From: an uncultured Bacteroidota bacterium
Lineage (GTDB): Bacteria; Bacteroidota; Bacteroidia; Bacteroidales; F082
Assembly: GCA_903957365.1 (NCBI GenBank)
Contig: CAJBPB010000179.1
Location: 1 to 64,000 of the forward strand
DNA: 64,000 nucleotides
Direction of reading: 5' to 3'
Every line of letters starts with the position of its first letter. The stretch's first letter is position 1. The position numbers and the translations under genes were made by a program. Shown piece by piece: positions 1 through 64,000 of this stretch. The notes below the pieces were generated by a model that worked only from the letters and a program-made list of their open reading frames with translations, had not been told where the DNA came from and did no database searches.

Positions 1-680
1 CTGTCGAGGCATGCGCAGAGCCAAAAAGCGGAGTTTACTTTTGGTAAATGAGCATTTTGGCTCAAGCATAACGATGAGAGGGGACTTTATAGACAGACAC
101 TAATTAGAAACATCTAACTCTGCGTAACTTTGCCTATTACTTTGCGGATCTCCACTCGGTTAAAAAACATAGAATAGAAGATTGGTAAGTTATTTTATTC
201 AGGCTATATCAAAATGACTGCGACATTATTTGAATCAATTTCTTTGTTAACCATATAAATTGATCTGAAAGTAAAAATACTGAATGAAAGGTTATTAAAC
301 TTTAGATAGTTTTATTGGAAACTGAATAAAAAGGACTGCTAATCAATATATTATCCATTGGTCCATTGCTTTCAGTTCCTGTTTTTGTTTTCCCTTCAAG
401 TACTTAGCTTACCCAAAATCCTCTTTTTCCACGTAATTTGGAATTATTATAAATTACATTCCGTCAGAAGAATAATAATTAGTCGGATTAGCAGTTTATT
501 TCTCTTGTAACCCACTGTTTACAGTGGTTTCAGCGTTTTTTCACGAAAATTTCTAAACATATGAGCTGTAGTTCATCCTTATGAACTTCCAGTTCGAACA
601 ACTTGAAGTGTATTTTTGATTGAATTATCGTTTTTTTGTACTTTGTAATAACTGGAAAAAGGATCCTTCATTCATTAAAT
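1..680. other. Left-edge non-coding region
   Basis: No convincing gene lies here. Bases 18-26 and 55-63 form a 9-bp perfect inverted repeat (GAGCCAAAA/TTTTGGCTC). A short reading frame open to the window edge ends near base 104, so the first hundred bases may be the tail of a gene or of an interspersed element whose body lies outside the window. At about 117-146 there are three loose copies of a CT(C/T)TGCG-like unit. The rest is AT-rich with no recognisable signal until the promoter before the first gene. Confidence 0.5.
615..645 (+). promoter_or_regulatory. Probable promoter of the multihaem electron-transfer operon
   Basis: A TTTG at 615-618 is followed after 20 bases by TACTTTG at 639-645. 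This resembles the Bacteroidota sigma-70 pattern TTTG/TAnnTTTG, but the -7 box is one base short of consensus. It sits 35 bases before the ATG at 681, which leaves a short leader and supports that start. Confidence 0.5.
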
Positions 681-1550
681 ATGTCAAAAGCAGCACACTT
701 CGTTTACATCGCCCTGATGTCGGTCATTGTTTTATTCTCACTTGCAGCGCTTGTTTATTATGGCAATTCATATTATCAGACAGGTATTGAGGAGCGGTTT
801 TTTCATGAAAGTCACACAACACTGAAGCCAAGCGGAGCAATCGGCCACGGATTAGGCATTGTTGGCACCATATTCATGATAATCGGAGTATTTTTTTATA
901 TGGCCCGGAAGAGAATCAGAATGTTCTCGCGTATCGGCGTCTTAAAATACTGGCTCGAATTTCACATTTTCCTGTGCACATTAGGTCCGGTGATGGTTTT
1001 GTTTCATACAGCCTTTAAGTTTGGCGGAATAGTATCGATCAGTTTCTGGAGTATGGTGGCGGTTTTTTTGAGTGGTGTTATCGGGCGGTTCATTTATATT
1101 CAGATTCCACGATCCATTGAAGGCCGCGAACTGAGTTTAAATGAAATCAGGGATATGAAAACTGATTTGCGGTCTTTACTTCCTTCAATGATTACCATTA
1201 GTGAAGAAGACTTTCAATACATCGAGAATGCCACCAAAAGAAAAATTGAGAGTAAATCAGGAACGGTTGTGTCCAGGTTTTTCAAAAAGAACAGAGAAGA
1301 AAACCGGATGTTAAGACAAGTCAAAGCTATTTTGGTGAAAAACAAACTGACCAGACAACAACGCAATGACCTGATGAAAATGGTTCAGAACGAAATTTCA
1401 TTGAATCACCGCATTGACCGCTTGCAACTCATGCAGAATTTATTCAAATACTGGCATGTCGCGCATCTGCCTTTTGCACTTATCATGCTTATTATCATGA
1501 TCATACATGTTGCTGTAACAATAACTTTTGGATTTAAATGGATTTTCTGA
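681..1550 (+). CDS. Di-haem b-type membrane cytochrome, five predicted helices (289 aa)
   Basis: Likely the inner-membrane haem b subunit of the electron-transfer chain encoded by the following genes. Five hydrophobic segments are seen at about 8-28, 55-75, 92-112, 118-140 and 262-285. Helix 3 has His95 and His109, and the last helix has His262 and His276. Each pair is spaced 14 residues, as in bis-His di-haem cytochromes b; His56 in helix 2 and His259 are further candidates. A basic, helical loop of about 120 residues (145-258) separates helices 4 and 5 and should be cytoplasmic. I chose ATG 681 over an upstream TTG because it follows a promoter-like element. The stop at 1550 is one base before the next ATG, so the two genes are surely co-transcribed. 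I cannot name a precise family; a ferric-reductase-like or quinol-linked role is also possible. Confidence 0.75.
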   Translation: MSKAAHFVYIALMSVIVLFSLAALVYYGNSYYQTGIEERFFHESHTTLKPSGAIGHGLGIVGTIFMIIGVFFYMARKRIRMFSRIGVLKYWLEFHIFLCTLGPVMVLFHTAFKFGGIVSISFWSMVAVFLSGVIGRFIYIQIPRSIEGRELSLNEIRDMKTDLRSLLPSMITISEEDFQYIENATKRKIESKSGTVVSRFFKKNREENRMLRQVKAILVKNKLTRQQRNDLMKMVQNEISLNHRIDRLQLMQNLFKYWHVAHLPFALIMLIIMIIHVAVTITFGFKWIF

Positions 1551-1551
1551 T

Positions 1552-2886
1552 ATGGAACTAGTCGTTGAACAAATATTGGTTTATGCCATCGTGATTCTAC
1601 TAATAGTGGTTGTAGTATTTATTTACCTTAGGAAACAAAAACGGGAATCGAATATCGTGGATGCGAAAATTGTACAGGCCAAACTGGATGGTTTGTATGA
1701 ACCCGTTTCATTACATCCGGTTATAGATATCAACCATTGTATTAAAAGTGGTGCCTGTATTGTGGCTTGTCCTGAGAAAGACATTCTGGGAATCAGGAAC
1801 GGTAAAGCAACCACTATCAATGCTTCACATTGTATCGGCCATGGCGCATGTTTTCACGCTTGTCCTACAGAAGCGATCACCCTTTGCATTGGTACCGAAA
1901 AACGTGGTGTTGATTTGCCACATGTGAGTCAGACTTTTGAAACCAATGTTCCGGGCGTTTATATTGCAGGTGAACTTGGCGGCATGGGATTGATTAAAAA
2001 TGCAGTGGTGCAGGGACAGCAGGCAGTTGAGAATATTGTTAAGGTTTTCAAAAAGAATCATATAGCCGATTTCGATCTCATTATTATCGGAGCAGGTCCG
2101 GCAGGAATTTCTGCGTCTCTCACAGCAAAAAAGAATGGTTTGAAATTTCTTACGCTGGAGCAGGACACATTGGGTGGAACTGTTTTTACCTTTCCCCGTT
2201 CAAAAATTGTAATGACTTCTGCCATGGACCTGCCATTATTTGGTAAGGTTAAACTCCTTGAAACCAGCAAAACAGAGTTGCTTGATTTGTGGATCAATGT
2301 TCTGGCTAAAAATGAAATCAGTATCAAAGAAAACTCGAAGGTCGAAGCCATTCAAAGCGAAAATGGTATATTTAAAGTAACCACCCTCAACAATGAGCAT
2401 TTTACCTCGAAGCATATACTTTTGACGATCGGACGAAGGGGAACACCACGTAAACTTGGCGCACCTGGCGAATCCCTTGAAAAAGTGGCGTATAGGTTAC
2501 TGGAGCCTGAAGATATCAAAGGAAAGAAAATTCTCGTGGTTGGCGGAGGCGATTCAGCCGTTGAAAGCGCTTTATTGCTCGCTGATCAAAATGTTGTCAC
2601 ACTTTCTTACAGGAGTGAATTGTTCAACAGGTTAAAAGTAAAGAATAACCAGAAAATTACTGAAGCCATCGCCAATGGATTGATTGATATGCAGTTTAAT
2701 ACCACTGTTGGACTCATCGAGAAAAATAGCGTAACTTTAGTACATGGTATCACAGCGGAACGACAGACCATTGCGAATGATCTTGTCTTTATTTTTGCCG
2801 GTGGTGAATTACCGACACAGTTTTTACAGAAAATTGGAATACAGATAACCAAGAAATTTGGTGACGCTTTATTAAAACATAATTAA
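1552..2886 (+). CDS. Membrane-anchored Fe-S/FAD NAD(P)H oxidoreductase (444 aa)
   Basis: Probable cytoplasmic electron-input subunit. An N-terminal helix (about 5-26) followed by Arg/Lys places the rest in the cytoplasm. Residues 57-112 form a ferredoxin-like domain with two clusters, C63/C69/C73-Pro and C94/C100/C104-Pro. In both, the usual second Cys of CxxCxxCxxxCP is replaced (Ser66, His97). A segment with VPGVYIAGELGG (about 133-144) resembles the C-terminal FAD contact of thioredoxin-reductase-fold enzymes. It is followed by a TrxR-like module with the FAD loop GAGPAG (180-185) and the NAD(P)H loop GGGDSAVE (331-338). No CxxC redox disulphide is seen in that module, so it is not a true thioredoxin reductase. 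The start is the ATG one base after the cytochrome b stop, and the next gene begins 11 bases downstream. Inference: NAD(P)H to FAD to Fe-S to haem b. Confidence 0.8.
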   Translation: MELVVEQILVYAIVILLIVVVVFIYLRKQKRESNIVDAKIVQAKLDGLYEPVSLHPVIDINHCIKSGACIVACPEKDILGIRNGKATTINASHCIGHGACFHACPTEAITLCIGTEKRGVDLPHVSQTFETNVPGVYIAGELGGMGLIKNAVVQGQQAVENIVKVFKKNHIADFDLIIIGAGPAGISASLTAKKNGLKFLTLEQDTLGGTVFTFPRSKIVMTSAMDLPLFGKVKLLETSKTELLDLWINVLAKNEISIKENSKVEAIQSENGIFKVTTLNNEHFTSKHILLTIGRRGTPRKLGAPGESLEKVAYRLLEPEDIKGKKILVVGGGDSAVESALLLADQNVVTLSYRSELFNRLKVKNNQKITEAIANGLIDMQFNTTVGLIEKNSVTLVHGITAERQTIANDLVFIFAGGELPTQFLQKIGIQITKKFGDALLKHN

Positions 2887-2897
2887 TCCGGACAATA

Positions 2898-4499
2898 ATG
2901 AAAAAGCGGTTTGCATTGTATGTTGTATTGCTGGTTCTATTTAATCTACTGAATAACAGTAGTAATGCACAAATTTCTCCCGGTGATTTGTGCGAACCAC
3001 ATGCGCATCTGGAAGGGATGACCAATTGTACGCTATGTCATATACTGGGTGACAAAGTGTCGAATGATAAATGTCTGGATTGCCACAAGGAGCTCAAAAG
3101 CCGTATTGACCAGAACAAAGGGTATCATGTGTCAACCGAGATTAAAGGTAAAGAATGTGTAAGTTGCCACAATGATCACCATGGACGTAAATTCGAAGTG
3201 ATTCGTTTTCAGACTGAAAAATTTGATCATAAACTTACCGGTTACACCCTCGAAGGCGCCCATGCCAAAAAGGAATGTAAAGATTGCCACAAGTCTGAAT
3301 TCATCACCGATGCGGATGTTAAGAAACTCAAGTTCGATTCCTATCTTGGATTATCCACCGAATGTCTGGGCTGTCATGAAGATTACCACCAGAAAACCTT
3401 GTCTTCATCTTGTTTGAATTGCCATGATTATGAGGCTTTTAAACCGGCACCTAAGTTTGATCACAACAAAGCGAAATTCAAACTCGTGGGCAAACACACC
3501 GAAGTTGTTTGTTTGGATTGTCACAAAAAAGAACAGAAAGCCGGGAAAGATTACCAGATTTTTGCTGGAATGGAATTTAAAAACTGTACCGCATGCCACG
3601 AGGATGTGCATGACAATAAATTCGGACAGGATTGTCGCAAATGCCATTCAGAAGAATCCTTTCATACCATCAAGGGGATGAAGGATTTCGATCACAGCAA
3701 AACGAATTTTAAACTCGAAGGAAAACACAATACCGTTTCCTGTACTTTGTGTCATAAAACCAACCTGACCGATCCTGTAAAACATGAGCGTTGCATCGAT
3801 TGTCATACCGATTATCATGAAAAGCAGTTTGTAAAAGATGGTATTTCACCTGATTGTATTGAATGTCATTCGGTGAATGGTTTTGCGGGTTCATCCTTTA
3901 CAATCGAGAAACATGCCCTCAGTAAGTTTCCATTACAAGGCGCCCATCTGGCAACACCTTGTTTCGTTTGTCATAAAAAACAGGAAAGGTGGAGTTTCAG
4001 ACAGATTGGAAATCAATGTGTTGACTGTCATGAAAACATTCATAAGACATTTATTGACGAGAAATATTACCCGGAATCAGATTGCAAAACGTGTCACAGT
4101 GAAAACTTTTGGCGTGAAGTAACTTTTGATCATAATCTGACGCCATATCCGCTTGAAGGCGCTCACAAGGATCAGGGTTGTCGTGAATGTCACTTTAAGG
4201 TTGGTGCCGATGGCGAAGTACATCAGCAGTTTACAGGATTATCACAGCAATGCTCCAATTGTCACAAAGATTCGCACCGCAATCAGTTTGAGAAAAATGG
4301 TGTTACAGATTGCAAAGCCTGCCATGAAAAGATAAGCTGGGATGTTACTCAGTTTGATCACAATAAAACCAGTTTTAAACTTGAGGGAAAACATGCTGAG
4401 GTGGCATGTAAAGAATGCCATAAAGAGTCGCTGGAACCAGATTCAAAGTTTGTACTTTACAAAATAAACGAATTCAAATGCGAAGACTGTCATCATTAA
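2898..4499 (+). CDS. Periplasmic 20-haem c-type cytochrome (533 aa)
   Basis: A secreted multihaem cytochrome with a signal peptide ending around residue 24 (a hydrophobic run, then SNA-Q). I count 20 CxxCH haem c sites spread over the whole mature chain, about one per 25 residues. The last sits at the extreme C-terminus (CEDCHH). A recurring pattern FDH, about 10 residues, G(K/A)H, 4-5 residues, CxxCH appears at least six times. The extra His residues are natural distal ligands, suggesting bis-His haems of the class III/c7 type. No lipobox and no sorting domain are seen, so a soluble periplasmic shuttle between the inner-membrane module and the outer membrane is the best guess. The following gene starts inside its last codons (22-base overlap). 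Confidence 0.9.
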   Translation: MKKRFALYVVLLVLFNLLNNSSNAQISPGDLCEPHAHLEGMTNCTLCHILGDKVSNDKCLDCHKELKSRIDQNKGYHVSTEIKGKECVSCHNDHHGRKFEVIRFQTEKFDHKLTGYTLEGAHAKKECKDCHKSEFITDADVKKLKFDSYLGLSTECLGCHEDYHQKTLSSSCLNCHDYEAFKPAPKFDHNKAKFKLVGKHTEVVCLDCHKKEQKAGKDYQIFAGMEFKNCTACHEDVHDNKFGQDCRKCHSEESFHTIKGMKDFDHSKTNFKLEGKHNTVSCTLCHKTNLTDPVKHERCIDCHTDYHEKQFVKDGISPDCIECHSVNGFAGSSFTIEKHALSKFPLQGAHLATPCFVCHKKQERWSFRQIGNQCVDCHENIHKTFIDEKYYPESDCKTCHSENFWREVTFDHNLTPYPLEGAHKDQGCRECHFKVGADGEVHQQFTGLSQQCSNCHKDSHRNQFEKNGVTDCKACHEKISWDVTQFDHNKTSFKLEGKHAEVACKECHKESLEPDSKFVLYKINEFKCEDCHH

Positions 4500-7400
4500 T
4501 TATCTTATTGACCTTGTCGGTAAGTTTATTTGCCCAGTCGCCTCATGGAGACGAATTGAAGATCAGTTGTGCGGATTGCCACAACCCGGATGGTTGGAAA
4601 ATGGTGGAAGGAAGATACACCTTCACCCACAGTTCAACTGATTTCCCACTGGTTGGCCAGCATCAGACGGTCAATTGTAAAGCTTGTCACACTGATCTGG
4701 TATTCTCAAAAGCCGAATCAGATTGTATTTCCTGTCACAAAGATGTGCATGAGCAAACAGTGGGTAATGAATGTTCAAGATGTCATACACCGCAATCGTG
4801 GTTGGTTTCAAATACTACCCAATTACACGAACAAAGTCGTTTCCCGTTGCTTGGCGCTCACGCTACTGCTGATTGTTTTCAATGTCATGAATCAGCATCC
4901 CTGCTTCGTTTTGATCCACTTGGAATCGATTGTTACGATTGTCATCAGACTGATTATCAGGAAGCAAAAGAACCTGACCATGTGGCTGGTAACTTTTCAA
5001 CGGACTGTGCCGAATGTCATGCGATGAATGCCTTTGAATGGAAAGGAGCCGGGATAAGCCATCTTTTCTTCCCGCTCACACAAGGTCATGAAATAAGTGA
5101 TTGCTTTGCCTGCCATGTTCAGGGACAGGATTACAATAGTATTTCGCAGGAATGTGTAAGTTGCCATCAATCTGATTATAACGCTGCGACAAATCCAAAT
5201 CACCAGACATCAGGTTTCTCAACCGATTGTGCTCAATGTCATACGACCAGTCCGGGCTGGAAACCAGCCAAAATGACTGACCATGATGGGCAGTATTTCC
5301 CGATTTATTCTGGCAAACACGAAGGTGAATGGGACAATTGCTATGATTGTCATACAACCTCAGGTAATTATGGATTGTTTAGTTGCATCGATTGCCACGA
5401 ACACAACCAATCGGATATGAACAGCGAACACGATGATGTCGGGGGATATTCATGGAACAGCAATGCTTGTTTTGAATGTCATCCGCAAGGTGATGGAGAA
5501 GGAAGTTTTAATCATAGTCAATCGAATTTTCCATTGTCAGGCGCACATCTTACAACTGATTGTTCAGAATGCCATGCTGCCGGTTACACCGGAACAACTA
5601 CAGCATGCGGCGATTGCCATTTAGCCGATTTTAATGCGGCGACCAATCCAAATCACTCCGAGCTAGGTCTGGCGAATAACTGCGAAAGCTGCCACGATGC
5701 AACTCCGGGCTGGTCGCCTGCTACGATGGAGAATCACAATGAATTTTATTTACTTGATGGGGCACATCTTGATATAGCCTCTGATTGTATATCCTGTCAC
5801 GATGGAAACTATACCAACTCGCCCAATACCTGTTTTGGCTGTCACGATGATAATTTCAATCAGACAACCAATCCGAATCACCAGGAAATAGGAATTGCCA
5901 CCGAATGTGAGGATTGTCATACAACGATCCCCGACTGGAAACCAGCAACATTCCCGACGCACAATGATTATTATGTACTCAATGGAGCACACAATACCAT
6001 AGCTACCGACTGTTTTACCTGTCATGAGGGAAATTATATCAATACACCTAATTTGTGTTTTGGTTGCCATGCTGCTGATTATGACCAGACATCAAATCCG
6101 CCTCACGCCGCAGCACAGTTCTCAACTGAATGTGAAACCTGCCATTCAGAAACGGCCTGGTCACCTTCCACCTTTGACCATGATGCGCAATATTTTCCGA
6201 TTTACAGCGGAAGTCATGCCGGTGAATGGACAGCATGTACCGAATGCCATACTACATCAGGCAATTATACTGTTTTCAGCTGTATTGATTGTCACGATCA
6301 CAATCAGGTTGATACTGACAATGAGCACAATGGTGTAAGTGGTTATACCTACAACAGCAATGCATGTTTTGAATGTCATCCAACAGGTGATGGAGAAGGT
6401 TTTAATCATAATCTTTCAGATTTCCCATTGACAGGAGCTCATCTCACTGTGGAATGTATTGCTTGTCATGAGAATGGGTTTAGTGGAACAACAACGGTTT
6501 GTTCAGAATGCCATACCTCTGATTATAATCAGGCAACAAATCCGAACCATATACAAGCCTCAATTCCAACTACCTGCGAAACATGTCATACCACAGAACC
6601 TGGCTGGGCTCCAGCTTCTTTCCCCATTCATAATGATGTTTATCCGCTGACGGGTGCGCATGCTACTGTTCAGAATGACTGTTTCACTTGTCATGAAGGT
6701 AATTATACAAATACTCCGGATGCCTGTTCAGGTTGTCATACTGATGAGTATAATCAATCCGTCAATCCAAACCATTTACAGGCCGGGATTCCGACAAGCT
6801 GTGAAACCTGCCACACGACTGTGCCTGGCTGGGCGCCTGCCACCTTCCCGATCCATAATGATTATTATGCTCTGAATGGTGCACATACAACAGTAGATTG
6901 TTTTACATGTCATGAAGGAAGTTATACAAACACACCTAATTTGTGTTTTGGTTGCCATGCGGATGATTATAACCAGACTACCAATCCGAATCATATTGCC
7001 GCGCAGTTCCCGACCACATGTGAATCATGTCATACGGAAACAGCCTGGGAGCCAGCAACTTTTGACCATGATGGACAATATTTCCCGATATATAGTGGAA
7101 GTCATGCTGGTGAATGGACCAATTGTAATGAATGTCATACAACTCCTGGTAATTTCGCTGAATTCAATTGTATCATTTGTCACACACAAACTGAAACAAA
7201 TGATGAGCATCAGGGTGTGAGTGGTTATGCATGGAACAGTGAAGCCTGTTTTGCCTGTCATCCTAACGGTGAAGGAGACGGATTTAATCATAGTCTGACC
7301 GATTTCCCGCTTACAGGAGCGCATCTGGCTGTGGCTTGTATCGAGTGTCACGAAAATGGCTACACAGGTACAACAACAGTTTGCTCTGAATGTCATACTG

Positions 7401-9094
7401 CTGACTATAACCAGAGTACAAATCCAAATCACCTGCAGAATAATATCCCGACAACCTGCGAAACATGTCACACAACCGCGCCTGGCTGGGCACCGGCCAC
7501 TTTCCCGATTCACAATGAATATTATGAACTGACAGGGGCACACCAGACCATTTCAGCGGATTGTTTTGCCTGTCATGAAGGTAATTACACGAATACCCCA
7601 AATGCCTGTGCCGGATGTCATACAGATGATTATAATGCCACATTAAATCCGAACCACGCAGCAATCAATATCCCGACAGATTGTGAATTGTGTCATACTA
7701 CCTTGCCTGATTGGGCGCCGGCTACATTCCCGATTCACAACGATTATTACGTTTTGGCAGGTGCACACGCTGCAATAGCAGCCAATTGTGCAGAATGCCA
7801 TAATGGGGATTATAATAACACACCTAACAGTTGTTATGGATGTCATCAGGATGATTATGACCAGACAACAGATCCAAATCATGCTGTTGCCCAATTCCCG
7901 ACAACCTGTGAAGATTGCCATACTGAAACAGCCTGGACACCCTCTACATTTGACCACGACGGGCAATATTTTCCGATCTATTCAGGGTCACATCAGGGTG
8001 AGTGGACCAGTTGTGCCGAGTGTCATACAAATCCAAGTGACTATACTGAGTTTAATTGTATTATCTGTCACACCCAGCCTGATATGAATGATGAACATCA
8101 GGGTGTGAGTGGTTATACCTGGAACAGTGATGCTTGTTTTGCCTGTCATCCAAATGGGGAAGGTGATGGATTTAATCATAATACTTCTAATTTCCCGTTA
8201 ACCGGAGCTCATATAACCGTCGCCTGTATCGAATGTCACGAGAATGGTTATGCAGGAACCTCGATGGTTTGTTCCGATTGCCATACTGATGATTATAACC
8301 AAAGTACAAATCCGAATCACCAGCAGGCTGGTATTCCAAATACATGTGAAACCTGTCATACAACGGCTGCGGGCTGGGCACCGGCAACTTTCCCGATTCA
8401 CAATGATTACTATGCCTTAACAGGAGCCCATCAGACCATCTCAGCGGAATGTTTTGCCTGTCATGAAGGAGATTATAACGACACACCAAATACGTGTGTT
8501 GGTTGCCATACCACAGATTATAACCAGGCCACAAATCCAAATCACCTGACTCTTAATATCCCTACAGATTGTGAAATGTGTCATACAACCAATCCAACCT
8601 GGGAGCCGGCTACCTTCCCGATACACAGTAACTATTATGTGTTGTCGGGTGCCCATGTTTCAGTGAATTGTGATGAGTGTCATGGAGGAAACTATAACAA
8701 TAATACCCCGACTGATTGTTTTGGCTGTCATCAGGATGATTATAACCAGACCAGTGATCCGGATCATGAATTGGCTCAGTTCCCGACAACTTGTGAAGAT
8801 TGTCATACCCAGACAGCCTGGGAGCCTTCGACTTTCGATCATGACGGGCAGTATTTCCCAATATATTCAGGTGAACATAACGGAGAATGGAATACTTGCG
8901 CGGATTGTCACACAACGCCAACAAACTATGCCATCTTCTCATGCATCACCTGTCATGAACACCGGCAATCAGAAATGGATTCGGAACATCAGGGTGTTTC
9001 AGGTTACAGCTATAACAGCAATGCGTGTTATACTTGTCATCCTGACGGAAGCAGTGATAAAGGATTTCAACAAATAATTAAAAGAGAAAACTAA
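4478..9094 (+). CDS. Giant 61-haem c-type cytochrome (1538 aa)
   Basis: I count 61 CxxCH motifs in 1538 residues, and essentially every Cys belongs to one. A signal peptide (residues 1-20, ending LFAQ, then SPHG) supports the ATG at 4478 although it overlaps the previous gene by 22 bases. The layout is regular. Haems 1-12 form an N-terminal module (to about residue 330). Four repeats of 12 haems then begin at Cys331, 630, 924 and 1220 (periods 299, 294, 296 and 297 residues), and haem 61 is at Cys1517. Each repeat runs from CHPxGxGEGFNH through GAH, PNH and PIHND segments to FDHDGQYFPIYSGxH and SCIxCH. Interspersed His residues could ligate every haem. The tail ends in REN with no T9SS domain, lipobox or membrane helix. 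An outer-surface or barrel-spanning wire is inferred from the adjoining barrel gene. Confidence 0.92.
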   Translation: MRRLSSLIILLTLSVSLFAQSPHGDELKISCADCHNPDGWKMVEGRYTFTHSSTDFPLVGQHQTVNCKACHTDLVFSKAESDCISCHKDVHEQTVGNECSRCHTPQSWLVSNTTQLHEQSRFPLLGAHATADCFQCHESASLLRFDPLGIDCYDCHQTDYQEAKEPDHVAGNFSTDCAECHAMNAFEWKGAGISHLFFPLTQGHEISDCFACHVQGQDYNSISQECVSCHQSDYNAATNPNHQTSGFSTDCAQCHTTSPGWKPAKMTDHDGQYFPIYSGKHEGEWDNCYDCHTTSGNYGLFSCIDCHEHNQSDMNSEHDDVGGYSWNSNACFECHPQGDGEGSFNHSQSNFPLSGAHLTTDCSECHAAGYTGTTTACGDCHLADFNAATNPNHSELGLANNCESCHDATPGWSPATMENHNEFYLLDGAHLDIASDCISCHDGNYTNSPNTCFGCHDDNFNQTTNPNHQEIGIATECEDCHTTIPDWKPATFPTHNDYYVLNGAHNTIATDCFTCHEGNYINTPNLCFGCHAADYDQTSNPPHAAAQFSTECETCHSETAWSPSTFDHDAQYFPIYSGSHAGEWTACTECHTTSGNYTVFSCIDCHDHNQVDTDNEHNGVSGYTYNSNACFECHPTGDGEGFNHNLSDFPLTGAHLTVECIACHENGFSGTTTVCSECHTSDYNQATNPNHIQASIPTTCETCHTTEPGWAPASFPIHNDVYPLTGAHATVQNDCFTCHEGNYTNTPDACSGCHTDEYNQSVNPNHLQAGIPTSCETCHTTVPGWAPATFPIHNDYYALNGAHTTVDCFTCHEGSYTNTPNLCFGCHADDYNQTTNPNHIAAQFPTTCESCHTETAWEPATFDHDGQYFPIYSGSHAGEWTNCNECHTTPGNFAEFNCIICHTQTETNDEHQGVSGYAWNSEACFACHPNGEGDGFNHSLTDFPLTGAHLAVACIECHENGYTGTTTVCSECHTADYNQSTNPNHLQNNIPTTCETCHTTAPGWAPATFPIHNEYYELTGAHQTISADCFACHEGNYTNTPNACAGCHTDDYNATLNPNHAAINIPTDCELCHTTLPDWAPATFPIHNDYYVLAGAHAAIAANCAECHNGDYNNTPNSCYGCHQDDYDQTTDPNHAVAQFPTTCEDCHTETAWTPSTFDHDGQYFPIYSGSHQGEWTSCAECHTNPSDYTEFNCIICHTQPDMNDEHQGVSGYTWNSDACFACHPNGEGDGFNHNTSNFPLTGAHITVACIECHENGYAGTSMVCSDCHTDDYNQSTNPNHQQAGIPNTCETCHTTAAGWAPATFPIHNDYYALTGAHQTISAECFACHEGDYNDTPNTCVGCHTTDYNQATNPNHLTLNIPTDCEMCHTTNPTWEPATFPIHSNYYVLSGAHVSVNCDECHGGNYNNNTPTDCFGCHQDDYNQTSDPDHELAQFPTTCEDCHTQTAWEPSTFDHDGQYFPIYSGEHNGEWNTCADCHTTPTNYAIFSCITCHEHRQSEMDSEHQGVSGYSYNSNACYTCHPDGSSDKGFQQIIKREN

Positions 9095-9105
9095 AACCAA
9101 AAATC

Positions 9106-10716
9106 ATGAAGTACGTTTTTTCATTCATAATGTTTTTTCTCTCCATCATGCTGGTAACAGGTCAGGAATCCGCAGAAATTAAAGAAGGAAAAGTTTCTTA
9201 TGTCACGAACCAGAATGTGTATGTGCGATTTTCAAGTACTGAAAATATTACCATAGGAGATACTCTTTTTGTGATGAAGAATGACAAAAAAGTACCCCTG
9301 CTTAAAGTGATAACGCTATCATCCATTTCTGCAGTTTGTACGCCTTTAACCAGTGAGGTAATAAAAGTTGAAACACAAATATTTGCCAATACCAGACAAA
9401 TTCCTGTTCAGAATGTTCAGGCAGAATCTCAGCAAGTAAATCCTGTAGTACCTCTGGCTGCAAAAACGGTTATAAATCAAGACACACTTGCTGCTGGCAA
9501 AGTAACGCCTAAGCAGGAAATCAGTGGCCGTCTCGGGGTTTCCTCTTATCTTAATTTTTCGAATTCTGCAGCTGGTAATTCACAGAGAATGCGTTATACG
9601 TTTTCGATGAATGCGAAAAATATTTCTGGTTCAAAGCTTTCAGCGGAAACGTATATTTCTTTTGTTCATAAAAGCAAGCAGTGGAGCGAGATTCAGGAAG
9701 ATATTTTCAACGGTTTAAAAATATACAGTCTGGCTTTAAACTATAAATTCAATGACAATCATCAGGTTTGGGCAGGAAGGAAAATTAATCCAAAAATATC
9801 CAATATTGGTGCCGTTGATGGTGTTCAGTATGAGGCAAAGATGAAAGCATTTACAGTAGGACTGGTGGGCGGTTTCCGCCCCGATTATGCTAATTATACT
9901 TTCAGTTCAAAACTTCCGCAGTTTGGCGCTTTTGTCAGTCATGACAAGAAAACTGAAATTGGCAATATGCAAAATTCACTCGCGTTTTTTGAACAGCGAA
10001 ACAGCGGGAATACTGACCGCCGCTTTGCTTATTTTCAACACTCCAACTCATTGGTGAAAAATCTTTACTTTTTTGGGTCACTGGAAGCCGATTTGTACAA
10101 GAAAGTAGGGGACACAATTAGTAATTCACCACGCTTGTCGAATATGTATTTTTTATTGCGGTACCGCATTATTAAACCATTAACTGTTTCAATATCATAT
10201 AGTTCAAGAACGAATATTATATATTACGAAACCTATAAGGACATTATTGACCGATTGCTGGAAACCGAATCAACACAGGGTTTTATGGGACAAATTAATT
10301 ACCGTCCGGTAAAGTACATGACTGTAGGGTTAAAAGGAAGTTACCGGGTCAGGAAAAATGATCCGAAACCAACTGAAAATGCCTACGCATATATCACCTA
10401 CAGCCGACTTCCGGTGATCAATGCCTCTGCGACCGTTTCAACAACCTGGATGCAGACTTCCTATCTTACCGGGAATATTTACAGTATCAATTTTTCAAAG
10501 GATTTTCTGGCTGGGAGTTTATATGGAGGTATAGGCTACCGTTACGTTGATTATGCTTTTTATAGTGGAGAGTTTGAACAAAAGCAACATATGGCTGAAT
10601 TGAATCTGACGATGCGAATCACGAAGAAGCTCTATTGTTCAATGAATTATGAAGGAACATTTGAAAAATCGACCAATCTGAGTCATATATATCTAAATGT
10701 AACACAGCGGTTTTAA
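9106..10716 (+). CDS. Outer-membrane beta-barrel, probable porin partner of the cytochromes (536 aa)
   Basis: The signal peptide ends near residue 19 (VTG-Q). Residues about 25-110 form a small beta-rich domain with an SH3-like feel (GKVSYV, VYVRF, GDTLFVM), followed by a linker to about 130. From about 137 onward there are alternating amphipathic strands with aromatic girdles, and the chain ends in Phe (TQRF), as outer-membrane barrels do. About 400 residues is enough for some 18-22 strands. The gene lies 11 bases after the 61-haem gene and before the 34-haem gene. That order is expected for a porin-cytochrome conduit in which a barrel sheathes a multihaem protein, as in MtrB or PCC systems. 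No sequence similarity to MtrB is obvious and no CxxC is present. The assignment rests on architecture and context. Confidence 0.75.
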   Translation: MKYVFSFIMFFLSIMLVTGQESAEIKEGKVSYVTNQNVYVRFSSTENITIGDTLFVMKNDKKVPLLKVITLSSISAVCTPLTSEVIKVETQIFANTRQIPVQNVQAESQQVNPVVPLAAKTVINQDTLAAGKVTPKQEISGRLGVSSYLNFSNSAAGNSQRMRYTFSMNAKNISGSKLSAETYISFVHKSKQWSEIQEDIFNGLKIYSLALNYKFNDNHQVWAGRKINPKISNIGAVDGVQYEAKMKAFTVGLVGGFRPDYANYTFSSKLPQFGAFVSHDKKTEIGNMQNSLAFFEQRNSGNTDRRFAYFQHSNSLVKNLYFFGSLEADLYKKVGDTISNSPRLSNMYFLLRYRIIKPLTVSISYSSRTNIIYYETYKDIIDRLLETESTQGFMGQINYRPVKYMTVGLKGSYRVRKNDPKPTENAYAYITYSRLPVINASATVSTTWMQTSYLTGNIYSINFSKDFLAGSLYGGIGYRYVDYAFYSGEFEQKQHMAELNLTMRITKKLYCSMNYEGTFEKSTNLSHIYLNVTQRF

Positions 10717-10871
10717 TCGATTCCTGACATGCCTGGCATTACTGATATACAGGATTTTCTGAATCCCCGATTGTAAATTCCCATTGATAACAATCCAAAA
10801 GGAAAACTGAATACATATCCTGATGAAATCAAAATAGAATGCTTTCAATTATATTGAACAGAAAATACAAA

Positions 10872-13490
10872 ATGCAACGACTAACAATAATCATATTTTT
10901 CCTGATCCTTTCAACTACATTGATCGCACAATCACCGCATGGCGATGAATTGAAAATCAGCTGTTCAGAATGTCACAATCCGAATGGCTGGAAAATGGTG
11001 GAAGGAACCTTCACTTTCACACACAGTTCAACAGATTTTCCATTGGTCGGGCAACATCAATCAATCAGTTGTAAAGCATGTCATAACGATCTTATTTTTT
11101 CGAAGGCTCAGACTGATTGCATTTCATGCCATACAGATATCCATGAACAAACTGTCGGGAATGAATGTTCGCGTTGCCACACTCCGCAATCATGGCTGGT
11201 TGAAAATACAACACAACTGCACGAGCAGAGTCGTTTCCCGTTGCTTGGTGCTCATGCCACTGCCGATTGTTTTCAGTGTCATGAATCCGCATCATTGCTT
11301 CGTTTTGATCCGCTTAGTATCGATTGTTTCGATTGTCATCAGACTGATTATCAGGCGGCAAAAGAACCTGACCATGTGGCTGGTAATTTTTCAACGGACT
11401 GTGCCGAATGTCATGCAATGAATGCCTTTGAATGGAAAGGAGCCGGGATAAGCCATCTTTTCTTCCCGCTCACACAAGGTCATGAAATCAGTGATTGCTT
11501 TGCCTGTCATGTTCAAGGCCAGAATTACAATAGTATTAGTCAGGAATGTGTCAGCTGCCATCAATCTGACTATAATTCAACAATAAATCCAGATCATCAG
11601 GCATCAGGATTTTCAACTGATTGTTCACAATGTCATTCTACCAGTCCGGGCTGGAAACCAGCCAAAATGACTGACCATGATGGGCAGTATTTTCCGATTT
11701 ATTCAGGCAAACACGAGGGTGAATGGAATAATTGCAATGAATGCCATACCACATCAGGAAATTACGGATTATTCAGCTGTATTGATTGTCACGAACACAA
11801 CCAATCAGATATGAACAGCGAACACAATGATGTTGGAGGTTATTCATGGAACAGCAACGCCTGCTTTGAATGTCATCCCCAAGGAGATGGAGAAGGAAGT
11901 TTTAACCACAGTCAATCGAATTTCCCATTGACCGGTGCGCATCTGACAACGGATTGTTCACAATGTCATGCAACGGGTTATACCGGAACTACCACAGCGT
12001 GTGGTGATTGTCACCTTGTCGATTTTAACCAGACGACCAATCCAAACCACACCGAATTAGGACTTGCGGTTAGCTGTGAAACTTGCCATACTACTGAATC
12101 TGGCTGGACACCTGCTACAATGGACAATCACAACGATTACTTTGTTTTGAATGGCGCGCATATAACAACGGATTGTTTTGCGTGCCATGAAGGAAACTAT
12201 ACCGCGACTCCTAATCTTTGCTTTGGTTGCCATGCTGATAATTATAATGAAACCACAAATCCTCCCCATATAGCCTCACAATTTAATACGGAATGTGAAA
12301 CGTGTCATTCAGAAACAGCATGGACTCCTGCAACTTTTGACCACGATGCCGAATTTTTCCCTATTTACAGTGGAAGCCACGCCGGTGAATGGACCAATTG
12401 TATTGAATGCCATACGACACCAAACAATTATACTTTGTTCAGTTGCATTGATTGTCACGATCACAATCAGACCGATATGGCTGATGAGCACAATGGGATT
12501 TCCGGATATAGCTGGAATAGTAATGCCTGTCTTGAGTGTCATCCAAATGGTGATGGAGAAGGATTTAACCATGCAACTTCAAATTTTCCATTGACAGGAG
12601 CACATCTGACAGTGGATTGTATTGGGTGTCATGAAAGTGGCTATTCCGGGACAACTACAGTTTGTGCGGGTTGCCATACGGATAATTACAATCAGGCAAC
12701 CAATCCGAATCACATTCAGAACGGAATTTCGACAAACTGTGAATCCTGCCACACAACCGAAGCAGGATGGGCACCGGCAACTTTCGCTATTCACAATGAT
12801 TTTTACGCATTGACAGGAGCGCATTCTACTATCCAAAACGATTGCTTTACCTGTCACGAAGGAAATTATAACAATACACCGAATGCCTGTTCAGGTTGTC
12901 ATACGCCTGATTATGCCCAGGCGACCAATCCGAACCATCAGCAACTTGGGATTCCAACTACATGCGAAACATGTCATACAACAGTATCAGGATGGGCGCC
13001 GGCAACTTTCCCGACACACAATGATTACTATGTCCTTACAGGAGCCCATGCATCAATCAGCACTAGTTGTTTTGAGTGTCACTCCGGAAATTATACCAAT
13101 ACACCCAATACCTGTTATGGTTGTCATCAGGACGATTTTAACCAGACCAATGATCCGGATCATCAGGTAGCACAATTTCCAACAGCCTGTGAAGATTGTC
13201 ATTCTCAATCTGCCTGGGAGCCATCTACCTTCGACCACGACGGGCAGTATTTTCCGATTTATTCTGGACAACATGATGGAGAATGGACCACATGTATTGA
13301 ATGTCATACCAATCCTACGAACTACGCTGTTTTCAGTTGTATTGATTGTCACGAACACAATCAGGCTGAAATGGCCAGTGAGCACAATGGTGTAAGCGGT
13401 TACCAATGGAATAGCAATGCATGTCTGGATTGCCATCCCAATGGAGATGGTGATAAAGGAAAACTTAATAAGGTGTCACGGGAAAACTAA
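10872..13490 (+). CDS. 34-haem c-type cytochrome, paralogue of the 61-haem protein (872 aa)
   Basis: I count 34 CxxCH motifs. The start at ATG 10872 is chosen over an ATG 33 bases upstream because the signal peptide then aligns residue for residue with the 61-haem paralogue and Cys331 again opens haem 13. Layout: a 12-haem N-terminal module almost identical to the paralogue; a 9-haem repeat (222 residues, from Cys331); a full 12-haem repeat (298 residues); then the single terminal haem. The short repeat lacks exactly one three-haem unit of about 76 residues. The C-terminus also ends in REN and has no sorting domain. The 155-base gap after the barrel gene has no clear promoter or terminator, so co-transcription with the operon is likely but not shown. 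Confidence 0.92.
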   Translation: MQRLTIIIFFLILSTTLIAQSPHGDELKISCSECHNPNGWKMVEGTFTFTHSSTDFPLVGQHQSISCKACHNDLIFSKAQTDCISCHTDIHEQTVGNECSRCHTPQSWLVENTTQLHEQSRFPLLGAHATADCFQCHESASLLRFDPLSIDCFDCHQTDYQAAKEPDHVAGNFSTDCAECHAMNAFEWKGAGISHLFFPLTQGHEISDCFACHVQGQNYNSISQECVSCHQSDYNSTINPDHQASGFSTDCSQCHSTSPGWKPAKMTDHDGQYFPIYSGKHEGEWNNCNECHTTSGNYGLFSCIDCHEHNQSDMNSEHNDVGGYSWNSNACFECHPQGDGEGSFNHSQSNFPLTGAHLTTDCSQCHATGYTGTTTACGDCHLVDFNQTTNPNHTELGLAVSCETCHTTESGWTPATMDNHNDYFVLNGAHITTDCFACHEGNYTATPNLCFGCHADNYNETTNPPHIASQFNTECETCHSETAWTPATFDHDAEFFPIYSGSHAGEWTNCIECHTTPNNYTLFSCIDCHDHNQTDMADEHNGISGYSWNSNACLECHPNGDGEGFNHATSNFPLTGAHLTVDCIGCHESGYSGTTTVCAGCHTDNYNQATNPNHIQNGISTNCESCHTTEAGWAPATFAIHNDFYALTGAHSTIQNDCFTCHEGNYNNTPNACSGCHTPDYAQATNPNHQQLGIPTTCETCHTTVSGWAPATFPTHNDYYVLTGAHASISTSCFECHSGNYTNTPNTCYGCHQDDFNQTNDPDHQVAQFPTACEDCHSQSAWEPSTFDHDGQYFPIYSGQHDGEWTTCIECHTNPTNYAVFSCIDCHEHNQAEMASEHNGVSGYQWNSNACLDCHPNGDGDKGKLNKVSREN

Positions 13491-13495
13491 AAACC

Positions 13496-13514
13496 TTGTA
13501 TCTGTCTGATACAA
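13496..13514 (-). terminator. Weak hairpin between the cytochrome and chaN-like genes
   Basis: A 7-bp stem, TTGTATC/GATACAA, with a 5-base loop fills the 29-base gap between two convergent stops. On the - strand it is followed by GGTTTTT, so it may end the chaN-like transcript. On the + strand there is no T run. Confidence 0.4.
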
Positions 13515-13519
13515 AAGCT

Positions 13520-14392
13520 TTAATATGTCTTTGTCATGGTCATTGGAACAGCAATTGTGAAATCTGCAATACCAATTGCTTCTTTTGGCAATTTACGGAT
13601 GTCATCCTGTTCAATTGTTGTGATGGACATGATCGTTAATTCAGGACGATATTTTTTCAGATACCAGATGATTCCTTCAAAATTATCAGAATGGCCGCTG
13701 CCATTGTAATGTATAAACATTGAACCTTCAACAAAATTCTTCTGTATAAACCAGGCCATTGTAGCGTCTTTGATTGCCTGGGCCTTTGGTAAATTATCAT
13801 TCATATGGCCGGCAGCATCTGGACCCATCATTGCCATAATATTTTTATAACAGGCCACTTCACCATCATATTCCATTGGAAGAGGTACCATCCATCCTTT
13901 AATCTCAGGACTCAGCGTGTCAAGCGATTCCAGTCCTTTTTTATACACCTGAGAGGCATATTTACGGGGTATGTTGGTTGCAATGAAAGGCAGTTTGTTT
14001 TCTTTGGCAATATCAACAAGTGGTTGGTAATCAGTTTCAAAATTAGGCCATAAACGTGCTCTTTTAGCCAAAGTATCAGCATTGATACTATCGGTAAGGT
14101 ATTCATTCAGCGCGAGTTGATTGTCTGTTTCAAACATTTCAGCACCAAGCACCATTTTCCCATCTTTCAGTTTTATCAGATCCTTTGTTAAATCGTATTG
14201 CAGCCAATGCGCAATTGGATTATTGTGTAACTCTCCAAAAAACACTACATCCACCTTTGAGGCTGCTTCAAGCAAGGCTTTATATCTGGTCTCTTTTCCT
14301 TTTTTGTTAAAAAGGTTATATGCAGGTTTGTCGCTTGTGAAAGCGAAAACTGTAATCAGGATTATTGACAGAAAGAAACTTTTTTTGATCAT
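13520..14392 (-). CDS. ChaN-family haem-binding protein (290 aa)
   Basis: Matches the ChaN/haem-binding uptake family (Cofac_haem_bdg, Tiki fold). It has the motif GELHNNPIAHW near residues 54-64 and a conserved NGSGHSDN near 230, both typical of the family. An N-terminal signal segment (about 1-20) predicts export to the periplasm or outer membrane. The family binds haem and has been linked to iron uptake, while relatives are metalloproteases of the EreA/Tiki superfamily; the exact role is unknown. It lies 25 bases downstream of the cytidine deaminase on the same strand, so the two may be co-transcribed. It faces the large cytochrome operon, and a link to haem supply is speculative. Confidence 0.8.
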   Translation of the reverse strand: MIKKSFFLSIILITVFAFTSDKPAYNLFNKKGKETRYKALLEAASKVDVVFFGELHNNPIAHWLQYDLTKDLIKLKDGKMVLGAEMFETDNQLALNEYLTDSINADTLAKRARLWPNFETDYQPLVDIAKENKLPFIATNIPRKYASQVYKKGLESLDTLSPEIKGWMVPLPMEYDGEVACYKNIMAMMGPDAAGHMNDNLPKAQAIKDATMAWFIQKNFVEGSMFIHYNGSGHSDNFEGIIWYLKKYRPELTIMSITTIEQDDIRKLPKEAIGIADFTIAVPMTMTKTY

Positions 14393-14417
14393 ATTAGATA
14401 TATTGGAAGTGATTAGT

Positions 14418-14918
14418 TTAATTTGTAATGTATTTTAAGAGTAAGTCATTTGCAAATGAAAATGGTAACAGAACCTTCATGCTATCAGCAACCATTACCA
14501 CACCTTCTTGTCCCTGCATGATTACTTTCAGGTTTTTTCCACCCTTTTTTTCGTATTCTGCCATCACTTGTCTGCATGAACCACAGGGTGTAATAGGTTC
14601 AGTAACAGGTCGGGTTTCGCCAATGGCGGTAATGGCAATGGCTACAGGAGTGCAGTCTGGGAATTGTGCGTTTGCATAAAACAAGGCAACGCGTTCAGCG
14701 CACAATCCGGACGGGTATGCCGCGTTTTCCTGGTTATTTCCAGTTATGATAATACCGTTATCCAATAAAACTGCCGCTCCCACCTTAAAATGAGAATAGG
14801 GAGCGTATGCCCTTAACGCTGCTTCATGCGCCTGTGCCAGTAACTGCCTGTCATTTAACTCCAAATCATTCTCAGAAGGGTATTTAGAAATTTCAATTTG
14901 GAAAAACTCTTTACTCAT
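14418..14918 (-). CDS. cdd: Cytidine deaminase (166 aa)
   Basis: Hydrolytic deamination of cytidine/deoxycytidine in pyrimidine salvage. The zinc site is clear: CAERVAL (Cys ligand plus catalytic Glu, about residue 75) and PCGSCRQV (two Cys ligands, about 110). The N-terminal YSHFKVGAAVL segment is typical. The length fits the longer Bacteroidota homotetrameric type. The start follows a good -7 element by about 20 bases. Confidence 0.95.
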   Translation of the reverse strand: MSKEFFQIEISKYPSENDLELNDRQLLAQAHEAALRAYAPYSHFKVGAAVLLDNGIIITGNNQENAAYPSGLCAERVALFYANAQFPDCTPVAIAITAIGETRPVTEPITPCGSCRQVMAEYEKKGGKNLKVIMQGQEGVVMVADSMKVLLPFSFANDLLLKYITN

Positions 14919-14937
14919 ATCGAATATGTTGATTGAA

Positions 14938-14945
14938 CAAAGGTA
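14938..14945 (-). promoter_or_regulatory. -7 element before cdd
   Basis: On the - strand this reads TACCTTTG, a perfect TAnnTTTG match, 20 bases upstream of the cdd ATG. No TTTG at the expected -33 spacing is seen. The remaining bases up to 15165 hold nothing else recognisable. Confidence 0.6.
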
Positions 14946-15165
14946 GTATTTAATTATTTATAACTATTCGCCTCATTAATGGCACTGATTCATTGATAAT
15001 TAACTTTCGAAGTAACTTATAAAACATGATAATTTCATAGATTCCTGATTTTTAAACTACCAAAGGAGGTTTAAAGAATTGATTAAATCTGTGAACTTTT
15101 ATCAGCGAAACTAATCTGTGGTGTTTATAAAATGAGTAAATTAATCAAGAGATGAATAGTTGTAA

Positions 15166-16842
15166 TTATTGCTTCTCATCTTTCATGGGGCATTCGGGAG
15201 GGTAAGAGAGTGCAAACAAAGCAGTGAAATAGGTAAAAAGTGTAACGCCATCCTGGGTTTCAATTGTATCTTCAGTCAGCATGGAAAGTATCATGAGAAA
15301 CAGAAAAACTGCAAAGAGGTAATTCCGGTAATGCTGGTTAATGAAAATCGGATAGAAAAGTGCAAAAAGAAACCAGAGTGCGCCAAAAATGCCAAAAGCG
15401 ATACATATTGAAAGATACTGATTATGTGAACGCCAGCGCCATTGTTCCTTCAATGGGGAATTTATCTGTTCATAGGTCTGTTTAAATACAGCAGGCAAAT
15501 CACCGGTACCTACACCGAACCAGAAATTTTCCTTAATAATTAACACTGAAGCTTTCCAATGTTCCACACGCTGCATTACTGAACTTCCGTTTGGATCTTT
15601 AATTTCAGAATAACGTTGGTAACCAAGCAGTATTTTTGAAATCCGGGTTTTTAAACTCGGGCTTTCTACATAATGAATATTCGCGATCCCTTTCTCAATC
15701 AGCTTGATATCCTTTTCGGAAAGAGCATTCACACCTTCGGCATCTTTATGAAGGTTTTTTGAAGTGAGATATCTTATTAAAGTGTATTGAATCAATTGGT
15801 TGGCTTCATCACGACCTAAAAACTGGTAATGACTCCTTTTGTTCCATGCGGCAGCCATTTCGTCAGTCGCCATATAAATACCGATATATTTTCCATCTTC
15901 AACACCAAAATTGATTGTGTCGTGCAGATATTTATTTCCAGATTTTGTATGTGTCTCCAGTTTTGTAAAATCGAGGTCAGGTGGTTTAACCATTGTTGTA
16001 ATTTGTTGATTTATATACCAATATGCAGTAATTGGCAGTGAAATCAATAATATTCCCATTAAAATCCTGACTTGAATGGAAGCTCCGGTGAGCATCTTAT
16101 AAAAGAATAATCCTAATCCAATGATAAAGATACTGAGTATGCCGATGGCTGATTCAAGAATTACCAGAAAAACAATAAACCAAATGATAGGCAGAAGTAA
16201 TGCGAGTCGGTGCCATAATTTTAAGCTTGATTTGGTTTTAATAAAATAAATCAGAATAAAAAATGCGAAGGCTATGTTCAGACTGAATCGAACAGGGCTA
16301 ATGTAAACGGATATCTGGCGGATGTCTTCAAAATCTTGCTTCAGGTACTCATTTAAACTGATTATAGTCCCACCAAAAACAGCCAAAACATAAAACACCA
16401 ATAAAATATGTATTTGTTTCAGGCTCAATCGTGGCATTGAAGCCAACATCAAAGGTAAAATCAACAATGGGATTTTGGCCCGCAAATCCTTTATTGCATA
16501 TTCGAAATCTGAAGTGTGAATCAGGCCAATAAGATGCAAAGCGAAAATGGATGCAATAACAAGTGCAGTTTTATTTTGCCAGAACAGTGCTGTTTTATCA
16601 ACAATATTTGATGCAATGAGGTTTAATAAATACTTGATTGTTTGATATATAGCCTCAAATGGGTTACATTTTCTAAAAAAACGGCTTAGTACGCTTAAAG
16701 ACAAACCATCCAGCAACCAGGCAAACAGTAAAAGAAACTGAAAGGAACTCATGGCAAAGCGCGACAAGGGAATACTCATTCCCAATAATACAAGTAACAC
16801 AAAAAAAGTTTGTCTCCAAAATTGTCGGCTTGCGTCAATCAT
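15166..16842 (-). CDS. O-antigen ligase/polymerase-like membrane protein (558 aa)
   Basis: A polytopic membrane protein with around 10-12 hydrophobic segments and a large extracytoplasmic loop (about residues 270-440). The Wzy_C/WaaL-type signature RSHNQYLSICIAFG lies just after that loop, preceded by ENFWFGVGTGD, as in O-antigen ligases and polymerases. It probably joins or polymerises surface glycan on a lipid carrier. The start ATG is 25 bases after the S41 protease stop, so it is the last gene of the rnpA-yidD-protease operon. Ligase and polymerase cannot be told apart from sequence alone. Confidence 0.75.
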   Translation of the reverse strand: MIDASRQFWRQTFFVLLVLLGMSIPLSRFAMSSFQFLLLFAWLLDGLSLSVLSRFFRKCNPFEAIYQTIKYLLNLIASNIVDKTALFWQNKTALVIASIFALHLIGLIHTSDFEYAIKDLRAKIPLLILPLMLASMPRLSLKQIHILLVFYVLAVFGGTIISLNEYLKQDFEDIRQISVYISPVRFSLNIAFAFFILIYFIKTKSSLKLWHRLALLLPIIWFIVFLVILESAIGILSIFIIGLGLFFYKMLTGASIQVRILMGILLISLPITAYWYINQQITTMVKPPDLDFTKLETHTKSGNKYLHDTINFGVEDGKYIGIYMATDEMAAAWNKRSHYQFLGRDEANQLIQYTLIRYLTSKNLHKDAEGVNALSEKDIKLIEKGIANIHYVESPSLKTRISKILLGYQRYSEIKDPNGSSVMQRVEHWKASVLIIKENFWFGVGTGDLPAVFKQTYEQINSPLKEQWRWRSHNQYLSICIAFGIFGALWFLFALFYPIFINQHYRNYLFAVFLFLMILSMLTEDTIETQDGVTLFTYFTALFALSYPPECPMKDEKQ

Positions 16843-16867
16843 TCGTTTGAATCTTGTTTTTAGAAAA

Positions 16868-18520
16868 CTAATTCAATTCATTTGACAGTAAATTCTTGTA
16901 TTGCTTTTGATCGAGTAAAATTTCAAAAGCCTTTTTTAATTCAGGATCATTCTGAAGAGCTGAGATAATTTTACCTTTCTGGTAATAATAACGTGTAACT
17001 ATTTCAATTTTAAGTAATTCTTCAATTTCGTTCCTATGTTTCAGAATGTCATTTTGCTTGTTTTCGACCAATTCAGTTTCAAGTTCAATGAGTTGTGATT
17101 TCACTGCATCCAGATAGGATTCGGATTCTGCAATCTCCTTTAACTTTTGTATGATGCGCTCACTTTCAGTCGTATAGGTAAATTTTTCATTTTTTACGAA
17201 ATCAATGAATTGCTGGTAAGTTGAATCGTCAATCATAAATTTATCCGGACTATCAATCTGTGTATGTTTGCGTGCAAACTGATTTGCAAACCTGAAAATA
17301 TAGTTTCCTCCATAAAGATTAGAACTTACAGTACTGAATTGCAATGGTTCAAGCTTAACGTCAGGCTGGATTCCTCCACCATCGTAAACCAATCTTCCAC
17401 CACGGGTTTTGAAGGCAGATATCAATGAATCTGCAATTTTTCCACCATTTTCAGCCTTACTGGAATAATCAATTTCCTGAATACATCTTCCGCTGGGGAT
17501 ATAATATTTTGCTACAGTAACCTTCATCTGTGTGTTGTAGCTTAGAGGTACTACATTCTGAACCAAACCTTTACCGAATGTACGTTGACCGATGATCACC
17601 GCACGGTCGAGATCCTGTAAAGCGCCGGCAACAATTTCACTAGCAGAGGCACTTCCTTCATTTACCATAACAATTAGCGGAATATTCATATCAACTGGCG
17701 CCTGTCGTGTACGATGAATACTAGTGCGGTCTTCTGTTTTTCCTCTGGTTGAAACAATCAGCTCGCCTTTTTCAACAAACAAACTGGTGATATCAACCGC
17801 TTCATTTAATAATCCGCCACCATTGCTTCGCAGGTCGATAATGAAACCTTTCAGTTCATTTTGCTCTTTCATTTTCAGAAGCACTTCTTTCAGTTCAGCA
17901 GCTGCTTTTTGGGTGAATCCGGTTAACCTGACATATCCTATTCCGTTTTCGAAAACAGTCTGATAAGGGATATTGTCAATTTTTATTTTTTCACGGGTCA
18001 ATGTTTTTAGCAGTGGTTCATCCACACCGTCTCTTTTGATTTTCACATCAACTGTTGAGCCGGGCTGGCCCTTTAACAGATCACTGATTTGTGCTGTTGT
18101 TTTGCCCTGCGCATTCACACCATTCACTTCAAGAATACAATCGCCCGGAATGAGTCCTGCCTTTTGAGCCGGAAAACCTTCGTAAGGCTCCGAAACATAA
18201 ACAAATTCACCAATTTGTTGAATCAATGACCCAATTCCTCCGTATTCACCGGTTGTCATCAGCTTATAATCTTCAATTTCCGATTCAGGAATGAAAACGG
18301 TATAAGGGTCCAATTCCTCAAGCATCGCTTTGATGGCAGTTTCGTTCAATTGCGCAGGTTGAATTTCGTCAACATAATTCAGGTTGAGTTCGCGGAACAA
18401 ACTCAGATAGATATCCATACTTTTCGATATCTCAAAGTTGTTATTTGTTTGTGAATTGACTTGTTGTATCGAAACAAATCCCAGTATCACAAAACCAATG
18501 CAGGTGAAAAATCTTCTCAT
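16868..18520 (-). CDS. S41-family C-terminal processing peptidase (550 aa)
   Basis: Exported serine protease of the CtpA/Prc family. Order: a signal peptide (about 1-23), a helical N-terminal part, a PDZ domain (about 90-170, GDCILEVNGVNAQG), and the S41 catalytic core. The core has VNEGSASASEIVAGAL (nucleophile Ser near 293) and GQRTFGKGLVQ (general-base Lys near 318). A C-terminal helical extension of about 140 residues follows. Such proteases trim or degrade periplasmic proteins. The gene starts 14 bases after the yidD stop and is part of that operon. Confidence 0.92.
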   Translation of the reverse strand: MRRFFTCIGFVILGFVSIQQVNSQTNNNFEISKSMDIYLSLFRELNLNYVDEIQPAQLNETAIKAMLEELDPYTVFIPESEIEDYKLMTTGEYGGIGSLIQQIGEFVYVSEPYEGFPAQKAGLIPGDCILEVNGVNAQGKTTAQISDLLKGQPGSTVDVKIKRDGVDEPLLKTLTREKIKIDNIPYQTVFENGIGYVRLTGFTQKAAAELKEVLLKMKEQNELKGFIIDLRSNGGGLLNEAVDITSLFVEKGELIVSTRGKTEDRTSIHRTRQAPVDMNIPLIVMVNEGSASASEIVAGALQDLDRAVIIGQRTFGKGLVQNVVPLSYNTQMKVTVAKYYIPSGRCIQEIDYSSKAENGGKIADSLISAFKTRGGRLVYDGGGIQPDVKLEPLQFSTVSSNLYGGNYIFRFANQFARKHTQIDSPDKFMIDDSTYQQFIDFVKNEKFTYTTESERIIQKLKEIAESESYLDAVKSQLIELETELVENKQNDILKHRNEIEELLKIEIVTRYYYQKGKIISALQNDPELKKAFEILLDQKQYKNLLSNELN

Positions 18521-18534
18521 TCAGTGTATATTTA

Positions 18535-18765
18535 TTAAGGAACAGGATCATAACCACTACCGCCCCAGGGATTACATGATGCGATTCGTTTGACGCTCAG
18601 CCAGCTACCTTTTATTGCGCCATGTTTGTGCAACGCTTCAATGCTGTAGTTTGAGCACGTTGGCGTATAACGACACGACCGACCGATAAAGGGCGATAAA
18701 GTGTATTGATAGATGCGCACCAAAAGAACCAGCAACAGAGCCGGAAGTTGTATTACGAACTTCAT
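18535..18765 (-). CDS. yidD: Membrane protein insertion efficiency factor YidD (76 aa)
   Basis: Small protein with the family hallmark [15 protein letters not shown] and a C-terminal [13 protein letters not shown]. It is thought to aid YidC/Sec insertion at the inner membrane. Its ATG shares one base with the rnpA stop (TAATG), showing translational coupling. Bacteroidota often keep rnpA and yidD together; rpmH is not adjacent here. Confidence 0.95.
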
Positions 18766-19142
18766 TATTCTTTTTCTTTGATTAAACGTTGTAAAATTAG
18801 AATTATTTTAAGCGTTATCTCTTTATACGTGAGAATTGTCTTGGATGCATAAACAAGCGCTACGTCCAGATAAACAGATGTTTCTTCCAGTTTCTCAAGG
18901 GCTTCGTTTTTATTCAGCCTCCATGCTTCACGTGTAAGTCGTTTTATGCGGTTGCGGTCGACTGCTTTTTTAAAATTCCTTTTCGGGACAGTGATTAATA
19001 AACGTAAATTACTGTCTGTCGGACTATTGTTTTTATGAATCAAAACTTTGAAAGGATAAATAAAGCTATTATTTCCCTTTTTAAAAAGTTCTCCTACAGC
19101 TTTTTTTCCTGATAATCGTTCTTTCTTTGGGAATTTATGCAA
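18765..19142 (-). CDS. rnpA: Ribonuclease P protein component (125 aa)
   Basis: The basic RnpA fold, with the family motif near residues 55-80 ([23 protein letters not shown], shortened to its RNRIKR core). It binds the P RNA to process tRNA 5' ends. A perfect -7 element lies about 24 bases upstream. The RNA partner rnpB is also in this window, at about 23.8 kb. Confidence 0.95.
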
Positions 19143-19165
19143 ATCCTGAAATGTTAATGACTTTG

Positions 19166-19173
19166 CAAATATA
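19166..19173 (-). promoter_or_regulatory. -7 element of the rnpA operon
   Basis: On the - strand this reads TATATTTG followed by C, a perfect TAnnTTTG match about 24 bases before the rnpA ATG. It would drive rnpA, yidD, the S41 protease and the ligase-like gene. Confidence 0.6.
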
Positions 19174-19251
19174 GGGTTTTAGTCACAGCGATGGTTTATG
19201 CTTATTCTGCCGGCCCTGATTATGAGTAAAGAAAATTCAGATATTTGCATC

Positions 19252-20124
19252 ATGAAAGTCCCGACAAACAGAATAAAGGATATTGTAAATCATTATGTTA
19301 ATGAGATTATACCCTTATATGGCAAGGAAGAAGCGACACAGTTGGTTTTGTTGTTGACTGAGCATTACTTTGGTATTGACCGTCTTAAACTCGCGGTAGA
19401 ACCAGATTTTCGGTTGACGGAATCAGAGTTGCTGACCATTCATTTTGCTGTTAAGGAACTTAAGCAGTACAAACCAGTCCAATATATTATAGGCCAATCG
19501 GAGTTTTTTGGCCGACATTATTTTGTTAATGAAGATGTGCTGATCCCAAGGCCAGAAACAGAACAGTTGGTGCAGCTGACAATTGATTCTATTTCGAAAA
19601 ACAAAAATTATAAACGAATTCTTGATGTCGGAACCGGTTCAGGCTGCATAGCGGTTTCATTGGCTTTAGAACTACCGGAAATTTCTGTTTCCGCATGTGA
19701 TATATCTGAAAAAGCCCTTGAAACAGCAAAAAAAAATGCGGATGCTTTGGATGCCGGCGTATCTTTTTTCGAATGTGATGTGATCCATTTCAACCAGGAT
19801 TTATTGCCTGAGTGGGATTTGATTGTGAGTAATCCTCCTTATGTCACTGAAAGTGATAAAAAGCAGATGCAGCAAAATGTGCTGGCCTGGGAACCACACC
19901 TTGCCTTGTTTGTTACGGACGAAGATCCGTTGATTTTTTACCGTTCAATAATTCAGTTTTCTACAGATCATCTTTCCATCGGTGGTTGTATATTGTTTGA
20001 AATCAATGAGTTATTTGGTAATCAACTTGTTAAATTGTTACAGGATAACCATTTTACTGATATTTCCATTCACCTAGATTTTCATAGTAATAACAGATTC
20101 ATTTCAGCTGTCAGAACTGCCTGA
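19252..20124 (+). CDS. prmC: Release factor glutamine N5-methyltransferase (290 aa)
   Basis: Methylates the Gln of the GGQ motif in peptide-chain release factors, using SAM. A helical N-terminal domain is followed by the methyltransferase core, with the SAM motif LDVGTGSGCIAVSLAL (about residue 125) and the catalytic NPPY (SNPPYVTESD, about 195). In-frame ATGs at 19198 and 19222 would add 18 or 10 residues. I prefer 19252 because family members start close to this point, but the choice is uncertain. The gene is divergent from rnpA and ends before a strong terminator. Confidence 0.92.
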   Translation: MKVPTNRIKDIVNHYVNEIIPLYGKEEATQLVLLLTEHYFGIDRLKLAVEPDFRLTESELLTIHFAVKELKQYKPVQYIIGQSEFFGRHYFVNEDVLIPRPETEQLVQLTIDSISKNKNYKRILDVGTGSGCIAVSLALELPEISVSACDISEKALETAKKNADALDAGVSFFECDVIHFNQDLLPEWDLIVSNPPYVTESDKKQMQQNVLAWEPHLALFVTDEDPLIFYRSIIQFSTDHLSIGGCILFEINELFGNQLVKLLQDNHFTDISIHLDFHSNNRFISAVRTA

Positions 20125-20140
20125 AAAATGTTCCAAAAAA

Positions 20141-20172
20141 AAACACAACCTCTATCCCGGAGGTTGTGTTTT
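20141..20172. terminator. Bidirectional terminator between prmC and the prolyl oligopeptidase gene
   Basis: A 12-bp stem, AAACACAACCTC/GAGGTTGTGTTT, with a 7-base loop lies between convergent genes. It is flanked by an A run on the left and Ts on the right, so it can act in both directions. Confidence 0.85.
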
Positions 20173-20195
20173 ATCTTAAAAACCTTATTAAGTCT

Positions 20196-22316
20196 TTAGA
20201 ATTTTGGATTCATACCCAGATTGTACATAATGAAACTGTACATATCTGTATTTTCTTCTATCACTTTGGTTGTAGGTTTACCCGCACCATGTCCGGCTTT
20301 GGTTTCAATACGCACAATTACAGGGTTTTTACCTTCGTGCTTATCCTGTAACTCCGCCATGAATTTGAAAGTATGTGCCGGCACAACACGATCATCATGA
20401 TCGGCGGTGATTGCCATTGTTGCCGGATAACTCACCCCCTTTTTCAGGTTATGCAAGGGTGAATAGCCATACAGATAAGCGAACATTTCTTTGCTTTCAT
20501 CGCTTCTTCCGTAATCGCCAGCCCAGGCCCATCCAATCGTAAAATTCTGATAACGAAGCATGTCCATCACACCAACAACAGGAATCGCGACTTTAAACAG
20601 TTCCGGACGCTGTGTCATACATGCGCCAACAAGTAATCCGCCATTTGAACCACCCAGGATGGCAAGTTTCGAAGGATTTGTATATTTTTCATTGATGAGG
20701 TATTCGGCTGCACCAATAAAGTCATCGAAAACATTTTGTTTTTTCAACTTTGTCCCTTCCTGATGCCAAGCTTCTCCGTATTCACCACCACCTCTTAGAT
20801 TGACAGTGACATAAATTCCGCCTTGTTCAATAAATGGTATGCGTGAAATGCTGAATGTCGGGGTAAGGCTGATATTAAAACCACCATATCCATAAAGTAG
20901 CAACGGATTACTACCGTCTTTGACCAAACCTTTTTTATAGACTAAAAACATAGGAATTTTTGTTCCGTCCTTACTCTCAAAGAAAATCTGTTCAGTGACA
21001 AATTTTTCAGGATTGAAATCAACTCCACTTGCTGAATACACGGCAGAGGCATCGGTTGTTAAGTCATATTTGTAAATCGTTGTTGGAAAAGTGAAGGAGG
21101 TAAAACCATAAAAAGCAGTATTTTCACCTTTTTCACCACTGAATCCAGCCACCGTTCCAAGAGTTGGAAGCTGAAGCTCTTTGATCATTTTGCCATCATA
21201 GTCAAAGAAATACGCCTTTGTATTTGCATCGGCCAGGTACTCTGCATAAATTCTGTTGCCAACCAATGAAACCGATTCCATCACCTTGTCAGATTCGGCA
21301 AGAATGGTTTTCCAGTTTTCTTTGGAAGGATTTGAGAGATCAATCAGCACAAGTTTCTTGAGAGGTGCATGATCCGTTGTCACCAACAGTAACTGATTGT
21401 TCAGATGATCGACCACATTGTATTCAAATTCAAAACCTTCAGCAATTTTTTGAAAAGGTTTGTCCATTTCAGAAGTCTTTTTTACATAAAGGGCATTTCC
21501 ACTTGTTGATTCAGATTCACTTACTAATAGATATTCCTGATCTTCAGTAAGATATGCGTAAAAATTGCGCAATGGATTTACCTTGTCTTCGAAAATCAGT
21601 TTATCATCCGATTGGGCAGTACCAAGGGTATGGTAGAATGTCTTGTGAAACTGATTGCTTCCCGACAAAGCCTGTCCTTCAGCAGGAGCGTCATAAGAAC
21701 TGTAATAGAAACCATTTTTATACCATGAAATACCTGAAAATTTCACCCAGTGAATCGAATCTTTCAACATGGTACGACTTTCGATTTCCATCACACATAT
21801 TTCGTTCCAGTCACTGCCACCGCGAGAGATGGAATAACCCAGGTATTTTGCGTCCGGCGAAACGCTTGTACCACCCAAAGCGATGGTGCCGTCTGCTGAT
21901 AAGTTGTTGGGATCAAACAGCAAGGTTGGTTCTGCATCGAGACTATTTCTCATATACAATACGCTTTGGTTCTGCATGCCATCATTTTTGAAAAAGAAAT
22001 ATTTGTCTCCTTTTTTGAATGGCACACCCAGTTTTGGATAATTCCATATTTTTTCCAAACGACTTTTGAGCGCATCTCTGAATTCAATTTCTTTCAGATA
22101 ATCGTTTGTGACATTGTTTTGTGCAGCAACCCATGCAGCTGTTTCAGGAGAATTGTCATCTTCGAGCCAGCGGTATGGGTCCTGAATGGTTGTTTCAAAA
22201 TAAACATCCGACACATTTCCTTTTGTGGTTTCCGGATATTTTAACTCTTCATTCTGCCCATAAACTGATGATAATGAAACAATTGCCAACGTCATTATAA
22301 AAGATATTTTTTTCAT
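20196..22316 (-). CDS. Prolyl oligopeptidase, S9A family (706 aa)
   Basis: Cleaves after proline in short peptides. The signal peptide (about 1-20) predicts a periplasmic enzyme. The N-terminal propeller begins with the conserved DPYRWLED and the C-terminal alpha/beta hydrolase domain follows. The catalytic residues are Ser in GGSNGG (about 557), Asp in DHDDRV (about 641) and His in GHGAGKP (about 677). The length is normal for the family. A near-perfect promoter lies just upstream. Confidence 0.95.
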   Translation of the reverse strand: MKKISFIMTLAIVSLSSVYGQNEELKYPETTKGNVSDVYFETTIQDPYRWLEDDNSPETAAWVAAQNNVTNDYLKEIEFRDALKSRLEKIWNYPKLGVPFKKGDKYFFFKNDGMQNQSVLYMRNSLDAEPTLLFDPNNLSADGTIALGGTSVSPDAKYLGYSISRGGSDWNEICVMEIESRTMLKDSIHWVKFSGISWYKNGFYYSSYDAPAEGQALSGSNQFHKTFYHTLGTAQSDDKLIFEDKVNPLRNFYAYLTEDQEYLLVSESESTSGNALYVKKTSEMDKPFQKIAEGFEFEYNVVDHLNNQLLLVTTDHAPLKKLVLIDLSNPSKENWKTILAESDKVMESVSLVGNRIYAEYLADANTKAYFFDYDGKMIKELQLPTLGTVAGFSGEKGENTAFYGFTSFTFPTTIYKYDLTTDASAVYSASGVDFNPEKFVTEQIFFESKDGTKIPMFLVYKKGLVKDGSNPLLLYGYGGFNISLTPTFSISRIPFIEQGGIYVTVNLRGGGEYGEAWHQEGTKLKKQNVFDDFIGAAEYLINEKYTNPSKLAILGGSNGGLLVGACMTQRPELFKVAIPVVGVMDMLRYQNFTIGWAWAGDYGRSDESKEMFAYLYGYSPLHNLKKGVSYPATMAITADHDDRVVPAHTFKFMAELQDKHEGKNPVIVRIETKAGHGAGKPTTKVIEENTDMYSFIMYNLGMNPKF

Positions 22317-22335
22317 AAGGTATTATTTTATCAGG

Positions 22336-22366
22336 CAAATATACTGAATTGCCATTGCACTGCAAA
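22336..22366 (-). promoter_or_regulatory. Promoter of the prolyl oligopeptidase gene
   Basis: On the - strand: TTTG (22366-22363), 19 bases, then TATATTTG (22343-22336). This is one of the best full matches to the Bacteroidota promoter in the window, about 20 bases before the ATG. Confidence 0.75.
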
Positions 22367-22373
22367 GGAGTTT

Positions 22374-23744
22374 CTATGCTTTGTCGTTGGTTTGATTTTC
22401 CAATCCGGCTTTAGACTTAACCACACTTTTTGTTCTCCATTTTCCACTTTTATAATAAAGATAAGAGAAGGAAGCACCAATGGCCCAGGCAAAAGGAATT
22501 CCCCACCAGATACCAATCGGCCCATACCAGTTTGAAAGCATATAGGAAATTGGAATACGAATAACCCAAAGTGCAAACAAGGTAATAAACATTGGAATTA
22601 CAGTGTCACCAGCTCCACGCAATACACCATGGTAAACAAACATTGTTGAAAATAAAATATAAAACGTGCTCACAATCAACAGGTAATGTATTCCAGCATC
22701 AACAACTGCAGCATCTGTTGTGAACATCATCATTATTTGTCTTGAAAACAGCCATGTAATTATCGTTACAGAAACTGAAATAAGGGCGGTCATTTTCAGC
22801 GTGGCGACCAAACCGGCTTTCACCCGATCCTGTTTGTTGGCTCCAATATTCTGTCCAACAAATGACGACAAGGCGGCTGAAAAATTCATCGCTGGCAAAC
22901 TCGCGAATGAATCGATACGCAAAGCCACTGAATAGGCTGCTATGATGGTTGTTCCAAACATATTCACAACTTTGTAAAGGGCAAGCATTCCCAAAGCTAC
23001 AAAAGTCTGTTGCAAACCAGTCGGGATGCCAATCTGAATGCTTTTTTTAAAAATAGCAGTATCAAAACGCATACTGAAGAAATTGAACCGGAGCAGAGGA
23101 TGTGTCAGATGTAAATACCAGATAAGAGTAATAAACGCACCAGCCTGAGATATCACTGTGGCGATAGCAACACTTTCGATTCCCCATCCGAATTTTACTA
23201 TAAAAACAATGTCAAGGACAATATTTACAAGCACCGAAATCACGAGGAAATAAAGCGGGGTTTTGGAGTCACCTAATCCACGCAGTATTGCTGTTGTGCC
23301 TTGAAATCCGAAAAAGAAAATAAATCCTCCAGCGTAGAGGTTGAAAAATGTAACAGCCTGAGGTATAATATCTTCTGGCAGATCAATCAATCTGAAAATA
23401 TACTCGCTCGTGAAAATTCCGATTACCGTAATTACAATAGAAGTAATGAAAAGAAAAATATACATTGTTTCAATTGACTTCCGCACCTGTACAAGGTTTT
23501 TAGCACCATAAAACTGGGATATTACAACCGTTACACCAATGGAAACGCCAATGATGAGAGCAATCAACGTAAAAATCAACGGGAAACTTGCTCCGACAGC
23601 TGCCAAAGCTTCATTTCCGAGATACCGGCCAACAATTACGCTGTCAACAACATTGTATAATTGTTGGAATACATTTCCAATAAGCATCGGTATTGTAAAA
23701 CTGAGTATTAATTTTCCTTCGTTTCCGACGGTTAAATCTTTCAT
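22374..23744 (-). CDS. MATE-family efflux transporter (456 aa)
   Basis: Twelve hydrophobic helices with the two-fold MATE arrangement. The N-terminus has the typical EGKLILSFTIPMLIGNVFQQLYN pattern (core LIGNVFQQLYN) and IVGRYLG. The family exports drugs or organic cations using Na+ or H+ gradients; the substrate cannot be told here. A -7 element (TATTTTTG on the - strand, 23783-23776) lies about 32 bases upstream. Confidence 0.93.
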   Translation of the reverse strand: MKDLTVGNEGKLILSFTIPMLIGNVFQQLYNVVDSVIVGRYLGNEALAAVGASFPLIFTLIALIIGVSIGVTVVISQFYGAKNLVQVRKSIETMYIFLFITSIVITVIGIFTSEYIFRLIDLPEDIIPQAVTFFNLYAGGFIFFFGFQGTTAILRGLGDSKTPLYFLVISVLVNIVLDIVFIVKFGWGIESVAIATVISQAGAFITLIWYLHLTHPLLRFNFFSMRFDTAIFKKSIQIGIPTGLQQTFVALGMLALYKVVNMFGTTIIAAYSVALRIDSFASLPAMNFSAALSSFVGQNIGANKQDRVKAGLVATLKMTALISVSVTIITWLFSRQIMMMFTTDAAVVDAGIHYLLIVSTFYILFSTMFVYHGVLRGAGDTVIPMFITLFALWVIRIPISYMLSNWYGPIGIWWGIPFAWAIGASFSYLYYKSGKWRTKSVVKSKAGLENQTNDKA

Positions 23745-23814
23745 AAAAAGAAGAGTGAATGTTCAAAATATCAGGCAAAAATAGGTAAAAGCAGGTTCAA
23801 GGGCGTTTTATATG

Positions 23815-23822
23815 TATTTTTG
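23815..23822 (+). promoter_or_regulatory. -7 element of rnpB
   Basis: TATTTTTG, a perfect TAnnTTTG match, ends 6-7 bases before the predicted 5' end of the RNase P RNA. The MATE -7 element lies back to back at 23776-23783 on the other strand. Confidence 0.7.
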
Positions 23823-23828
23823 CACGCA

Positions 23829-24206
23829 CGAAACATCGGCTGTCGCGGAAGCTGTAAGGCTTACGAGGAAAGTCGGGACAGCGCAGAGCGCCATACTTCC
23901 TAACGGGAAGGGGCTTTTCCGGAAACAGGAAAGTCACAGAGAGTGCCACAGAAAATTACCGTCTCACTTTGGTGGGATAAGGGTGAAAACGTGAGGTAAG
24001 AGCTCACGCTGCCGGGAGGTAACTTCGGGCAGGGGTAAACCTTATGGGCTGCAAGGCCAAATATGCCGGCGAAAGTCACATTGTGACCGGAAAGATTGCT
24101 CGTCTGATGCCGGTGGGTAGGCTGCTAGAGTGGTTTGGTGACGAACCACCCAGATAAATGACAGTCATCTGCTTTTGCAGAGACAGAATCCCGCTTAGGA
24201 TGTTAG
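23829..24206 (+). ncRNA. rnpB: RNase P RNA (class A)
   Basis: Catalytic RNA of RNase P. Conserved blocks are visible: the 5' core gaggaaagtcgggaca near 23870, ggtaaaccttatgggctgcaag-like P8-P10 sequence near 24035 (core GGGCTGCAAGG), and the 3' core AGATAAATGACAGTC near 24155 with acagaatcccgcttag. P1 can be drawn by pairing AACATC (23832-23837) with GATGTT (24199-24204), which sets the ends. The first core reads GTCGGGACA rather than the usual GTCCGGGC, a small lineage variation. A promoter precedes and a hairpin terminator follows. Confidence 0.93.
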
Positions 24207-24208
24207 TG

Positions 24209-24249
24209 AAGAATCCGTGGTGCGCAAGCCCTGCGGATTCTTGGTTTTA
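24209..24249 (+). terminator. Terminator of rnpB
   Basis: The stem AAGAATCCG (24209-24217)/CGGATTCTT (24234-24242) is followed by GGTTTT, directly after the 3' end of the RNase P RNA. Confidence 0.75.
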
Positions 24250-24389
24250 TGGGTTTTGAAAATTCATGCACCTTTGCCTTCTGCAATATTTTGATTTAGT
24301 AACCGTTTTGCTGATGATCGAAAAATACATTTGTTCATGGTAAATAGCAATGAATACGTAACTTCGCAAAATAATAATAAACTGATAGA

Positions 24390-27300
24390 ATGAACGGGTC
24401 GAGAATACTTAACATGCTGATAATTAATTTCATGACTGTGCTTTCATTGCAAGTTTATTCTCAAAAAACAATCTTTTTTGACACACCTGAGACTACTTTT
24501 CGTCAATCTGTTCAATTGTTTGAGAAACAGCAATATGCCGCTGCTCAAAAGGGATTTGAAGAATTCAGATCGCAGCTGACAAACTCAGAATCACAGGATT
24601 ATGTTGATGCTTCCTATTATGAGGCTGTTTGCGCACTTTATCTTAACCAGCCCGATGCAACCAGTAAAATATTGCGCTTCAATGAAGTCTATCCGGCAAG
24701 CAAATGGATGCCACGGATGAAATTTCTGACAGCAAAGTCATTGTTTGATCAGAACAAAATGAAAGAAGCAAGTGAAGCGTTTAAATCAATAGATATCAAA
24801 ACTTTATCTCAGGAAGAACAAGTTGAATATTCTTATAAACTGGGCTATTGCCTGATGCAGGAAGGAAAACTGGAAGATGCTATGAAAAATTACGAGGTAT
24901 CAGCCGGAAATGAGAACCCTTTTCAGGTCGCTTCAATCTATTATATTGCCCATATAAATTATCTGAATGGTAATTATGAGGAAGCCTCAAAGGGTTTTTC
25001 ATCTGTAAAGAATGACAAGCAATTCGCTAAAATTATTCCTGTTTATGAAATGCAGATAGATTATCAATCAGGTAATTATGAACAGATTATTGCCGATGGT
25101 GAAAAAGTAATGCAATTGGTTGAAACACGTCGTAAACCTGAAATTGCACGTATTATTGCCGATGCCTGTTACCGTAAAAAGGATTACGCAAACGCGCTTG
25201 TTTATTATGCCCAGAGTGAAAAAGGAGGAAGCCGGTTTATGGGCAGGGAAGATCAGTATCAATCAGCAATCTGCCGTTACAAAACCGGAGCATTCAACGA
25301 AGCAATTATCAGCTTTCAAAAGGTTGTAAAACAGGATGATGCGCTCACGCAGAACGCATATTATTATCTTGGGCATTGTTACATCGAAACAAAACAGCCT
25401 GAATTTGCCCGCAATGCCTTTCTGGCTGCCCACAAATCTGATTTTGACAAGGGTGTGAGTGAAGATGCATTATTTAATTATGTACAAATGACACTGCAAT
25501 CGCCGCCCAGTATTTTCGATGAATCTCTGCCATTACTCGAAAAATATCTGGAAGGAGATGGAAAACGAAAAGATGAAGCCAGAGAATATATTGTGAAACT
25601 CTATCTGCATTCACGCAATTATGAAGCCGCACTCTCCTCTCTTGAAAAGATGAAACTCCGCAAAGATGAGTTCCAGAAAGTGTATGAAAAACTCACCTTT
25701 TCGTTGGCGACAGAATATTATACAAAAGGTGACTATCTGAAAGCTGTAGATTATTATTCCAGACTCCAATCTTCAAAAACTGATAATCAACTGGCGGCCA
25801 AATCAGTGTTCTGGACAGCAGAATCCTATTTCAGGGAAAAGAATTATTGGGCTGCTCAAAAGTATTACAAGCAATTTGTTTCAATGCGTGATGCCTCGAA
25901 ACTGGATATTTATCCGCTTGCATTTTATGGAATCGGTTACACATTTTTCGAACAGAAAGAATACGCGTCGGCCTTACCATCATTCAGACAATTTATTGAA
26001 ACTCCCTACCTGAAAGATCAGAAAATAATTGCAGATGCGCGTTTGCGGGCTGCCGATTGCTATTTTATCGCAAAAAATTATAAACAGGCCGCTGAGGCTT
26101 ATGATGCGGTTGTGAAGGCGAAAAAAAGTGAAATTGATTATGCGCTCTATCAGAAAGCACTGTGTTTGGGTGCTTTGGGGAATTATTCAGAAAAGACGGT
26201 CGTTTTGGATCAACTGATTAAAACAAATTCAAAATCAGGTTATTATGATGATGCATTATACGATCTGGCTTCTACGAATCTGGTTTTAGACGATAAACGG
26301 GCTGCTATTGCAAATTATACAAAGCTATTTAACGAACGGCCACGTTCTGAATTTGCCAGAGAAGCACTCGTCAAAACCGGATTGATTTACTATAACAATA
26401 ACCAGAACGACCTTGCGATTACAACCTTAAAAAGAGTAGTCGAAAATTATCCGGGTTCTGATGAATCAAGAGAAGCATTGAATACTTTACGAAGTATATA
26501 TATGGAAATGAATCAATTGCAGGAATATTTTTCTTATGTCAGCAAAAAGGGCGTTCAGAACGAAAGTATCAGTGAACAGGATTCTCTGGCCTTTGCCATG
26601 TCAGAGAGTTTTTATGAACAGGCTAAATATTCTGAAGCGCAAAAGGCATTTGAATCTTATTTATCAAATTATCCTGATGGGGCCTATTTGCTGCAGTCGA
26701 ATTACTTTCTGGCAAAATGTCTGCTTCGTGAAAATTATTTTGACAAAGCCATTGTAAATATTCAATATGTACTTGATTTTCAAGATAATCAATATACCGA
26801 TGAATTGCTTTTAATTGCTGCGCGTAACTATTATGACAGGCAACAATTCAAAGAAGCCGGAAATTATTATCAACGTTTATACACCATTGCAGATCAACCA
26901 TTGATCAAAATGGAAGCGTTGGAAGGTAAAATGAAAAGCAGTTACTTTACAGGGGACTATGAAGGTGCCATCGAATCAGCAAAATTATTGCTTGGAGCAG
27001 AGAATACTACATCTAATCAATTGATTCAGGCACATTTTATCTCCGGAAAATCGATGTTTGAGCAGAGAAACTGGAATGATTCAAAAATTGAACTGACATC
27101 CGTGACAAACAATGATAAAGGAAGTTATGGCGCTGAATCAAAGTATTTTCTTGCAAAAATTTCATTTGAAAATACCCGTTATGATGAAGCTAAAACGCTG
27201 ATTTTCGATCTATCCGACAAATACAGCGCCTTCGATTATTGGGTTGCCAAAGGTTTTATACTGTTATCAGATATTTACGTGAAAGAAGACAATGTTTTCC

Positions 27301-27392
27301 AGGCGAAAGAAACGCTTAAAAGTATCGTGGAAAATTACAAAGGAGAAGATTTGCGAAAAGAGGCAAAGGATAAATTATCAGGTTTGAAATAA
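24390..27392 (+). CDS. Secreted tetratricopeptide-repeat protein (1000 aa)
   Basis: A signal segment (about 1-24) is followed almost entirely by TPR-like helical pairs. There are many A-x-x-x-F/Y and Y-Y-A-Q/Y-Y-K-Q-F type units (for example YSEAQKAFESYLSNYPDGAY and YDKAL-like positions), perhaps 15-20 repeats. TPR arrays are scaffolds for protein complexes. The gene is followed 103 bases later by an outer-membrane barrel gene and then gyrB, a pairing I associate with Bacteroidota genomes. A TAACTTCG element (24359-24366), one base from TAnnTTTG, precedes the ATG by about 23 bases. Confidence 0.8.
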   Translation: MNGSRILNMLIINFMTVLSLQVYSQKTIFFDTPETTFRQSVQLFEKQQYAAAQKGFEEFRSQLTNSESQDYVDASYYEAVCALYLNQPDATSKILRFNEVYPASKWMPRMKFLTAKSLFDQNKMKEASEAFKSIDIKTLSQEEQVEYSYKLGYCLMQEGKLEDAMKNYEVSAGNENPFQVASIYYIAHINYLNGNYEEASKGFSSVKNDKQFAKIIPVYEMQIDYQSGNYEQIIADGEKVMQLVETRRKPEIARIIADACYRKKDYANALVYYAQSEKGGSRFMGREDQYQSAICRYKTGAFNEAIISFQKVVKQDDALTQNAYYYLGHCYIETKQPEFARNAFLAAHKSDFDKGVSEDALFNYVQMTLQSPPSIFDESLPLLEKYLEGDGKRKDEAREYIVKLYLHSRNYEAALSSLEKMKLRKDEFQKVYEKLTFSLATEYYTKGDYLKAVDYYSRLQSSKTDNQLAAKSVFWTAESYFREKNYWAAQKYYKQFVSMRDASKLDIYPLAFYGIGYTFFEQKEYASALPSFRQFIETPYLKDQKIIADARLRAADCYFIAKNYKQAAEAYDAVVKAKKSEIDYALYQKALCLGALGNYSEKTVVLDQLIKTNSKSGYYDDALYDLASTNLVLDDKRAAIANYTKLFNERPRSEFAREALVKTGLIYYNNNQNDLAITTLKRVVENYPGSDESREALNTLRSIYMEMNQLQEYFSYVSKKGVQNESISEQDSLAFAMSESFYEQAKYSEAQKAFESYLSNYPDGAYLLQSNYFLAKCLLRENYFDKAIVNIQYVLDFQDNQYTDELLLIAARNYYDRQQFKEAGNYYQRLYTIADQPLIKMEALEGKMKSSYFTGDYEGAIESAKLLLGAENTTSNQLIQAHFISGKSMFEQRNWNDSKIELTSVTNNDKGSYGAESKYFLAKISFENTRYDEAKTLIFDLSDKYSAFDYWVAKGFILLSDIYVKEDNVFQAKETLKSIVENYKGEDLRKEAKDKLSGLK

Positions 27393-27495
27393 ACGGGTGA
27401 AAGAAAACAGTAAGATGATTGTTTCACACTTATCAAAAACAGAAATCAGAATTTGTATATTTTGCTTAACAAATGAATGAGAAGAAAACTAATCT

Positions 27496-29169
27496 ATGAA
27501 ATTGAATAGCAACAAAATAATATTAATTGCAATAGGTATTTTCTTCTTCCATTGCGCTATCATCCAGGCGCAATCGCACCAGGAACATGTAACCATTGTT
27601 GGTTCATTTAAACCAAGTCTGGGTGAATTTAAAAAGCTAAACATTCAACCTGAAGTGGAAACGACCAGCTTTGAAATGGGAAATGCTGTTGTATCAAGGA
27701 TTGACACTGTTTTGGCCAGCGAAATTGAACTTGAATTAATTACCCCGATTAACCTCAAAACAGAGGAATCACACACCGGATTTAACAATTTCGTACTGGC
27801 TGGTTTGGGAACGAGAATTTCTCCGGTTTTTGTTTACAGGCATAATTCCAGATTATCAAAGAATACTGCTTTCGGACTTGGGATTTCACACCATTCATCG
27901 TGGATGAACAAGCGGGAATTTGCGCCTTCCTCATTTATGAATAACAATTTTGATCTTGTTTTAGATAATAAGGTGGATAAGTATAATGTGAAAACCAAGG
28001 CATTCTATAAAAGTGAAATCCTTCGTTTTTACGGTTTCCATCCAGATGATTATCCATCTTCAGATATTGATCTTGAATCTGTTACGCAAAATTTGCAAAC
28101 AATTGGCGTTCGATCATTCATGCAAAGCAATACAAAATCAACTGAGGGTATTTATCATGAATTGGGAATTGATTATCAATATTTTCATGATAAATTTCAG
28201 ACCAAAGAGCATAATTTTTCAATCGCAGGTAAAGGAGAAAAATCATACAAATGGTTAAAATTCAGCGCTAAACAAAGTATATCGCTGGAGGCTGAAGCAG
28301 TTTCCATCTTCAATTCTGACACAATACAATCTGGGAATAATCTGCAATTGAGTCTTTTACCTTCTGTAAAGCTTTCAGGCGATTTTTATGCGCTGAAAAT
28401 TGGTTTCACCACTGTAATTCATTCACACGAAAACTCAAATATTCACTTATATCCGGCATTGGAAGGCGGATTGTTTTTACTTAATAAGAGTCTGAAATTT
28501 TATGCAAGTCTCGGTGGAAATTCACAACGAATTAATTTTCAAAAACTTGCAAATGAAAATCCATATGTGAATTCAATTTTACCAATGCGTTGGCAACAGA
28601 CAAAACTCGATTTTAAAGGTGGTGTAAAAGCGCTGATTCTGCCTGGACTTGATTTCAACTTTGGAGTTGAGTATCGAAAGACAGATGATGAAGGATTTTT
28701 TATAACAGATTCAACATCTGAGTTTTCGAATAAGTTTTCAGTGGTTTATGATGATGTCAGCGTAATTGGTTTTTTAGGCGAAATTGGGTATGAGTTGAAT
28801 CAAAAGATCAATTTGAATTTTGTTTACCGATATACCGAATACTCAAATACTGTGCTGACAACAGCTTTTTATAAACCAGTAAATCAGGTAAAAATCTCAG
28901 GTGAGTTTGATTACAATGAAAAAATTAAATTCACTTCCTCTCTTTATTATGTTGGTAAACGAATGGCTTCAACTTATCTGGCCGGCGCAGAAACGATTCA
29001 CACACTAAATCCTTATGTCGATTTGAATGTCGGCGGTATCTATAGAATAAATGACTCTTTTGAAGTTTTTGTGCAGGCAAATAACTTGCTTAACTGGCAA
29101 TATGAACGATTTTACAATTATCCTGTAAATGGTGTCGAATTCTATGGTGGTATTACCGTCCGGTTCTAA
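27496..29169 (+). CDS. Outer-membrane beta-barrel protein, TonB-receptor-like C-terminal type (557 aa)
   Basis: Signal peptide about 1-25 (IIQAQ end). A short N-terminal stretch has VTIVGSFKPSL and KLNIQPE, a motif I have seen in barrels that accompany the TPR protein. From about residue 90 the chain is amphipathic beta strands and ends ITVRF with a terminal Phe, as for BAM substrates. No plug domain or TonB box is evident, so active TonB transport is not supported. Probably an outer-membrane partner of the TPR scaffold upstream. Confidence 0.7.
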   Translation: MKLNSNKIILIAIGIFFFHCAIIQAQSHQEHVTIVGSFKPSLGEFKKLNIQPEVETTSFEMGNAVVSRIDTVLASEIELELITPINLKTEESHTGFNNFVLAGLGTRISPVFVYRHNSRLSKNTAFGLGISHHSSWMNKREFAPSSFMNNNFDLVLDNKVDKYNVKTKAFYKSEILRFYGFHPDDYPSSDIDLESVTQNLQTIGVRSFMQSNTKSTEGIYHELGIDYQYFHDKFQTKEHNFSIAGKGEKSYKWLKFSAKQSISLEAEAVSIFNSDTIQSGNNLQLSLLPSVKLSGDFYALKIGFTTVIHSHENSNIHLYPALEGGLFLLNKSLKFYASLGGNSQRINFQKLANENPYVNSILPMRWQQTKLDFKGGVKALILPGLDFNFGVEYRKTDDEGFFITDSTSEFSNKFSVVYDDVSVIGFLGEIGYELNQKINLNFVYRYTEYSNTVLTTAFYKPVNQVKISGEFDYNEKIKFTSSLYYVGKRMASTYLAGAETIHTLNPYVDLNVGGIYRINDSFEVFVQANNLLNWQYERFYNYPVNGVEFYGGITVRF

Positions 29170-29330
29170 GAAACTGTCTAGATTTTATTTTTGAGTAATT
29201 TTTTGAAGAATTTAGTTCTCAGATGAGGCAAAATTGACGTTAATAGCAGCGTTATTGACGGAGATTTTAACGAAGTATGAGGGCTTAATTCACAAAAAAA
29301 TGCCAAAGGATAAATTTTAGACAATTTCTA
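29169..29330. repeat. MITE-like inverted-repeat element
   Basis: About 162 bases with imperfect terminal inverted repeats. The left end AGAAACTGTCTAGATTTTAT matches the reverse complement of the right end (AGAAATTGTCTAAAATTTAT) at most positions, and similarity continues for about 36 bases each side. The centre has a further partial palindrome (GTTAATAGCAGCGTTATTGAC). It contains no gene. It lies directly after the barrel gene stop and about 90 bases before the gyrB promoter. Confidence 0.5.
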
Positions 29331-29403
29331 AATTATCATCCATTTTTTGTTCAGATTGTTGATAACTCCTATCAATATCAATTGGGGTAGATTCGCAGCC
29401 TAA

Positions 29404-31425
<2,022 letters not shown>

Positions 31426-31448
31426 AAACTGATACATAAATCGAATAG

Positions 31449-31484
31449 AAAACCCGCCCGACACAATTGTCAGGCGGGTTTTTT
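31449..31484. terminator. Terminator after gyrB
   Basis: The stem AAAACCCGCC/GGCGGGTTTT, with an inner GACA/TGTC extension, is followed by a T run. It sits between convergent genes and probably works both ways. Confidence 0.9.
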
Positions 31485-31500
31485 GTTTGAGAAGGAAAGT

Positions 31501-33240
31501 CTAGTATGCTGATTTTTGAAATTTCATCTTACGGACAGTGGTCTTACCTTGCATAATTTCCAGAATAAATATGCCTTGATTTAATTCGCTCAGATTCAAG
31601 GTAATTTCTTGCTGCCCTTTGGTGCTGTAATACTTTTGTTCATATAATTTATTGCCAACCGGGCTGTAAACAGAGAATGTCAACAATCCGGATTCAATGC
31701 AATTGAGTGAAACAAATAAGTTATCATTCGTTGGATTTGGGTAAACCTTAATAACGGAATGATTCGATTCATTTATTCCCACACAATCAGACACATATGC
31801 CATTAATGAATCTGAAGTAACACAAATATTGTTCGCTGTTTCCTGAACGATAACATATCCCGTGTCTGCAATAGTCCATAATACTGAAATTTCTGAGGTA
31901 TTTTGTCCTGAAACAATTTCACCGCCCAATACATTCCATTGGTATGTGTTGCCATCGATACCACTTGTTTGATAATTAATGGTTTCTCCAATGCAAATGG
32001 CATTGCTTCCAGTAATGGAAGGTTGGGGTTGCTCAAATACGTTGATATAGTTTTCCTGTACGATTGACTGGCTTTGTTCAGAATTCGAAGCAGTAAGGGA
32101 AACGTCATAAGAGCCTGCATAATAATAGGTTATAACAGGATTCTGATCGTTGGATGATTCAGGTGTTCCTCCTTCGAAATACCATTCCCAATTTGTTGCT
32201 TCCACGGACAGATCGGTGAACTGGATTTGGCTTCCATTACAGATTTCTGTTTCATCCGCACTAAAATTCGTCGCGATAGGGGCATTCCTTCTCAGCATGG
32301 TCCCTTGTGACCCTGAGCAAAATCCTGTATTATTATCGGTAAAGGAAAAATTGTACATGGTCGAAGAACCAGATCCGTTGTGATCGAGTGTCCATGTTTC
32401 ACCGGCATCGATGGTTTTGTAAATATCTGCATCAGTTCCTCCGGCATACGCGCTGTCTTTGTCAAAAACATGAACCGCATAAAAACTATGGTAACCTGTC
32501 GAAAAACTACTCCAGCTTTCACCACCATCATTTGTGGTGAGAATTTTTCCATCTTCACCGCCAACAACACCAAAATTTGTGTTGGCAAAATGAACGCCCA
32601 TGGTGATGCCGGTTGATTGGTAAATGTTTGACCAGGATTGTCCGCCATTGATTGATCTCGAAATGATATTGCCTGTTCCAACTCCATAAAGAGTATTTTG
32701 ATCGGCATAACAGATATCAAGTGCTGTATAGGGCAATGTGCCACCTATCGTCCATGAGAAGCCACCATTGTTGGTTTTGTAGATACGAGTCCCCCCGGCA
32801 TTCATGACTGCAGCGGCCACTCCATTGTTTTCATCCCAAAATTCGATATCAACATAATACCATACATCTGTTCCCACTGTGACTGGATTCCAGGTTGTTC
32901 CACCATCGGTTGTTTTGATGAAATAATTATTCCATCCTGCAGCAAATCCTTTATCAGGTGTAATAAAACAAATGGCTTCCAAACCATCAATTTCACCAAC
33001 ACCGGGGAAAATCTCATTCCAGGTATGACCGCCATCTGTTGTCTTGACAATTACACCTGGCGCGTCATAGGTATATTGCATGCCAGAGGCGTACCCAACA
33101 TCATTTTGACCGGGTGGAAAATGCATTCCGTAAAGAATGAAATTTGTCTGAGAATTGACTGCTTCCCATTGCTGGGAAAAACTTTTGCCACTCAAAAGTA
33201 AAATACCAATTATTAATAAAAAGTGGGATGTGAATTTCAT
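31501..33240 (-). CDS. T9SS cargo with Ycf48/BNR-like propeller and PKD domain (579 aa)
   Basis: A secreted surface protein. The signal peptide ends near residue 23 (SFSQ-Q). Residues about 30-320 contain repeated Asp-box units (TTDGGTTWN, TNNGGFSWT, SINGGQSWS, TNDGGESWS), as in sialidase/Ycf48 propellers. A PKD-like domain (about 325-410) is followed by a second Ig-like segment. The last 75 residues are a type A T9SS sorting domain (VKVYPNPTNDNLFVSL to MKFQKSAY). ATG 33240 is chosen over an upstream TTG because a CATTTTTG promoter-like box falls before it. No catalytic residues point to a specific enzyme. Confidence 0.85.
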   Translation of the reverse strand: MKFTSHFLLIIGILLLSGKSFSQQWEAVNSQTNFILYGMHFPPGQNDVGYASGMQYTYDAPGVIVKTTDGGHTWNEIFPGVGEIDGLEAICFITPDKGFAAGWNNYFIKTTDGGTTWNPVTVGTDVWYYVDIEFWDENNGVAAAVMNAGGTRIYKTNNGGFSWTIGGTLPYTALDICYADQNTLYGVGTGNIISRSINGGQSWSNIYQSTGITMGVHFANTNFGVVGGEDGKILTTNDGGESWSSFSTGYHSFYAVHVFDKDSAYAGGTDADIYKTIDAGETWTLDHNGSGSSTMYNFSFTDNNTGFCSGSQGTMLRRNAPIATNFSADETEICNGSQIQFTDLSVEATNWEWYFEGGTPESSNDQNPVITYYYAGSYDVSLTASNSEQSQSIVQENYINVFEQPQPSITGSNAICIGETINYQTSGIDGNTYQWNVLGGEIVSGQNTSEISVLWTIADTGYVIVQETANNICVTSDSLMAYVSDCVGINESNHSVIKVYPNPTNDNLFVSLNCIESGLLTFSVYSPVGNKLYEQKYYSTKGQQEITLNLSELNQGIFILEIMQGKTTVRKMKFQKSAY

Positions 33241-33555
33241 CTGGATTAATTTTTTTTGCAAAAATGAATAAAATATTTCATTCAGTAATTTATTATATCA
33301 GAACAAAAACACTACCAATGGAAAAAATGAAAACAAAAACAATCGGAATTGAAATCGTATTTTTATTGAAATTGAAGGTTATTTTGGGAATACCTTGTTT
33401 TTTAAATTTCGAATATAAAATTGTAAAATACATATATTCAACAGGATATATTTTTTACGCAGAAATTTATTCTTTTTCACGTCAAAAAATAATCCGACTT
33501 TGTTGAACTATTGGATATGAATTTTATCTTTATTTTATAATTCAACATATTCACT
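33241..33555. other. AT-rich divergent intergenic region
   Basis: This separates the T9SS cargo gene (-) from the NSS transporter gene (+). It is strongly AT-rich. Short open frames here have no recognisable protein features and I do not call them genes. Promoters for both neighbours are expected here, but no full consensus is visible. Confidence 0.5.
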
Positions 33556-35118
33556 ATGAATAAAGAGCAATGGGGATCAAGGGTTGGACTGGTTTTTGCC
33601 ATGGCAGGAAACGCAGTCGGCCTTGGTAATTTTCTTCGTTTTCCGGTTCAGGCCATACAGAATGGTGGAGGTTCATTCATCATTCCTTACCTTATAAGTT
33701 TCCTTTTGATGGGGATTCCATTGCTTCTGGTAGAATGGAGTATTGGTCGTTTTGGAGGGGCATTTGGCCATCATGCGACACCATTTCAGTTACATAGGAT
33801 GGACAATAGAAAAATTTGGAAATACATTGGTGTTTTTGGATTATTCACAAATATTGCTGTTGCATCTTACTATTGCTATCTTGAAAGTTGGACAATAACC
33901 TGGGTTTACCATAGCATTGCACGTACTTTTTCAGGGATGAGTGGGGTTGAAGTTGCTTCTTTTTTTGACAGTTATGTGAGTCTCCAACAACATACAATTC
34001 CTGTATTTGTTTGGTTTTTATGTATTTTACTGAATACTTATATACTATCAAGAGGACTAGAAGGTGGCGTTGAAAAGGTTGCGAAAATTGGAATGCCTCT
34101 TTTGATTTTGTTTGGTTTGTTTCTGGCGATTAAAGCATTTTTTATAAAGGAAGGTGTTGAAGGTGCAATCAATGATGGTTCGGTTGGGTTAAATTTTTTA
34201 TGGACGCCCGACTTTTCAACTATTTGGAGCGCTAAGGTTTGGTTGGCAGCAGCTGGTCAGATATTCTTCACGTTATCATTAGGGATGGGTTCAATACATT
34301 GCTATTCTTCTTATGTTTCTAAAAAGGATGATATTGCATTAAATGCTATGAGTGCTGGCTGGATGAATGAATTCGTTGAAGTTGTGCTTGGTAGTGCGAT
34401 TCTGATACCAATAGCAGTTGGTTATCTGGGAATTGATAAAGTAATCGAACTAACGAAATTTGGTGGACTGGGATTGGGATTTAAAACACTTCCTTTCTTA
34501 TTTGAACAATGGGGAGCTGCTATGGCTGCATTTGCCGGGGTATTTTGGTTTGGATTGTTGTTTTTCGCCGGAATCACTTCGTCTCTTGCAATGGGGACGC
34601 CGGTGATGGGATTTTTTATGGATGAATTCAACTGGAAGCGTAAATCATCAGCATGGTTTTTTGGCTTGCTGATCTTTGTTTTCGGACTGCCAACTGTTAT
34701 TTTTTATAAATATGGCGTATTTGATGAGTTTGATTATTGGGCAGGAACTGTTGCTTTGGTCGTTTTTGCTTTGTTTGAGATCATACTGTTTGCCTGGGTT
34801 TTCGGAATAGACAAAGGCTGGAAAGAAATCAATCTGGGTGCCGATATAAAGTTTCCAAATTTCACGAAATATATTATTAAATATATAACCCCAATTTTTC
34901 TGGGAGTTGTATTTATCGGTAGTCTGCCTGGTATATGGCAGAAAATTACGAATGTTGAAATCTATGAAAAGATTGCTTCAGCAACAGATGCCAATGTGAT
35001 TCATGAACTTGAGAAGACTATTCTTTTTGTCAATGGCTCCCGTCTGTTATTGGTGTTTCTTTACGCAGGAATCAGTGTTGTTGTTTATATGGCTTACCGC
35101 AAAAATTACGCAAAATGA
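33556..35118 (+). CDS. Sodium-dependent amino-acid transporter, NSS/SNF family (520 aa)
   Basis: LeuT-fold symporter. Helix 1 carries AGNAVGLGNFLRFP, the unwound Na+/substrate site of the family, and the following GGGSFIIPYL is typical. There are about 12 hydrophobic segments. Its last base overlaps a 32-residue MetS-like gene (ATGA), which points to the MetP/MetS-type two-part transporters that move methionine or alanine. The substrate is inferred only. Confidence 0.92.
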   Translation: MNKEQWGSRVGLVFAMAGNAVGLGNFLRFPVQAIQNGGGSFIIPYLISFLLMGIPLLLVEWSIGRFGGAFGHHATPFQLHRMDNRKIWKYIGVFGLFTNIAVASYYCYLESWTITWVYHSIARTFSGMSGVEVASFFDSYVSLQQHTIPVFVWFLCILLNTYILSRGLEGGVEKVAKIGMPLLILFGLFLAIKAFFIKEGVEGAINDGSVGLNFLWTPDFSTIWSAKVWLAAAGQIFFTLSLGMGSIHCYSSYVSKKDDIALNAMSAGWMNEFVEVVLGSAILIPIAVGYLGIDKVIELTKFGGLGLGFKTLPFLFEQWGAAMAAFAGVFWFGLLFFAGITSSLAMGTPVMGFFMDEFNWKRKSSAWFFGLLIFVFGLPTVIFYKYGVFDEFDYWAGTVALVVFALFEIILFAWVFGIDKGWKEINLGADIKFPNFTKYIIKYITPIFLGVVFIGSLPGIWQKITNVEIYEKIASATDANVIHELEKTILFVNGSRLLLVFLYAGISVVVYMAYRKNYAK

Positions 35119-35213
35119 ATACTTCCGCATTGTTAATGATGGTTGGAACCTACATTGTAGTGACCTTTTTTACCATTTATTTCTTTATCAAAATATTGAG
35201 TAAACCAAAATAG
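35115..35213 (+). CDS. MetS-like NSS transporter small subunit (32 aa)
   Basis: A one-helix peptide of 32 residues starting MNTSALLMMVGTY and ending KILSKPK. It overlaps the transporter stop by ATGA, so translation is coupled. Size, single membrane helix and position match MetS, the small subunit of some bacterial NSS transporters. Its stop is the base next to the stop of the convergent xdhB gene, leaving no intergenic DNA. Confidence 0.8.
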   Translation: MNTSALLMMVGTYIVVTFFTIYFFIKILSKPK

Positions 35214-37517
35214 TTATATTAGGTTTGAAATAGATTTAAGCACTACCTCTTTTGTTGCAGGCAAAGAAAAGTCAGGCTCTTTGGTGTGATTTGCAACCGA
35301 TGAGATAGCGTCTTTGATGGCCATCCAAACCGAAAAAGCCAGCATGAACGGGGGTTCACCAATCGCCTTACTCTGATGAATTGCGTTCGGATTATTTGCA
35401 TTTTTCAATAAATCAGCCTTGTATCTGACTGGAAAATCCCCAATTCCGGGTATTTTATAAGTGTCAGGTGAGCAATTTAATAAGTTTCCTTTTTTATCAT
35501 ACCGGACGACCTCTGTTGTACACCAGCCAACACCCTGAATAAATCCACCCATAATCTGTCCTTTATCAATCTCAGGATGAATAGATTTCCCGGCATCATG
35601 CAGAATATCAGTCTGTATTAATCTTGTATTCCCGGTTAAAATATCTACTTCCACTTCAGAAACTGCCATTCCAAATGCATAATAATGAAATGGTTTTCCT
35701 TTGCCTTTTTCACGGTCAAAGAAAATATCTGGTGTTCCATAATACCCGGTCGCACTCAAACTTATCTGAGCAATATGAGCTTGCCTGATCAGATCTGAAA
35801 AACTGAGTTTGATTTCAGGACTCGATTTCAAATAAATAAAGTTGTCTCTGAAAATAAGTGGACCATCATTTATGCTGTCATCTTTAGCAGATAACATTTT
35901 ATAAGCCAATGGTTTCAATCTGTTTTTTATTGTTCTGATCGCATCTTTCACTGCCATTCCATTCAGATCGGTTCCTGATGAGGCTGCAGTAGGCGAGGTG
36001 TTCGGCACTTTGGAAGTATTGGTCGGACTGATGGTAATTCTATCCATCGTTAAGCCGAATTCTCTGGCTGCGATATGCAGAATCTTGGTATGTAAGCCTT
36101 GTCCCATCTCTGTTCCACCATGGTTTACCATTACAGAACCATCTTTGTAAACCAAAACCAAAGCGCCTGCCTGATTAAGAAAAGCGGTTGTAAAAGAGAT
36201 GCCAAATTTCAACGGAGTTAAGGCCAGACCTTTCTTCAGGAAATGGCTTTTCTGATTGAAAAGTTCAATTTCCTTTCTTCTCTTATAATAGTCACTCGAT
36301 TTGATAAGTTCATTCCAAAGACGCTGAAGTTTATTGTTTTTCACCGTTTGACCATAATGGGTCACGTTTCTGGAATGTATCTGATAAAAGTTATTGAATC
36401 GTATTTCCGAAGCATCTTTACCAAGAAAACGCGCAATGCGATCTATCACATTTTCGATTACAGCCATGCCCTGCGGACCACCGAAACCTCGAAACGCTGT
36501 GTTTGACGGTTGATTTGTTTTCCACATTGTACCAGTAACACGCATGTTTTCAATAAAATAGCTATTGTCTGCATGGAACATTGCTCTTTCGAGAATAGGA
36601 ATGGATAAATCAAATGATGATCCAGCATTTGCATGTAAGTCAACGTTGTAGGCAGATATAATTCCGTTTTCATCAAAACCCGCTTCATAATAGGAAAGAA
36701 ATGGATGCCTTTTGCCAGTTATTTTCTGGTCTTCATCGCGCGAAAGTTGCATCAATACCGGCTGACCTGTTGCATCAGCCAGCAATGCAGCCCAGGCGGC
36801 AATTGGATTTGCCTGTGTTTCCTTCCCGCCAAATCCGCCTCCCATCCTTTTTACTTCACAGATAACCTGATTTGATTGTAATCCAAGCACTTCAGCTACA
36901 ACATTTTGGGTTTCTGTGGGGTTTTGCGAAGAAGCGTAAACAGTCATGTTTCTGTTTTCACCAGGCACACAAACCGCGGATTGTGTCTCGAGATACCAGT
37001 GTTCCTGGGCGCCAGTTGTTAATGAACCTTGAATATGAAATTTTGCGGTTTCTATGGCAACGTCAGGATTCCCGGTTGTAATACTGCGGGTAGGACTGAG
37101 TTTATTTCCAACAGCCATGGCATCTTCAATGGTAAGGATAGCCTCTTGTTCTTCGAAATCAATTTTTATTTTTTTTGAGGCTTCAATTGCGGTCTCACGA
37201 TCTTTTGCAGCAATAAGAAAAATGACTTGTCCGATAAAAGTTACTTTATCTTCAGCCAGACAAAACTCATCATGCGTAAACGCATTCAATTGATTTATAC
37301 CGGGAATACGCCTGAAATCAAGAATATCAACAACTCCTTCGGTCTGTAATGCCTCAGATAAATCATATTTTTTGATTAAAGCATGTGCAATCGGGCTAAA
37401 ATAAGCTTGTCCCCACAAAAGATTGTCGTGTAATTGAATATCCGAAACATATTTTGCCTCACCTGTCACATGGCTGACGGCACTTTCGTGAGGGAAGTGT
37501 TTTAGTTCAGTCTTCAT
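35214..37517 (-). CDS. xdhB: Xanthine dehydrogenase-type molybdenum-binding subunit (767 aa)
   Basis: Catalytic molybdopterin subunit of a xanthine oxidase-family hydroxylase. Present are RMGGGFGGKE (Moco contact, about residue 225), the TAFRGFGGPQG segment (about 340) and the C-terminal GEPPFML with the catalytic Glu (about 720). The ATG at 37517 overlaps the xdhA stop by ATGA, which fixes the start; an upstream in-frame start is rejected. Together with xdhA and XdhC it should hydroxylate a purine (hypoxanthine/xanthine) or a related N-heterocycle. Substrate specificity is not provable from sequence. Confidence 0.9.
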   Translation of the reverse strand: MKTELKHFPHESAVSHVTGEAKYVSDIQLHDNLLWGQAYFSPIAHALIKKYDLSEALQTEGVVDILDFRRIPGINQLNAFTHDEFCLAEDKVTFIGQVIFLIAAKDRETAIEASKKIKIDFEEQEAILTIEDAMAVGNKLSPTRSITTGNPDVAIETAKFHIQGSLTTGAQEHWYLETQSAVCVPGENRNMTVYASSQNPTETQNVVAEVLGLQSNQVICEVKRMGGGFGGKETQANPIAAWAALLADATGQPVLMQLSRDEDQKITGKRHPFLSYYEAGFDENGIISAYNVDLHANAGSSFDLSIPILERAMFHADNSYFIENMRVTGTMWKTNQPSNTAFRGFGGPQGMAVIENVIDRIARFLGKDASEIRFNNFYQIHSRNVTHYGQTVKNNKLQRLWNELIKSSDYYKRRKEIELFNQKSHFLKKGLALTPLKFGISFTTAFLNQAGALVLVYKDGSVMVNHGGTEMGQGLHTKILHIAAREFGLTMDRITISPTNTSKVPNTSPTAASSGTDLNGMAVKDAIRTIKNRLKPLAYKMLSAKDDSINDGPLIFRDNFIYLKSSPEIKLSFSDLIRQAHIAQISLSATGYYGTPDIFFDREKGKGKPFHYYAFGMAVSEVEVDILTGNTRLIQTDILHDAGKSIHPEIDKGQIMGGFIQGVGWCTTEVVRYDKKGNLLNCSPDTYKIPGIGDFPVRYKADLLKNANNPNAIHQSKAIGEPPFMLAFSVWMAIKDAISSVANHTKEPDFSLPATKEVVLKSISNLI

Positions 37518-38992
37518 AACACGATCTTTTTGTCCATCCTGACGCGAATGGAATAAAAACATTTCAACAGTAAATTGCCGGCAACTTCAAGTCTGTATTC
37601 CGATGTAGAACGTGCATCAGAGATGGGTGTGAAATCATTGGAAATCAATTTTGAAGCTTCAATCAAATTCTGTGAAGTAAAATGTTTGCCAATAAGAAAT
37701 TCTTCGCATGATCCCGCTCTTTTCACTTTGGCTGCCAAACCACCATAAACCAATTTGATTTCTTCAATTATACCCTGAGGTGATAATTTTAGTTTCGTTG
37801 CGATACTAAGTGTTGAAATATCCAGATCGCGGCGGGTAGATATTTTTTCAGCGAAATAAAATGAATTATTATCCTTTTCAGGAATGATTATCTCAAATGT
37901 CAATTCATTGTTATTCAGATTAATGCTTCTGTAACCGGTAATGAAATCTTCCAGATAGATTATGCGTTCATTATCAGAACTCACAATTTTCACCTGTGCG
38001 TTTAATGCGAATAACATCGGGATCAGATCTCCGATAGGGGAGGCGTTGCAGATATTTCCACCAATTGTCGCCACATGTCTTATTTGTAAGGATGCAAAAT
38101 GGTCAACGATGGGACTGAATTCAAAAAACTGCGTATGAACGAATTGTTTGAAATCTTCCAGACTGCACCCTGCACCGATGTGAAAGTTATTCTTTTGGGA
38201 TGCGATTTGTTTGAGTTCGTTAACAAATGAAATATCAAGTATTTGCTGATGAAATTCTGAAGTTTTATTTTGCCTGACTGCAATATCGGTTGATCCGTTG
38301 ACTATAATTGCATCCGGGTATATTTTTCTGAAATTCAAAGCTTGTTTCAGGGAAAAAGGAATCAGGTAAATTTGATTTTTGCCGGTTAATTCAATTGCAT
38401 CTTTTGATTCATTGATCGTTTTCAATGCATCGATTATTTTCGATTCATTGCTTGAAAATTGATCTTGTTCTATTGTTTTACAGGCCACCTTAGCAGCGTC
38501 AATAATGGAACCATAACCGGTGCAACGGCATAAATTTCCTGCAAGTGAATCAATTATATCTTTTCTTTCCGGCTTTTTTTCAGACTTATACAAACCAAAG
38601 ATTGACATGGCGATGCCCGGAGTACAATATCCGCACTGGCTGGCATGGTTATCGACAATGGCCTGCTGAACAGGATGTAATTCAGTTGAAAGTGGTGTTT
38701 TATTGGCAAGATTTTCAATGGTAATCAATTGTTTACCATGCAAGGCTGGTAAAAAAAGCAAACATGCATCAACGGCTTTGTAAATAAGTTTGTCATTAGT
38801 TGGCGCTAATTCTGCCAATACTACAGTACAGGCACCACAATCGCCTTCGGCACATCCTTCTTTTGTGCCTGTATGCTTTGGAATTGACCGAAGAAACTGC
38901 AGAACAGTCGTGGAAGGTGGAAAAAGGGATTTTGACCAATCGATTGTAAAAACCTCATTATCAAGTATGAAAGATATAGAATTAGAATTCAT
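37514..38992 (-). CDS. xdhA: Xanthine dehydrogenase small subunit, [2Fe-2S] plus FAD (492 aa)
   Basis: Electron-transfer subunit fusing the plant-type ferredoxin domain (CAEGDCGACTVVL, about 44-56), the second [2Fe-2S] helical domain (QCGYCTPG near 118; LCRCTGYG near 152) and a FAD-binding domain (IVNGSTDIAV near 235; TIGGNICNASPIGD near 310). This is the XdhA layout of bacterial two-subunit enzymes. It is translationally coupled to xdhB. Confidence 0.92.
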   Translation of the reverse strand: MNSNSISFILDNEVFTIDWSKSLFPPSTTVLQFLRSIPKHTGTKEGCAEGDCGACTVVLAELAPTNDKLIYKAVDACLLFLPALHGKQLITIENLANKTPLSTELHPVQQAIVDNHASQCGYCTPGIAMSIFGLYKSEKKPERKDIIDSLAGNLCRCTGYGSIIDAAKVACKTIEQDQFSSNESKIIDALKTINESKDAIELTGKNQIYLIPFSLKQALNFRKIYPDAIIVNGSTDIAVRQNKTSEFHQQILDISFVNELKQIASQKNNFHIGAGCSLEDFKQFVHTQFFEFSPIVDHFASLQIRHVATIGGNICNASPIGDLIPMLFALNAQVKIVSSDNERIIYLEDFITGYRSINLNNNELTFEIIIPEKDNNSFYFAEKISTRRDLDISTLSIATKLKLSPQGIIEEIKLVYGGLAAKVKRAGSCEEFLIGKHFTSQNLIEASKLISNDFTPISDARSTSEYRLEVAGNLLLKCFYSIRVRMDKKIVL

Positions 38993-39120
38993 TCAGTGCC
39001 GGAATTTCCTAATGTTTTTAAATAATGTTATATTTCTTTGCAAAAAAAAAAGACTTTGAAATCAATCAAAAATATATTGATGCCCCTAATTTTTAAACCC
39101 ATTGGATTTGAGAATTACAA

Positions 39121-39705
39121 TTACTTTTTCATTTTTACAACCCATATTCCTCTCAATTCACCTGATTTATAACCTATCGCTTTATCGTTAGGGTAAATTG
39201 AGTTTATTTTTTCCAATGTGTTTGGTAAAACTTCTGTTTCAGCTGTTCCATGACATTGCAAACACATGTTTTCCATCATTATCGGATAATAACCAATCAT
39301 TTCAGTATTTGTTTCAGTCATTTGAGGGTTCACTTTTTCTCCTTTTATCAGAAGTTCTTTCGCTTTTACGATATAAGTTAACTCTTCATTATTAGCAAAA
39401 TTCAGCGGGTTTCTGTTTTTATCTGAAACTCTTTTAATATCCGCGTTGATTGAAAGGGCAACGCTATCAGTCAAATGATAAGCTTTGGATGAGCAAAAAG
39501 CGAGGGCATTCTCTGTTCCTTTCGTATTTATCGCATTCATCAGGGCTTTTCCTAACACAGCTTTTGTCTGCATAGCGAAATTTAATCCTTTTTCAACGGG
39601 TGTCGATGCAACCGTTTTATTTTCTTTTTGTGCTGAATTATTGCAACTAATTAAAAGAGTTGTACTTACGATAAGAATACTCACAAATGATATTTTTTGC
39701 ATCAT
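39121..39705 (-). CDS. DUF3365 (Tll0287-like) single-haem lipoprotein (194 aa)
   Basis: A lipoprotein with lipobox TLLISC (Cys about 20), a DUF3365-type sensory fold and one haem c site, CLQCH, near residue 150. The family contains a haem in a PAS-like fold and is thought to sense redox or small ligands. The start is set at the MMQKISF methionines because this yields a proper signal peptide; farther upstream starts would bury it. It lies between XdhC and xdhA on the same strand, an unexpected partner for a molybdenum hydroxylase. Confidence 0.75.
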   Translation of the reverse strand: MMQKISFVSILIVSTTLLISCNNSAQKENKTVASTPVEKGLNFAMQTKAVLGKALMNAINTKGTENALAFCSSKAYHLTDSVALSINADIKRVSDKNRNPLNFANNEELTYIVKAKELLIKGEKVNPQMTETNTEMIGYYPIMMENMCLQCHGTAETEVLPNTLEKINSIYPNDKAIGYKSGELRGIWVVKMKK

Positions 39706-39768
39706 TGTAAACGTTTTATAGTAAAATTCTTTCATATAGATTTTTATCATTGGTTTCATTGATTGATG

Positions 39769-40536
39769 TTATACTAACTTACTGTTTCTTACATCAATGA
39801 GTTTTGCAACAATGCTAATGGCAATCTCTCTTGGTGTTTCAGCCCTGAAGGGAATTCCGATGGGCATATTTATTTTAGCCAGTTGATCTTCCGTAAGTAT
39901 TTGATTATCGATCGCGTATTTTTGTATTACCGCTACCTTACGGTTACTTGCAATCAATCCAATATAAGCGAGGTTGTATTGGGCAAGTTTCAGGACCAAA
40001 TCTCTGTCTGATTCATGTGAAGGAGTAGCAATGACTATATACGAATCAGAGTTAAGTTTTAGATTATCAATTATTTCAATAAAATTTCCTTCGTGAAAAA
40101 CCGCATTCGGTATATTCAGATTGTCTTTAAGATTGGCGCGGAAATCGACGAAATGAATATTAAATCCCACCGTTTCCGCATAAAATCCCACTTCACGCCC
40201 AACGTGTCCTGCCCCGAAAATGTATAGGTCAGGTTTGCATAAAAATGGTTCAAAAAATATCTCAACCGAACCACCGCATTGCATCGAAAGATCTTTTTCG
40301 AGCTGGTAACGAATTTTTACCGGTTTACCTGTTTTTAAACATTGTACTCCATCCTCGATGGCTTTCTGTTCTATCGCGCCACCACCAATTGTTCCTTTGC
40401 TACTGCCATCTGCAAAAACCAGCATTTTTGCTCCAGCTTTTCTTGGAGTTGATCCAACAGATTCGATGATGGTGCAAAGTACGAATGGTATGTTATTTGA
40501 TTGAAATTCAGATAATTGAAAAATAATATCGAACAT
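39769..40536 (-). CDS. xdhC: XdhC/CoxI-family molybdenum cofactor maturation protein (255 aa)
   Basis: A chaperone that binds Moco and aids its sulfuration and insertion into xanthine dehydrogenase-family enzymes. The N-terminal XdhC/CoxI domain has VGSTPRKAGAKMLV and GTIGGGAIEQKA, and the C-terminal Rossmann part has YIFGAGHVGREV. ATG 40536 is used because a perfect -7 element lies 40 bases upstream, inside a longer possible frame. Its presence supports xdhA/xdhB being a true molybdenum hydroxylase. Confidence 0.9.
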   Translation of the reverse strand: MFDIIFQLSEFQSNNIPFVLCTIIESVGSTPRKAGAKMLVFADGSSKGTIGGGAIEQKAIEDGVQCLKTGKPVKIRYQLEKDLSMQCGGSVEIFFEPFLCKPDLYIFGAGHVGREVGFYAETVGFNIHFVDFRANLKDNLNIPNAVFHEGNFIEIIDNLKLNSDSYIVIATPSHESDRDLVLKLAQYNLAYIGLIASNRKVAVIQKYAIDNQILTEDQLAKINMPIGIPFRAETPREIAISIVAKLIDVRNSKLV

Positions 40537-40575
40537 AAAATACTTGTATAAAGGAACAAAAATTCCGTCCCGTAT

Positions 40576-40583
40576 CAAAGATA
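40576..40583 (-). promoter_or_regulatory. -7 element of xdhC
   Basis: On the - strand this reads TATCTTTG, a perfect TAnnTTTG match, about 40 bases before the xdhC ATG at 40536. It argues against starts farther upstream. Confidence 0.6.
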
Positions 40584-40702
40584 GGGAATATTAATTTTAA
40601 AGGCTTGCAATTTTGTTAAAATCTAAAGTCAAGCTTAAAAAACATTTTGTTTTCCAAAATGCAATAATGGAGTTAATTTAAACGTGTAGTAAACGGAAAA
40701 TC

Positions 40703-40747
40703 GACTTCCCACTTCTGTCTTCCAACTTCCGACTTCCGACTTCCAAC
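40703..40747. repeat. Degenerate (A/G)ACTTCC tandem repeat
   Basis: About six loose copies of a 7-base unit (GACTTCC, CACTTCT, GTCTTCC, AACTTCC, GACTTCC, GACTTCC) lie just after the stop of the YfaP-domain gene. No function is known; it looks like the simple intergenic repeats found in many Bacteroidota. Confidence 0.6.
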
Positions 40748-40750
40748 CAC

Positions 40751-41536
40751 TTATCTCACTCTCTTCACTTCATTTTCAACGACAAACTGTCCTTTCACCA
40801 ATCGAAAGACATTCCACTTGTTGCCTCTCTGCACTTCATTCATTTCATAAATATGCAGGAGTTGTCCTTCCCCATAAACCAGAATTCGTGCCTTTGATCT
40901 GGACAATGTTTTGCTTTTAGGATGGTTTTTATTGCTGTAATCATGCACGTAGCACAGATATTCAGCATTGTCATCCACATTTTTGATGGTGATAGTTTCA
41001 GGACCATAACCTTTCATTGCATCCAGATCGAGGCGGACCATTCCATCATTACTTGCAATCTTATCATGGAATGAAATATGGTAACTTCCGGTTTTCTGCA
41101 GGTGCAGATCAAGGTCATCGGGCCTGCGGTCCCACTCCAGCACGATACGAATGCTACCCATATCAATAATGGGTGATACAGTGAAACGATTATAGAATAT
41201 TGTTCCAACGATAACTTCAAAACTAAAATCAGCAGTAATATAGCCTTCTTTCGAAAATTGAAAAGCATAGACAGCATCACTTTCCGGCGATTCAAAACGA
41301 ACCCTCCCAATTCCGTCTGAAGTGAATTCACCAATTCCATCAATCGCAATCGTGGCGTCACCAACAGGGCTTCCGTCTAAAGCGTCAAAAAAACGCAGGG
41401 TAGCCATACCATCCTCTTCTTCTGTCATTTCGTCGTCCATCAAATCTTTCATTTTGTCAATTTGCGCAGAAATCGGCTTGTAAGCTAAAAACAGCAGGAT
41501 TATCAACACGGTTGGCACTAATTTTTTCATTTTCAT
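40751..41536 (-). CDS. Secreted YfaP/DUF2135-like domain protein (261 aa)
   Basis: Signal peptide about 1-24 (ISAQ). An acidic stretch follows, then a beta-sandwich-like segment (about 45-125, a carboxypeptidase-regulatory-like pattern DGSPVGDATIAIDG). A domain with LEWDRRPDDLDLHL (about 130) and YGPETITI comes next; the WxxxPxDLDLH pattern is typical of YfaP/DUF2135. The function of the family is unknown. It is the last gene of a - strand cassette with a transglutaminase-like protein and two LPP20-like lipoproteins. Confidence 0.65.
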   Translation of the reverse strand: MKMKKLVPTVLIILLFLAYKPISAQIDKMKDLMDDEMTEEEDGMATLRFFDALDGSPVGDATIAIDGIGEFTSDGIGRVRFESPESDAVYAFQFSKEGYITADFSFEVIVGTIFYNRFTVSPIIDMGSIRIVLEWDRRPDDLDLHLQKTGSYHISFHDKIASNDGMVRLDLDAMKGYGPETITIKNVDDNAEYLCYVHDYSNKNHPKSKTLSRSKARILVYGEGQLLHIYEMNEVQRGNKWNVFRLVKGQFVVENEVKRVR

Positions 41537-41614
41537 TTTTATAAATTGATTAATAACTTTTCAATTCTACTATTATGTTTAAGAACAATCAACTTTCATC
41601 GATCGTTGTTCAAA

Positions 41615-44326
41615 TTAATCTAAAATGTCTTTTTTCAAATTCAATGTTGCCTGAGTGTGGTCAGAATCGTAATCAAAAATCAGATTTCCGGTTTTTTTAT
41701 CCAGACGAATATAATTCAGGTCATACCAAACCACCATTTTCCCGACTTTGACCCTTGAAATAACGTCTATTTGTTCATTTTCGTTTGATAAGGTGGTTAT
41801 TTTAACCTGTGATTTATCTTCAACCTTCAGTTTATCAAACATTACCGGAACACCATTTGCTGTTCTGATTTCGATAATGTTACCAGCGTTTTTAACCATA
41901 CTGATTTTTCCGATATTGGCATACACATTCGGACTTGAAGTTTTAAATTTCGGATTGGCTATATCCAGCGCTTTCTGGGCTTCGCTTCCCGGAAAAACAA
42001 TGCCATCGCTCTTGATGAGTTTTATGGCAGCGAACAATCCCGCAATAGCTGATTCGTAGTTATTACTGATCAGACGTTTGTTCTCAACCTGCAGTAATTC
42101 GGCGATGTTTAAATTGTTGCCGGCAGCGAATGATTTTGTTGTCAAGCCTAATCCGGTCGTATTCTGGAAACTTCCACCGAAAACATACTCTTCTTTTTCG
42201 TTGAGGTACAATCCATTTAGGCTCGAATTGGTTTCGTTGAAAACACCCGTGCGGATATGCTCTCCATTCTGGTTAAACTGTGTCAGGTAAGATAAAAACA
42301 GTTGTTGATTAACGGTATCTAAACCAGCTTTTGATAACCATTGTATTTTTCCATTTGGATTGAATCGTGCAATAAAAACATCATTTTTGTTGTCTATCGC
42401 AGTGATTTTTTTACCCTCAATGACCAGTTCGCCGGTGAAACTACCTGCTATTACCGGAAATCCCTGTTTGTCGAGTTGGATAGCCATACCGGTTGTATTT
42501 TCGCCAGTCTGGCCGGCACTGGCCCAAATCAGCTTTTTGTCAGGACTGAATTTTGCGATCAATGCTGTCCGCTTTCCTGGTTTCCCGGTTAATGCAACTT
42601 GTCCGGATTTGAATCCATCGGTAAAATAACCAGTCAGATAGTAATTCCCTTTGTCATCAACCAGAAAATCATTCAGATTATTTCCGCGGAATGCACCATA
42701 TTGATTCATCTGTAACCAGAATTCAATCGCATTGTTATTCAGTACATTACGATTGCTAATCGCTATCATTTTTGGTAAAGTGGCCGCATAATCAGGCATT
42801 GTCAATCCAAATGGAGCATTGATATAAGTTGGGTCGGCAACGATAAATTTTTTGTTTTTATACATCAGAAAATCACCATGCTGATCCTTGTTGAAACGAA
42901 CGGCTGTGGCAATATGACCTGGATATTCCAGACCAATTACATCCAGTCCGACGAGTGACCGGACAAGATAGGCAAACAAAACGGCCCTGTCTTCACAATC
43001 GCAGGCCGGATAATGAATTACCTGATCAGGAAGCATGAATTTTTCTTTCTTAAACTGCTGATCATCTGTTTGATAAACAAAAGCATTCTGAACAAAACTA
43101 AGCAAGAAATTCACCTTTTCAGCTTCCTCAAAATTAGACAGGATTGGCGCCAGTGATGCTTCAGCAGATTCTTTAAGAAAACCTGATACAGATGCGTCAA
43201 AATATACCTGAATCTCAGCCAATGGGGCATCGTTTAAAAAAGAAACCATGCCATTGTCATAGCCGAATTTGAATTCATAAGGTTTTCCGTTATAATTGAA
43301 TTTCAGTATTTTAACACCAGGCTTAGAAGCGAATTTAGGTGTTTTATAAAAATTCAGGTCGAGTGCTTTCTCAGCGTCTGGGAAACTGCCGTTAAATGCT
43401 TTCAGTTTTCCGCCAGGAATACCTTGGTGGATATAATATTTCTTGCTATTGAAATAAGTGAAAGGCATTTCATACACCTCATTTGTGATCGCAAGAAGTA
43501 CGATAATACTTTCATTTTGCAAACCAGGTTTGATATCATAACCCGATTGCAACATCACAAACCAACTAAAAAGCCGGCTGTTGTCGTTATCACCCATATA
43601 GAGTTTTTCTCCGATTGACTTTGCGAGCAAAAATGTGCCCCAGTCATTTATGCCGTATTTGGATTTGTAATCAAGAAGCTGTGAGGTAATAATTTGATAA
43701 TCAGTAGCACAAGCTTTTGTAAACCAATTGGAAACACCCGTTTCGCTTGGGCTTGTCAATTTAATCTGACGGAAGGCTGCATCAACTTCAAAACCAAGTT
43801 TGAGTCCGTAAAAATCGATTTGTGTATTGTTTGAGGCCTGAATATCCATGGGTATTGTAAGGCTTCTTGGAATGAGCGGCATAGGGGCATCGGCAGTTGA
43901 TAATCCTTTGGCTTTTATCACTGCCACCGGTTTAATTTCTTTTGCCCGCTCTTTTTCAGCAGGTACAATTTCAGGTTTCTTTGGTTTTTGTATTGTATCA
44001 ATTTTTGGTTTTACTGGATCGATCTTAGGTTTTTCAGGTGTATATGCCGGAATAATTGGAAGTTTGGGTTGTGCAGGTTTAATATTCCCTTTGAAAGCCT
44101 CATAACTTTCCCAGTTTTGCTTTAGAAAGGCAGCGTATTCCTTGTTCCTTTCTTTTACGAAGTCATCAAATTGCTTTTGAAGTGCTTTTAATCCCTCGTC
44201 ACGTTGTTGTTTAAAGTCGTTGAGTTGCTTGTTTTGCTGTTTAACGTATTCTTCATAGGTTTGCGCAAACGAAATCTGCGCTGTTGCAATCCAGAGGAGT
44301 GCAACTAAGAACAATAACTTTTTCAT
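41615..44326 (-). CDS. Secreted transglutaminase-like protein with coiled-coil N-terminus (903 aa)
   Basis: Signal peptide about 1-21 (ISFAQ). Residues 23-80 are Lys/Gln/Glu-rich and likely a coiled coil. Residues 85-140 are a Pro/Lys linker with PKID/KPKI repeats. A transglutaminase-like catalytic set is visible: Cys444 in CDCEDRAVLF, His471 in YPGHIATAV and Asp498 in VADPTY. The region after about 550 has kelch/propeller-like beta repeats (DDKGNYYLTGYF, LDKQGFPVIAGSF). The enzyme could be a cysteine peptidase or crosslinker acting on envelope proteins. The ATG overlaps the upstream lipoprotein stop (ATGA), so both are co-translated. Confidence 0.7.
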   Translation of the reverse strand: MKKLLFLVALLWIATAQISFAQTYEEYVKQQNKQLNDFKQQRDEGLKALQKQFDDFVKERNKEYAAFLKQNWESYEAFKGNIKPAQPKLPIIPAYTPEKPKIDPVKPKIDTIQKPKKPEIVPAEKERAKEIKPVAVIKAKGLSTADAPMPLIPRSLTIPMDIQASNNTQIDFYGLKLGFEVDAAFRQIKLTSPSETGVSNWFTKACATDYQIITSQLLDYKSKYGINDWGTFLLAKSIGEKLYMGDNDNSRLFSWFVMLQSGYDIKPGLQNESIIVLLAITNEVYEMPFTYFNSKKYYIHQGIPGGKLKAFNGSFPDAEKALDLNFYKTPKFASKPGVKILKFNYNGKPYEFKFGYDNGMVSFLNDAPLAEIQVYFDASVSGFLKESAEASLAPILSNFEEAEKVNFLLSFVQNAFVYQTDDQQFKKEKFMLPDQVIHYPACDCEDRAVLFAYLVRSLVGLDVIGLEYPGHIATAVRFNKDQHGDFLMYKNKKFIVADPTYINAPFGLTMPDYAATLPKMIAISNRNVLNNNAIEFWLQMNQYGAFRGNNLNDFLVDDKGNYYLTGYFTDGFKSGQVALTGKPGKRTALIAKFSPDKKLIWASAGQTGENTTGMAIQLDKQGFPVIAGSFTGELVIEGKKITAIDNKNDVFIARFNPNGKIQWLSKAGLDTVNQQLFLSYLTQFNQNGEHIRTGVFNETNSSLNGLYLNEKEEYVFGGSFQNTTGLGLTTKSFAAGNNLNIAELLQVENKRLISNNYESAIAGLFAAIKLIKSDGIVFPGSEAQKALDIANPKFKTSSPNVYANIGKISMVKNAGNIIEIRTANGVPVMFDKLKVEDKSQVKITTLSNENEQIDVISRVKVGKMVVWYDLNYIRLDKKTGNLIFDYDSDHTQATLNLKKDILD

Positions 44327-45378
44327 GGCTTTGTTTTTTCTATTTGAAGTGTCAGTTCATTCTCGCTGATAAATAACCGGGTGATTTTTCCGGAGAAATC
44401 AATAGTATGTATTTGTTGGTCAATAGATTGACTCTTATTTCCGTTTTCATTGATGTAATCATCCCGCATTGTTTGCATGGCATATTTGGAAGGCGCGTTT
44501 GAATTTGCAAGTTGTAAGACTATCGATTCGAAGACGGCTTTCCATAATCCGTAATAAAGTTTCGTTTTGACCGGATAATCAGGCACCTGACTTGCATCTT
44601 GCAACAGGTATTTGTATGTATCTGTTTTAAAATTGATTGATTGATTGTTAAAAGTCGAAACAATATCCGAAATTTCATCCACTTTATACAAGCGGTAGGA
44701 AGCCTCCTCAGTGAATTCCTGTGAAGTAATTTTGTGGACACAATCGAAATATCTGTTTTCCTGAAATTTGGTTCTAAGATTGTATTCAGCCAGCATGACA
44801 TCAATATTTGATTGAATGATTTCAGGATTTTTTGGCGACCCCGGACTGTTATGATATTTTAATATAACGATCTTTTCACCATAACGGGAAGTAGTGCTGT
44901 CGATAAGTTCAAATTGTGAATCATCCGTTACCAATTTTGTTTTAATTACCTGAAAACGTGTAAATTTTGCTGCATTATCCGATTGATTTGTTTTACCTGT
45001 TTCATTGGTATAAATTTCTTTACAGTCGCTGATCTTAGATGCGATCAATAAGGAAGTAACAAGTTTTGATCTTGAAACAGCCTGGTTATAAGCCGTATTC
45101 GGATCGAGGCCCGGATCAGAGATGCCAATAGTGTATATTTCCTCTGAAACAGGATTTATAGTTGAAAAATCGAGCCAGGAAGGGAGGTCGAAACTGCCTG
45201 TAACCCTGTCGTTATGGTAATTATAATTGTCAATGGTATCAGCCAAAACAAGTGAAGTATCATTCGTCAAAGGTGTTGAAGCTTCTGTTTTACGGATTGT
45301 TGTGCAGGAAAACATGAAAGGCAGTACAATAAGAAAAATCAAAAAATTGGGAAGAATTTTTGGCATAACAGAATACAT
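44323..45378 (-). CDS. LPP20-like lipoprotein (351 aa)
   Basis: A lipoprotein with lipobox PFMFSC (Cys about 25, or 21 from the second ATG). Residues about 70-130 (LPSWLDF, YTIGISDPGLDP, then an Ala-rich helix) resemble the LPP20/FlgP fold. The rest is unassigned. It is coupled to the transglutaminase-like gene by a 4-base overlap. The role is unknown, probably in the envelope. Confidence 0.6.
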   Translation of the reverse strand: MYSVMPKILPNFLIFLIVLPFMFSCTTIRKTEASTPLTNDTSLVLADTIDNYNYHNDRVTGSFDLPSWLDFSTINPVSEEIYTIGISDPGLDPNTAYNQAVSRSKLVTSLLIASKISDCKEIYTNETGKTNQSDNAAKFTRFQVIKTKLVTDDSQFELIDSTTSRYGEKIVILKYHNSPGSPKNPEIIQSNIDVMLAEYNLRTKFQENRYFDCVHKITSQEFTEEASYRLYKVDEISDIVSTFNNQSINFKTDTYKYLLQDASQVPDYPVKTKLYYGLWKAVFESIVLQLANSNAPSKYAMQTMRDDYINENGNKSQSIDQQIHTIDFSGKITRLFISENELTLQIEKTKP

Positions 45379-45437
45379 CGTTTGAAATTTATTTCATCAA
45401 AAAGTAAGCAACTGATTGAAGTTCAATAAAACAGCAA

Positions 45438-45482
45438 GGACCGGGTAATGAAACGAAACCTATTGCCCCACGAACCCGGTCC
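45438..45482 (-). terminator. GC-rich hairpin between the two LPP20-like genes
   Basis: A perfect 9-bp inverted repeat, GGACCGGGT (45438-45446)/ACCCGGTCC (45474-45482), with a 27-base loop. It lies downstream of the 191-residue lipoprotein gene. The T run is weak and distant, so it may be an attenuator, an mRNA-stabilising hairpin or a weak terminator. Confidence 0.45.
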
Positions 45483-45537
45483 AGACTGATGATAAAATGA
45501 ATGAACCGGTGAATTACGATTCATGTAAAAGGAAGAT

Positions 45538-46113
45538 TTATTCCATTTTACTCATTTCTTCTTCAAATGTTTTTTTGAATTTTTCGTAGTCATAATCGAT
45601 GCGAAGTTTCTCATCGCCACTGAGTTTGGCCTTCATGGCTCCCAGAATTTCTTCACCTGATAACTCGACAGCAACATAAGTTTTGAAATTACCTGCCTGT
45701 GTTTTGGTCGTTTTTTCGCAGATTGTGCGTGTACCGGAGAGTTTTTGGTTTGTTACTTCACGGGTAAGGCCTTCATAACGTTGTTCGAGGTTTTCGACAT
45801 TGTTGCCGGAGGTTGAATTAACGTAGGCATCTGTCACATTTTTCAGTGTAACTTCCAGTTGCTGTGCAAGTAAAGCACGTGCCTGGGTAAGCGCTTTCTG
45901 ACGTGAAACCTGTTGATCCATGCTTTCAGAAATGGCATTGGCTCTGAAAAAGTCTTTGTTTGATTGGAATTCTGGTCCTGAACAATAGGTTTCAACCAGG
46001 GTTTCTCCTGCGACAGTTGGTGCAGTTTTTTTTGAGGATGAACATTGCGTGAAACTCATGATTGTCAGAGCGGCAACAGCAATTGCGAATGATCTTTTAA
46101 TAAAGTAATTCAT
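45538..46113 (-). CDS. LPP20-family lipoprotein (191 aa)
   Basis: Lipobox SFTQC (Cys about 24), then a domain with the LPP20-type pattern of an Ala-rich helix (SRQKALTQARALLAQQLEV, about 90-108) followed by strands (FKTYVAVELSGEEIL). Related proteins are outer-membrane or envelope lipoproteins of unclear role. It is the first gene of the - strand cassette. Confidence 0.7.
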   Translation of the reverse strand: MNYFIKRSFAIAVAALTIMSFTQCSSSKKTAPTVAGETLVETYCSGPEFQSNKDFFRANAISESMDQQVSRQKALTQARALLAQQLEVTLKNVTDAYVNSTSGNNVENLEQRYEGLTREVTNQKLSGTRTICEKTTKTQAGNFKTYVAVELSGEEILGAMKAKLSGDEKLRIDYDYEKFKKTFEEEMSKME

Positions 46114-46420
46114 AATAGATTGAATTAATTGGTTAATACTTAAAGGTTAATAAACATGTTTAATTATTCGTTGTAGGTTCAACTTTTCGTTGTGATGGGT
46201 ATGAAATTCCTGACACATAAATGACATCTGAATTTAAGGTGTAAATTTAGTTTTTTCTTTTTCTAAATACAAGTAAAAATTATTTCGTTTTATTTTGTAG
46301 AATGTCAGTTGTAGAATAGGGGCTTTTTCAAAGTATTGAAAGAGTAAACGGATTAAAAAATGGTGTTTTAAAAATGGAATTTTTAGATTAGCCCACCGTT
46401 TAAGGGTTAGGTGGAATACT
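46114..46420. other. Intergenic region between LPP20 gene and glycosyltransferase
   Basis: AT-rich, with no gene I can support. A possible 74-codon frame on the - strand begins inside the glycosyltransferase gene and has no recognisable features. The promoter of the LPP20 cassette should lie here but has no clear consensus. Confidence 0.4.
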
Positions 46421-47611
46421 TCAAATAATCCCAATCCACTCACAATACTTCCCGACAATCATCCTGTTATCATAGTTTCCTTCAATGCCGATTCTTGCAT
46501 TGGCGCCCATTTCAGCTGTAAGCCGGGGATTGGTCACCAGCTGATGAACGGCTCTGGCAAATGCCTCAGGTTCGTTGGCCAGCAGCAGGTCAATCTCGTT
46601 CCGGACGTTTATTCCTTCTGCTCCAATGCTTGTTGAGACAACTGCTCTGCCAAGAGCCATCGCTTCAATGATTTTTATACGAATACCACTCCCTGAAAGC
46701 AATGGCACAATGGCGATGGATTTAGAGCAGATAAATTGCTTGGCATCTGCCACTTCTCCTACAATCTCAATATTGTGCACATGAGTTTTCAACAGCCATT
46801 CAGGCATATAGCGTCCGGCTAAATACAATTTCAAATCTGGGTGCTGCCTGGTTATAATTGGCCATACTTTATCAATAAACCATTTGATTCCTTCAATATT
46901 TGGAATCCAGTTCATCGAGCCGAGATGAAACAGAGAAGGGCTTGCCGGGCTATTGCCACATGGTTTGTATTTGTTCAGATCAATGCCGAAAGGAATATCG
47001 GTTACTGGTTTTTCAGTATGCTTTTTAAAATAGTCTGCGTCCGATTTTGTTATGGCAGCAATTCCGTCAACCGTATTGATAATGTTCAGTTCGTATTGTT
47101 TAAGCGTGTTGCTCAGGTGTTGTAAATACCATTTTTTGATTGGATTAACCGTGCTTTTGGCGAGTCTTTCCCAGATTAAATGCTCAATATTGTGCGCACG
47201 GAGTATTACCCTGGCTTGTGAATATTTCCTCACTGTGCCAAGATATGGCGCCATGAATACCGTTTCAAACTGAATCACGTCGAAGACTTCCTGCTGCAAA
47301 ACAGCAGTTAATCTTTTGTCAAACGCTTTCGAGATGAAGCGCTGAACATGGTAAGATTTGCTGGTGAACAGATTAAAAAAAGCATGTAAGGGGTTTATAT
47401 TCAGGTTCAGGTGAATCAATTCAATGCCAGTTTTGTTTAAAAACTCAATGGGAATATCGCTTTCCCTGACATTGTATTTATCCGAATTTACAGCAAGAAT
47501 TTTAACCTGATGACCTTCGTTCAGTAATCCCTGAATGAGACTATTCATGGCTATCGGACCACCTTCATGTGCAGGCCATGGCGATTTATTGCACAAAAAC
47601 AGAAATTTCAT
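46421..47611 (-). CDS. Glycosyltransferase, GT4-like (396 aa)
   Basis: GT-B fold transferase. The N-terminus KFLFLCNKSPWPAHEGGP has the Gly-rich acceptor-side loop, and the C-terminal half has a donor-binding region (IVPLLSGSGIRIKIIEAMALGRAVVST, with the E-x7-E-like IEAMALG). It probably builds surface polysaccharide or lipopolysaccharide using a nucleotide sugar. Its ATG overlaps the stop of the upstream LptF/G-type permease by 4 bases, linking it to lipopolysaccharide export. Confidence 0.85.
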   Translation of the reverse strand: MKFLFLCNKSPWPAHEGGPIAMNSLIQGLLNEGHQVKILAVNSDKYNVRESDIPIEFLNKTGIELIHLNLNINPLHAFFNLFTSKSYHVQRFISKAFDKRLTAVLQQEVFDVIQFETVFMAPYLGTVRKYSQARVILRAHNIEHLIWERLAKSTVNPIKKWYLQHLSNTLKQYELNIINTVDGIAAITKSDADYFKKHTEKPVTDIPFGIDLNKYKPCGNSPASPSLFHLGSMNWIPNIEGIKWFIDKVWPIITRQHPDLKLYLAGRYMPEWLLKTHVHNIEIVGEVADAKQFICSKSIAIVPLLSGSGIRIKIIEAMALGRAVVSTSIGAEGINVRNEIDLLLANEPEAFARAVHQLVTNPRLTAEMGANARIGIEGNYDNRMIVGKYCEWIGII

Positions 47612-49110
47612 GATTGTCGGGCCAAAGGTTTGTCTTTTTTAAAGATCCGCTTAATCATTTTACGCCAGCTATCGGCATCAAGTAATGGTGCGTCAGTGGT
47701 GGCTTTAAACGTGAGAAAAAAGCCAACAGGCAACAGAAGGATCGATGACAGCCAAACGCCGAAAAACATATCCAGATCTCCGACTTTGGCTGCTTTTTCA
47801 CCAAAAATGCTTGTGACATGATAGATCACAAAGAAAAGCACGGATATCACAACGGGCAGCCCCAGCCCTCCTTTTCGGATGATGGCACCCATGGGCGCTC
47901 CGATAAAAAATAAGATAAGGCAGGCAAAGGACAATGTGAATTTTTTGTGCCAGACCCATTCATGTTTTCTGATGTTCTCTGCCTGAAAATTAAAATCATT
48001 TTTATTGAAAACGATATTATCCCGGGTGGTTCTTCCGGCAGTCATTGCAAGATCCACAATTTCAGTCTGGTCGGTTTTGTCGAAATTATCCAGAATCGGC
48101 CATTTCGTTTCTTTGGATTTGGGTAGCTCCACAACTTTGAAAGTGGCTTTCACAGGATCTTTTTTGACACTGGTTTTTCTGGTTTTCGCATTGGTTTTTG
48201 TGGTATCAATCGACGAAAGATATTGAAACCTCTTGATGAAATTCTCATTGTATTTTACTTTGCGGTCAGCAAATTTCAATTCAAGCGAGTCAATAAAAAT
48301 ATCCAGTTGTTTGGTGTTCAGCATGGTATAATGACTCTTAAAAAGATCTTCCTGTGTTCGGGCGAGGTCAAAATCTGAAAGATCAAATTTAATCCGTTGC
48401 TCTGAAAACTCGGTCCGTTCAAACGGACGGAAATCCTTGAAGTTTCGGGTGGTTACAATATCATTGTATGAATAGCCATCGAAAAGTGTGAATATAAGGC
48501 TCTTTTGATCGGCACTCATTGCCATAATACCCGATTTGGCAGTAGTCACACTGATGTTTCCCTGACGGTCGGTGTGATCATAAATCTTTACATCATAAAT
48601 GGTACGTCCATCTTTTGCTTTTTCACCCACACGGATGATATAATTGTTGATGCCATTGTAAAACACACCTTCGTTGATATTGAACGCGAGTTTTTGCTGA
48701 CGAACATCATAAAGAAGTGATTGAAATTTGAGATTGGCAACAGGTAGTACGTTGTTTGAGAAGACGAAAGCGAGAATGCTAAGTAAAAAAGAAAGATAAA
48801 TCAGAGGGCGCATAATTTTCCAGACAGAAATTCCGGCAGCTTTAAGGGCAACAAGCTCATAATGTTCACCCAGATTCCCAAAAGTCATTAAGGAGGAAAG
48901 CAATACAGCCAGTGGCAGGGCCATCGGAACAAAAGTAGCGCTTGCGTAAAAAAGTAATTGGCTAATTGTGTAAGCGTCAAGACCTTTGCCAACCAGATCG
49001 TCGATATATTTCCATAAAAACTGCATCAAAAGGATAAATAACGCAATGAAAAAAGTCATTACGAAAGGCCCCAGATAAGATTTTAAAATAAAACGATAGG
49101 TTTTCTTCAA
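47608..49110 (-). CDS. LptF/LptG-family lipopolysaccharide export permease (500 aa)
   Basis: YjgP/YjgQ-type permease of the Lpt system, with three N-terminal membrane helices, a large periplasmic beta domain (about 130-370) and three C-terminal helices. The segment GEHYELVALKAAGISVWKI is the typical coupling region. The start is taken as TTG at 49110: a perfect -7 element lies at 49141-49134, so the transcript would begin inside any longer frame, and MKKTYRFILKSYLGPF is the normal family N-terminus. There is no ATG nearby. Confidence 0.88.
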   Translation of the reverse strand: MKKTYRFILKSYLGPFVMTFFIALFILLMQFLWKYIDDLVGKGLDAYTISQLLFYASATFVPMALPLAVLLSSLMTFGNLGEHYELVALKAAGISVWKIMRPLIYLSFLLSILAFVFSNNVLPVANLKFQSLLYDVRQQKLAFNINEGVFYNGINNYIIRVGEKAKDGRTIYDVKIYDHTDRQGNISVTTAKSGIMAMSADQKSLIFTLFDGYSYNDIVTTRNFKDFRPFERTEFSEQRIKFDLSDFDLARTQEDLFKSHYTMLNTKQLDIFIDSLELKFADRKVKYNENFIKRFQYLSSIDTTKTNAKTRKTSVKKDPVKATFKVVELPKSKETKWPILDNFDKTDQTEIVDLAMTAGRTTRDNIVFNKNDFNFQAENIRKHEWVWHKKFTLSFACLILFFIGAPMGAIIRKGGLGLPVVISVLFFVIYHVTSIFGEKAAKVGDLDMFFGVWLSSILLLPVGFFLTFKATTDAPLLDADSWRKMIKRIFKKDKPLARQS

Positions 49111-49133
49111 TCTGAAAAAGATTTTCTGTCCGA

Positions 49134-49141
49134 CAAATTTA
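49134..49141 (-). promoter_or_regulatory. -7 element of the lptF/G gene
   Basis: On the - strand this reads TAAATTTG, a perfect TAnnTTTG match. A transcript would start near 49127, which makes the TTG at 49110 the first in-frame start codon. Confidence 0.6.
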
Positions 49142-49309
49142 CACCAATTTGTTGAAATGGTTATCCACACTAACGATGGATGGTCATTATAAATTGTCTG
49201 CGAAAGTTTTTGATCAAAATTTAAAGGTTTGAATTGACATTGAAAAAATCATCTGTAACTTTTTTACAGTTGGTCACGTCATAGTATCAAATCATTAAAA
49301 ACGAAACAA

Positions 49310-49972
49310 ATGAAAACACTATTAAGAAATCTGATTTTAGTTATGACACTAAGTTTAACCACGATCAGTCTGATGTCTCAAACAAGAGGAAATGGCAAGG
49401 TTGTGGAAAAAACATTTGAACTTAAGACATTCGACCGCATATCGGCCGGTGGAGCATTTAAAATTTTCATCACACAATCAGCCGATCAAAAGGTTGTGAT
49501 AAAGACTGATGAAAATTTAATGAGTCTGATTGAAGTAAAAGTTGTTGATGGAGAATTACAGCTTTCACCAAAATCAATGCAACATATAACCAAACTTGAG
49601 GCTGAAATAAGTGTCGCTTCCTTAAAGGAAATTGTTGTTTCAGGAGCCACAGATGTGAAAACCATCAATAAATTCAGTGGTTCAGAGATGGAAATTGATG
49701 CAAGCGGTGCTTCCGATATTTTATTTACGGGGGATTATGATAAAATGGATATTGAACTCTCAGGCGCGAGTAATCTGACTCTGACTGGTATCGGGAAAAC
49801 AATGAAAGCAGAAATAAGCGGGGCTTCCGATTTAAAAGCCGCAGATTTCGTAGTAGAGAATGCCCTGGTTGAAGCAAGCGGCGCCAGCGATGCAACCGTG
49901 AACGTAAAAGAAAACCTGAATGCAAACGAAAGTGGCGCTTCAGATATTCATAATGTTCATAAAAGCAAATAA
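49310..49972 (+). CDS. GIN-domain (DUF2807) secreted protein (220 aa)
   Basis: Signal peptide about 1-24. The body is a DUF2807/GIN right-handed beta-helix-like domain. It starts FELKTFDRISAGGAFKIFITQ and carries repeated SGASD/ASGASN turns (about 125-215), one per coil. Function is unknown; the family is abundant in Bacteroidota envelopes. The next gene, 50 bases on, is a longer paralogue. Confidence 0.85.
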   Translation: MKTLLRNLILVMTLSLTTISLMSQTRGNGKVVEKTFELKTFDRISAGGAFKIFITQSADQKVVIKTDENLMSLIEVKVVDGELQLSPKSMQHITKLEAEISVASLKEIVVSGATDVKTINKFSGSEMEIDASGASDILFTGDYDKMDIELSGASNLTLTGIGKTMKAEISGASDLKAADFVVENALVEASGASDATVNVKENLNANESGASDIHNVHKSK

Positions 49973-50022
49973 TAAAGAAAAATATAATCAATAAATATAC
50001 AAAACGTTAAATTAATTAAATC

Positions 50023-51630
50023 ATGAAAACTGCAACAATTTTAAAAAGTATATTGCTATTGTTAATGTTTAACAGTATAGCAATCAGTTCGATAGCACAA
50101 AAAACCGGTGATGGTAATGTTGTTAAAAAAACCATTGAGCTTCCGGCATTTGACCGTATCTCGGTGGGTGGGGCAATGAAAGTTATCCTGACACAGGCAA
50201 GTGAGCAAAAGGTTACTGTTGAGGTAGATGGAAATCTACTTGAAAATTTGGGGATAAAGGTAGTAGATGGTGAGTTGAAACTTTCATCGGGTTCTTATCG
50301 CAAGGCAACGGTCCTGAAAGCTGAGATCAGCATGCCAAAACTCACAGGTATTGATGCTTCGGGGGCTTCTTTTGTTTCAACCGCCAATCAGTTTACAGGA
50401 GGTTTTTTAAGTTTGGAAGCCAGTGGTGCATCACATATTATTTTTGATGGGGTTTATGAAAAAGTGGAAACCGGACTTTCCGGAGCAAGCAAAATCACTC
50501 TGAAAGGAAAATCAGATATACTCGAAACAAATATGAGCGGGGCATCAAAGTTGCTCGCCGAAGATTTTGAAGTACGGGATGCCAATGTTGAAGCCAGCGG
50601 TGCCAGTGATGCCTATGTAAATGCCACTGAAAATCTTGAAATTCAAACAAGCGGTGCCTCTAAAGTACATCACAAACAAGGGGTCAAATCTGTAGAAACA
50701 GATATTGAAATGGAGATTGAAGAAATTGAGACGGAAATTGAAAACGGCGAATGGGGAAATGTAAATGTGTATGATTCACCTACAGGTGATACCGTGCGCG
50801 TGAAGGTTGGAAACCTTAATATTGAAGTGATTGATGGTGATTCGACCAGCGTTAAAATCGGTAGCCGGTCGATCACAGTAGATGAAGACGGAAATGTTAA
50901 GGTGTGCAAGGAGAAAAGAGTAAAATTCAATGGTCATTGGGCCGGTGTTGAATTGGGTGTAAATGGTTGGCTCACACCAGATTTCAATATGAGTTTTCCA
51001 AAGGAAGATAGTTATCTGGATCTGAGGATGGAAAAAAGTATCAATTTCAACCTGAATTTATTCGAACAGAATATTGCCCTGAACCGGGCAAAAACCATTG
51101 GATTGGTAAGTGGTGTTGGAATTTCATGGAACAATTACCGTTTCTCAAACGATGTTTTTCTCACCTCTGATTCAGCTTATTTTAAGGCGTTTTTTATGGA
51201 AGGTGTTTCTGTAAAAAAGAGTAAACTGACAAATATGTATATCACTGTGCCATTGTTTTTTGAGGTACAGACCAATGCTGTTAAAAATTCGGAAAGACTG
51301 CATCTTGCTGTGGGTGTGATTGGTGGATGGCGCATTTCATCGCATAGCAAATTGTATTTTAACGAGGCAAACAAGGAGTTTACTTTGGTTGATCCTGCTA
51401 CAGACGAAACACTTCCGATGATATTTCGCAGTCCAAATTCTTCCGACAGAAATATTACCAAGAACTTCGATGGTTTTGATATGCGACCTTTGAAACTTGA
51501 TGCAAGTATTCGCGCTGGATGGGGCATTGTGAGTTTATATGCCAATTATTCAATCTTTTCGCTGTGGATCAAAGACAAAGGACCAGAGGTATATCCTTTC
51601 TCGGCAGGTATTTGCCTTGCCGGTTGGTGA
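50023..51630 (+). CDS. GIN-domain protein with C-terminal outer-membrane barrel-like region (535 aa)
   Basis: Residues about 28-220 are a GIN/DUF2807 domain closely related to the preceding gene (same ELPAFDRISVGGAMK start and SGAS repeats). An acidic helical linker (IEMEIEEIETEIENGEWG, about 228-245) and a small strand-rich part (to about 300) follow. The C-terminal 220 residues look like a PorT-type outer-membrane beta-barrel. The combination suggests a surface-anchored version of the upstream protein. The signal peptide ends SIAQ. Confidence 0.75.
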   Translation: MKTATILKSILLLLMFNSIAISSIAQKTGDGNVVKKTIELPAFDRISVGGAMKVILTQASEQKVTVEVDGNLLENLGIKVVDGELKLSSGSYRKATVLKAEISMPKLTGIDASGASFVSTANQFTGGFLSLEASGASHIIFDGVYEKVETGLSGASKITLKGKSDILETNMSGASKLLAEDFEVRDANVEASGASDAYVNATENLEIQTSGASKVHHKQGVKSVETDIEMEIEEIETEIENGEWGNVNVYDSPTGDTVRVKVGNLNIEVIDGDSTSVKIGSRSITVDEDGNVKVCKEKRVKFNGHWAGVELGVNGWLTPDFNMSFPKEDSYLDLRMEKSINFNLNLFEQNIALNRAKTIGLVSGVGISWNNYRFSNDVFLTSDSAYFKAFFMEGVSVKKSKLTNMYITVPLFFEVQTNAVKNSERLHLAVGVIGGWRISSHSKLYFNEANKEFTLVDPATDETLPMIFRSPNSSDRNITKNFDGFDMRPLKLDASIRAGWGIVSLYANYSIFSLWIKDKGPEVYPFSAGICLAGW

Positions 51631-51635
51631 TAATA

Positions 51636-51664
51636 AAAAACGCCTGAGAAATCAGGCGTTTTTA
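51636..51664 (+). terminator. Terminator after the GIN-domain genes
   Basis: A 10-bp stem, AAACGCCTGA/TCAGGCGTTT, with a GAAA tetraloop, followed by Ts, 6 bases after the stop. Confidence 0.9.
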
Positions 51665-51692
51665 TTTTGGAAATATTTTCACAAAAAACCTT

Positions 51693-51734
51693 ATAACCTT
51701 GCAGATTATTGAAAATCTGCAAGGTTATTTTTTA
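51693..51734. terminator. Perfect 15-bp hairpin downstream of ackA
   Basis: ATAACCTTGCAGATT (51693-51707) pairs with AATCTGCAAGGTTAT (51714-51728) around a 6-base loop. A T run follows on the + strand, and another lies a few bases beyond on the - strand. It lies between convergent transcripts and could terminate ackA as well as back up the previous terminator. Confidence 0.7.
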
Positions 51735-52952
51735 AAAATTAGATTCTTCCAGAATTTTCTCATGAATTTCATAGGTATCAGCAGCAATCATCAATTCTTC
51801 ATCCGTTGGAACAACAATTACTTTCACTTTACTTTCAGGTAAACTGATCAATTCTTCTTTTCCTCTCGACTTCATTGATTTTTCCTTGTCAATGCTGATA
51901 CCAAAGAACTCAAGACCTTCTAAAATTTTTGTCCGGGTGTTTGTATCATTTTCACCAATTCCTCCCGTAAAGACAATCAAATCGACGCCACCCATGGCGG
52001 CTGCGTATGAACCGATATATTTCTTAACCCTGTATTGATACATCTCCAGTGAGATTTTTGCACGTTCGTTGCCTTCATTGGCAGCTGTTTCAATGTCGCG
52101 CATATCTGAAGAAACACCAGAGATCCCCACCATACCTGAAAATTTATTCACAAGGGTATTGGTATAAGGAATACTGGTTTCTTCCTTGTCAGCGATATAA
52201 AGTAAAGCGCCCACATCAAGGTCACCGCAGCGAGTTCCCATAATCAAACCCTCGGTTGGCGTCATTCCCATGCTGGTATCCAATGATTTACCATCCATTA
52301 TTGCCGCCATTGAAGCACCATTACCAAGATGGCAGGTGATGATTTTTTGCTGTTTGATGTCTAAACCAAGTATGTCACAGGCGCGCTGTGAAACATATTT
52401 ATGACTGGTTCCATGAAAGCCATAACGCCTGATTTTGTATTTTTCATACAAGGCGTATGGGATTCCATACAAAAATGATTTTGGAGGCATTGTCTGATGA
52501 AAGGCTGTGTCAAATACACCAACCTGAAGCACTTCAGGCAGAAGTTCCTTCATTGCATAAATACCTTTCAGATTAGGTGGATTATGCAGCGGAGCCAGAT
52601 CGATACATTCTTCAAGCGCTTCAATTACTTCATCGGTGATAAAAACACTACCGCTATATTTTTCACCTGCGTGCACAACACGGTGTCCGACAGCTTCAAT
52701 TTCATCGATGGTTTTGATGCTGCCATATTTTTCGCTGATCAAAATAGCGAGTAAATGTTCAATTCCACCCTGGTGATCAATAATTTCCCCTTCGAGTTTT
52801 ACCTCAATACCGTCTGATCTTTTGTGTTTGATAGACGCACCTTTCAGTCCGATCTTGTCAACCAATCCTTTGGCCAGAACATTGCGTGATGGCATTTCAA
52901 AAAGCTGATATTTGATCGAAGAACTTCCGCAGTTTAATACTATTATCTTCAT
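51732..52952 (-). CDS. ackA: Acetate kinase (406 aa)
   Basis: Converts acetyl phosphate plus ADP to acetate plus ATP. Family signatures are MKIIVLNCGSSSIKYQLFEM at the N-terminus, RRYGFHGTSHKYV (about 175) and TGGIGENDTNTR (about 325). It is the last gene of a - strand operon with a 3-hydroxyacyl-CoA dehydrogenase and pta, giving ATP from acetyl-CoA during fermentation. Confidence 0.97.
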   Translation of the reverse strand: MKIIVLNCGSSSIKYQLFEMPSRNVLAKGLVDKIGLKGASIKHKRSDGIEVKLEGEIIDHQGGIEHLLAILISEKYGSIKTIDEIEAVGHRVVHAGEKYSGSVFITDEVIEALEECIDLAPLHNPPNLKGIYAMKELLPEVLQVGVFDTAFHQTMPPKSFLYGIPYALYEKYKIRRYGFHGTSHKYVSQRACDILGLDIKQQKIITCHLGNGASMAAIMDGKSLDTSMGMTPTEGLIMGTRCGDLDVGALLYIADKEETSIPYTNTLVNKFSGMVGISGVSSDMRDIETAANEGNERAKISLEMYQYRVKKYIGSYAAAMGGVDLIVFTGGIGENDTNTRTKILEGLEFFGISIDKEKSMKSRGKEELISLPESKVKVIVVPTDEELMIAADTYEIHEKILEESNF

Positions 52953-52975
52953 TTTTACGATTTCTTTGTTGGTTA

Positions 52976-53938
52976 TTATTTAATCACTGCACAAGTAACG
53001 GTTTGATCTACAGCTTTTCCGGATTGATAATTGTAAAAACCCCTGCCTGTAAGCTTGCCAAGATAATTGGCGCGAACCAGACGTTTTATGATTGGAGAAG
53101 GTTTGTATTTTTTATCGCCGAATTCCTGGTAAAGATTGTCCATATATTTTAAAATCTTGTCCAATCCGATCCTGTCAGCCATCTCAAAAGGTCCGAATAA
53201 ATGTCCGGATGATTCACGCATTGCGAAATCAATATCATTCACTGAGGCGACACCTTCCATCAGGATTTCGCAAGCTTCATTGATTGTGGTAACGATCATG
53301 CGTGTAACGATGTTTCCGGGAGATTCGTTCAGGCGAATGATTTTTTTGTCGATCATACCGGCAAATTTCACAACCTGTTCAAAAGCTTCTTCTGATGAAG
53401 CAATCCCTCTGACCACTTCAATGATATGTGTTTTGTGTATCGGAAGGATAAAATGCATACCAATCGCACGTTCAGGATGTTTCAACGCCGCGGCCAGATC
53501 TGAAATCATTAACGTGGTAATATTCGATGAGATAATGGCATCAGGACGGACAACCTGTTCAACTTTCCTGAAAATTTCTTTTCTGATTTCGATACTCGTT
53601 CCGCGTTTACGTGAGCTGATACTTTCGATAACGATATCACAATCGGCCAGATCCTCGTAATTTGAAGTGCCTTTGATGCGGCTGAGTATGGCTCGTTTTT
53701 CGCTGGTAGTAAGTCCCCAGTGGTTGATAACGTCATCAAGCTGTGAACCGATCTGTTCAAATATTTCTTTGATTCTGTTTTCATCAGTGTCAAGGAAAAC
53801 AACATCCAGTCCGTTACCAGATATTGCCATTGTAATTTCCTGACCCACTGCACCGCAACCAATTACACCGATTTTTTGGATGATACCTTTGGGCTGCTTA
53901 CGTTTTCCCAAAGTAAAATCTGCTAATGTTTCACTCAT
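52976..53938 (-). CDS. 3-hydroxyacyl-CoA (3-hydroxybutyryl-CoA) dehydrogenase family (320 aa)
   Basis: NAD(P)-dependent oxidoreductase of the 3HCDH family. The Rossmann motif is IGVIGCGAVGQEIT (about 24), the HFILPIHKTHIIEVVRG segment holds the catalytic His region (about 158), and SPGNIVTRM (about 206) marks the start of the helical C-domain. At 320 residues it is longer than the usual 280-290, with an 18-residue N-terminal extension. It lies between pta and ackA, so a role in butanoyl/acetoacetyl-CoA interconversion feeding acetyl-CoA is plausible; the substrate is not certain. Confidence 0.88.
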   Translation of the reverse strand: MSETLADFTLGKRKQPKGIIQKIGVIGCGAVGQEITMAISGNGLDVVFLDTDENRIKEIFEQIGSQLDDVINHWGLTTSEKRAILSRIKGTSNYEDLADCDIVIESISSRKRGTSIEIRKEIFRKVEQVVRPDAIISSNITTLMISDLAAALKHPERAIGMHFILPIHKTHIIEVVRGIASSEEAFEQVVKFAGMIDKKIIRLNESPGNIVTRMIVTTINEACEILMEGVASVNDIDFAMRESSGHLFGPFEMADRIGLDKILKYMDNLYQEFGDKKYKPSPIIKRLVRANYLGKLTGRGFYNYQSGKAVDQTVTCAVIK

Positions 53939-53992
53939 TGTTATTTCTTTATGTAAGTTGTTATAATTCTGATATTTAGCAATTATTATGTA

Positions 53993-54994
53993 CTATAAAC
54001 CATTTGCCTGATTTACAGTAATGGCAACCAGATTTACAATGTCTTCCACTGAACAACCGCGCGAAAGATCATTGATAGGGGCAGCCAATCCCTGTAATAC
54101 TGGTCCGATTGCTTCCGCATCGGCCATACGCTGAACAAGTTTATAAGCAATGTTACCAGATTCGAGCGATGGAAAAACCAGAACATTAGCTGTACCGGCA
54201 ATCGTTGAACCTGGCGCTTTTTTTCTTCCGATAGCTTCAATAATGGCTGCATCAGCCTGTAATTCACCGTCGATTAGTAGGTCAGGATTCATTTCTTTCG
54301 CGATAGCCAGTGCTTCAACAATTTTGTCAACCTTGGGATGTTTTGCGCTGCCTTTGGTTGAGAAACTTAACATGGCGACCCTTGGTTCGATACCTGCGAT
54401 GAATTTTGCTGTATGCGCAGATGCAACTGCTATTTCGGCCAGTTCGCGTGCAGTAGGATCTGGATTGACTGCACAGTCAGCGAAAATTAAAACGCCATCC
54501 TGACCAAATTTTTTGTCTTTCAAAACCATAATGAATGCACCTGATACCGCGCTGATTCCAGCCTGGGTTTTCACAATCTGAAAGGCAGGGCGCAATACAT
54601 CACCTGTTGCGTTATTGGCTCCGGCCACTTCTCCGTCTGCTTCTCCGGTTTTTATTAACAATACTGCCAGATACAACGGATCTTCCACCAGCTTAAGCGC
54701 CTGTTCAATGGTTAAGCCTTTGTTTTTGCGTATTTCGAAGAGAATATCTGCAAAATATTGCTTTCTTGGATTGTTAATTGGGTCGATGATGGTCGCTTTT
54801 GCGATGTTTTTCAGATCCCAGTGAGAAGCATTTTCTTTGATAGCCGCTTCGTTTCCGATTAAAATAAGCTGTGCGATATTTTCGCCAAGTACATCATCCG
54901 CTGCGCGTAATGTTCTTTCTTCTTCACCTTCAGGAAGCACAATTCGTTTATTTGTGCCGATCGCTCTTTTACGGATGCTTTGGATTAAGTCCAT
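53993..54994 (-). CDS. pta: Phosphate acetyltransferase (333 aa)
   Basis: Converts acetyl-CoA plus Pi to acetyl phosphate. Signatures: RIVLPEGEEERTLRAA at the N-terminus, GEADGEVAGANNATGDVLRP (about 115) and MLSFSTKGSAKHP (about 207). This is the short, single-domain Pta type of about 330 residues. First gene of the operon, with a perfect -7 element upstream. Confidence 0.96.
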   Translation of the reverse strand: MDLIQSIRKRAIGTNKRIVLPEGEEERTLRAADDVLGENIAQLILIGNEAAIKENASHWDLKNIAKATIIDPINNPRKQYFADILFEIRKNKGLTIEQALKLVEDPLYLAVLLIKTGEADGEVAGANNATGDVLRPAFQIVKTQAGISAVSGAFIMVLKDKKFGQDGVLIFADCAVNPDPTARELAEIAVASAHTAKFIAGIEPRVAMLSFSTKGSAKHPKVDKIVEALAIAKEMNPDLLIDGELQADAAIIEAIGRKKAPGSTIAGTANVLVFPSLESGNIAYKLVQRMADAEAIGPVLQGLAAPINDLSRGCSVEDIVNLVAITVNQANGL

Positions 54995-55025
54995 GTCTGA
55001 TTTGAATTTTAAGCATTTAAGGCGG

Positions 55026-55033
55026 CAAATTTA
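55026..55033 (-). promoter_or_regulatory. -7 element of the pta operon
   Basis: On the - strand this reads TAAATTTG followed by CC, about 32 bases before the pta ATG. Confidence 0.6.
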
Positions 55034-55155
55034 CCGAATAATTACTGGTTTTCTTATTGTCTTGTGTAATTATTAACACAGGCTTTTTTTTGTTGTTTGT
55101 CTCAAACTATCGATTTATAAAGGTTTAGCAGTTCTTTATATCCATTATAAATTAT

Positions 55156-55163
55156 TAATTTTG
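55156..55163 (+). promoter_or_regulatory. -7 element of the DUF4271-hemD pair
   Basis: TAATTTTG followed by CA, a TAnnTTTG match, 40 bases before the ATG at 55203. It argues that an upstream in-frame start inside this element is not used. Confidence 0.6.
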
Positions 55164-55202
55164 CAACCGCATTCACAAAGGAAGATTTATTTATATAGCA
55201 TA

Positions 55203-56081
55203 ATGACACAAACAGACCTGCTAACACAATCAATCGTTTACCAAAATCAACCTGCTTCAGTTGTCACTGAGCCTGTTTTTGCATGGAAATTTTTTGAGGA
55301 TGCTTCAACAAAACTTTATGTTGATAAGAGAAGTAAGCTAAAGGGTACATTTGTTGGAGAGCGTTTCGTTCATACCGGAAAAGAAATACAAATAAGGCCT
55401 GCAGTTCGGGTTGCCAAAATAAGGCCTTCTGAATGGTCAGGATTTCTGTTTCTGGGAATTTTGATTCTTGTTGTCATCTTAAAACGACTTACCACGCGCA
55501 AATACAATCAATTGTTGTCTTGTCTGTTTAGTAATACCAGATTGAGTCTTATGTTACGTGAATGGAATCCGATGAAAAATTTTATTTCTTTTCTTGTGGT
55601 ATTTATTTATGTCACCACTTTCACGCTATTGGTCCAAAACGCATTAGGTTTTATGTCATCCTATCCGGAGAGCAGTTCAGCCGGAATGATACTTTTCTTT
55701 CAGATATTTGGAGGATTGAGTCTGGTATTTGCATTCAAATTATTTGTGATCCGATTTCTGTCATACCTGTTCAAAACCCCGGAAGAAACTTCAAGATACT
55801 TGACCAATCACATCGGTTTTTTTGCAATCGGAGGTTTGATATTGTTGCCAATGTTACTGGTTATGATATACAATCCATCCATTTATATCGTTTTTTTTAG
55901 CTTCGGAATAATTTTTATATTGTTGATATTCAAAATAATAAGAAGTTTTGTTAGTGGATTGATACAGCCTCCCTTTTCTATTTTGTATTTATTTTTATAC
56001 CTTTGTGCCCTTGAAATTATGCCACTGATTGTGTTAACCAAGATATTTTTTATGCTTTCGAACGGGGAACGGGTGGAATAA
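55203..56081 (+). CDS. DUF4271 membrane protein (292 aa)
   Basis: An N-terminal soluble stretch (about 1-75) followed by 6-7 hydrophobic helices, matching the Bacteroidota DUF4271 family. ATG 55203 is chosen because a -7 element lies 40 bases upstream. The function is unknown. It directly precedes a uroporphyrinogen-III synthase gene, an order I associate with this phylum. Confidence 0.8.
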   Translation: MTQTDLLTQSIVYQNQPASVVTEPVFAWKFFEDASTKLYVDKRSKLKGTFVGERFVHTGKEIQIRPAVRVAKIRPSEWSGFLFLGILILVVILKRLTTRKYNQLLSCLFSNTRLSLMLREWNPMKNFISFLVVFIYVTTFTLLVQNALGFMSSYPESSSAGMILFFQIFGGLSLVFAFKLFVIRFLSYLFKTPEETSRYLTNHIGFFAIGGLILLPMLLVMIYNPSIYIVFFSFGIIFILLIFKIIRSFVSGLIQPPFSILYLFLYLCALEIMPLIVLTKIFFMLSNGERVE

Positions 56082-56202
56082 TGGCAAGAAAATAATAGCA
56101 TAAATTCAGATTTTTTAAAGTTTTTTGATAAATCCTAAACATTGATCTGTAATTGGGTGTTGTCTATTGAAAGATTAAAGCCAGAAATTAATAACTTTTA
56201 GA

Positions 56203-56964
56203 ATGAAAATAAAGTCAATACTTGTATCGCAACCTGAACCGATTGACAAGGAGAAATCCCCATACGGTGAGTTGAGTAGAAAGTATAATGTGAAGATAGA
56301 CTTCCATAAGTTCATTAAGATTGAAGGGGTTACAGCCAAGGAATTCCGGTTGGAACGTATTTCATTAGCTGATCATACTGCTGTTATTTTAAGCAGTCGT
56401 AATTCTGTTGATCATTTTTTTCGTATAGCAAAAGAAATGCGCTATGATGTTCCTGAAAACCTGAAATACTTTTGTATTTCTGAATCAACTGCATTTTACC
56501 TTCAGAAATATGTGCTCTACCGTAAACGCAAAATCTTCCATGGAAAGCAAAGTTTCGCTGAATTAATCGAAATCATCCGCAAGCATAAGGACGAGAAATA
56601 TCTCTTACCATGCTCCGACATTCATAAGGAAAGTATGGTGGATTTGCTTGATCAGGCGAAGGTAAATTATTCAAAAGCAATACTTTATCGCACAGAAGCA
56701 AGTAATTTGTCAGGTATTAAGATTGACGAATACGATATGTTTGTTTTCTTCAGTCCGGCCGGTATTAAATCATTGCAGAAGAATTTTCCGAAATTTAAAC
56801 AGGGCGAAAAGATATTTGGCGCGTTTGGTCAGTCAACGGTTGACTCAATTACTGAATCCGGATTTTCAGTTCAGGTTATGGCCCCGACCAAAACAGCCCC
56901 CTCAATGACGATGGCTCTGGAAGAATATCTTGAAATGGAAGCTAAAAAATCGAGGAAGAAATAA
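56203..56964 (+). CDS. hemD: Uroporphyrinogen-III synthase family protein (253 aa)
   Basis: HemD fold with two lobes; it closes hydroxymethylbilane to uroporphyrinogen III in tetrapyrrole (haem) synthesis. Visible features are the N-terminal SILVSQPEP, the inter-lobe SSRNSVDHFFRIA (about 66) and the FFSPAGIKSLQKNF segment (about 183), equivalent to the conserved F-x-S-x-x-x-x of the family. HemD is poorly conserved in sequence, so the call rests on motif order and the DUF4271 neighbour. The haem demand of the cytochrome operon makes the enzyme relevant, though it is not linked to it. Confidence 0.8.
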   Translation: MKIKSILVSQPEPIDKEKSPYGELSRKYNVKIDFHKFIKIEGVTAKEFRLERISLADHTAVILSSRNSVDHFFRIAKEMRYDVPENLKYFCISESTAFYLQKYVLYRKRKIFHGKQSFAELIEIIRKHKDEKYLLPCSDIHKESMVDLLDQAKVNYSKAILYRTEASNLSGIKIDEYDMFVFFSPAGIKSLQKNFPKFKQGEKIFGAFGQSTVDSITESGFSVQVMAPTKTAPSMTMALEEYLEMEAKKSRKK

Positions 56965-57125
56965 GTGCTGTTTTATTCACTTGTTTATTTCTGTGAATTT
57001 GATATTATTCTTTTTGGCGAATCATAATTGATAAATGAATATTATCTTACTCAAAACCTTGGTCTGATCCCTGCTGATTAATCAGTTATACTATTTTACT
57101 TTAATACCCTGATCATTCCTACCGC

Positions 57126-60100
57126 TCAATACCTGTACTCCGAATCAAAAGATGATTTTTCAATCGGATGGTGCCCTAGATAGATATTACCTAAATTTCC
57201 ATCAATTGAAATCAGGTCACCCGATTGAATGAGTTTGTCTTCAAGTATGCAGGTTCTGTTCGCTTCGTCAACCAGCAATCCACTGCAGTTTACGACACAG
57301 GTTTTTCCCAGACGAGCTGCAGTCACGGCTGCGTGTGATGTTGCACCACCTCTGGCAGTTATCAGTCCGTCACAGATAAAGATCATTCCAATATCATCCG
57401 GAACCGTATCCGGGCGAATCAGAATCATCTTTTTATCCGGAAATTCTTTTTTCAATCTTTCGAGATCTTCTTCGTCGAAAGCGGCGATTCCGTTCAACGA
57501 TCCGCCTCCGATCCCGATGCCACGTCCGGCAACGGTCATCTCCTCCGGTGTAAGAATAAATGTGTCCGTTTCGTGTTCCGATTTCAAGTCCTGGTCACGT
57601 GTCTGAAGGATATAAAAATCATCTTCCTTGTCAGATTCGAAAGTAAATTCTATTTCCTGCGGACTGTACCCATACTCTTCGGTGAGTTTGGTGGCCAGAT
57701 CATAAATCTTTTTATATATAGCCGGATGGGTCGATTGCAATGATGGGGCGCTGATATTATCCTGCTTTCGCTGTGTTTCACTCACCGGCGATGGTTTTAC
57801 AAGACCGGCAACAATATCTTCTCCCTGACTTCGCATGGTGAAATCGCCATACAAATGCACGCCAGGCCTCTCACGTTGAGGGTTTTGTGTGAAAACAACA
57901 CCCGTTCCAGAAGTGCTTGTCAGGTTTCCAAAGATCATTTGCTGCACTATGACAGCGGTTCCCCAATTGTCGGAAATCTGCAGATGCCGGCGGTAAACAT
58001 AGGCTCTTTCGGATGACCATGATTCGAAGACCATATTGATGGTTGTGATGAGTTGCTCAAAAAGATTGTTTTCAAAATGAACATTATAGGTTTTGAGCAC
58101 ATCTTTGTATGCAAATGCAATAAACCTCATATCGGCAGGGTCAAATTCTACTTTTTGCCTGACATGGTATTTTCTTTTAAAATCGAACATGACCGAATCG
58201 AAAACATCGCGTTCAATACCATGCGCCATGCCCCAGCTCTGAATAAAGCGCCTGTAAGAGTCCCATATTGACCAGCTGAACTGTGTGTTTTTACTGATTG
58301 CCTCAACAAGTTCGTCATTTAATCCAACATTTAGTATGGTATCCATGGCTCCAGGCATAGAAATCGCTGTCCCGGATCGAACTGAAAACAGGAGGGGTCG
58401 TTCAGGATTACCAAATTTCCGGCCACTTAACTTTTCAAGGTGATGAATGTTTTTCCGGATCATATCGTGCAATTCCTTGCGCAACTCCTTGAGGCTCATT
58501 ATGGTATTGTTCCGGCGAAAAACCTCGGATGTGATTACAAATCCCGGAGGAATCGGGAAGTTGGCCAGATAAAGATTTTTCAGATGATAAGCCTTACTTC
58601 CAAGAAAAACCTGGTTGTCCATTTTTGGAGTTCGTTCGGTTAACGGACTGATTACCAGATCTGAATTGTATGACATGATGTCACCTATGAGATTTGAATC
58701 GAGACGGTCAGACATACTGCGAAGTGATTGAAGTATGCGTGAGATAAAATTGTCGAGCGGTTGTACAAGAAAAGCTTCCGTAATTACATCACGATGGAAT
58801 TCCTCAGATTTTTTACTTATCAGTTTGAAACTCTCTTTCTCAGTCAATTGTTGTTGTGAATCAAATAGTTGTGGAATAACAATTTTGAGTGGATATTCGT
58901 AAGATTTTAAAAAATACTTGATGATTAATCGTTTGACATCTTCAGCCAGAAATTGAAAAATGTTGATATACTGATCAAATGAGAAACTTCGGGAGGTAAG
59001 ACTGAAGCGTAGCATCTGCAAATTTGAATTGAAGCTTTGGTTGGTAATACCATCCAGTTCAAGACCTTCGCGAAAATATTCAAGAATCACATTGATTTCT
59101 CCCAGTGTTTTGGCTGAAATGTAATCCAGATTGATATGCTCCACCACTTTTTCCATGAGTCGTGTAGCCACTTTTTCCAGACGGAATGTAAGTCCAAGCG
59201 CTTCAAATTTATTTTCCCTGTACACGCCATACATCGAAGGAATACCAATAGCAATATGACGTTTGTGGTAAATATTTTCCCAACTTTCACTTTCTTCCGG
59301 ATTAAAAATAATGTTTTTGAGTTTGTCCATGAAACCATAAATCAAGCGGAGTGATTGTTCAAAGTCATTCTTTTTCAGAGCCTTATCCAGTTTCTCGATG
59401 TCAACATCATTGATAAAGGGATATTTCCTGAGCAATGAAATAATATTAACGGTTTCGAATGAGTATTTTTCACGGAGGTATGAATACAGGTTCCGGATAT
59501 CATGAAGCCTTTCACGGTCACGTTGATTTTGGTTGTCAACTTTAAGCAGCGTTTCGTCGAATAATTCTGGTGAAAGTTCGAGTAAGCCATCAGAATCCGT
59601 TTGCAACAAAGTACACATTCCTGTTACAATAGCATGAACAGGCGCAAACCATTCGCTTTTCAGATCAACACTCTGGTAAACATTATCGGGAAGTGCATCA
59701 CGGAGCGATTCGATCCTGGCATCGTACCAGAACCGGAAAATCCTTCGTGCCAGATCGATCAGCGTATTATTGCTTTCGGTATGGACCTGTTTCCTCAGGA
59801 AATGAATTAATCTGTCCTGTCGTCCTGAAATCTCATCCATTGTGGTTGTCACCTTACGTATCTCACCTTCGGCGCCTATTTCGTTAAAATAAACGGGGAA
59901 AATACGGGTAAGTTGTTTAACCTTTTTGTAGTAAGGTGCAATATTAGAGTTAAGTATCTTGGTTATTTCACGTTGAAACAAATCGGTATCGCTGATAAAA
60001 ATACCCCCGAGCCGGAGGTTCACAATCAGGGAAGAAAGTAATTTTTCCATCACAGATTGCGAATATTCAATCAGTTGAAGCCACACCCGGATATTTTTAA

Positions 60101-61247
60101 TGTGATTTTCATTTACACTCAACTGCCAGTCTTCATCAACGAAAACCATACCCGGACTCGTGAAACCAAAACCAATAAGTTTCTTTTCGAAATGGTTTAC
60201 AAGCTCCTTGTGCTCAGTTTCATCGAGATCGATTACTTTCATGCCCAATGTCAACTGAAAATCAAGAACAGCAGACCGATGTTCCAGCTTCAGCTCCTCA
60301 CTCAGCGAAAAAATCAAATCAATAAAATCAGCAATTTCATCCTGTTTCAGTTCATCCATAGCCTGCCTGATCATTTTGTCGAGGCTCCAGATAAGTCGTT
60401 CGCGGATAATCGACATCCCTTCAAGATGCAACAGATAAAAGACGTAATGAAATTTATTAATGAATAATTCAAAAGAATTGGTAGTTTCTGCAAATCGCTC
60501 CGCAATTTCATCATAAGTGGGCAACTGGCTCACCAGATCGTCCCATGTACCGATGGTTTTAAGTTTCTCTTTCAGTCCGGCAAAATAAGGCTGACCAATA
60601 TGTTTGATCGTTTCCGAGGCTTCTGATCCGGAAATGGTTTCTCTTTGATGAAGCCAGTCCTCAATGGCGGAAATATGCTGCCAGTAGTCAAAATTCTGAT
60701 TGAATATCTGCACTGTCAGTTGGATAATTTCAGACTTAAATTCAGGATCTTTGGATGCTTCGGGAAGGTAACGGACGAAGAATTTTGTGGAAAGAATGAA
60801 ACAATAATCTTTCGACAGGAAACCTTCGTACAGATATTCAATACAAGCTGGAATAAGATTGCGGTGCAGAGGCGATTTCTGAAGTATCAACTGTATGAAT
60901 TCGAGTAAGGTGCGAATCACAACCATCCTCAATGAGGTATGGAGTTTTTCATTGAGAAGCTTACCCAGCATACCTAATGGAATGAGCAGGGCATCATTCG
61001 GGATTTCACTTTTTGTGTAAAACCATAAATCCGTTATTAATATTTCACGCAGTTCCTCAATGACGAATTTTTTATTCGATAAGGGGTGATGGTATTCAGT
61101 TATGCAATCGTTTGCGCGTTTTTTTATACCATAGTATCCATCCGATAATTGAATAAATTTCAGATGTTCGTCAGGTATGTAAATGTCTCTGTATCTGGTT
61201 TCTGCAAGATTAGCTTCCAGCGCTTTCGACTTGAAGGGTTCGTTCAT
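57126..61247 (-). CDS. PEP/pyruvate dikinase-like protein without PEP-binding barrel (1373 aa)
   Basis: A large cytoplasmic protein. Residues 1 to about 870 are mostly helical and match nothing I recognise. From about 875 there is a PPDK/PEP-synthase ATP-grasp domain (LGSKAYHLKNLY; SVRSGTAISMPGAMDTILNVG; TSGTGVVFTQNPQ). Near the C-terminus is the swivelling phosphohistidine domain with TARGGATSHAAV, catalytic His about 1305. The chain ends about 70 residues later, with no PEP/pyruvate TIM barrel. The order of ATP-grasp then His domain recalls PPDK and rifampicin phosphotransferase, but the acceptor domain, if any, would have to be the N-terminal helical part. A TAACTTCG box (61274-61267) precedes the ATG. 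Confidence 0.8.
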   Translation of the reverse strand: MNEPFKSKALEANLAETRYRDIYIPDEHLKFIQLSDGYYGIKKRANDCITEYHHPLSNKKFVIEELREILITDLWFYTKSEIPNDALLIPLGMLGKLLNEKLHTSLRMVVIRTLLEFIQLILQKSPLHRNLIPACIEYLYEGFLSKDYCFILSTKFFVRYLPEASKDPEFKSEIIQLTVQIFNQNFDYWQHISAIEDWLHQRETISGSEASETIKHIGQPYFAGLKEKLKTIGTWDDLVSQLPTYDEIAERFAETTNSFELFINKFHYVFYLLHLEGMSIIRERLIWSLDKMIRQAMDELKQDEIADFIDLIFSLSEELKLEHRSAVLDFQLTLGMKVIDLDETEHKELVNHFEKKLIGFGFTSPGMVFVDEDWQLSVNENHIKNIRVWLQLIEYSQSVMEKLLSSLIVNLRLGGIFISDTDLFQREITKILNSNIAPYYKKVKQLTRIFPVYFNEIGAEGEIRKVTTTMDEISGRQDRLIHFLRKQVHTESNNTLIDLARRIFRFWYDARIESLRDALPDNVYQSVDLKSEWFAPVHAIVTGMCTLLQTDSDGLLELSPELFDETLLKVDNQNQRDRERLHDIRNLYSYLREKYSFETVNIISLLRKYPFINDVDIEKLDKALKKNDFEQSLRLIYGFMDKLKNIIFNPEESESWENIYHKRHIAIGIPSMYGVYRENKFEALGLTFRLEKVATRLMEKVVEHINLDYISAKTLGEINVILEYFREGLELDGITNQSFNSNLQMLRFSLTSRSFSFDQYINIFQFLAEDVKRLIIKYFLKSYEYPLKIVIPQLFDSQQQLTEKESFKLISKKSEEFHRDVITEAFLVQPLDNFISRILQSLRSMSDRLDSNLIGDIMSYNSDLVISPLTERTPKMDNQVFLGSKAYHLKNLYLANFPIPPGFVITSEVFRRNNTIMSLKELRKELHDMIRKNIHHLEKLSGRKFGNPERPLLFSVRSGTAISMPGAMDTILNVGLNDELVEAISKNTQFSWSIWDSYRRFIQSWGMAHGIERDVFDSVMFDFKRKYHVRQKVEFDPADMRFIAFAYKDVLKTYNVHFENNLFEQLITTINMVFESWSSERAYVYRRHLQISDNWGTAVIVQQMIFGNLTSTSGTGVVFTQNPQRERPGVHLYGDFTMRSQGEDIVAGLVKPSPVSETQRKQDNISAPSLQSTHPAIYKKIYDLATKLTEEYGYSPQEIEFTFESDKEDDFYILQTRDQDLKSEHETDTFILTPEEMTVAGRGIGIGGGSLNGIAAFDEEDLERLKKEFPDKKMILIRPDTVPDDIGMIFICDGLITARGGATSHAAVTAARLGKTCVVNCSGLLVDEANRTCILEDKLIQSGDLISIDGNLGNIYLGHHPIEKSSFDSEYRY

Positions 61248-61372
61248 AACCTCTTTATTTTTAAATCGAAGTTAGGTATATTTGTAGTAAATTTGAAAAA
61301 AATGAATCGCATCTTTACAATTTGACAAAAAGTTGACCTTAAAGAATATTATCCTAATTAAAAATTTGAAGT

Positions 61373-62380
61373 ATGTCAAAAATTAAAATTGCCATCAACG
61401 GTTTTGGCCGTATCGGGCGCAATGTTTTCAAAATCGTTTCTGAGCGCGACAATATGGAAATTGTCGGGATCAATGACCTCACCAGTACCAAAGTGCTGGC
61501 ACATTTATTGAAATATGATTCAACCCAGGGAAAATTCAACGGCAAAATTGAATTTGATGAAACTGCTATCATCGTAAATGGCAGAAGAATTGGTGTAACC
61601 GCTGAACGCAGTCCGATCAACATCAAATGGGCTGTTACTCCTGATGTTGTTGTTGAAGCAACAGGAATTTTCCGTTCTAAGGAAAGCAGCAAAGGTGGCT
61701 ATGGCGACCACTTGAAAAATGGCGCTAAAAAAGTTATTTTATGTGTACCTTCCAAAGACCAGATCGATGCTACCATCGTTTTGGGTGTGAATGACAACGA
61801 CCTGAAAGATACCGATCAATGCATTTCGAATGCCTCATGTACAACAAATTGTCTTGCACCTGTAGCCAAAGTTCTGAACGATCGTTTTGGAATTGAAAAC
61901 GGTATGATGACCACCATCCACTCTTATACCAATGACCAGATTATTTTAGACGGACCACACGAAGATCTGCGTCGTGCACGTTCAGCCGCCTTATCACAAA
62001 TTCCTACAACCACCGGTGCAGCGAAAGCTATCGGACTGGTAATTCCTGAGCTGGCAGGCAAACTTGACGGTCTGGCCGTTCGCGTTCCTACACCTACAGG
62101 TTCATTGGTTGACCTTGTTGTAAATCTGAAAACAGAAGTTACAAAAGCACAGGTGAATGCAGCCATGAAAGAAGCTGCTGAAGGCCCGATGAAGGGAATT
62201 CTGGAATACACTGAAGACGAAATCGTTTCATGTGATATTATCCATAATCCACACAGTTCTATCTTCGATGCATCTGCCACAATGGTTATGGGTAAAACAG
62301 TTAAGATATTGTCATGGTACGATAACGAATGGGGCTATTCAAGCCGCGTGGTTGACCTCGTTGCCAAATTCAAACTGTAA
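61373..62380 (+). CDS. gapA: Glyceraldehyde-3-phosphate dehydrogenase (335 aa)
   Basis: Glycolytic NAD-dependent enzyme. The NAD site INGFGRIGRNVFKI is at the N-terminus, the catalytic Cys is in SNASCTTNCLAP (about 153) and the conserved WYDNEWGYSSR is near the C-terminus. Normal length. It is monocistronic and ends before a strong hairpin terminator. Confidence 0.97.
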   Translation: MSKIKIAINGFGRIGRNVFKIVSERDNMEIVGINDLTSTKVLAHLLKYDSTQGKFNGKIEFDETAIIVNGRRIGVTAERSPINIKWAVTPDVVVEATGIFRSKESSKGGYGDHLKNGAKKVILCVPSKDQIDATIVLGVNDNDLKDTDQCISNASCTTNCLAPVAKVLNDRFGIENGMMTTIHSYTNDQIILDGPHEDLRRARSAALSQIPTTTGAAKAIGLVIPELAGKLDGLAVRVPTPTGSLVDLVVNLKTEVTKAQVNAAMKEAAEGPMKGILEYTEDEIVSCDIIHNPHSSIFDASATMVMGKTVKILSWYDNEWGYSSRVVDLVAKFKL

Positions 62381-62401
62381 TTAATACTGAATTATAAAGA
62401 T

Positions 62402-62435
62402 ACAGCAGGGGAGAAGTCCTCTGCTGTTTTTTTTT
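62402..62435 (+). terminator. Terminator after gapA
   Basis: An 11-bp stem, ACAGCAGGGGA/TCCTCTGCTGT, with one G-U pair and a GAAG loop, followed by a run of nine Ts. Confidence 0.92.
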
Positions 62436-62508
62436 GAGATGAAGTTCAGGATGCAATTTGTGAAAATATTTCAGTATCAGATAACATTCAATGTATCAAA
62501 GTCAACAC

Positions 62509-64000
62509 TCAGTAAATCAATAATTTCTCAATGATGTTATTGTTTCCTCTGGTTGCCTGAACAAAATAGATTCCGGATTTTAAACCAGCAGTGGAAATGG
62601 TTATCTCATTCCCGGACAAATCATAATTGCTATAAATTATTATGCCTTTCAGATCGATGATACTGATTCGGGTGTCATCGATTAAAGTGTTGTTGAACCT
62701 GATGGTAAGCTTGTCATGACATGGGTTTGGAAACATCACCATATTTTTACTTGTTGTGATATTACCAATCTCTGTCAGAAGGGTTGTGAATACTTCAGGA
62801 CCAGCCCAGCTGCTGTATAGGTTGCTGCCACACATTGTTCTGACATAAAAATCGTAGGTGGTATTAATTTGCAGATTATCAAGCGTATAAATATTGTTAT
62901 TCAGAGCACTTATTAAATTCCCATCTGTAAGCGGATCAAAACCATGAATTCCCCAGATCAGATCCCATGTACTGTTTTCATCGGAAGGATACCAGATTAA
63001 CGTGGCCGAGTTTTCAGAAATTTCTAGTGTTCCCAGGGCAACGGGCTCCGGACAATCAGAAAATTGCTGAAAATAGGCGGTCAGCGTTCTGTCAGCGTTT
63101 ACAGTGAAACTATAGGATTCATCATAGGAAACGGCTTCATTATTTTCAGTCCACAACACAAAATAATAACCAGGGTTAGCGATCCCGTTAAGGGTTGCCG
63201 TGGTTCCATATTCATAAATGCCTGAACCTGTTACATCACCAAAAACAAGGTTGTTTGATTCAGCGAGGATATCGAATTCCTGCAAACTGAAATTTGCAGT
63301 TAGGGTAAGATCGTTCAAAGGCATTTCAAATGTGAATGTTTCAGTGTCGCCAAACACAACGCCGTTCAAAGTCCAGTTATCAAATTCATAACCGGTGGAT
63401 GGTGTGGCAATGATCGTAACCATTTCACCTGCATTGTAGTTGCCTGCGCCTTCGGCTTCGCCTGAATTTTCAGGCATCACAAGTAAATCGAGTGTAAATT
63501 CCATGGGAACAAAATTTGCCTGTAAAAGTGTGTTTGTTGGTGGCATGGTGTAAACAAAAGCAGGCTGATTCGAGATAATACTGTTGTTAAGGGTCCAGTT
63601 CAGAAAATAAAATCCCGGATTTTCAACTGCTGAAATGTTCACCTGTTCGCCGGCATCATAAAATCCTGCTCCGTTCAATTGCCCTGCCTCAGTCGGAAAA
63701 GACAGCAGATCAAGTTCAAAACCAATATAACTGAAGTTGGCGATAAAATGCACATCAAAATCAGGCATAAGGTAATCAAACTGTAAAGCTTCAGAAACAA
63801 TGTCACCGTTTAAAGTCCAGTTCACAAAAACATAAGACGGATAGGGTTCGGCTGACAGATTGATAGTTTCACCTTCATCATATATCCCGGCTCCGTTTAC
63901 AGCGCCTGAGCCAGCGGGACTCACTGAAATGGTGAGCGCATGGCCGGTCTGATTGAAATGTGCAACCAGAGTGACAGGATGGCCCGGCATGGTATAATTG
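62509..64000 (-). CDS. T9SS cargo with InlB-B-like repeats (C-terminal part, cut by window end)
   Basis: The frame stays open to the right edge of the window. The last visible codons read NYTMPGHP, the same motif as inside the repeats, so the true start lies outside. At least four repeats of about 77 residues are seen, each with GxGxYxxGExVxIxAxPxxGYxFxNWTLNG and a closing F-T-x-x-MP...ANF. This is the divergent InlB B-repeat (Bacterial_repeat) pattern. A fibronectin type III-like domain (about 300-400 of the visible part) is followed by a type A T9SS sorting domain (VMFPNPCHDKLTIRF to LLIY). Likely a surface or secreted adhesin-like protein; enzyme domains, if any, are beyond the window. Confidence 0.85.
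   Translation of the reverse strand, partial: NYTMPGHPVTLVAHFNQTGHALTISVSPAGSGAVNGAGIYDEGETINLSAEPYPSYVFVNWTLNGDIVSEALQFDYLMPDFDVHFIANFSYIGFELDLLSFPTEAGQLNGAGFYDAGEQVNISAVENPGFYFLNWTLNNSIISNQPAFVYTMPPTNTLLQANFVPMEFTLDLLVMPENSGEAEGAGNYNAGEMVTIIATPSTGYEFDNWTLNGVVFGDTETFTFEMPLNDLTLTANFSLQEFDILAESNNLVFGDVTGSGIYEYGTTATLNGIANPGYYFVLWTENNEAVSYDESYSFTVNADRTLTAYFQQFSDCPEPVALGTLEISENSATLIWYPSDENSTWDLIWGIHGFDPLTDGNLISALNNNIYTLDNLQINTTYDFYVRTMCGSNLYSSWAGPEVFTTLLTEIGNITTSKNMVMFPNPCHDKLTIRFNNTLIDDTRISIIDLKGIIIYSNYDLSGNEITISTAGLKSGIYFVQATRGNNNIIEKLLIY

Follow-up and report, generated by a model that had tools for sequence, protein, structure and literature searches.

Introduction

The beginning of a 64,000-nucleotide stretch of DNA from an uncultured Bacteroidota bacterium (GenBank assembly GCA_903957365.1, contig CAJBPB010000179.1, positions 1 to 64,000; hereafter the window, whose position 1 is the contig end) encodes a series of multihaem cytochromes next to a predicted outer-membrane protein. 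In this article we ask whether these genes specify a conduit for electrons across the cell envelope, to which known type it would belong, and in which direction the electrons would move. The first-pass annotation had proposed that six co-directional genes form a complete route from NAD(P)H to the cell surface, built separately from the conduits of other phyla, which were said to carry usually about 10 haems per protein.

Our point of reference is the PCC3 type of putative porin-cytochrome conduit, described in Proteobacteria (He et al. 2017, PMC5566968), Gallionellaceae included (PMC10734462). It has been presented as a cluster of four genes that lacks an NAD(P)H reductase of its own (PMC5566968, PMC12442390), comprising a porin, a periplasmic cytochrome with a median of 21 haems, an extracellular cytochrome with a median of 34 (up to 85), and a five-helix inner-membrane protein of ~300 aa with SGxxG on TM4 and Wx3Hx13H on TM3 and TM5, the cytochromes being repeat-built with 22–39 residues per haem (PMC5566968). 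Such medians do not agree with about 10 haems as the usual number.

Results

Gene content of the locus

ORF calls and motif counts bear out six same-strand genes (Table 1) with 115 predicted c-type haems (20 + 61 + 34 CxxCH in mhc1, mhc2 and mhc3); shuffled proteins would contain ~1.5 such motifs in all (means 0.26, 0.76 and 0.46, respectively). No gene begins at position 615, where the block had been thought to start: the cytb ORF runs from TTG 636 to 1550, and alignment with homologues moves its start to ATG 681. The fdx ORF (1528–2886) can begin at TTG 1528, homologues of 444 aa suggesting a start at 1552, and in mhc3 the probable signal peptide has its first Met at 10872. The start of mhc2 overlaps the end of mhc1 by 22 bp. 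Scans of the locus for promoters and terminators were uninformative, promoter-like sites being found everywhere and terminator-like sites being rarer than in shuffles.

Table 1. Genes of the locus, in window coordinates.
Gene	Position	Strand	Description
cytb	681..1550	+	di-haem cytochrome b with five TM helices; inner-membrane protein of PCC3 type (signature per PMC5566968)
fdx	1552..2886	+	TM anchor, Fe-S motifs, FAD/NAD(P)H domain
mhc1	2898..4499	+	20-haem cytochrome, probably periplasm-spanning
mhc2	4478..9094	+	giant 61-haem cytochrome
omp	9106..10716	+	outer-membrane beta-barrel
mhc3	10839..13490	+	34-haem mhc2 paralogue, outside conserved core

Inner-membrane cytochrome and putative input module

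The motif Wx3Hx13H occurs twice in cytb, at W106-H110-H124 and W273-H277-H291, together with SGVIG at 146–150 (all numbered from TTG 636). This is an exact match to the published PCC3 inner-membrane signature, which is present in 71 of 78 homologues. Two Hx13H motifs are also common to PCC3-type cytochromes b and the di-haem b NAD(P)H oxidase/ferric reductase family (FRD, PF01794; PMC5566968), but Pfam gave no match to that domain in cytb, and a sequence profile found no meaningful relative in the PDB.

The product of fdx consists of an N-terminal TM anchor, found in 75/75 homologues, two 3-Cys Fe-S motifs (C-x5-C-x3-C twice), and a YpdA/TrxR-like FAD and NAD(P)H domain that lacks the CxxC. 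The homologues likewise retain the FAD and NAD(P) motifs, lack the CxxC and have an invariant Fe-S pattern. The gene is found in nearly every uncut cluster, and in distant classes of Bacteroidota the five families are still clustered, with fdx relocated to the end. Since fdx stays clustered despite rearrangement, it is tied to the set and is not a chance neighbour. An apparently obligate reductase of predicted NAD(P)H type is a new feature with respect to PCC3, and its near-constancy suggests a donor for the conduit.

One fixed and one extendable cytochrome

Judging by its Sec/SPI signal (cleavage NA|Q), mhc1 is probably located in the periplasm, which it may well span. The number of haems is 20 in 66 of 69 homologues and 23 in the other three, and the 20 CxxCH motifs are accompanied by 20 non-motif His that are fully invariant among 67 aligned homologues. 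The DmsE/MtrA-type model TIGR03508 scored 37 bits, far below its cut-off of 192, the predicted structure is of low confidence (pLDDT 58), and a PDB profile search with mhc1 returned only Geobacter dodecahaem-type cytochromes, Hmc and one cytochrome c7-like chain.

By protein-level module comparison, mhc2 is made of one haem plus twenty 3-haem modules, largely arranged in four 12-haem (A-B-C-D) super-repeats. Across loci its haem count ranges from 13 to 73 (median 30, n=80), with 10 in some distant relatives, and its length varies mostly by three-haem modules; the counts do not all equal 1 mod 3, a rule that was rejected because only 58/80 obey it. Each added haem brings 1.01 His and 24.5 aa (n=80, r>0.99), at 26.1 +/- 0.8 aa per haem. 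A tandem-repeat search at the DNA level detected no array because the modules have diverged. The pair fits pure wires as far as their sequences indicate, mhc1 of fixed span and mhc2 extendable, and the presence of a cytochrome held at 20 haems beside one that varies freely suggests that just one of the two has to fit a gap of set width.

As in mhc1, the signal of mhc2 and the other cytochrome is of the Sec/SPI kind; the cytochromes have no lipobox, and inspection of their C-termini did not reveal a type IX secretion sorting domain. The route of the giant to the surface is therefore unexplained, which counts against the conduit model.

The outer-membrane barrel

The annotation of omp as an outer-membrane barrel is upheld by prediction: a small N-terminal beta domain (25–95) and a disordered linker (98–132) precede 22 predicted strands (138–535), which AlphaFold2 models as a 22-strand barrel (mean pLDDT 80). 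A fold search of the PDB returned only generic porins and ushers (TM-score <= 0.49), and therefore no family is assigned. The sequence profile of omp matched no outer-membrane protein in the PDB, and MtrB was absent both from its PDB profile matches and from the 50 best fold matches. We count as new the predicted barrel, which has no sequence relationship to MtrB of known structure.

Conservation and distribution

Among 60 uncut loci, which come from many Bacteroidota genera, 54 have the genes in the order cytb-fdx-MHC20-MHCn-barrel, and three further loci have the core order plus one extra multihaem cytochrome (MHC). Gene trees are congruent (r 0.89–0.96, 79 loci). The presence or absence of the barrel and of mhc1 agrees in 60/61 relatives, the exception being a genome whose mhc1 match is partial, and cytb is distributed likewise: the core genes are gained and lost together. 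The proposed block is thus conserved and co-inherited as a unit of five genes and not six, because mhc3 is a local copy of mhc2 (the first 1.2 kb of the two are 84% identical in DNA), a lineage-specific extra that occurs in the genus to which the window belongs. Next to the barrel, a few other genomes have additional MHCs particular to them.

Occurrence is patchy, with the operon in 31 of 295 genomes of the order. Carriers include Draconibacterium aestuarii, a Maribellus sp., Labilibaculum euxinus and L. sp. K2S, and the operon is not universal in the Labilibaculum group (4/9 genomes searched). Those carriers that are cultured and named live heterotrophically or by fermentation; one of them, Emticicia oligotrophica, is aerobic. 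Plasmid searches with the barrel, mhc1 and fdx returned Emticicia only, where the five-gene set lies on a plasmid beside a gene for a CcsBA fusion. A CcsBA fusion is also encoded in the genome studied here, so that a haem c maturation system is present, along with NrfHA, ACIII and an octahaem cytochrome.

Discussion

Type of conduit

Gene content, the barrel prediction and the NAD(P)H-type reductase agree with the first-pass annotation that all parts of a trans-envelope conduit are present, and nothing that would have overturned that annotation was encountered. The correspondence with PCC3 is close: its porin-like barrel gene is matched by omp (54/60 loci), its ~21-haem periplasmic cytochrome by mhc1, its large variable cytochrome by mhc2 (13–73 haems; mhc2 may or may not lie at the surface) and its five-TM inner-membrane protein by cytb, with exact motifs. 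PCC3 and the present cluster also share ~26 residues per haem and repeat-built cytochromes, the barrel and cytochromes being likened by description. From these sequence features we consider it very likely that the Bacteroidota cluster encodes a conduit of the PCC3 type. The idea of a separately built system loses its support, as the PCC3 signature is present in cytb and the proteobacterial clusters agree with this one in haem numbers, in repeats and in residues per haem.

Direction of electron flow

Given a PCC3-type conduit, outward flow from NAD(P)H appears rather likely, and we regard as somewhat probable the full reading of a Bacteroidota version with its own cytoplasmic NAD(P)H input that disposes of excess reductant outward. 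NAD(P)H, probably NADPH and not quinol, would reduce the FAD of membrane-anchored fdx, whose two Fe-S clusters would pass electrons to cytb and, by way of its two b haems, across the inner membrane; mhc1 would bridge the periplasm as a fixed 20-haem wire, the outer membrane would be crossed at the 22-strand barrel, in which one of the cytochromes would sit, and a surface-exposed mhc2 (here also mhc3) would form the exit. Excess reducing power would likely end up on minerals of Fe(III)/Mn(IV), on humics or on partner cells.

The same conduit could instead connect to the quinone pool through cytb and carry electrons into the cell, with Fe(II), metal or other cells as donors, or conduct in both directions, with fdx making NAD(P)H or acting in regulation. 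The PCC3/PCC4 inner-membrane signature that cytb carries is assigned by He et al. to a cytochrome b that works with quinones, with electrons moving inward, as put forward for PCC3 in iron oxidisers (PMC5566968), and flow in PCC conduits can be bidirectional (PMC8258643). This is unlikely in view of the NAD(P)H-type flavoprotein retained in nearly every uncut cluster and through rearrangement, the way of life of the named cultured carriers (in part PMC5760507), and the energetics. Electron flow from Fe(II) to NAD(P)+ is strongly uphill. Counted against the outward model are the usual discussion of proteobacterial PCC3 in terms of Fe(II) oxidation, i.e., inward flow, the patchy distribution of the operon, and its presence in E. 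oligotrophica.

It is improbable that the giants stay in the periplasm to store electrons, as a capacitor or a reserve on which other periplasmic reductases depend, the barrel being a neighbouring channel without a cytochrome: the Sec/SPI signals without a lipobox would suit such a pool, on which NrfHA, ACIII and the octahaem cytochrome could draw, but barrel and cytochromes are inherited together and the contrast between the fixed and the variable cytochrome suggests that only one spans a fixed gap. Polymerisation of mhc2 and mhc3 into extracellular filaments of the OmcS/OmcE/OmcZ type, and not single long wires, is very improbable, for although repetitive haem chains, one extra His per haem, few residues per haem and no lipid anchor are compatible with it, the subunits of known filament cytochromes hold few haems, the PDB profile matches (with mhc1 as query) were limited to the cytochromes listed above, and length evolves within one polypeptide (10–73 haems), seemingly in place of polymerisation.

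Significance

Other Labilibaculum species ferment and reduce Fe(III)/Mn(IV), by a mechanism that was reported as unexplained (PMC5760507). The conduit favoured here could explain how some fermenting Bacteroidota dump electrons on minerals, and it offers a concrete candidate gene set for Fe(III) and Mn(IV) reduction in the phylum. More tentatively, we envisage a phylum-wide, quinone-independent exhaust leading from NADPH through FAD/3-Cys Fe-S and two b haems to an unbroken chain of at least 80 bis-His c haems and directly on to extracellular acceptors. The periplasm's width would set the first wire, and the second, a single molecule of tunable length, would grow by three-haem modules and twelve-haem super-repeats; if true, this would supply the machinery that has been missing for metal reduction by fermenters. 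As one member is fixed at 20 haems and the other spans 10–73, the pair is also a natural series for relating wire length to function.

Comparison with known systems

A limited literature search found no report of Bacteroidota-wide occurrence of such conduits, and within that scope the occurrence of a PCC3-like conduit across the phylum is new; a putative conduit type of Proteobacteria is thereby extended to a large phylum seen mostly as fermenting polymer degraders. Two proposed systems for extracellular electron transfer in Bacteroidota, the Bacteroidetes_1 anode-biofilm cluster with six cytochrome genes (PMC8258643) and the putative novel PCCs of Trout Bog Bacteroidetes (PMC6344600), also have multihaem cytochromes beside a barrel gene and, compared by description only, may include relatives of the operon.

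MtrCAB, MtoAB and PioAB share the logic of a periplasmic cytochrome and an outer-membrane barrel, plus an outer cytochrome in MtrCAB. The parts differ: MtrB-type barrels have 26 strands versus 22 in omp, MtrA has 10 haems versus 20 in mhc1, MtrC is a lipoprotein whereas the giants lack a lipobox, and input is of the CymA type in MtrCAB but by cytochrome b and an NAD(P)H-type reductase here.

Gene trios on plasmids of Alteromonas, Methylophaga, Qipengyuania, Acetobacter and Spirosoma, located among metal-resistance genes, encode a five-TM cytochrome b homologous to cytb (paired Hx13H motifs and SGxxG), a 2Fe-2S/FAD/NAD reductase and a 7-haem cytochrome. As in the Bacteroidota cluster, cytochrome b adjoins an NAD(P)H-type reductase and a multihaem cytochrome, which we count in favour of the conduit; the reductase family is unrelated to fdx, the single cytochrome is small, and no barrel gene is listed adjacent.

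With respect to PCC3 itself, the Bacteroidota cluster differs in gene order and in the presence of fdx, which we read as a variant and not as grounds for exclusion. The porins of PCC3, which like the present cluster has a putative function, are mostly reported as larger (up to 42 strands versus 22).

Gene content and the window's genome

The first-pass annotation had described six co-directional genes that include cytochromes with 20, 61 and 34 haems, and this is borne out by open reading frame and motif counts (see the table). Shuffled cytochrome proteins yield only 0.3-0.8 CxxCH each, which excludes a chance origin of the counts. The start of cytb was shifted to the ATG at 681 on the basis of homologue alignment, and the 22-bp overlap of mhc1 and mhc2 resembles 19-22-bp overlaps that recur in relatives. 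The source contig is 70.2 kb long with the window at its start, and the genome (4.4 Mb, 385 contigs) is 96% complete. The absence of haem c maturation had been named as the main ground against the annotation; the genome has a single CcsA and ResB locus, a CcsBA-type fusion of 1026 aa, so a maturation system is present. Gene order and haem counts also identify NrfHA, an alternative complex III cluster and an octahaem cytochrome. The ChaN/Tiki-type gene, an iron/haem-handling neighbour, adjoins the operon convergently, and a 290-aa gene occupies the corresponding place and strand at locus L026.

Coordinates of the operon genes and of other features in the window and at homologous loci
Feature	Location	Position	Strand	CxxCH	Remark
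cytb, di-haem cytochrome b	window	681-1550	+	0	
fdx, Fe-S/FAD reductase	window	1552-2886	+	0	
fdx open reading frame from TTG, with the Fe-S motifs	window	1528-2886			
mhc1, multihaem cytochrome	window	2898-4499	+	20	
mhc2, multihaem cytochrome	window	4478-9094	+	61	
omp, outer-membrane barrel	window	9106-10716	+	0	
mhc3, multihaem cytochrome	window	10839-13490	+	34	
ChaN/Tiki-type haem-binding protein gene	window	13520-14392	-		PF04187, E 7e-57
RNase P RNA (class A)	window	23827-24212	+		complete, ordinary
Xanthine-dehydrogenase-like molybdopterin enzyme, two genes	window	35214-38992	-		MoCoBD + FAD/2Fe-2S subunit; looks ordinary
Second barrel copy, frame-broken, with short 9-haem cytochrome	L042 (G004:C1)	10509-13069			
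Multihaem cluster with cytochrome b-like and Rieske-like genes	L164 (G445:C57)	1722-10862			9, 6, 6, 14 haems
34-haem cytochrome, second diverged cytochrome b, 10-haem cytochrome	L173 (G323:C127)	3128-7652			past barrel

A conserved five-gene unit

The system is real and conserved, and is probably important. Barrel matches occur in 19 of the 61 relatives, in 31 of 295 genomes from the order and in 37 of 395 from the phylum, as well as in 319 stretches of the GTDB contig set, where the titles of the best 80 all name Bacteroidota-type bacteria except for one MAG titled Chlorobiota. Among 60 loci uncut by a contig start the order is exactly cytb-fdx-MHC-MHC-OMP in 54, with one additional multihaem cytochrome (MHC) in three. 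Distant members of the phylum retain the five families with fdx positioned after the barrel. In a 100-kb plasmid record of Emticicia oligotrophica the entire set is flanked upstream by the gene of a ResB-CcsA haem-lyase fusion and downstream by that of a GW-domain protein. Barrel and mhc1 are concordant across the 61 relatives, the one exception being G001, where the mhc1 match is partial; cytb follows the same pattern with one further partial and one marginal match, and the trees of four single-copy parts agree (r 0.89-0.96, to which shared descent contributes). The mhc3 gene, which occurs in the window's genus, is a copy of mhc2 and shares 84% DNA identity with it over 1.2 kb; clusters of other genomes occasionally have extra MHCs of their own.

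Three loci show additional genes. The broken barrel at L042 is apparently a decaying duplicate, and the same genome has an operon with an intact barrel elsewhere (L035). The L164 cluster, encoded on the other strand immediately beside the barrel, may form a linked respiratory module, and the genes at L173 suggest a second partial conduit.

Cytochrome wires and barrel

Across 67 aligned mhc1 proteins all 20 CxxCH histidines are invariant, together with exactly 20 other histidines, the count expected if each haem had two His ligands; a 21st non-motif histidine, H95, is conserved at 91%. The haem number is 20 in 66 of 69 proteins and 23 in the remaining three. For the second cytochrome the main survey gave between 13 and 73 haems, and distant relatives have as few as 10; each added haem brings 24.5 residues and 1.01 non-motif histidines (r > 0.99). 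The mhc2 of the window consists of one haem and twenty modules of three haems each, most of which fall into four twelve-haem groups (A-B-C-D), with 53-82% identity between like positions and mostly lower values between unlike ones. Within the genus the cluster is intact in three genomes, and their haem counts of 61, 61 and 73 likewise differ by twelve. With its fixed length, mhc1 would bridge a gap of set width, the periplasm, a constraint that would not apply to the variable second cytochrome; a comparable comment exists on how far the periplasmic cytochrome of PCC3 reaches (PMC10734462). In all three cytochromes, mhc1, mhc2 and mhc3, the signal peptide lacks a lipobox and ends in A|Q, a pattern described for signal peptidase I substrates of Bacteroidetes (PMC5837995).

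In an AlphaFold2 model of omp from 24 sequences (pLDDT 80, pTM 0.63), a small beta domain at the N-terminus and a disordered linker precede a predicted barrel of 22 strands. Generic porins and pilus ushers rank highest among its fold matches in the PDB; MtrB is absent from the top 50, and the barrel profile finds no meaningful match among PDB sequences. Kinship with MtrB is therefore unsupported, and presence and size alone are established for the barrel.

Proposed electron entry, direction and use

In 71 of 78 cytb homologues, five predicted helices carry W-x3-H-x13-H on the third and fifth, with SGxxG in between. The reductase, fdx, has an N-terminal TM helix (75/75 tested), two C-x5-C-x3-C motifs (82/83) and an FAD/NAD(P) domain that resembles YpdA/thioredoxin reductase but lacks CxxC. 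The helix is followed by basic residues, which suggest that this domain is cytoplasmic, and a conserved [YF]R-x3-F-x-R motif suggests NADPH as donor. At the usual second-Cys position the second Fe-S motif has His in 82 of 82 and the first mostly Thr or Ser, with Cys in eight; the motifs are reminiscent of [3Fe-4S] or His-ligated clusters. Plasmids of Proteobacteria and Spirosoma carry cytb homologues (E 1e-10 to 1e-5 where complete) that adjoin a different reductase (FAD_binding_6/NAD_binding_1/Fer2) and a seven-haem cytochrome, which lends independent support to the NAD(P)H link. Such trios (FAD/NAD/2Fe-2S reductase, five-TM cytochrome b, seven-haem cytochrome; L144-L148) lie on metal-resistance plasmids of Gammaproteobacteria, Alphaproteobacteria and Spirosoma, often followed by a DUF1622 or small hypothetical gene.

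Electrons would pass from NAD(P)H through FAD, two Fe-S clusters and two b haems to the 20-haem wire, and then via the barrel and the giant wire to the outside. When electrons move outward and no protons accompany them, membrane potential is dissipated, as happens with NADPH oxidases. The conduit would therefore act as a redox valve and not as a chain that conserves energy, a role that suits a fermenter. The main rival is inward flow coupled to quinone, a direction in which PCC3 has been discussed for iron oxidation. Outward flow might find its use in strains of Labilibaculum, where Fe(III) receives a few per cent of the electrons and one strain reduces Mn(IV), in both cases by an unknown route (PMC5760507). 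The complete operon is present in L. euxinus and L. sp. K2S; since only 4 of 9 genomes of the Labilibaculum group carry it, its link to metal reduction is suggestive only.

Relation to known conduits

Undefined porin-cytochrome candidates have been noted in Bacteroidetes MAGs (PMC6344600 and PMC8258643). We found no report of PCC3-type multiheme clusters in Bacteroidota in the open-licence papers searched; an earlier description elsewhere is possible. The cytb motif set is identical to the inner-membrane protein signature of PCC3/PCC4 (He et al. 2017, PMC5566968), PCC3 being a conduit type of Proteobacteria. Compared with published descriptions, the operon also resembles PCC3 in gene content, haem numbers, residues per haem and repeats; it differs in that the described clusters are without the reductase gene that is constant in the Bacteroidota clusters, and in that its barrel is smaller than most described PCC3 porins. 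In view of these likenesses, the claim that the conduit was separately built is not supported. By content, signature and haem features the operon looks like PCC3 and would work like it, and we regard it as a variant of a known, functionally unproven conduit type rather than an independent invention.

Follow-up and report, generated by a model that had tools for sequence, protein, structure and literature searches.

Paralogous multihaem cytochromes of a PCC3-like operon in a Bacteroidales-type bacterium, probably lengthened and shortened by three-haem units

Described systems and the operon in the window

The PCC3 porin-cytochrome clusters, described from proteobacteria, contain outer cytochromes with a median of 34 and up to 85 haems, built with repeats and given a proposed wire role, next to a periplasmic cytochrome with a median of 21 haems and an inner-membrane protein with five transmembrane helices; two WX3HX13H motifs together with SGXXG are the signature of the inner-membrane protein (about 300 aa) of PCC3 and PCC4 (according to the portions of He et al. 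2017, PMC5566968, drawn on here). For the PCC3 of Gallionellaceae, the relevant part of PMC10734462 gives extracellular haem numbers of 10–16 and 18, of 26, 28, 29, 33 and 35, and of 15 and 17, and periplasmic numbers of 21, 24 and 27, so that the periplasmic numbers step by three and the extracellular ones do not, whereas in the Bacteroidota described below the steps of three are those of the outer protein. Arbour et al. 2020 (PMC7399161) report that large multihaem cytochromes in Burkholderiales and Anaerolineales differ between close relatives by indels of haem domains, which are gained or lost in pairs or multiples, and that two large cytochromes (24 and 49 haems) lie ahead of a porin; the passages treating them give neither a fixed quantum or unit nor DNA-level junctions. 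In Geobacter, GSU1996 (12 haems) and GSU2210 (27 haems) are described as built of three-haem domains (PMC10138318, in the part covering these proteins).

The window, which is the whole stretch of 64,000 nucleotides that was analysed, contains an operon-like row of genes coding for an inner-membrane protein, a 4Fe-4S/FAD oxidoreductase, a 20-haem cytochrome, a wire protein (A), a beta-barrel and a second wire protein (B), as listed in Table 1. PCC3 clusters combine a porin and the signature inner-membrane protein with two cytochromes, one very large, multihaem and rich in repeats and the other, the partner, with about 21 haems. Their counterparts in the window are the barrel gene, an inner-membrane protein of about 300 aa carrying the motifs, the 61- and 34-haem wires and the 20-haem cytochrome. 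Judged by its gene content, the operon therefore appears to resemble a PCC3-like porin-cytochrome cluster. It differs from the published examples, which are mostly proteobacterial, in belonging to Bacteroidota, in having an additional 4Fe-4S/FAD oxidoreductase and a second wire, and in a barrel that is smaller, with its 22 predicted strands, than most PCC3 porins as described. We consider it likely that this Bacteroidales-type bacterium encodes, in one PCC3-like operon, two paralogous haem-wire cytochromes, A and B, that have been lengthened and shortened by three-haem units.

Table 1 Features of the operon in the window, with the haem plan of the two wire genes.
Feature	Coordinates	Strand	Remarks
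Inner-membrane protein, 304 aa	636..1550	+	probable di-haem b-type quinone-reactive subunit; two WX3HX13H + SGXXG
4Fe-4S ferredoxin + FAD/NAD(P)-type oxidoreductase, 452 aa	1528..2886	+	Pfam Pyr_redox_3 5e-41, Fer4_10 1e-9
20-haem cytochrome, 533 aa	2898..4499	+	20 CXXCH; probable periplasmic partner
Gene A, 61-haem wire protein, 1538 aa	4478..9094	+	plan 12 + 12+12+12+12 + 1; signal peptide-like N-terminus
A first block, two internal three-haem units (haems 16-18, 19-21)	5681..6130	+	only one in B; from unit and single-haem comparison, coordinates from haem positions
Outer-membrane beta-barrel, 536 aa	9106..10716	+	22 predicted strands (residues 138-535) after a small N-terminal beta domain
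Gene B, 34-haem wire protein	10839..13490	+	plan 12 + 9 + 12 + 1; likely start 10872, 872 aa
B N-terminal region, haems 1-12	10962..11861	+	common to A, 90% aa
B 9-haem block, haems 13-21	11862..12527	+	three three-haem units
B 12-haem block, haems 22-33	12528..13421	+	four three-haem units
B terminal single haem 34 (CLDCHPNGDGDKG...)	13422..13490	+	block start cut short; closes array

The partner genes recur across the 88 fetched loci, many of which are cut at contig ends: homologues were found for the inner-membrane protein in 73 loci, for the oxidoreductase in 80 and for the barrel in 79. Full inner-membrane homologues have both WX3HX13H motifs in 69 of 70 cases and SGXXG in all 70; a simple hydropathy scan of the protein in the window gives overlapping segments at residues 105–158, compatible with four to six transmembrane helices. 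Among 76 frames of the 20-haem partner, 68 have 20 CXXCH motifs, 5 have 23, one has 19 (G296, where one motif is lost as CLEYH) and 2 are split. The AlphaFold2 model of the barrel has 22 strands (mean pLDDT 79.8), and its top Foldseek matches in the PDB are general outer-membrane barrels; a special likeness to MtrB was rejected, with 6r2q_B ranking only 34th. An isolate in culture, Emticicia oligotrophica DSM 17448, has a finished plasmid on which these genes stand in the same order beside ccsA; the wire there has 40 haems and the partner 23. The plasmid collection also contains proteobacterial matches to the inner-membrane protein (21–24% identity), which lie beside cytochromes in loci without a wire, and the plasmid relatives in Methylophaga, Alteromonas and Pontibacter were discarded as wire loci, as they combine small cytochromes with FAD or 2Fe-2S oxidoreductases and contain no wire. 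Promoter and terminator scans gave fewer terminators than shuffled sequences and nothing usable.

Like A and B, the Geobacter c7-polymer cytochromes consist of tandem three-haem domains in one chain, with haem numbers in threes. The haem spacing of c7, 24-14-~33, is the cyclic reverse of the 15-25-35 spacing of A/B-type wire units. The c7 family model TIGR04257 ('nanowire_3heme') has no match to A or B at an E limit of 0.01, and scores 22.5 bits with the 20-haem partner, for a cut-off of 40. GSU1996 domains have one His-Met haem, whereas spare histidines match haems one to one in the A/B-type wires. The filaments of OmcS, OmcE and OmcZ also carry electrons beyond the cell along extended chains of haems, but they are polymers of small subunits, while the length of A and B is encoded in one polypeptide. 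As for MtrCAB, a conduit with decahaem proteins of the MtrA and MtrC families, TIGR03508 (DmsE/MtrA) stayed far under its cut-off (at most 57 of 192 bits), and Pfam matches to MtrC/F domains II and IV were not accepted as membership of the MtrC family, being due to haem motifs in a different repeat. A phmmer search of PDB chains with B gave no match, and the single PDB hit of the A1 profile was a weak one to the sixteen-haem cytochrome 1z1n (E 4e-4). For B, the AlphaFold2 prediction from 19 sequences was unusable (mean pLDDT 38.8, pTM 0.18). The available text of PMC12977616 and PMC8258643 contains no wire of the A/B type; the latter mentions a cluster in Bacteroidetes, comprising a barrel and six multihaem cytochromes and without known relatives, which may or may not be the same system.

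Haem plan of A and B and the step of three

CXXCH motifs number 34 in B and 61 in A. The ORF listed for B begins at its first ATG, while the second ATG gives the N-terminus that matches A, and it is with numbering from this second ATG (10872) that haem 13 lies at residue 331, the position given in an earlier note on this DNA. The same note's measures for the array of B, 222 residues with 9 haems from haem 13 and then 298 residues with 12 haems up to haem 34, are exact. The four 12-haem blocks of A have 299, 294, 296 and 297 residues and its closing haem is the same as that of B. The first blocks of the two proteins differ by 77 residues, in agreement with the difference of about 76 residues that had been equated with one three-haem unit (the array mean is 74.7 residues per three haems). 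The three-haem units are of three types, namely block-opening, internal and block-closing.

Compared with A, B has one three-haem unit fewer in the first block and 24 haems fewer further on. Haems 13–15 of B are 87% identical at the amino acid level to haems 13–15 of A, and haems 19–21 of B are 79% identical to haems 22–24 of A; the second block of B starts like the second block of A (76%) and ends like the last one (79%). The single internal unit in the first block of B resembles haem 16 of A at its start (PATM.NHN) and haems 20–21 of A at its end. In G002 and G003, haem 16 of the orthologue of A is 73% identical to this start at the amino acid level, whereas in the window's own A haem 16 is 58% identical and haem 31 is the better match (70%). 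The stretch absent from B thus probably corresponds to haems 17–19 of A, which would mean that the missing piece, correctly sized as one three-haem unit, was drawn with its phase off by one haem. Silent sites of A and B are near saturation outside the N-terminal region and, for this reason, the breakpoint cannot be fixed to the base: comparing the units of the two genes gives a probable place for the stretch, but the exact junction is beyond reach for a pair so diverged.

The direction of the change can be approached through the relatives. A first block of 9 haems is present in 21 of the 44 proteins from outside the genus that fit a plan of 12 haems, blocks and one closing haem, or in 25 of the 44 when four split blocks are included (these '3+6' splits are 9-haem blocks interrupted by a 27-residue spacing), and it is present in the B genes of three further species of the genus (that of G001 being cut at a contig end). 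Since the 9-haem first block is the commonest in relatives and is found in the other B genes of the genus, a gain in A is more likely than a loss in B, and B probably keeps the older state; that the unit was lost from B is the less likely course.

The N-terminal region served as the query for homologues. It matched in 17 of 41 relatives, in 30 of the 173 genomes of the family and in 39 of the 393 of the order, and named genome contigs yielded 18 loci when scanned. The 88 fetched loci and the window contained 94 wire-type ORFs, or 92 unique ones after removal of 2 duplicates, 6 of which were dropped for being cut at contig ends or holding N. The resulting set of 86 complete genes is from Bacteroidota genomes. 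All the genomes used are MAGs or other assemblies, with the exception of the Emticicia plasmid. Outside this set are L066 (frame broken by masked bases or stops), the second copy of G004 (L040/L070) and the B orthologue of G001 (L036, cut at its 5' end, with 26 haems visible).

Counting CXXCH only, the 86 proteins have 12 to 85 motifs and 74 of them have a number equal to 1 modulo 3; when CX3CH and CX4CH sites are also counted, this is the case for 83 of the 86. Nine of the 12 genes that are off the series by CXXCH alone have a CX3CH or CX4CH site at the last haem of a block, and single-haem losses were rejected as an explanation for these nine, the gaps being filled by such sites. The remaining exceptions are three 12-haem proteins, which form one sister group in the tree. 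The haem numbers found are 13, 16, 19, 22, 25, 28, 31, 34, 37, 40, 43, 46, 49, 55, 61, 73 and 85, with the Emticicia wire within the series and the longest protein (L069) having 2148 residues. The earlier note had staked its reading beforehand on homologues following steps of three, and with 83 of the 86 doing so the step seen between A and B is not a matter of chance. The 83 genes that keep to the rule have 2,459 haem sites between them, and nowhere is there a sign that a site was lost on its own.

Mature length increases by 24.91 residues per haem (r 0.9995) and the number of spare histidines by 1.03 per haem (r 0.995); as spare histidines accompany haems one to one, bis-histidine ligation is possible throughout. 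Blocks are mostly of 9 (n=40), 12 (n=34), 15 (n=16) or 6 haems (n=8), with single cases of 18, 27, 33 and 42, and every one of these sizes is a multiple of three. The proposal that length changes by three-haem and twelve-haem modules therefore holds for the quantum of three, which is also that of the clean indels between close relatives presented below, while 12 is merely one block size among several.

Gain and loss of units in the DNA

Close relatives differ by in-frame indels of 3, 6 and 15 haems. The gene of G010 (31 haems) is separated from those of G023 and G180 (34 haems) by one clean indel of 225 bp, the rest being 92.8% and 91.8% identical at the DNA level, respectively. Two 219-bp indels separate G022 (22 haems) from G051 (28 haems), with 92.1% identity elsewhere, and a single indel of 1116 bp, equivalent to a 15-haem block, separates G186 (34 haems) from G017 and G187 (49 haems), with 93.3 and 93.6% identity elsewhere. 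For G046 (28 haems) and G047 (31 haems), the indel is of 222 bp, and the rest is only 78.4% identical, with a diffuse breakpoint. In the near-identical pairs, the short gene has a hybrid of two units joined at homologous positions, and the breakpoint fits equally well anywhere along 4–20 bp. In G023, the extra unit has 48% and 59% identity to its neighbours, to be compared with 92.8% for the orthologous DNA of G010 and G023; it is too unlike them for a fresh copy, so the unit was apparently lost by G010.

Other genes contain units that are similar to each other: 96.7% in G061 and 96.2% in G505 (both with a period of 3 units), 94.4% in G307 (2 units), 90.6% in G184 (4 units) and 90% in G187/G017 (1 unit). 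Overall, the tandem duplicates have 86–97% DNA identity at distances of 1, 2, 3, 4 and 5 units, and such similarity points to recent gains of 3 to 15 haems. Eight gene pairs have N-terminal regions that are at least 95% identical; five of these pairs, representing three independent events, have unequal haem numbers, and the difference is always a multiple of three. On the tree of the 83 genes, haem number changes at least 52 times. Taken as a whole, the evidence supports that length evolves by gain and loss of whole three-haem units.

A and B both begin with an N-terminal region that is constant at 12 haems and end with one closing haem; between the two lies an array in which the number of three-haem units varies. 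Opening, internal and closing units combine in it, and the blocks that they form have 6, 9, 12, 15 or more haems. Each unit of about 75 residues brings three spare histidines, which would be the second ligands of its haems in a putative bis-histidine ligation. Recombination or template switching at homologous positions of two units could then delete or duplicate units or blocks in frame and in register, and, the period of the DNA repeat being three haems, length would move in three-haem steps, while selection would keep every haem site within the array.

It is also conceivable, although we hold it to be somewhat improbable, that the step is purely mutational, with a 225-bp repeat changing in number by itself and length being a product of neutral drift. 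The position of the indel junctions, at homologous places in neighbouring units, is what such a process would give, and the number of changes on the tree is little below that of random placement (56–66 in 200 shuffles). Selection on length is suggested by the 9 loci or genomes with at least two complete wires, all 9 of which have unequal haem numbers (one, with 13, 13 and 19, also has an equal pair), and selection on the haem sites by the absence of single losses, although neutrality of total length is still compatible with either observation.

Proposed function of the wires

In the route that we propose, electrons from quinol would pass through the inner-membrane protein or the FAD enzyme to the 20-haem cytochrome, then through the barrel to wires located outside the cell, where A and B would have an extracellular wire function. 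Each three-haem unit would lengthen the presumably continuous haem chain by a fixed step, and the different lengths of the two proteins (61 and 34 haems) may have a physiological use. The 20-haem partner is near-constant, while the wires range from 13 to 85 haems. A more far-reaching version of this, which is tentative and rather doubtful, is that the three-haem cassette is the unit of both recombination and conduction, so that cells could adjust their reach anywhere between 13 and 85 haems, in fixed increments of some 75 residues and with the chain unbroken, and that long and short wires coexist in one operon for different tasks.

The array could by analogy be a capacitor, the number of units setting how many electrons are stored and distance not being the point, a role proposed for GSU1996 (PMC10138318) and as one option for PCC3 (PMC10734462), in the parts of these papers dealing with function. 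Haem number scales with length at constant density, as a store would have it. A store should, however, tolerate a missing haem, which a chain should not, and since none of the 2,459 sites is lost singly, an uninterrupted chain fits better; the argument is indirect and the two roles are compatible, but storage as the main purpose seems unlikely to us. We give still less credence to wires that are periplasmic and stay in the cell, bridging both membranes. The N-termini of A and B look like plain signal peptides, and inspection by eye and with Pfam revealed neither a lipobox nor a C-terminal domain for type IX secretion, so that nothing in the two sequences points to export to the cell surface; moreover, proteins of the GSU1996 type are described as periplasmic (PMC10138318, same part). 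The operon, however, already has a near-constant 20-haem cytochrome and a barrel. The rise per haem is about 0.8–1 nm, and proteins of 13 to 85 haems, if extended, would be far longer than one periplasm. An artefact of short-read assembly, with repeats collapsed or expanded and unit numbers unreal, is highly improbable: although G000 is a draft of 385 contigs, A and B are repetitive at the protein level and several wires of relatives stop at contig ends (truncation or the presence of N had excluded 6 of the 92 unique genes), exact direct repeats reach no more than 23 bp within B, 29 bp within A, 71 bp from one gene to the other and 46 bp in the relatives that were compared, the related species G001, G002 and G003 carry the same design, and the finished plasmid, with its 40 haems, follows the rule. 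In particular, the B orthologues of G002 and G003 have an identical list of spacings for all 34 haems, the cut orthologue of G001 has the same 9-haem first block, and the A of G002 has the 61-haem plan of the window; the collapse that the earlier note had been wary of is thus made unlikely by internal exact repeats that are too short for an ordinary short-read collapse and by a first block shared with three other species of the genus.

Variable haem number in PCC3-type cytochromes and the wire idea are already published. Searches of open-licence literature, which omits most subscription journals, did not bring up the outer wire's strict step of three haems in Bacteroidota, the block hierarchy or the base-level junctions. 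With a constant start and a constant end, these single-chain haem proteins form a natural series in length (13, 16, 19, ... 85). Close pairs that are one, two or five units apart would allow conduction, redox potential and cell phenotype to be measured with chain length as the only variable, with a bearing on whether the array is a wire or a capacitor. The step also provides a practical rule for checking gene models, in that with a haem count other than 1 modulo 3 a CX3CH or CX4CH site has probably been overlooked or the frame is broken, and it offers a simple evolutionary route to very long electron carriers.

Likeness between the N-terminal regions of the two window wires

Within the window, the 61-haem wire cytochrome A and its 34-haem paralogue B were compared over their N-terminal regions (see table). 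Over haems 4–12, the paralogues share 87–89% DNA identity and 59–76% identity at 4-fold sites, far above the 20–50% found at such sites for most orthologue pairs (A–A and B–B), while haems 1–3 do not show such high likeness (26%). The two regions thus appear to have been homogenised, which suggests gene conversion within this genome.

Regions compared and the longest wire
Feature	Coordinates	Description
N-terminal region of A	window 4478-5467	
N-terminal region of B	window 10872-11861	
L069 wire	4032-10475	one uninterrupted frame, 2148 residues, 85 CXXCH

Haem arrays among the homologous loci

The 85-haem wire of locus L069 contains blocks of 15, 15, 15 and 27 haems, and its count equals the highest given for PCC3, the published porin-cytochrome cluster, in PMC5566968. 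In nine homologues (L039, L043, L049, L057, L058, L064, L126, L132 and L138), a block ends with a CX3CH or CX4CH haem site, which plain CXXCH counting overlooks. Arrays from other lineages (L137, L145 and L065) have a six-haem period (spacing 32-15-25-33-15-23), and not blocks of 9 or 12. A divergent sister group (L050, L151 and L152) has 12-haem proteins lacking the closing haem, which accompany or replace the long wire.

The partner cytochrome and a cultured relative

The 20-haem partner encoded in the same operon has a 23-haem version in six loci (L037, L069, L127, L131, L150 and L154), which is another step of three. One of these, L154, is plasmid pEMTOL02 of Emticicia oligotrophica DSM 17448, where the entire operon is present and adjoins ccsA. 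This cultured relative is a possible test organism.
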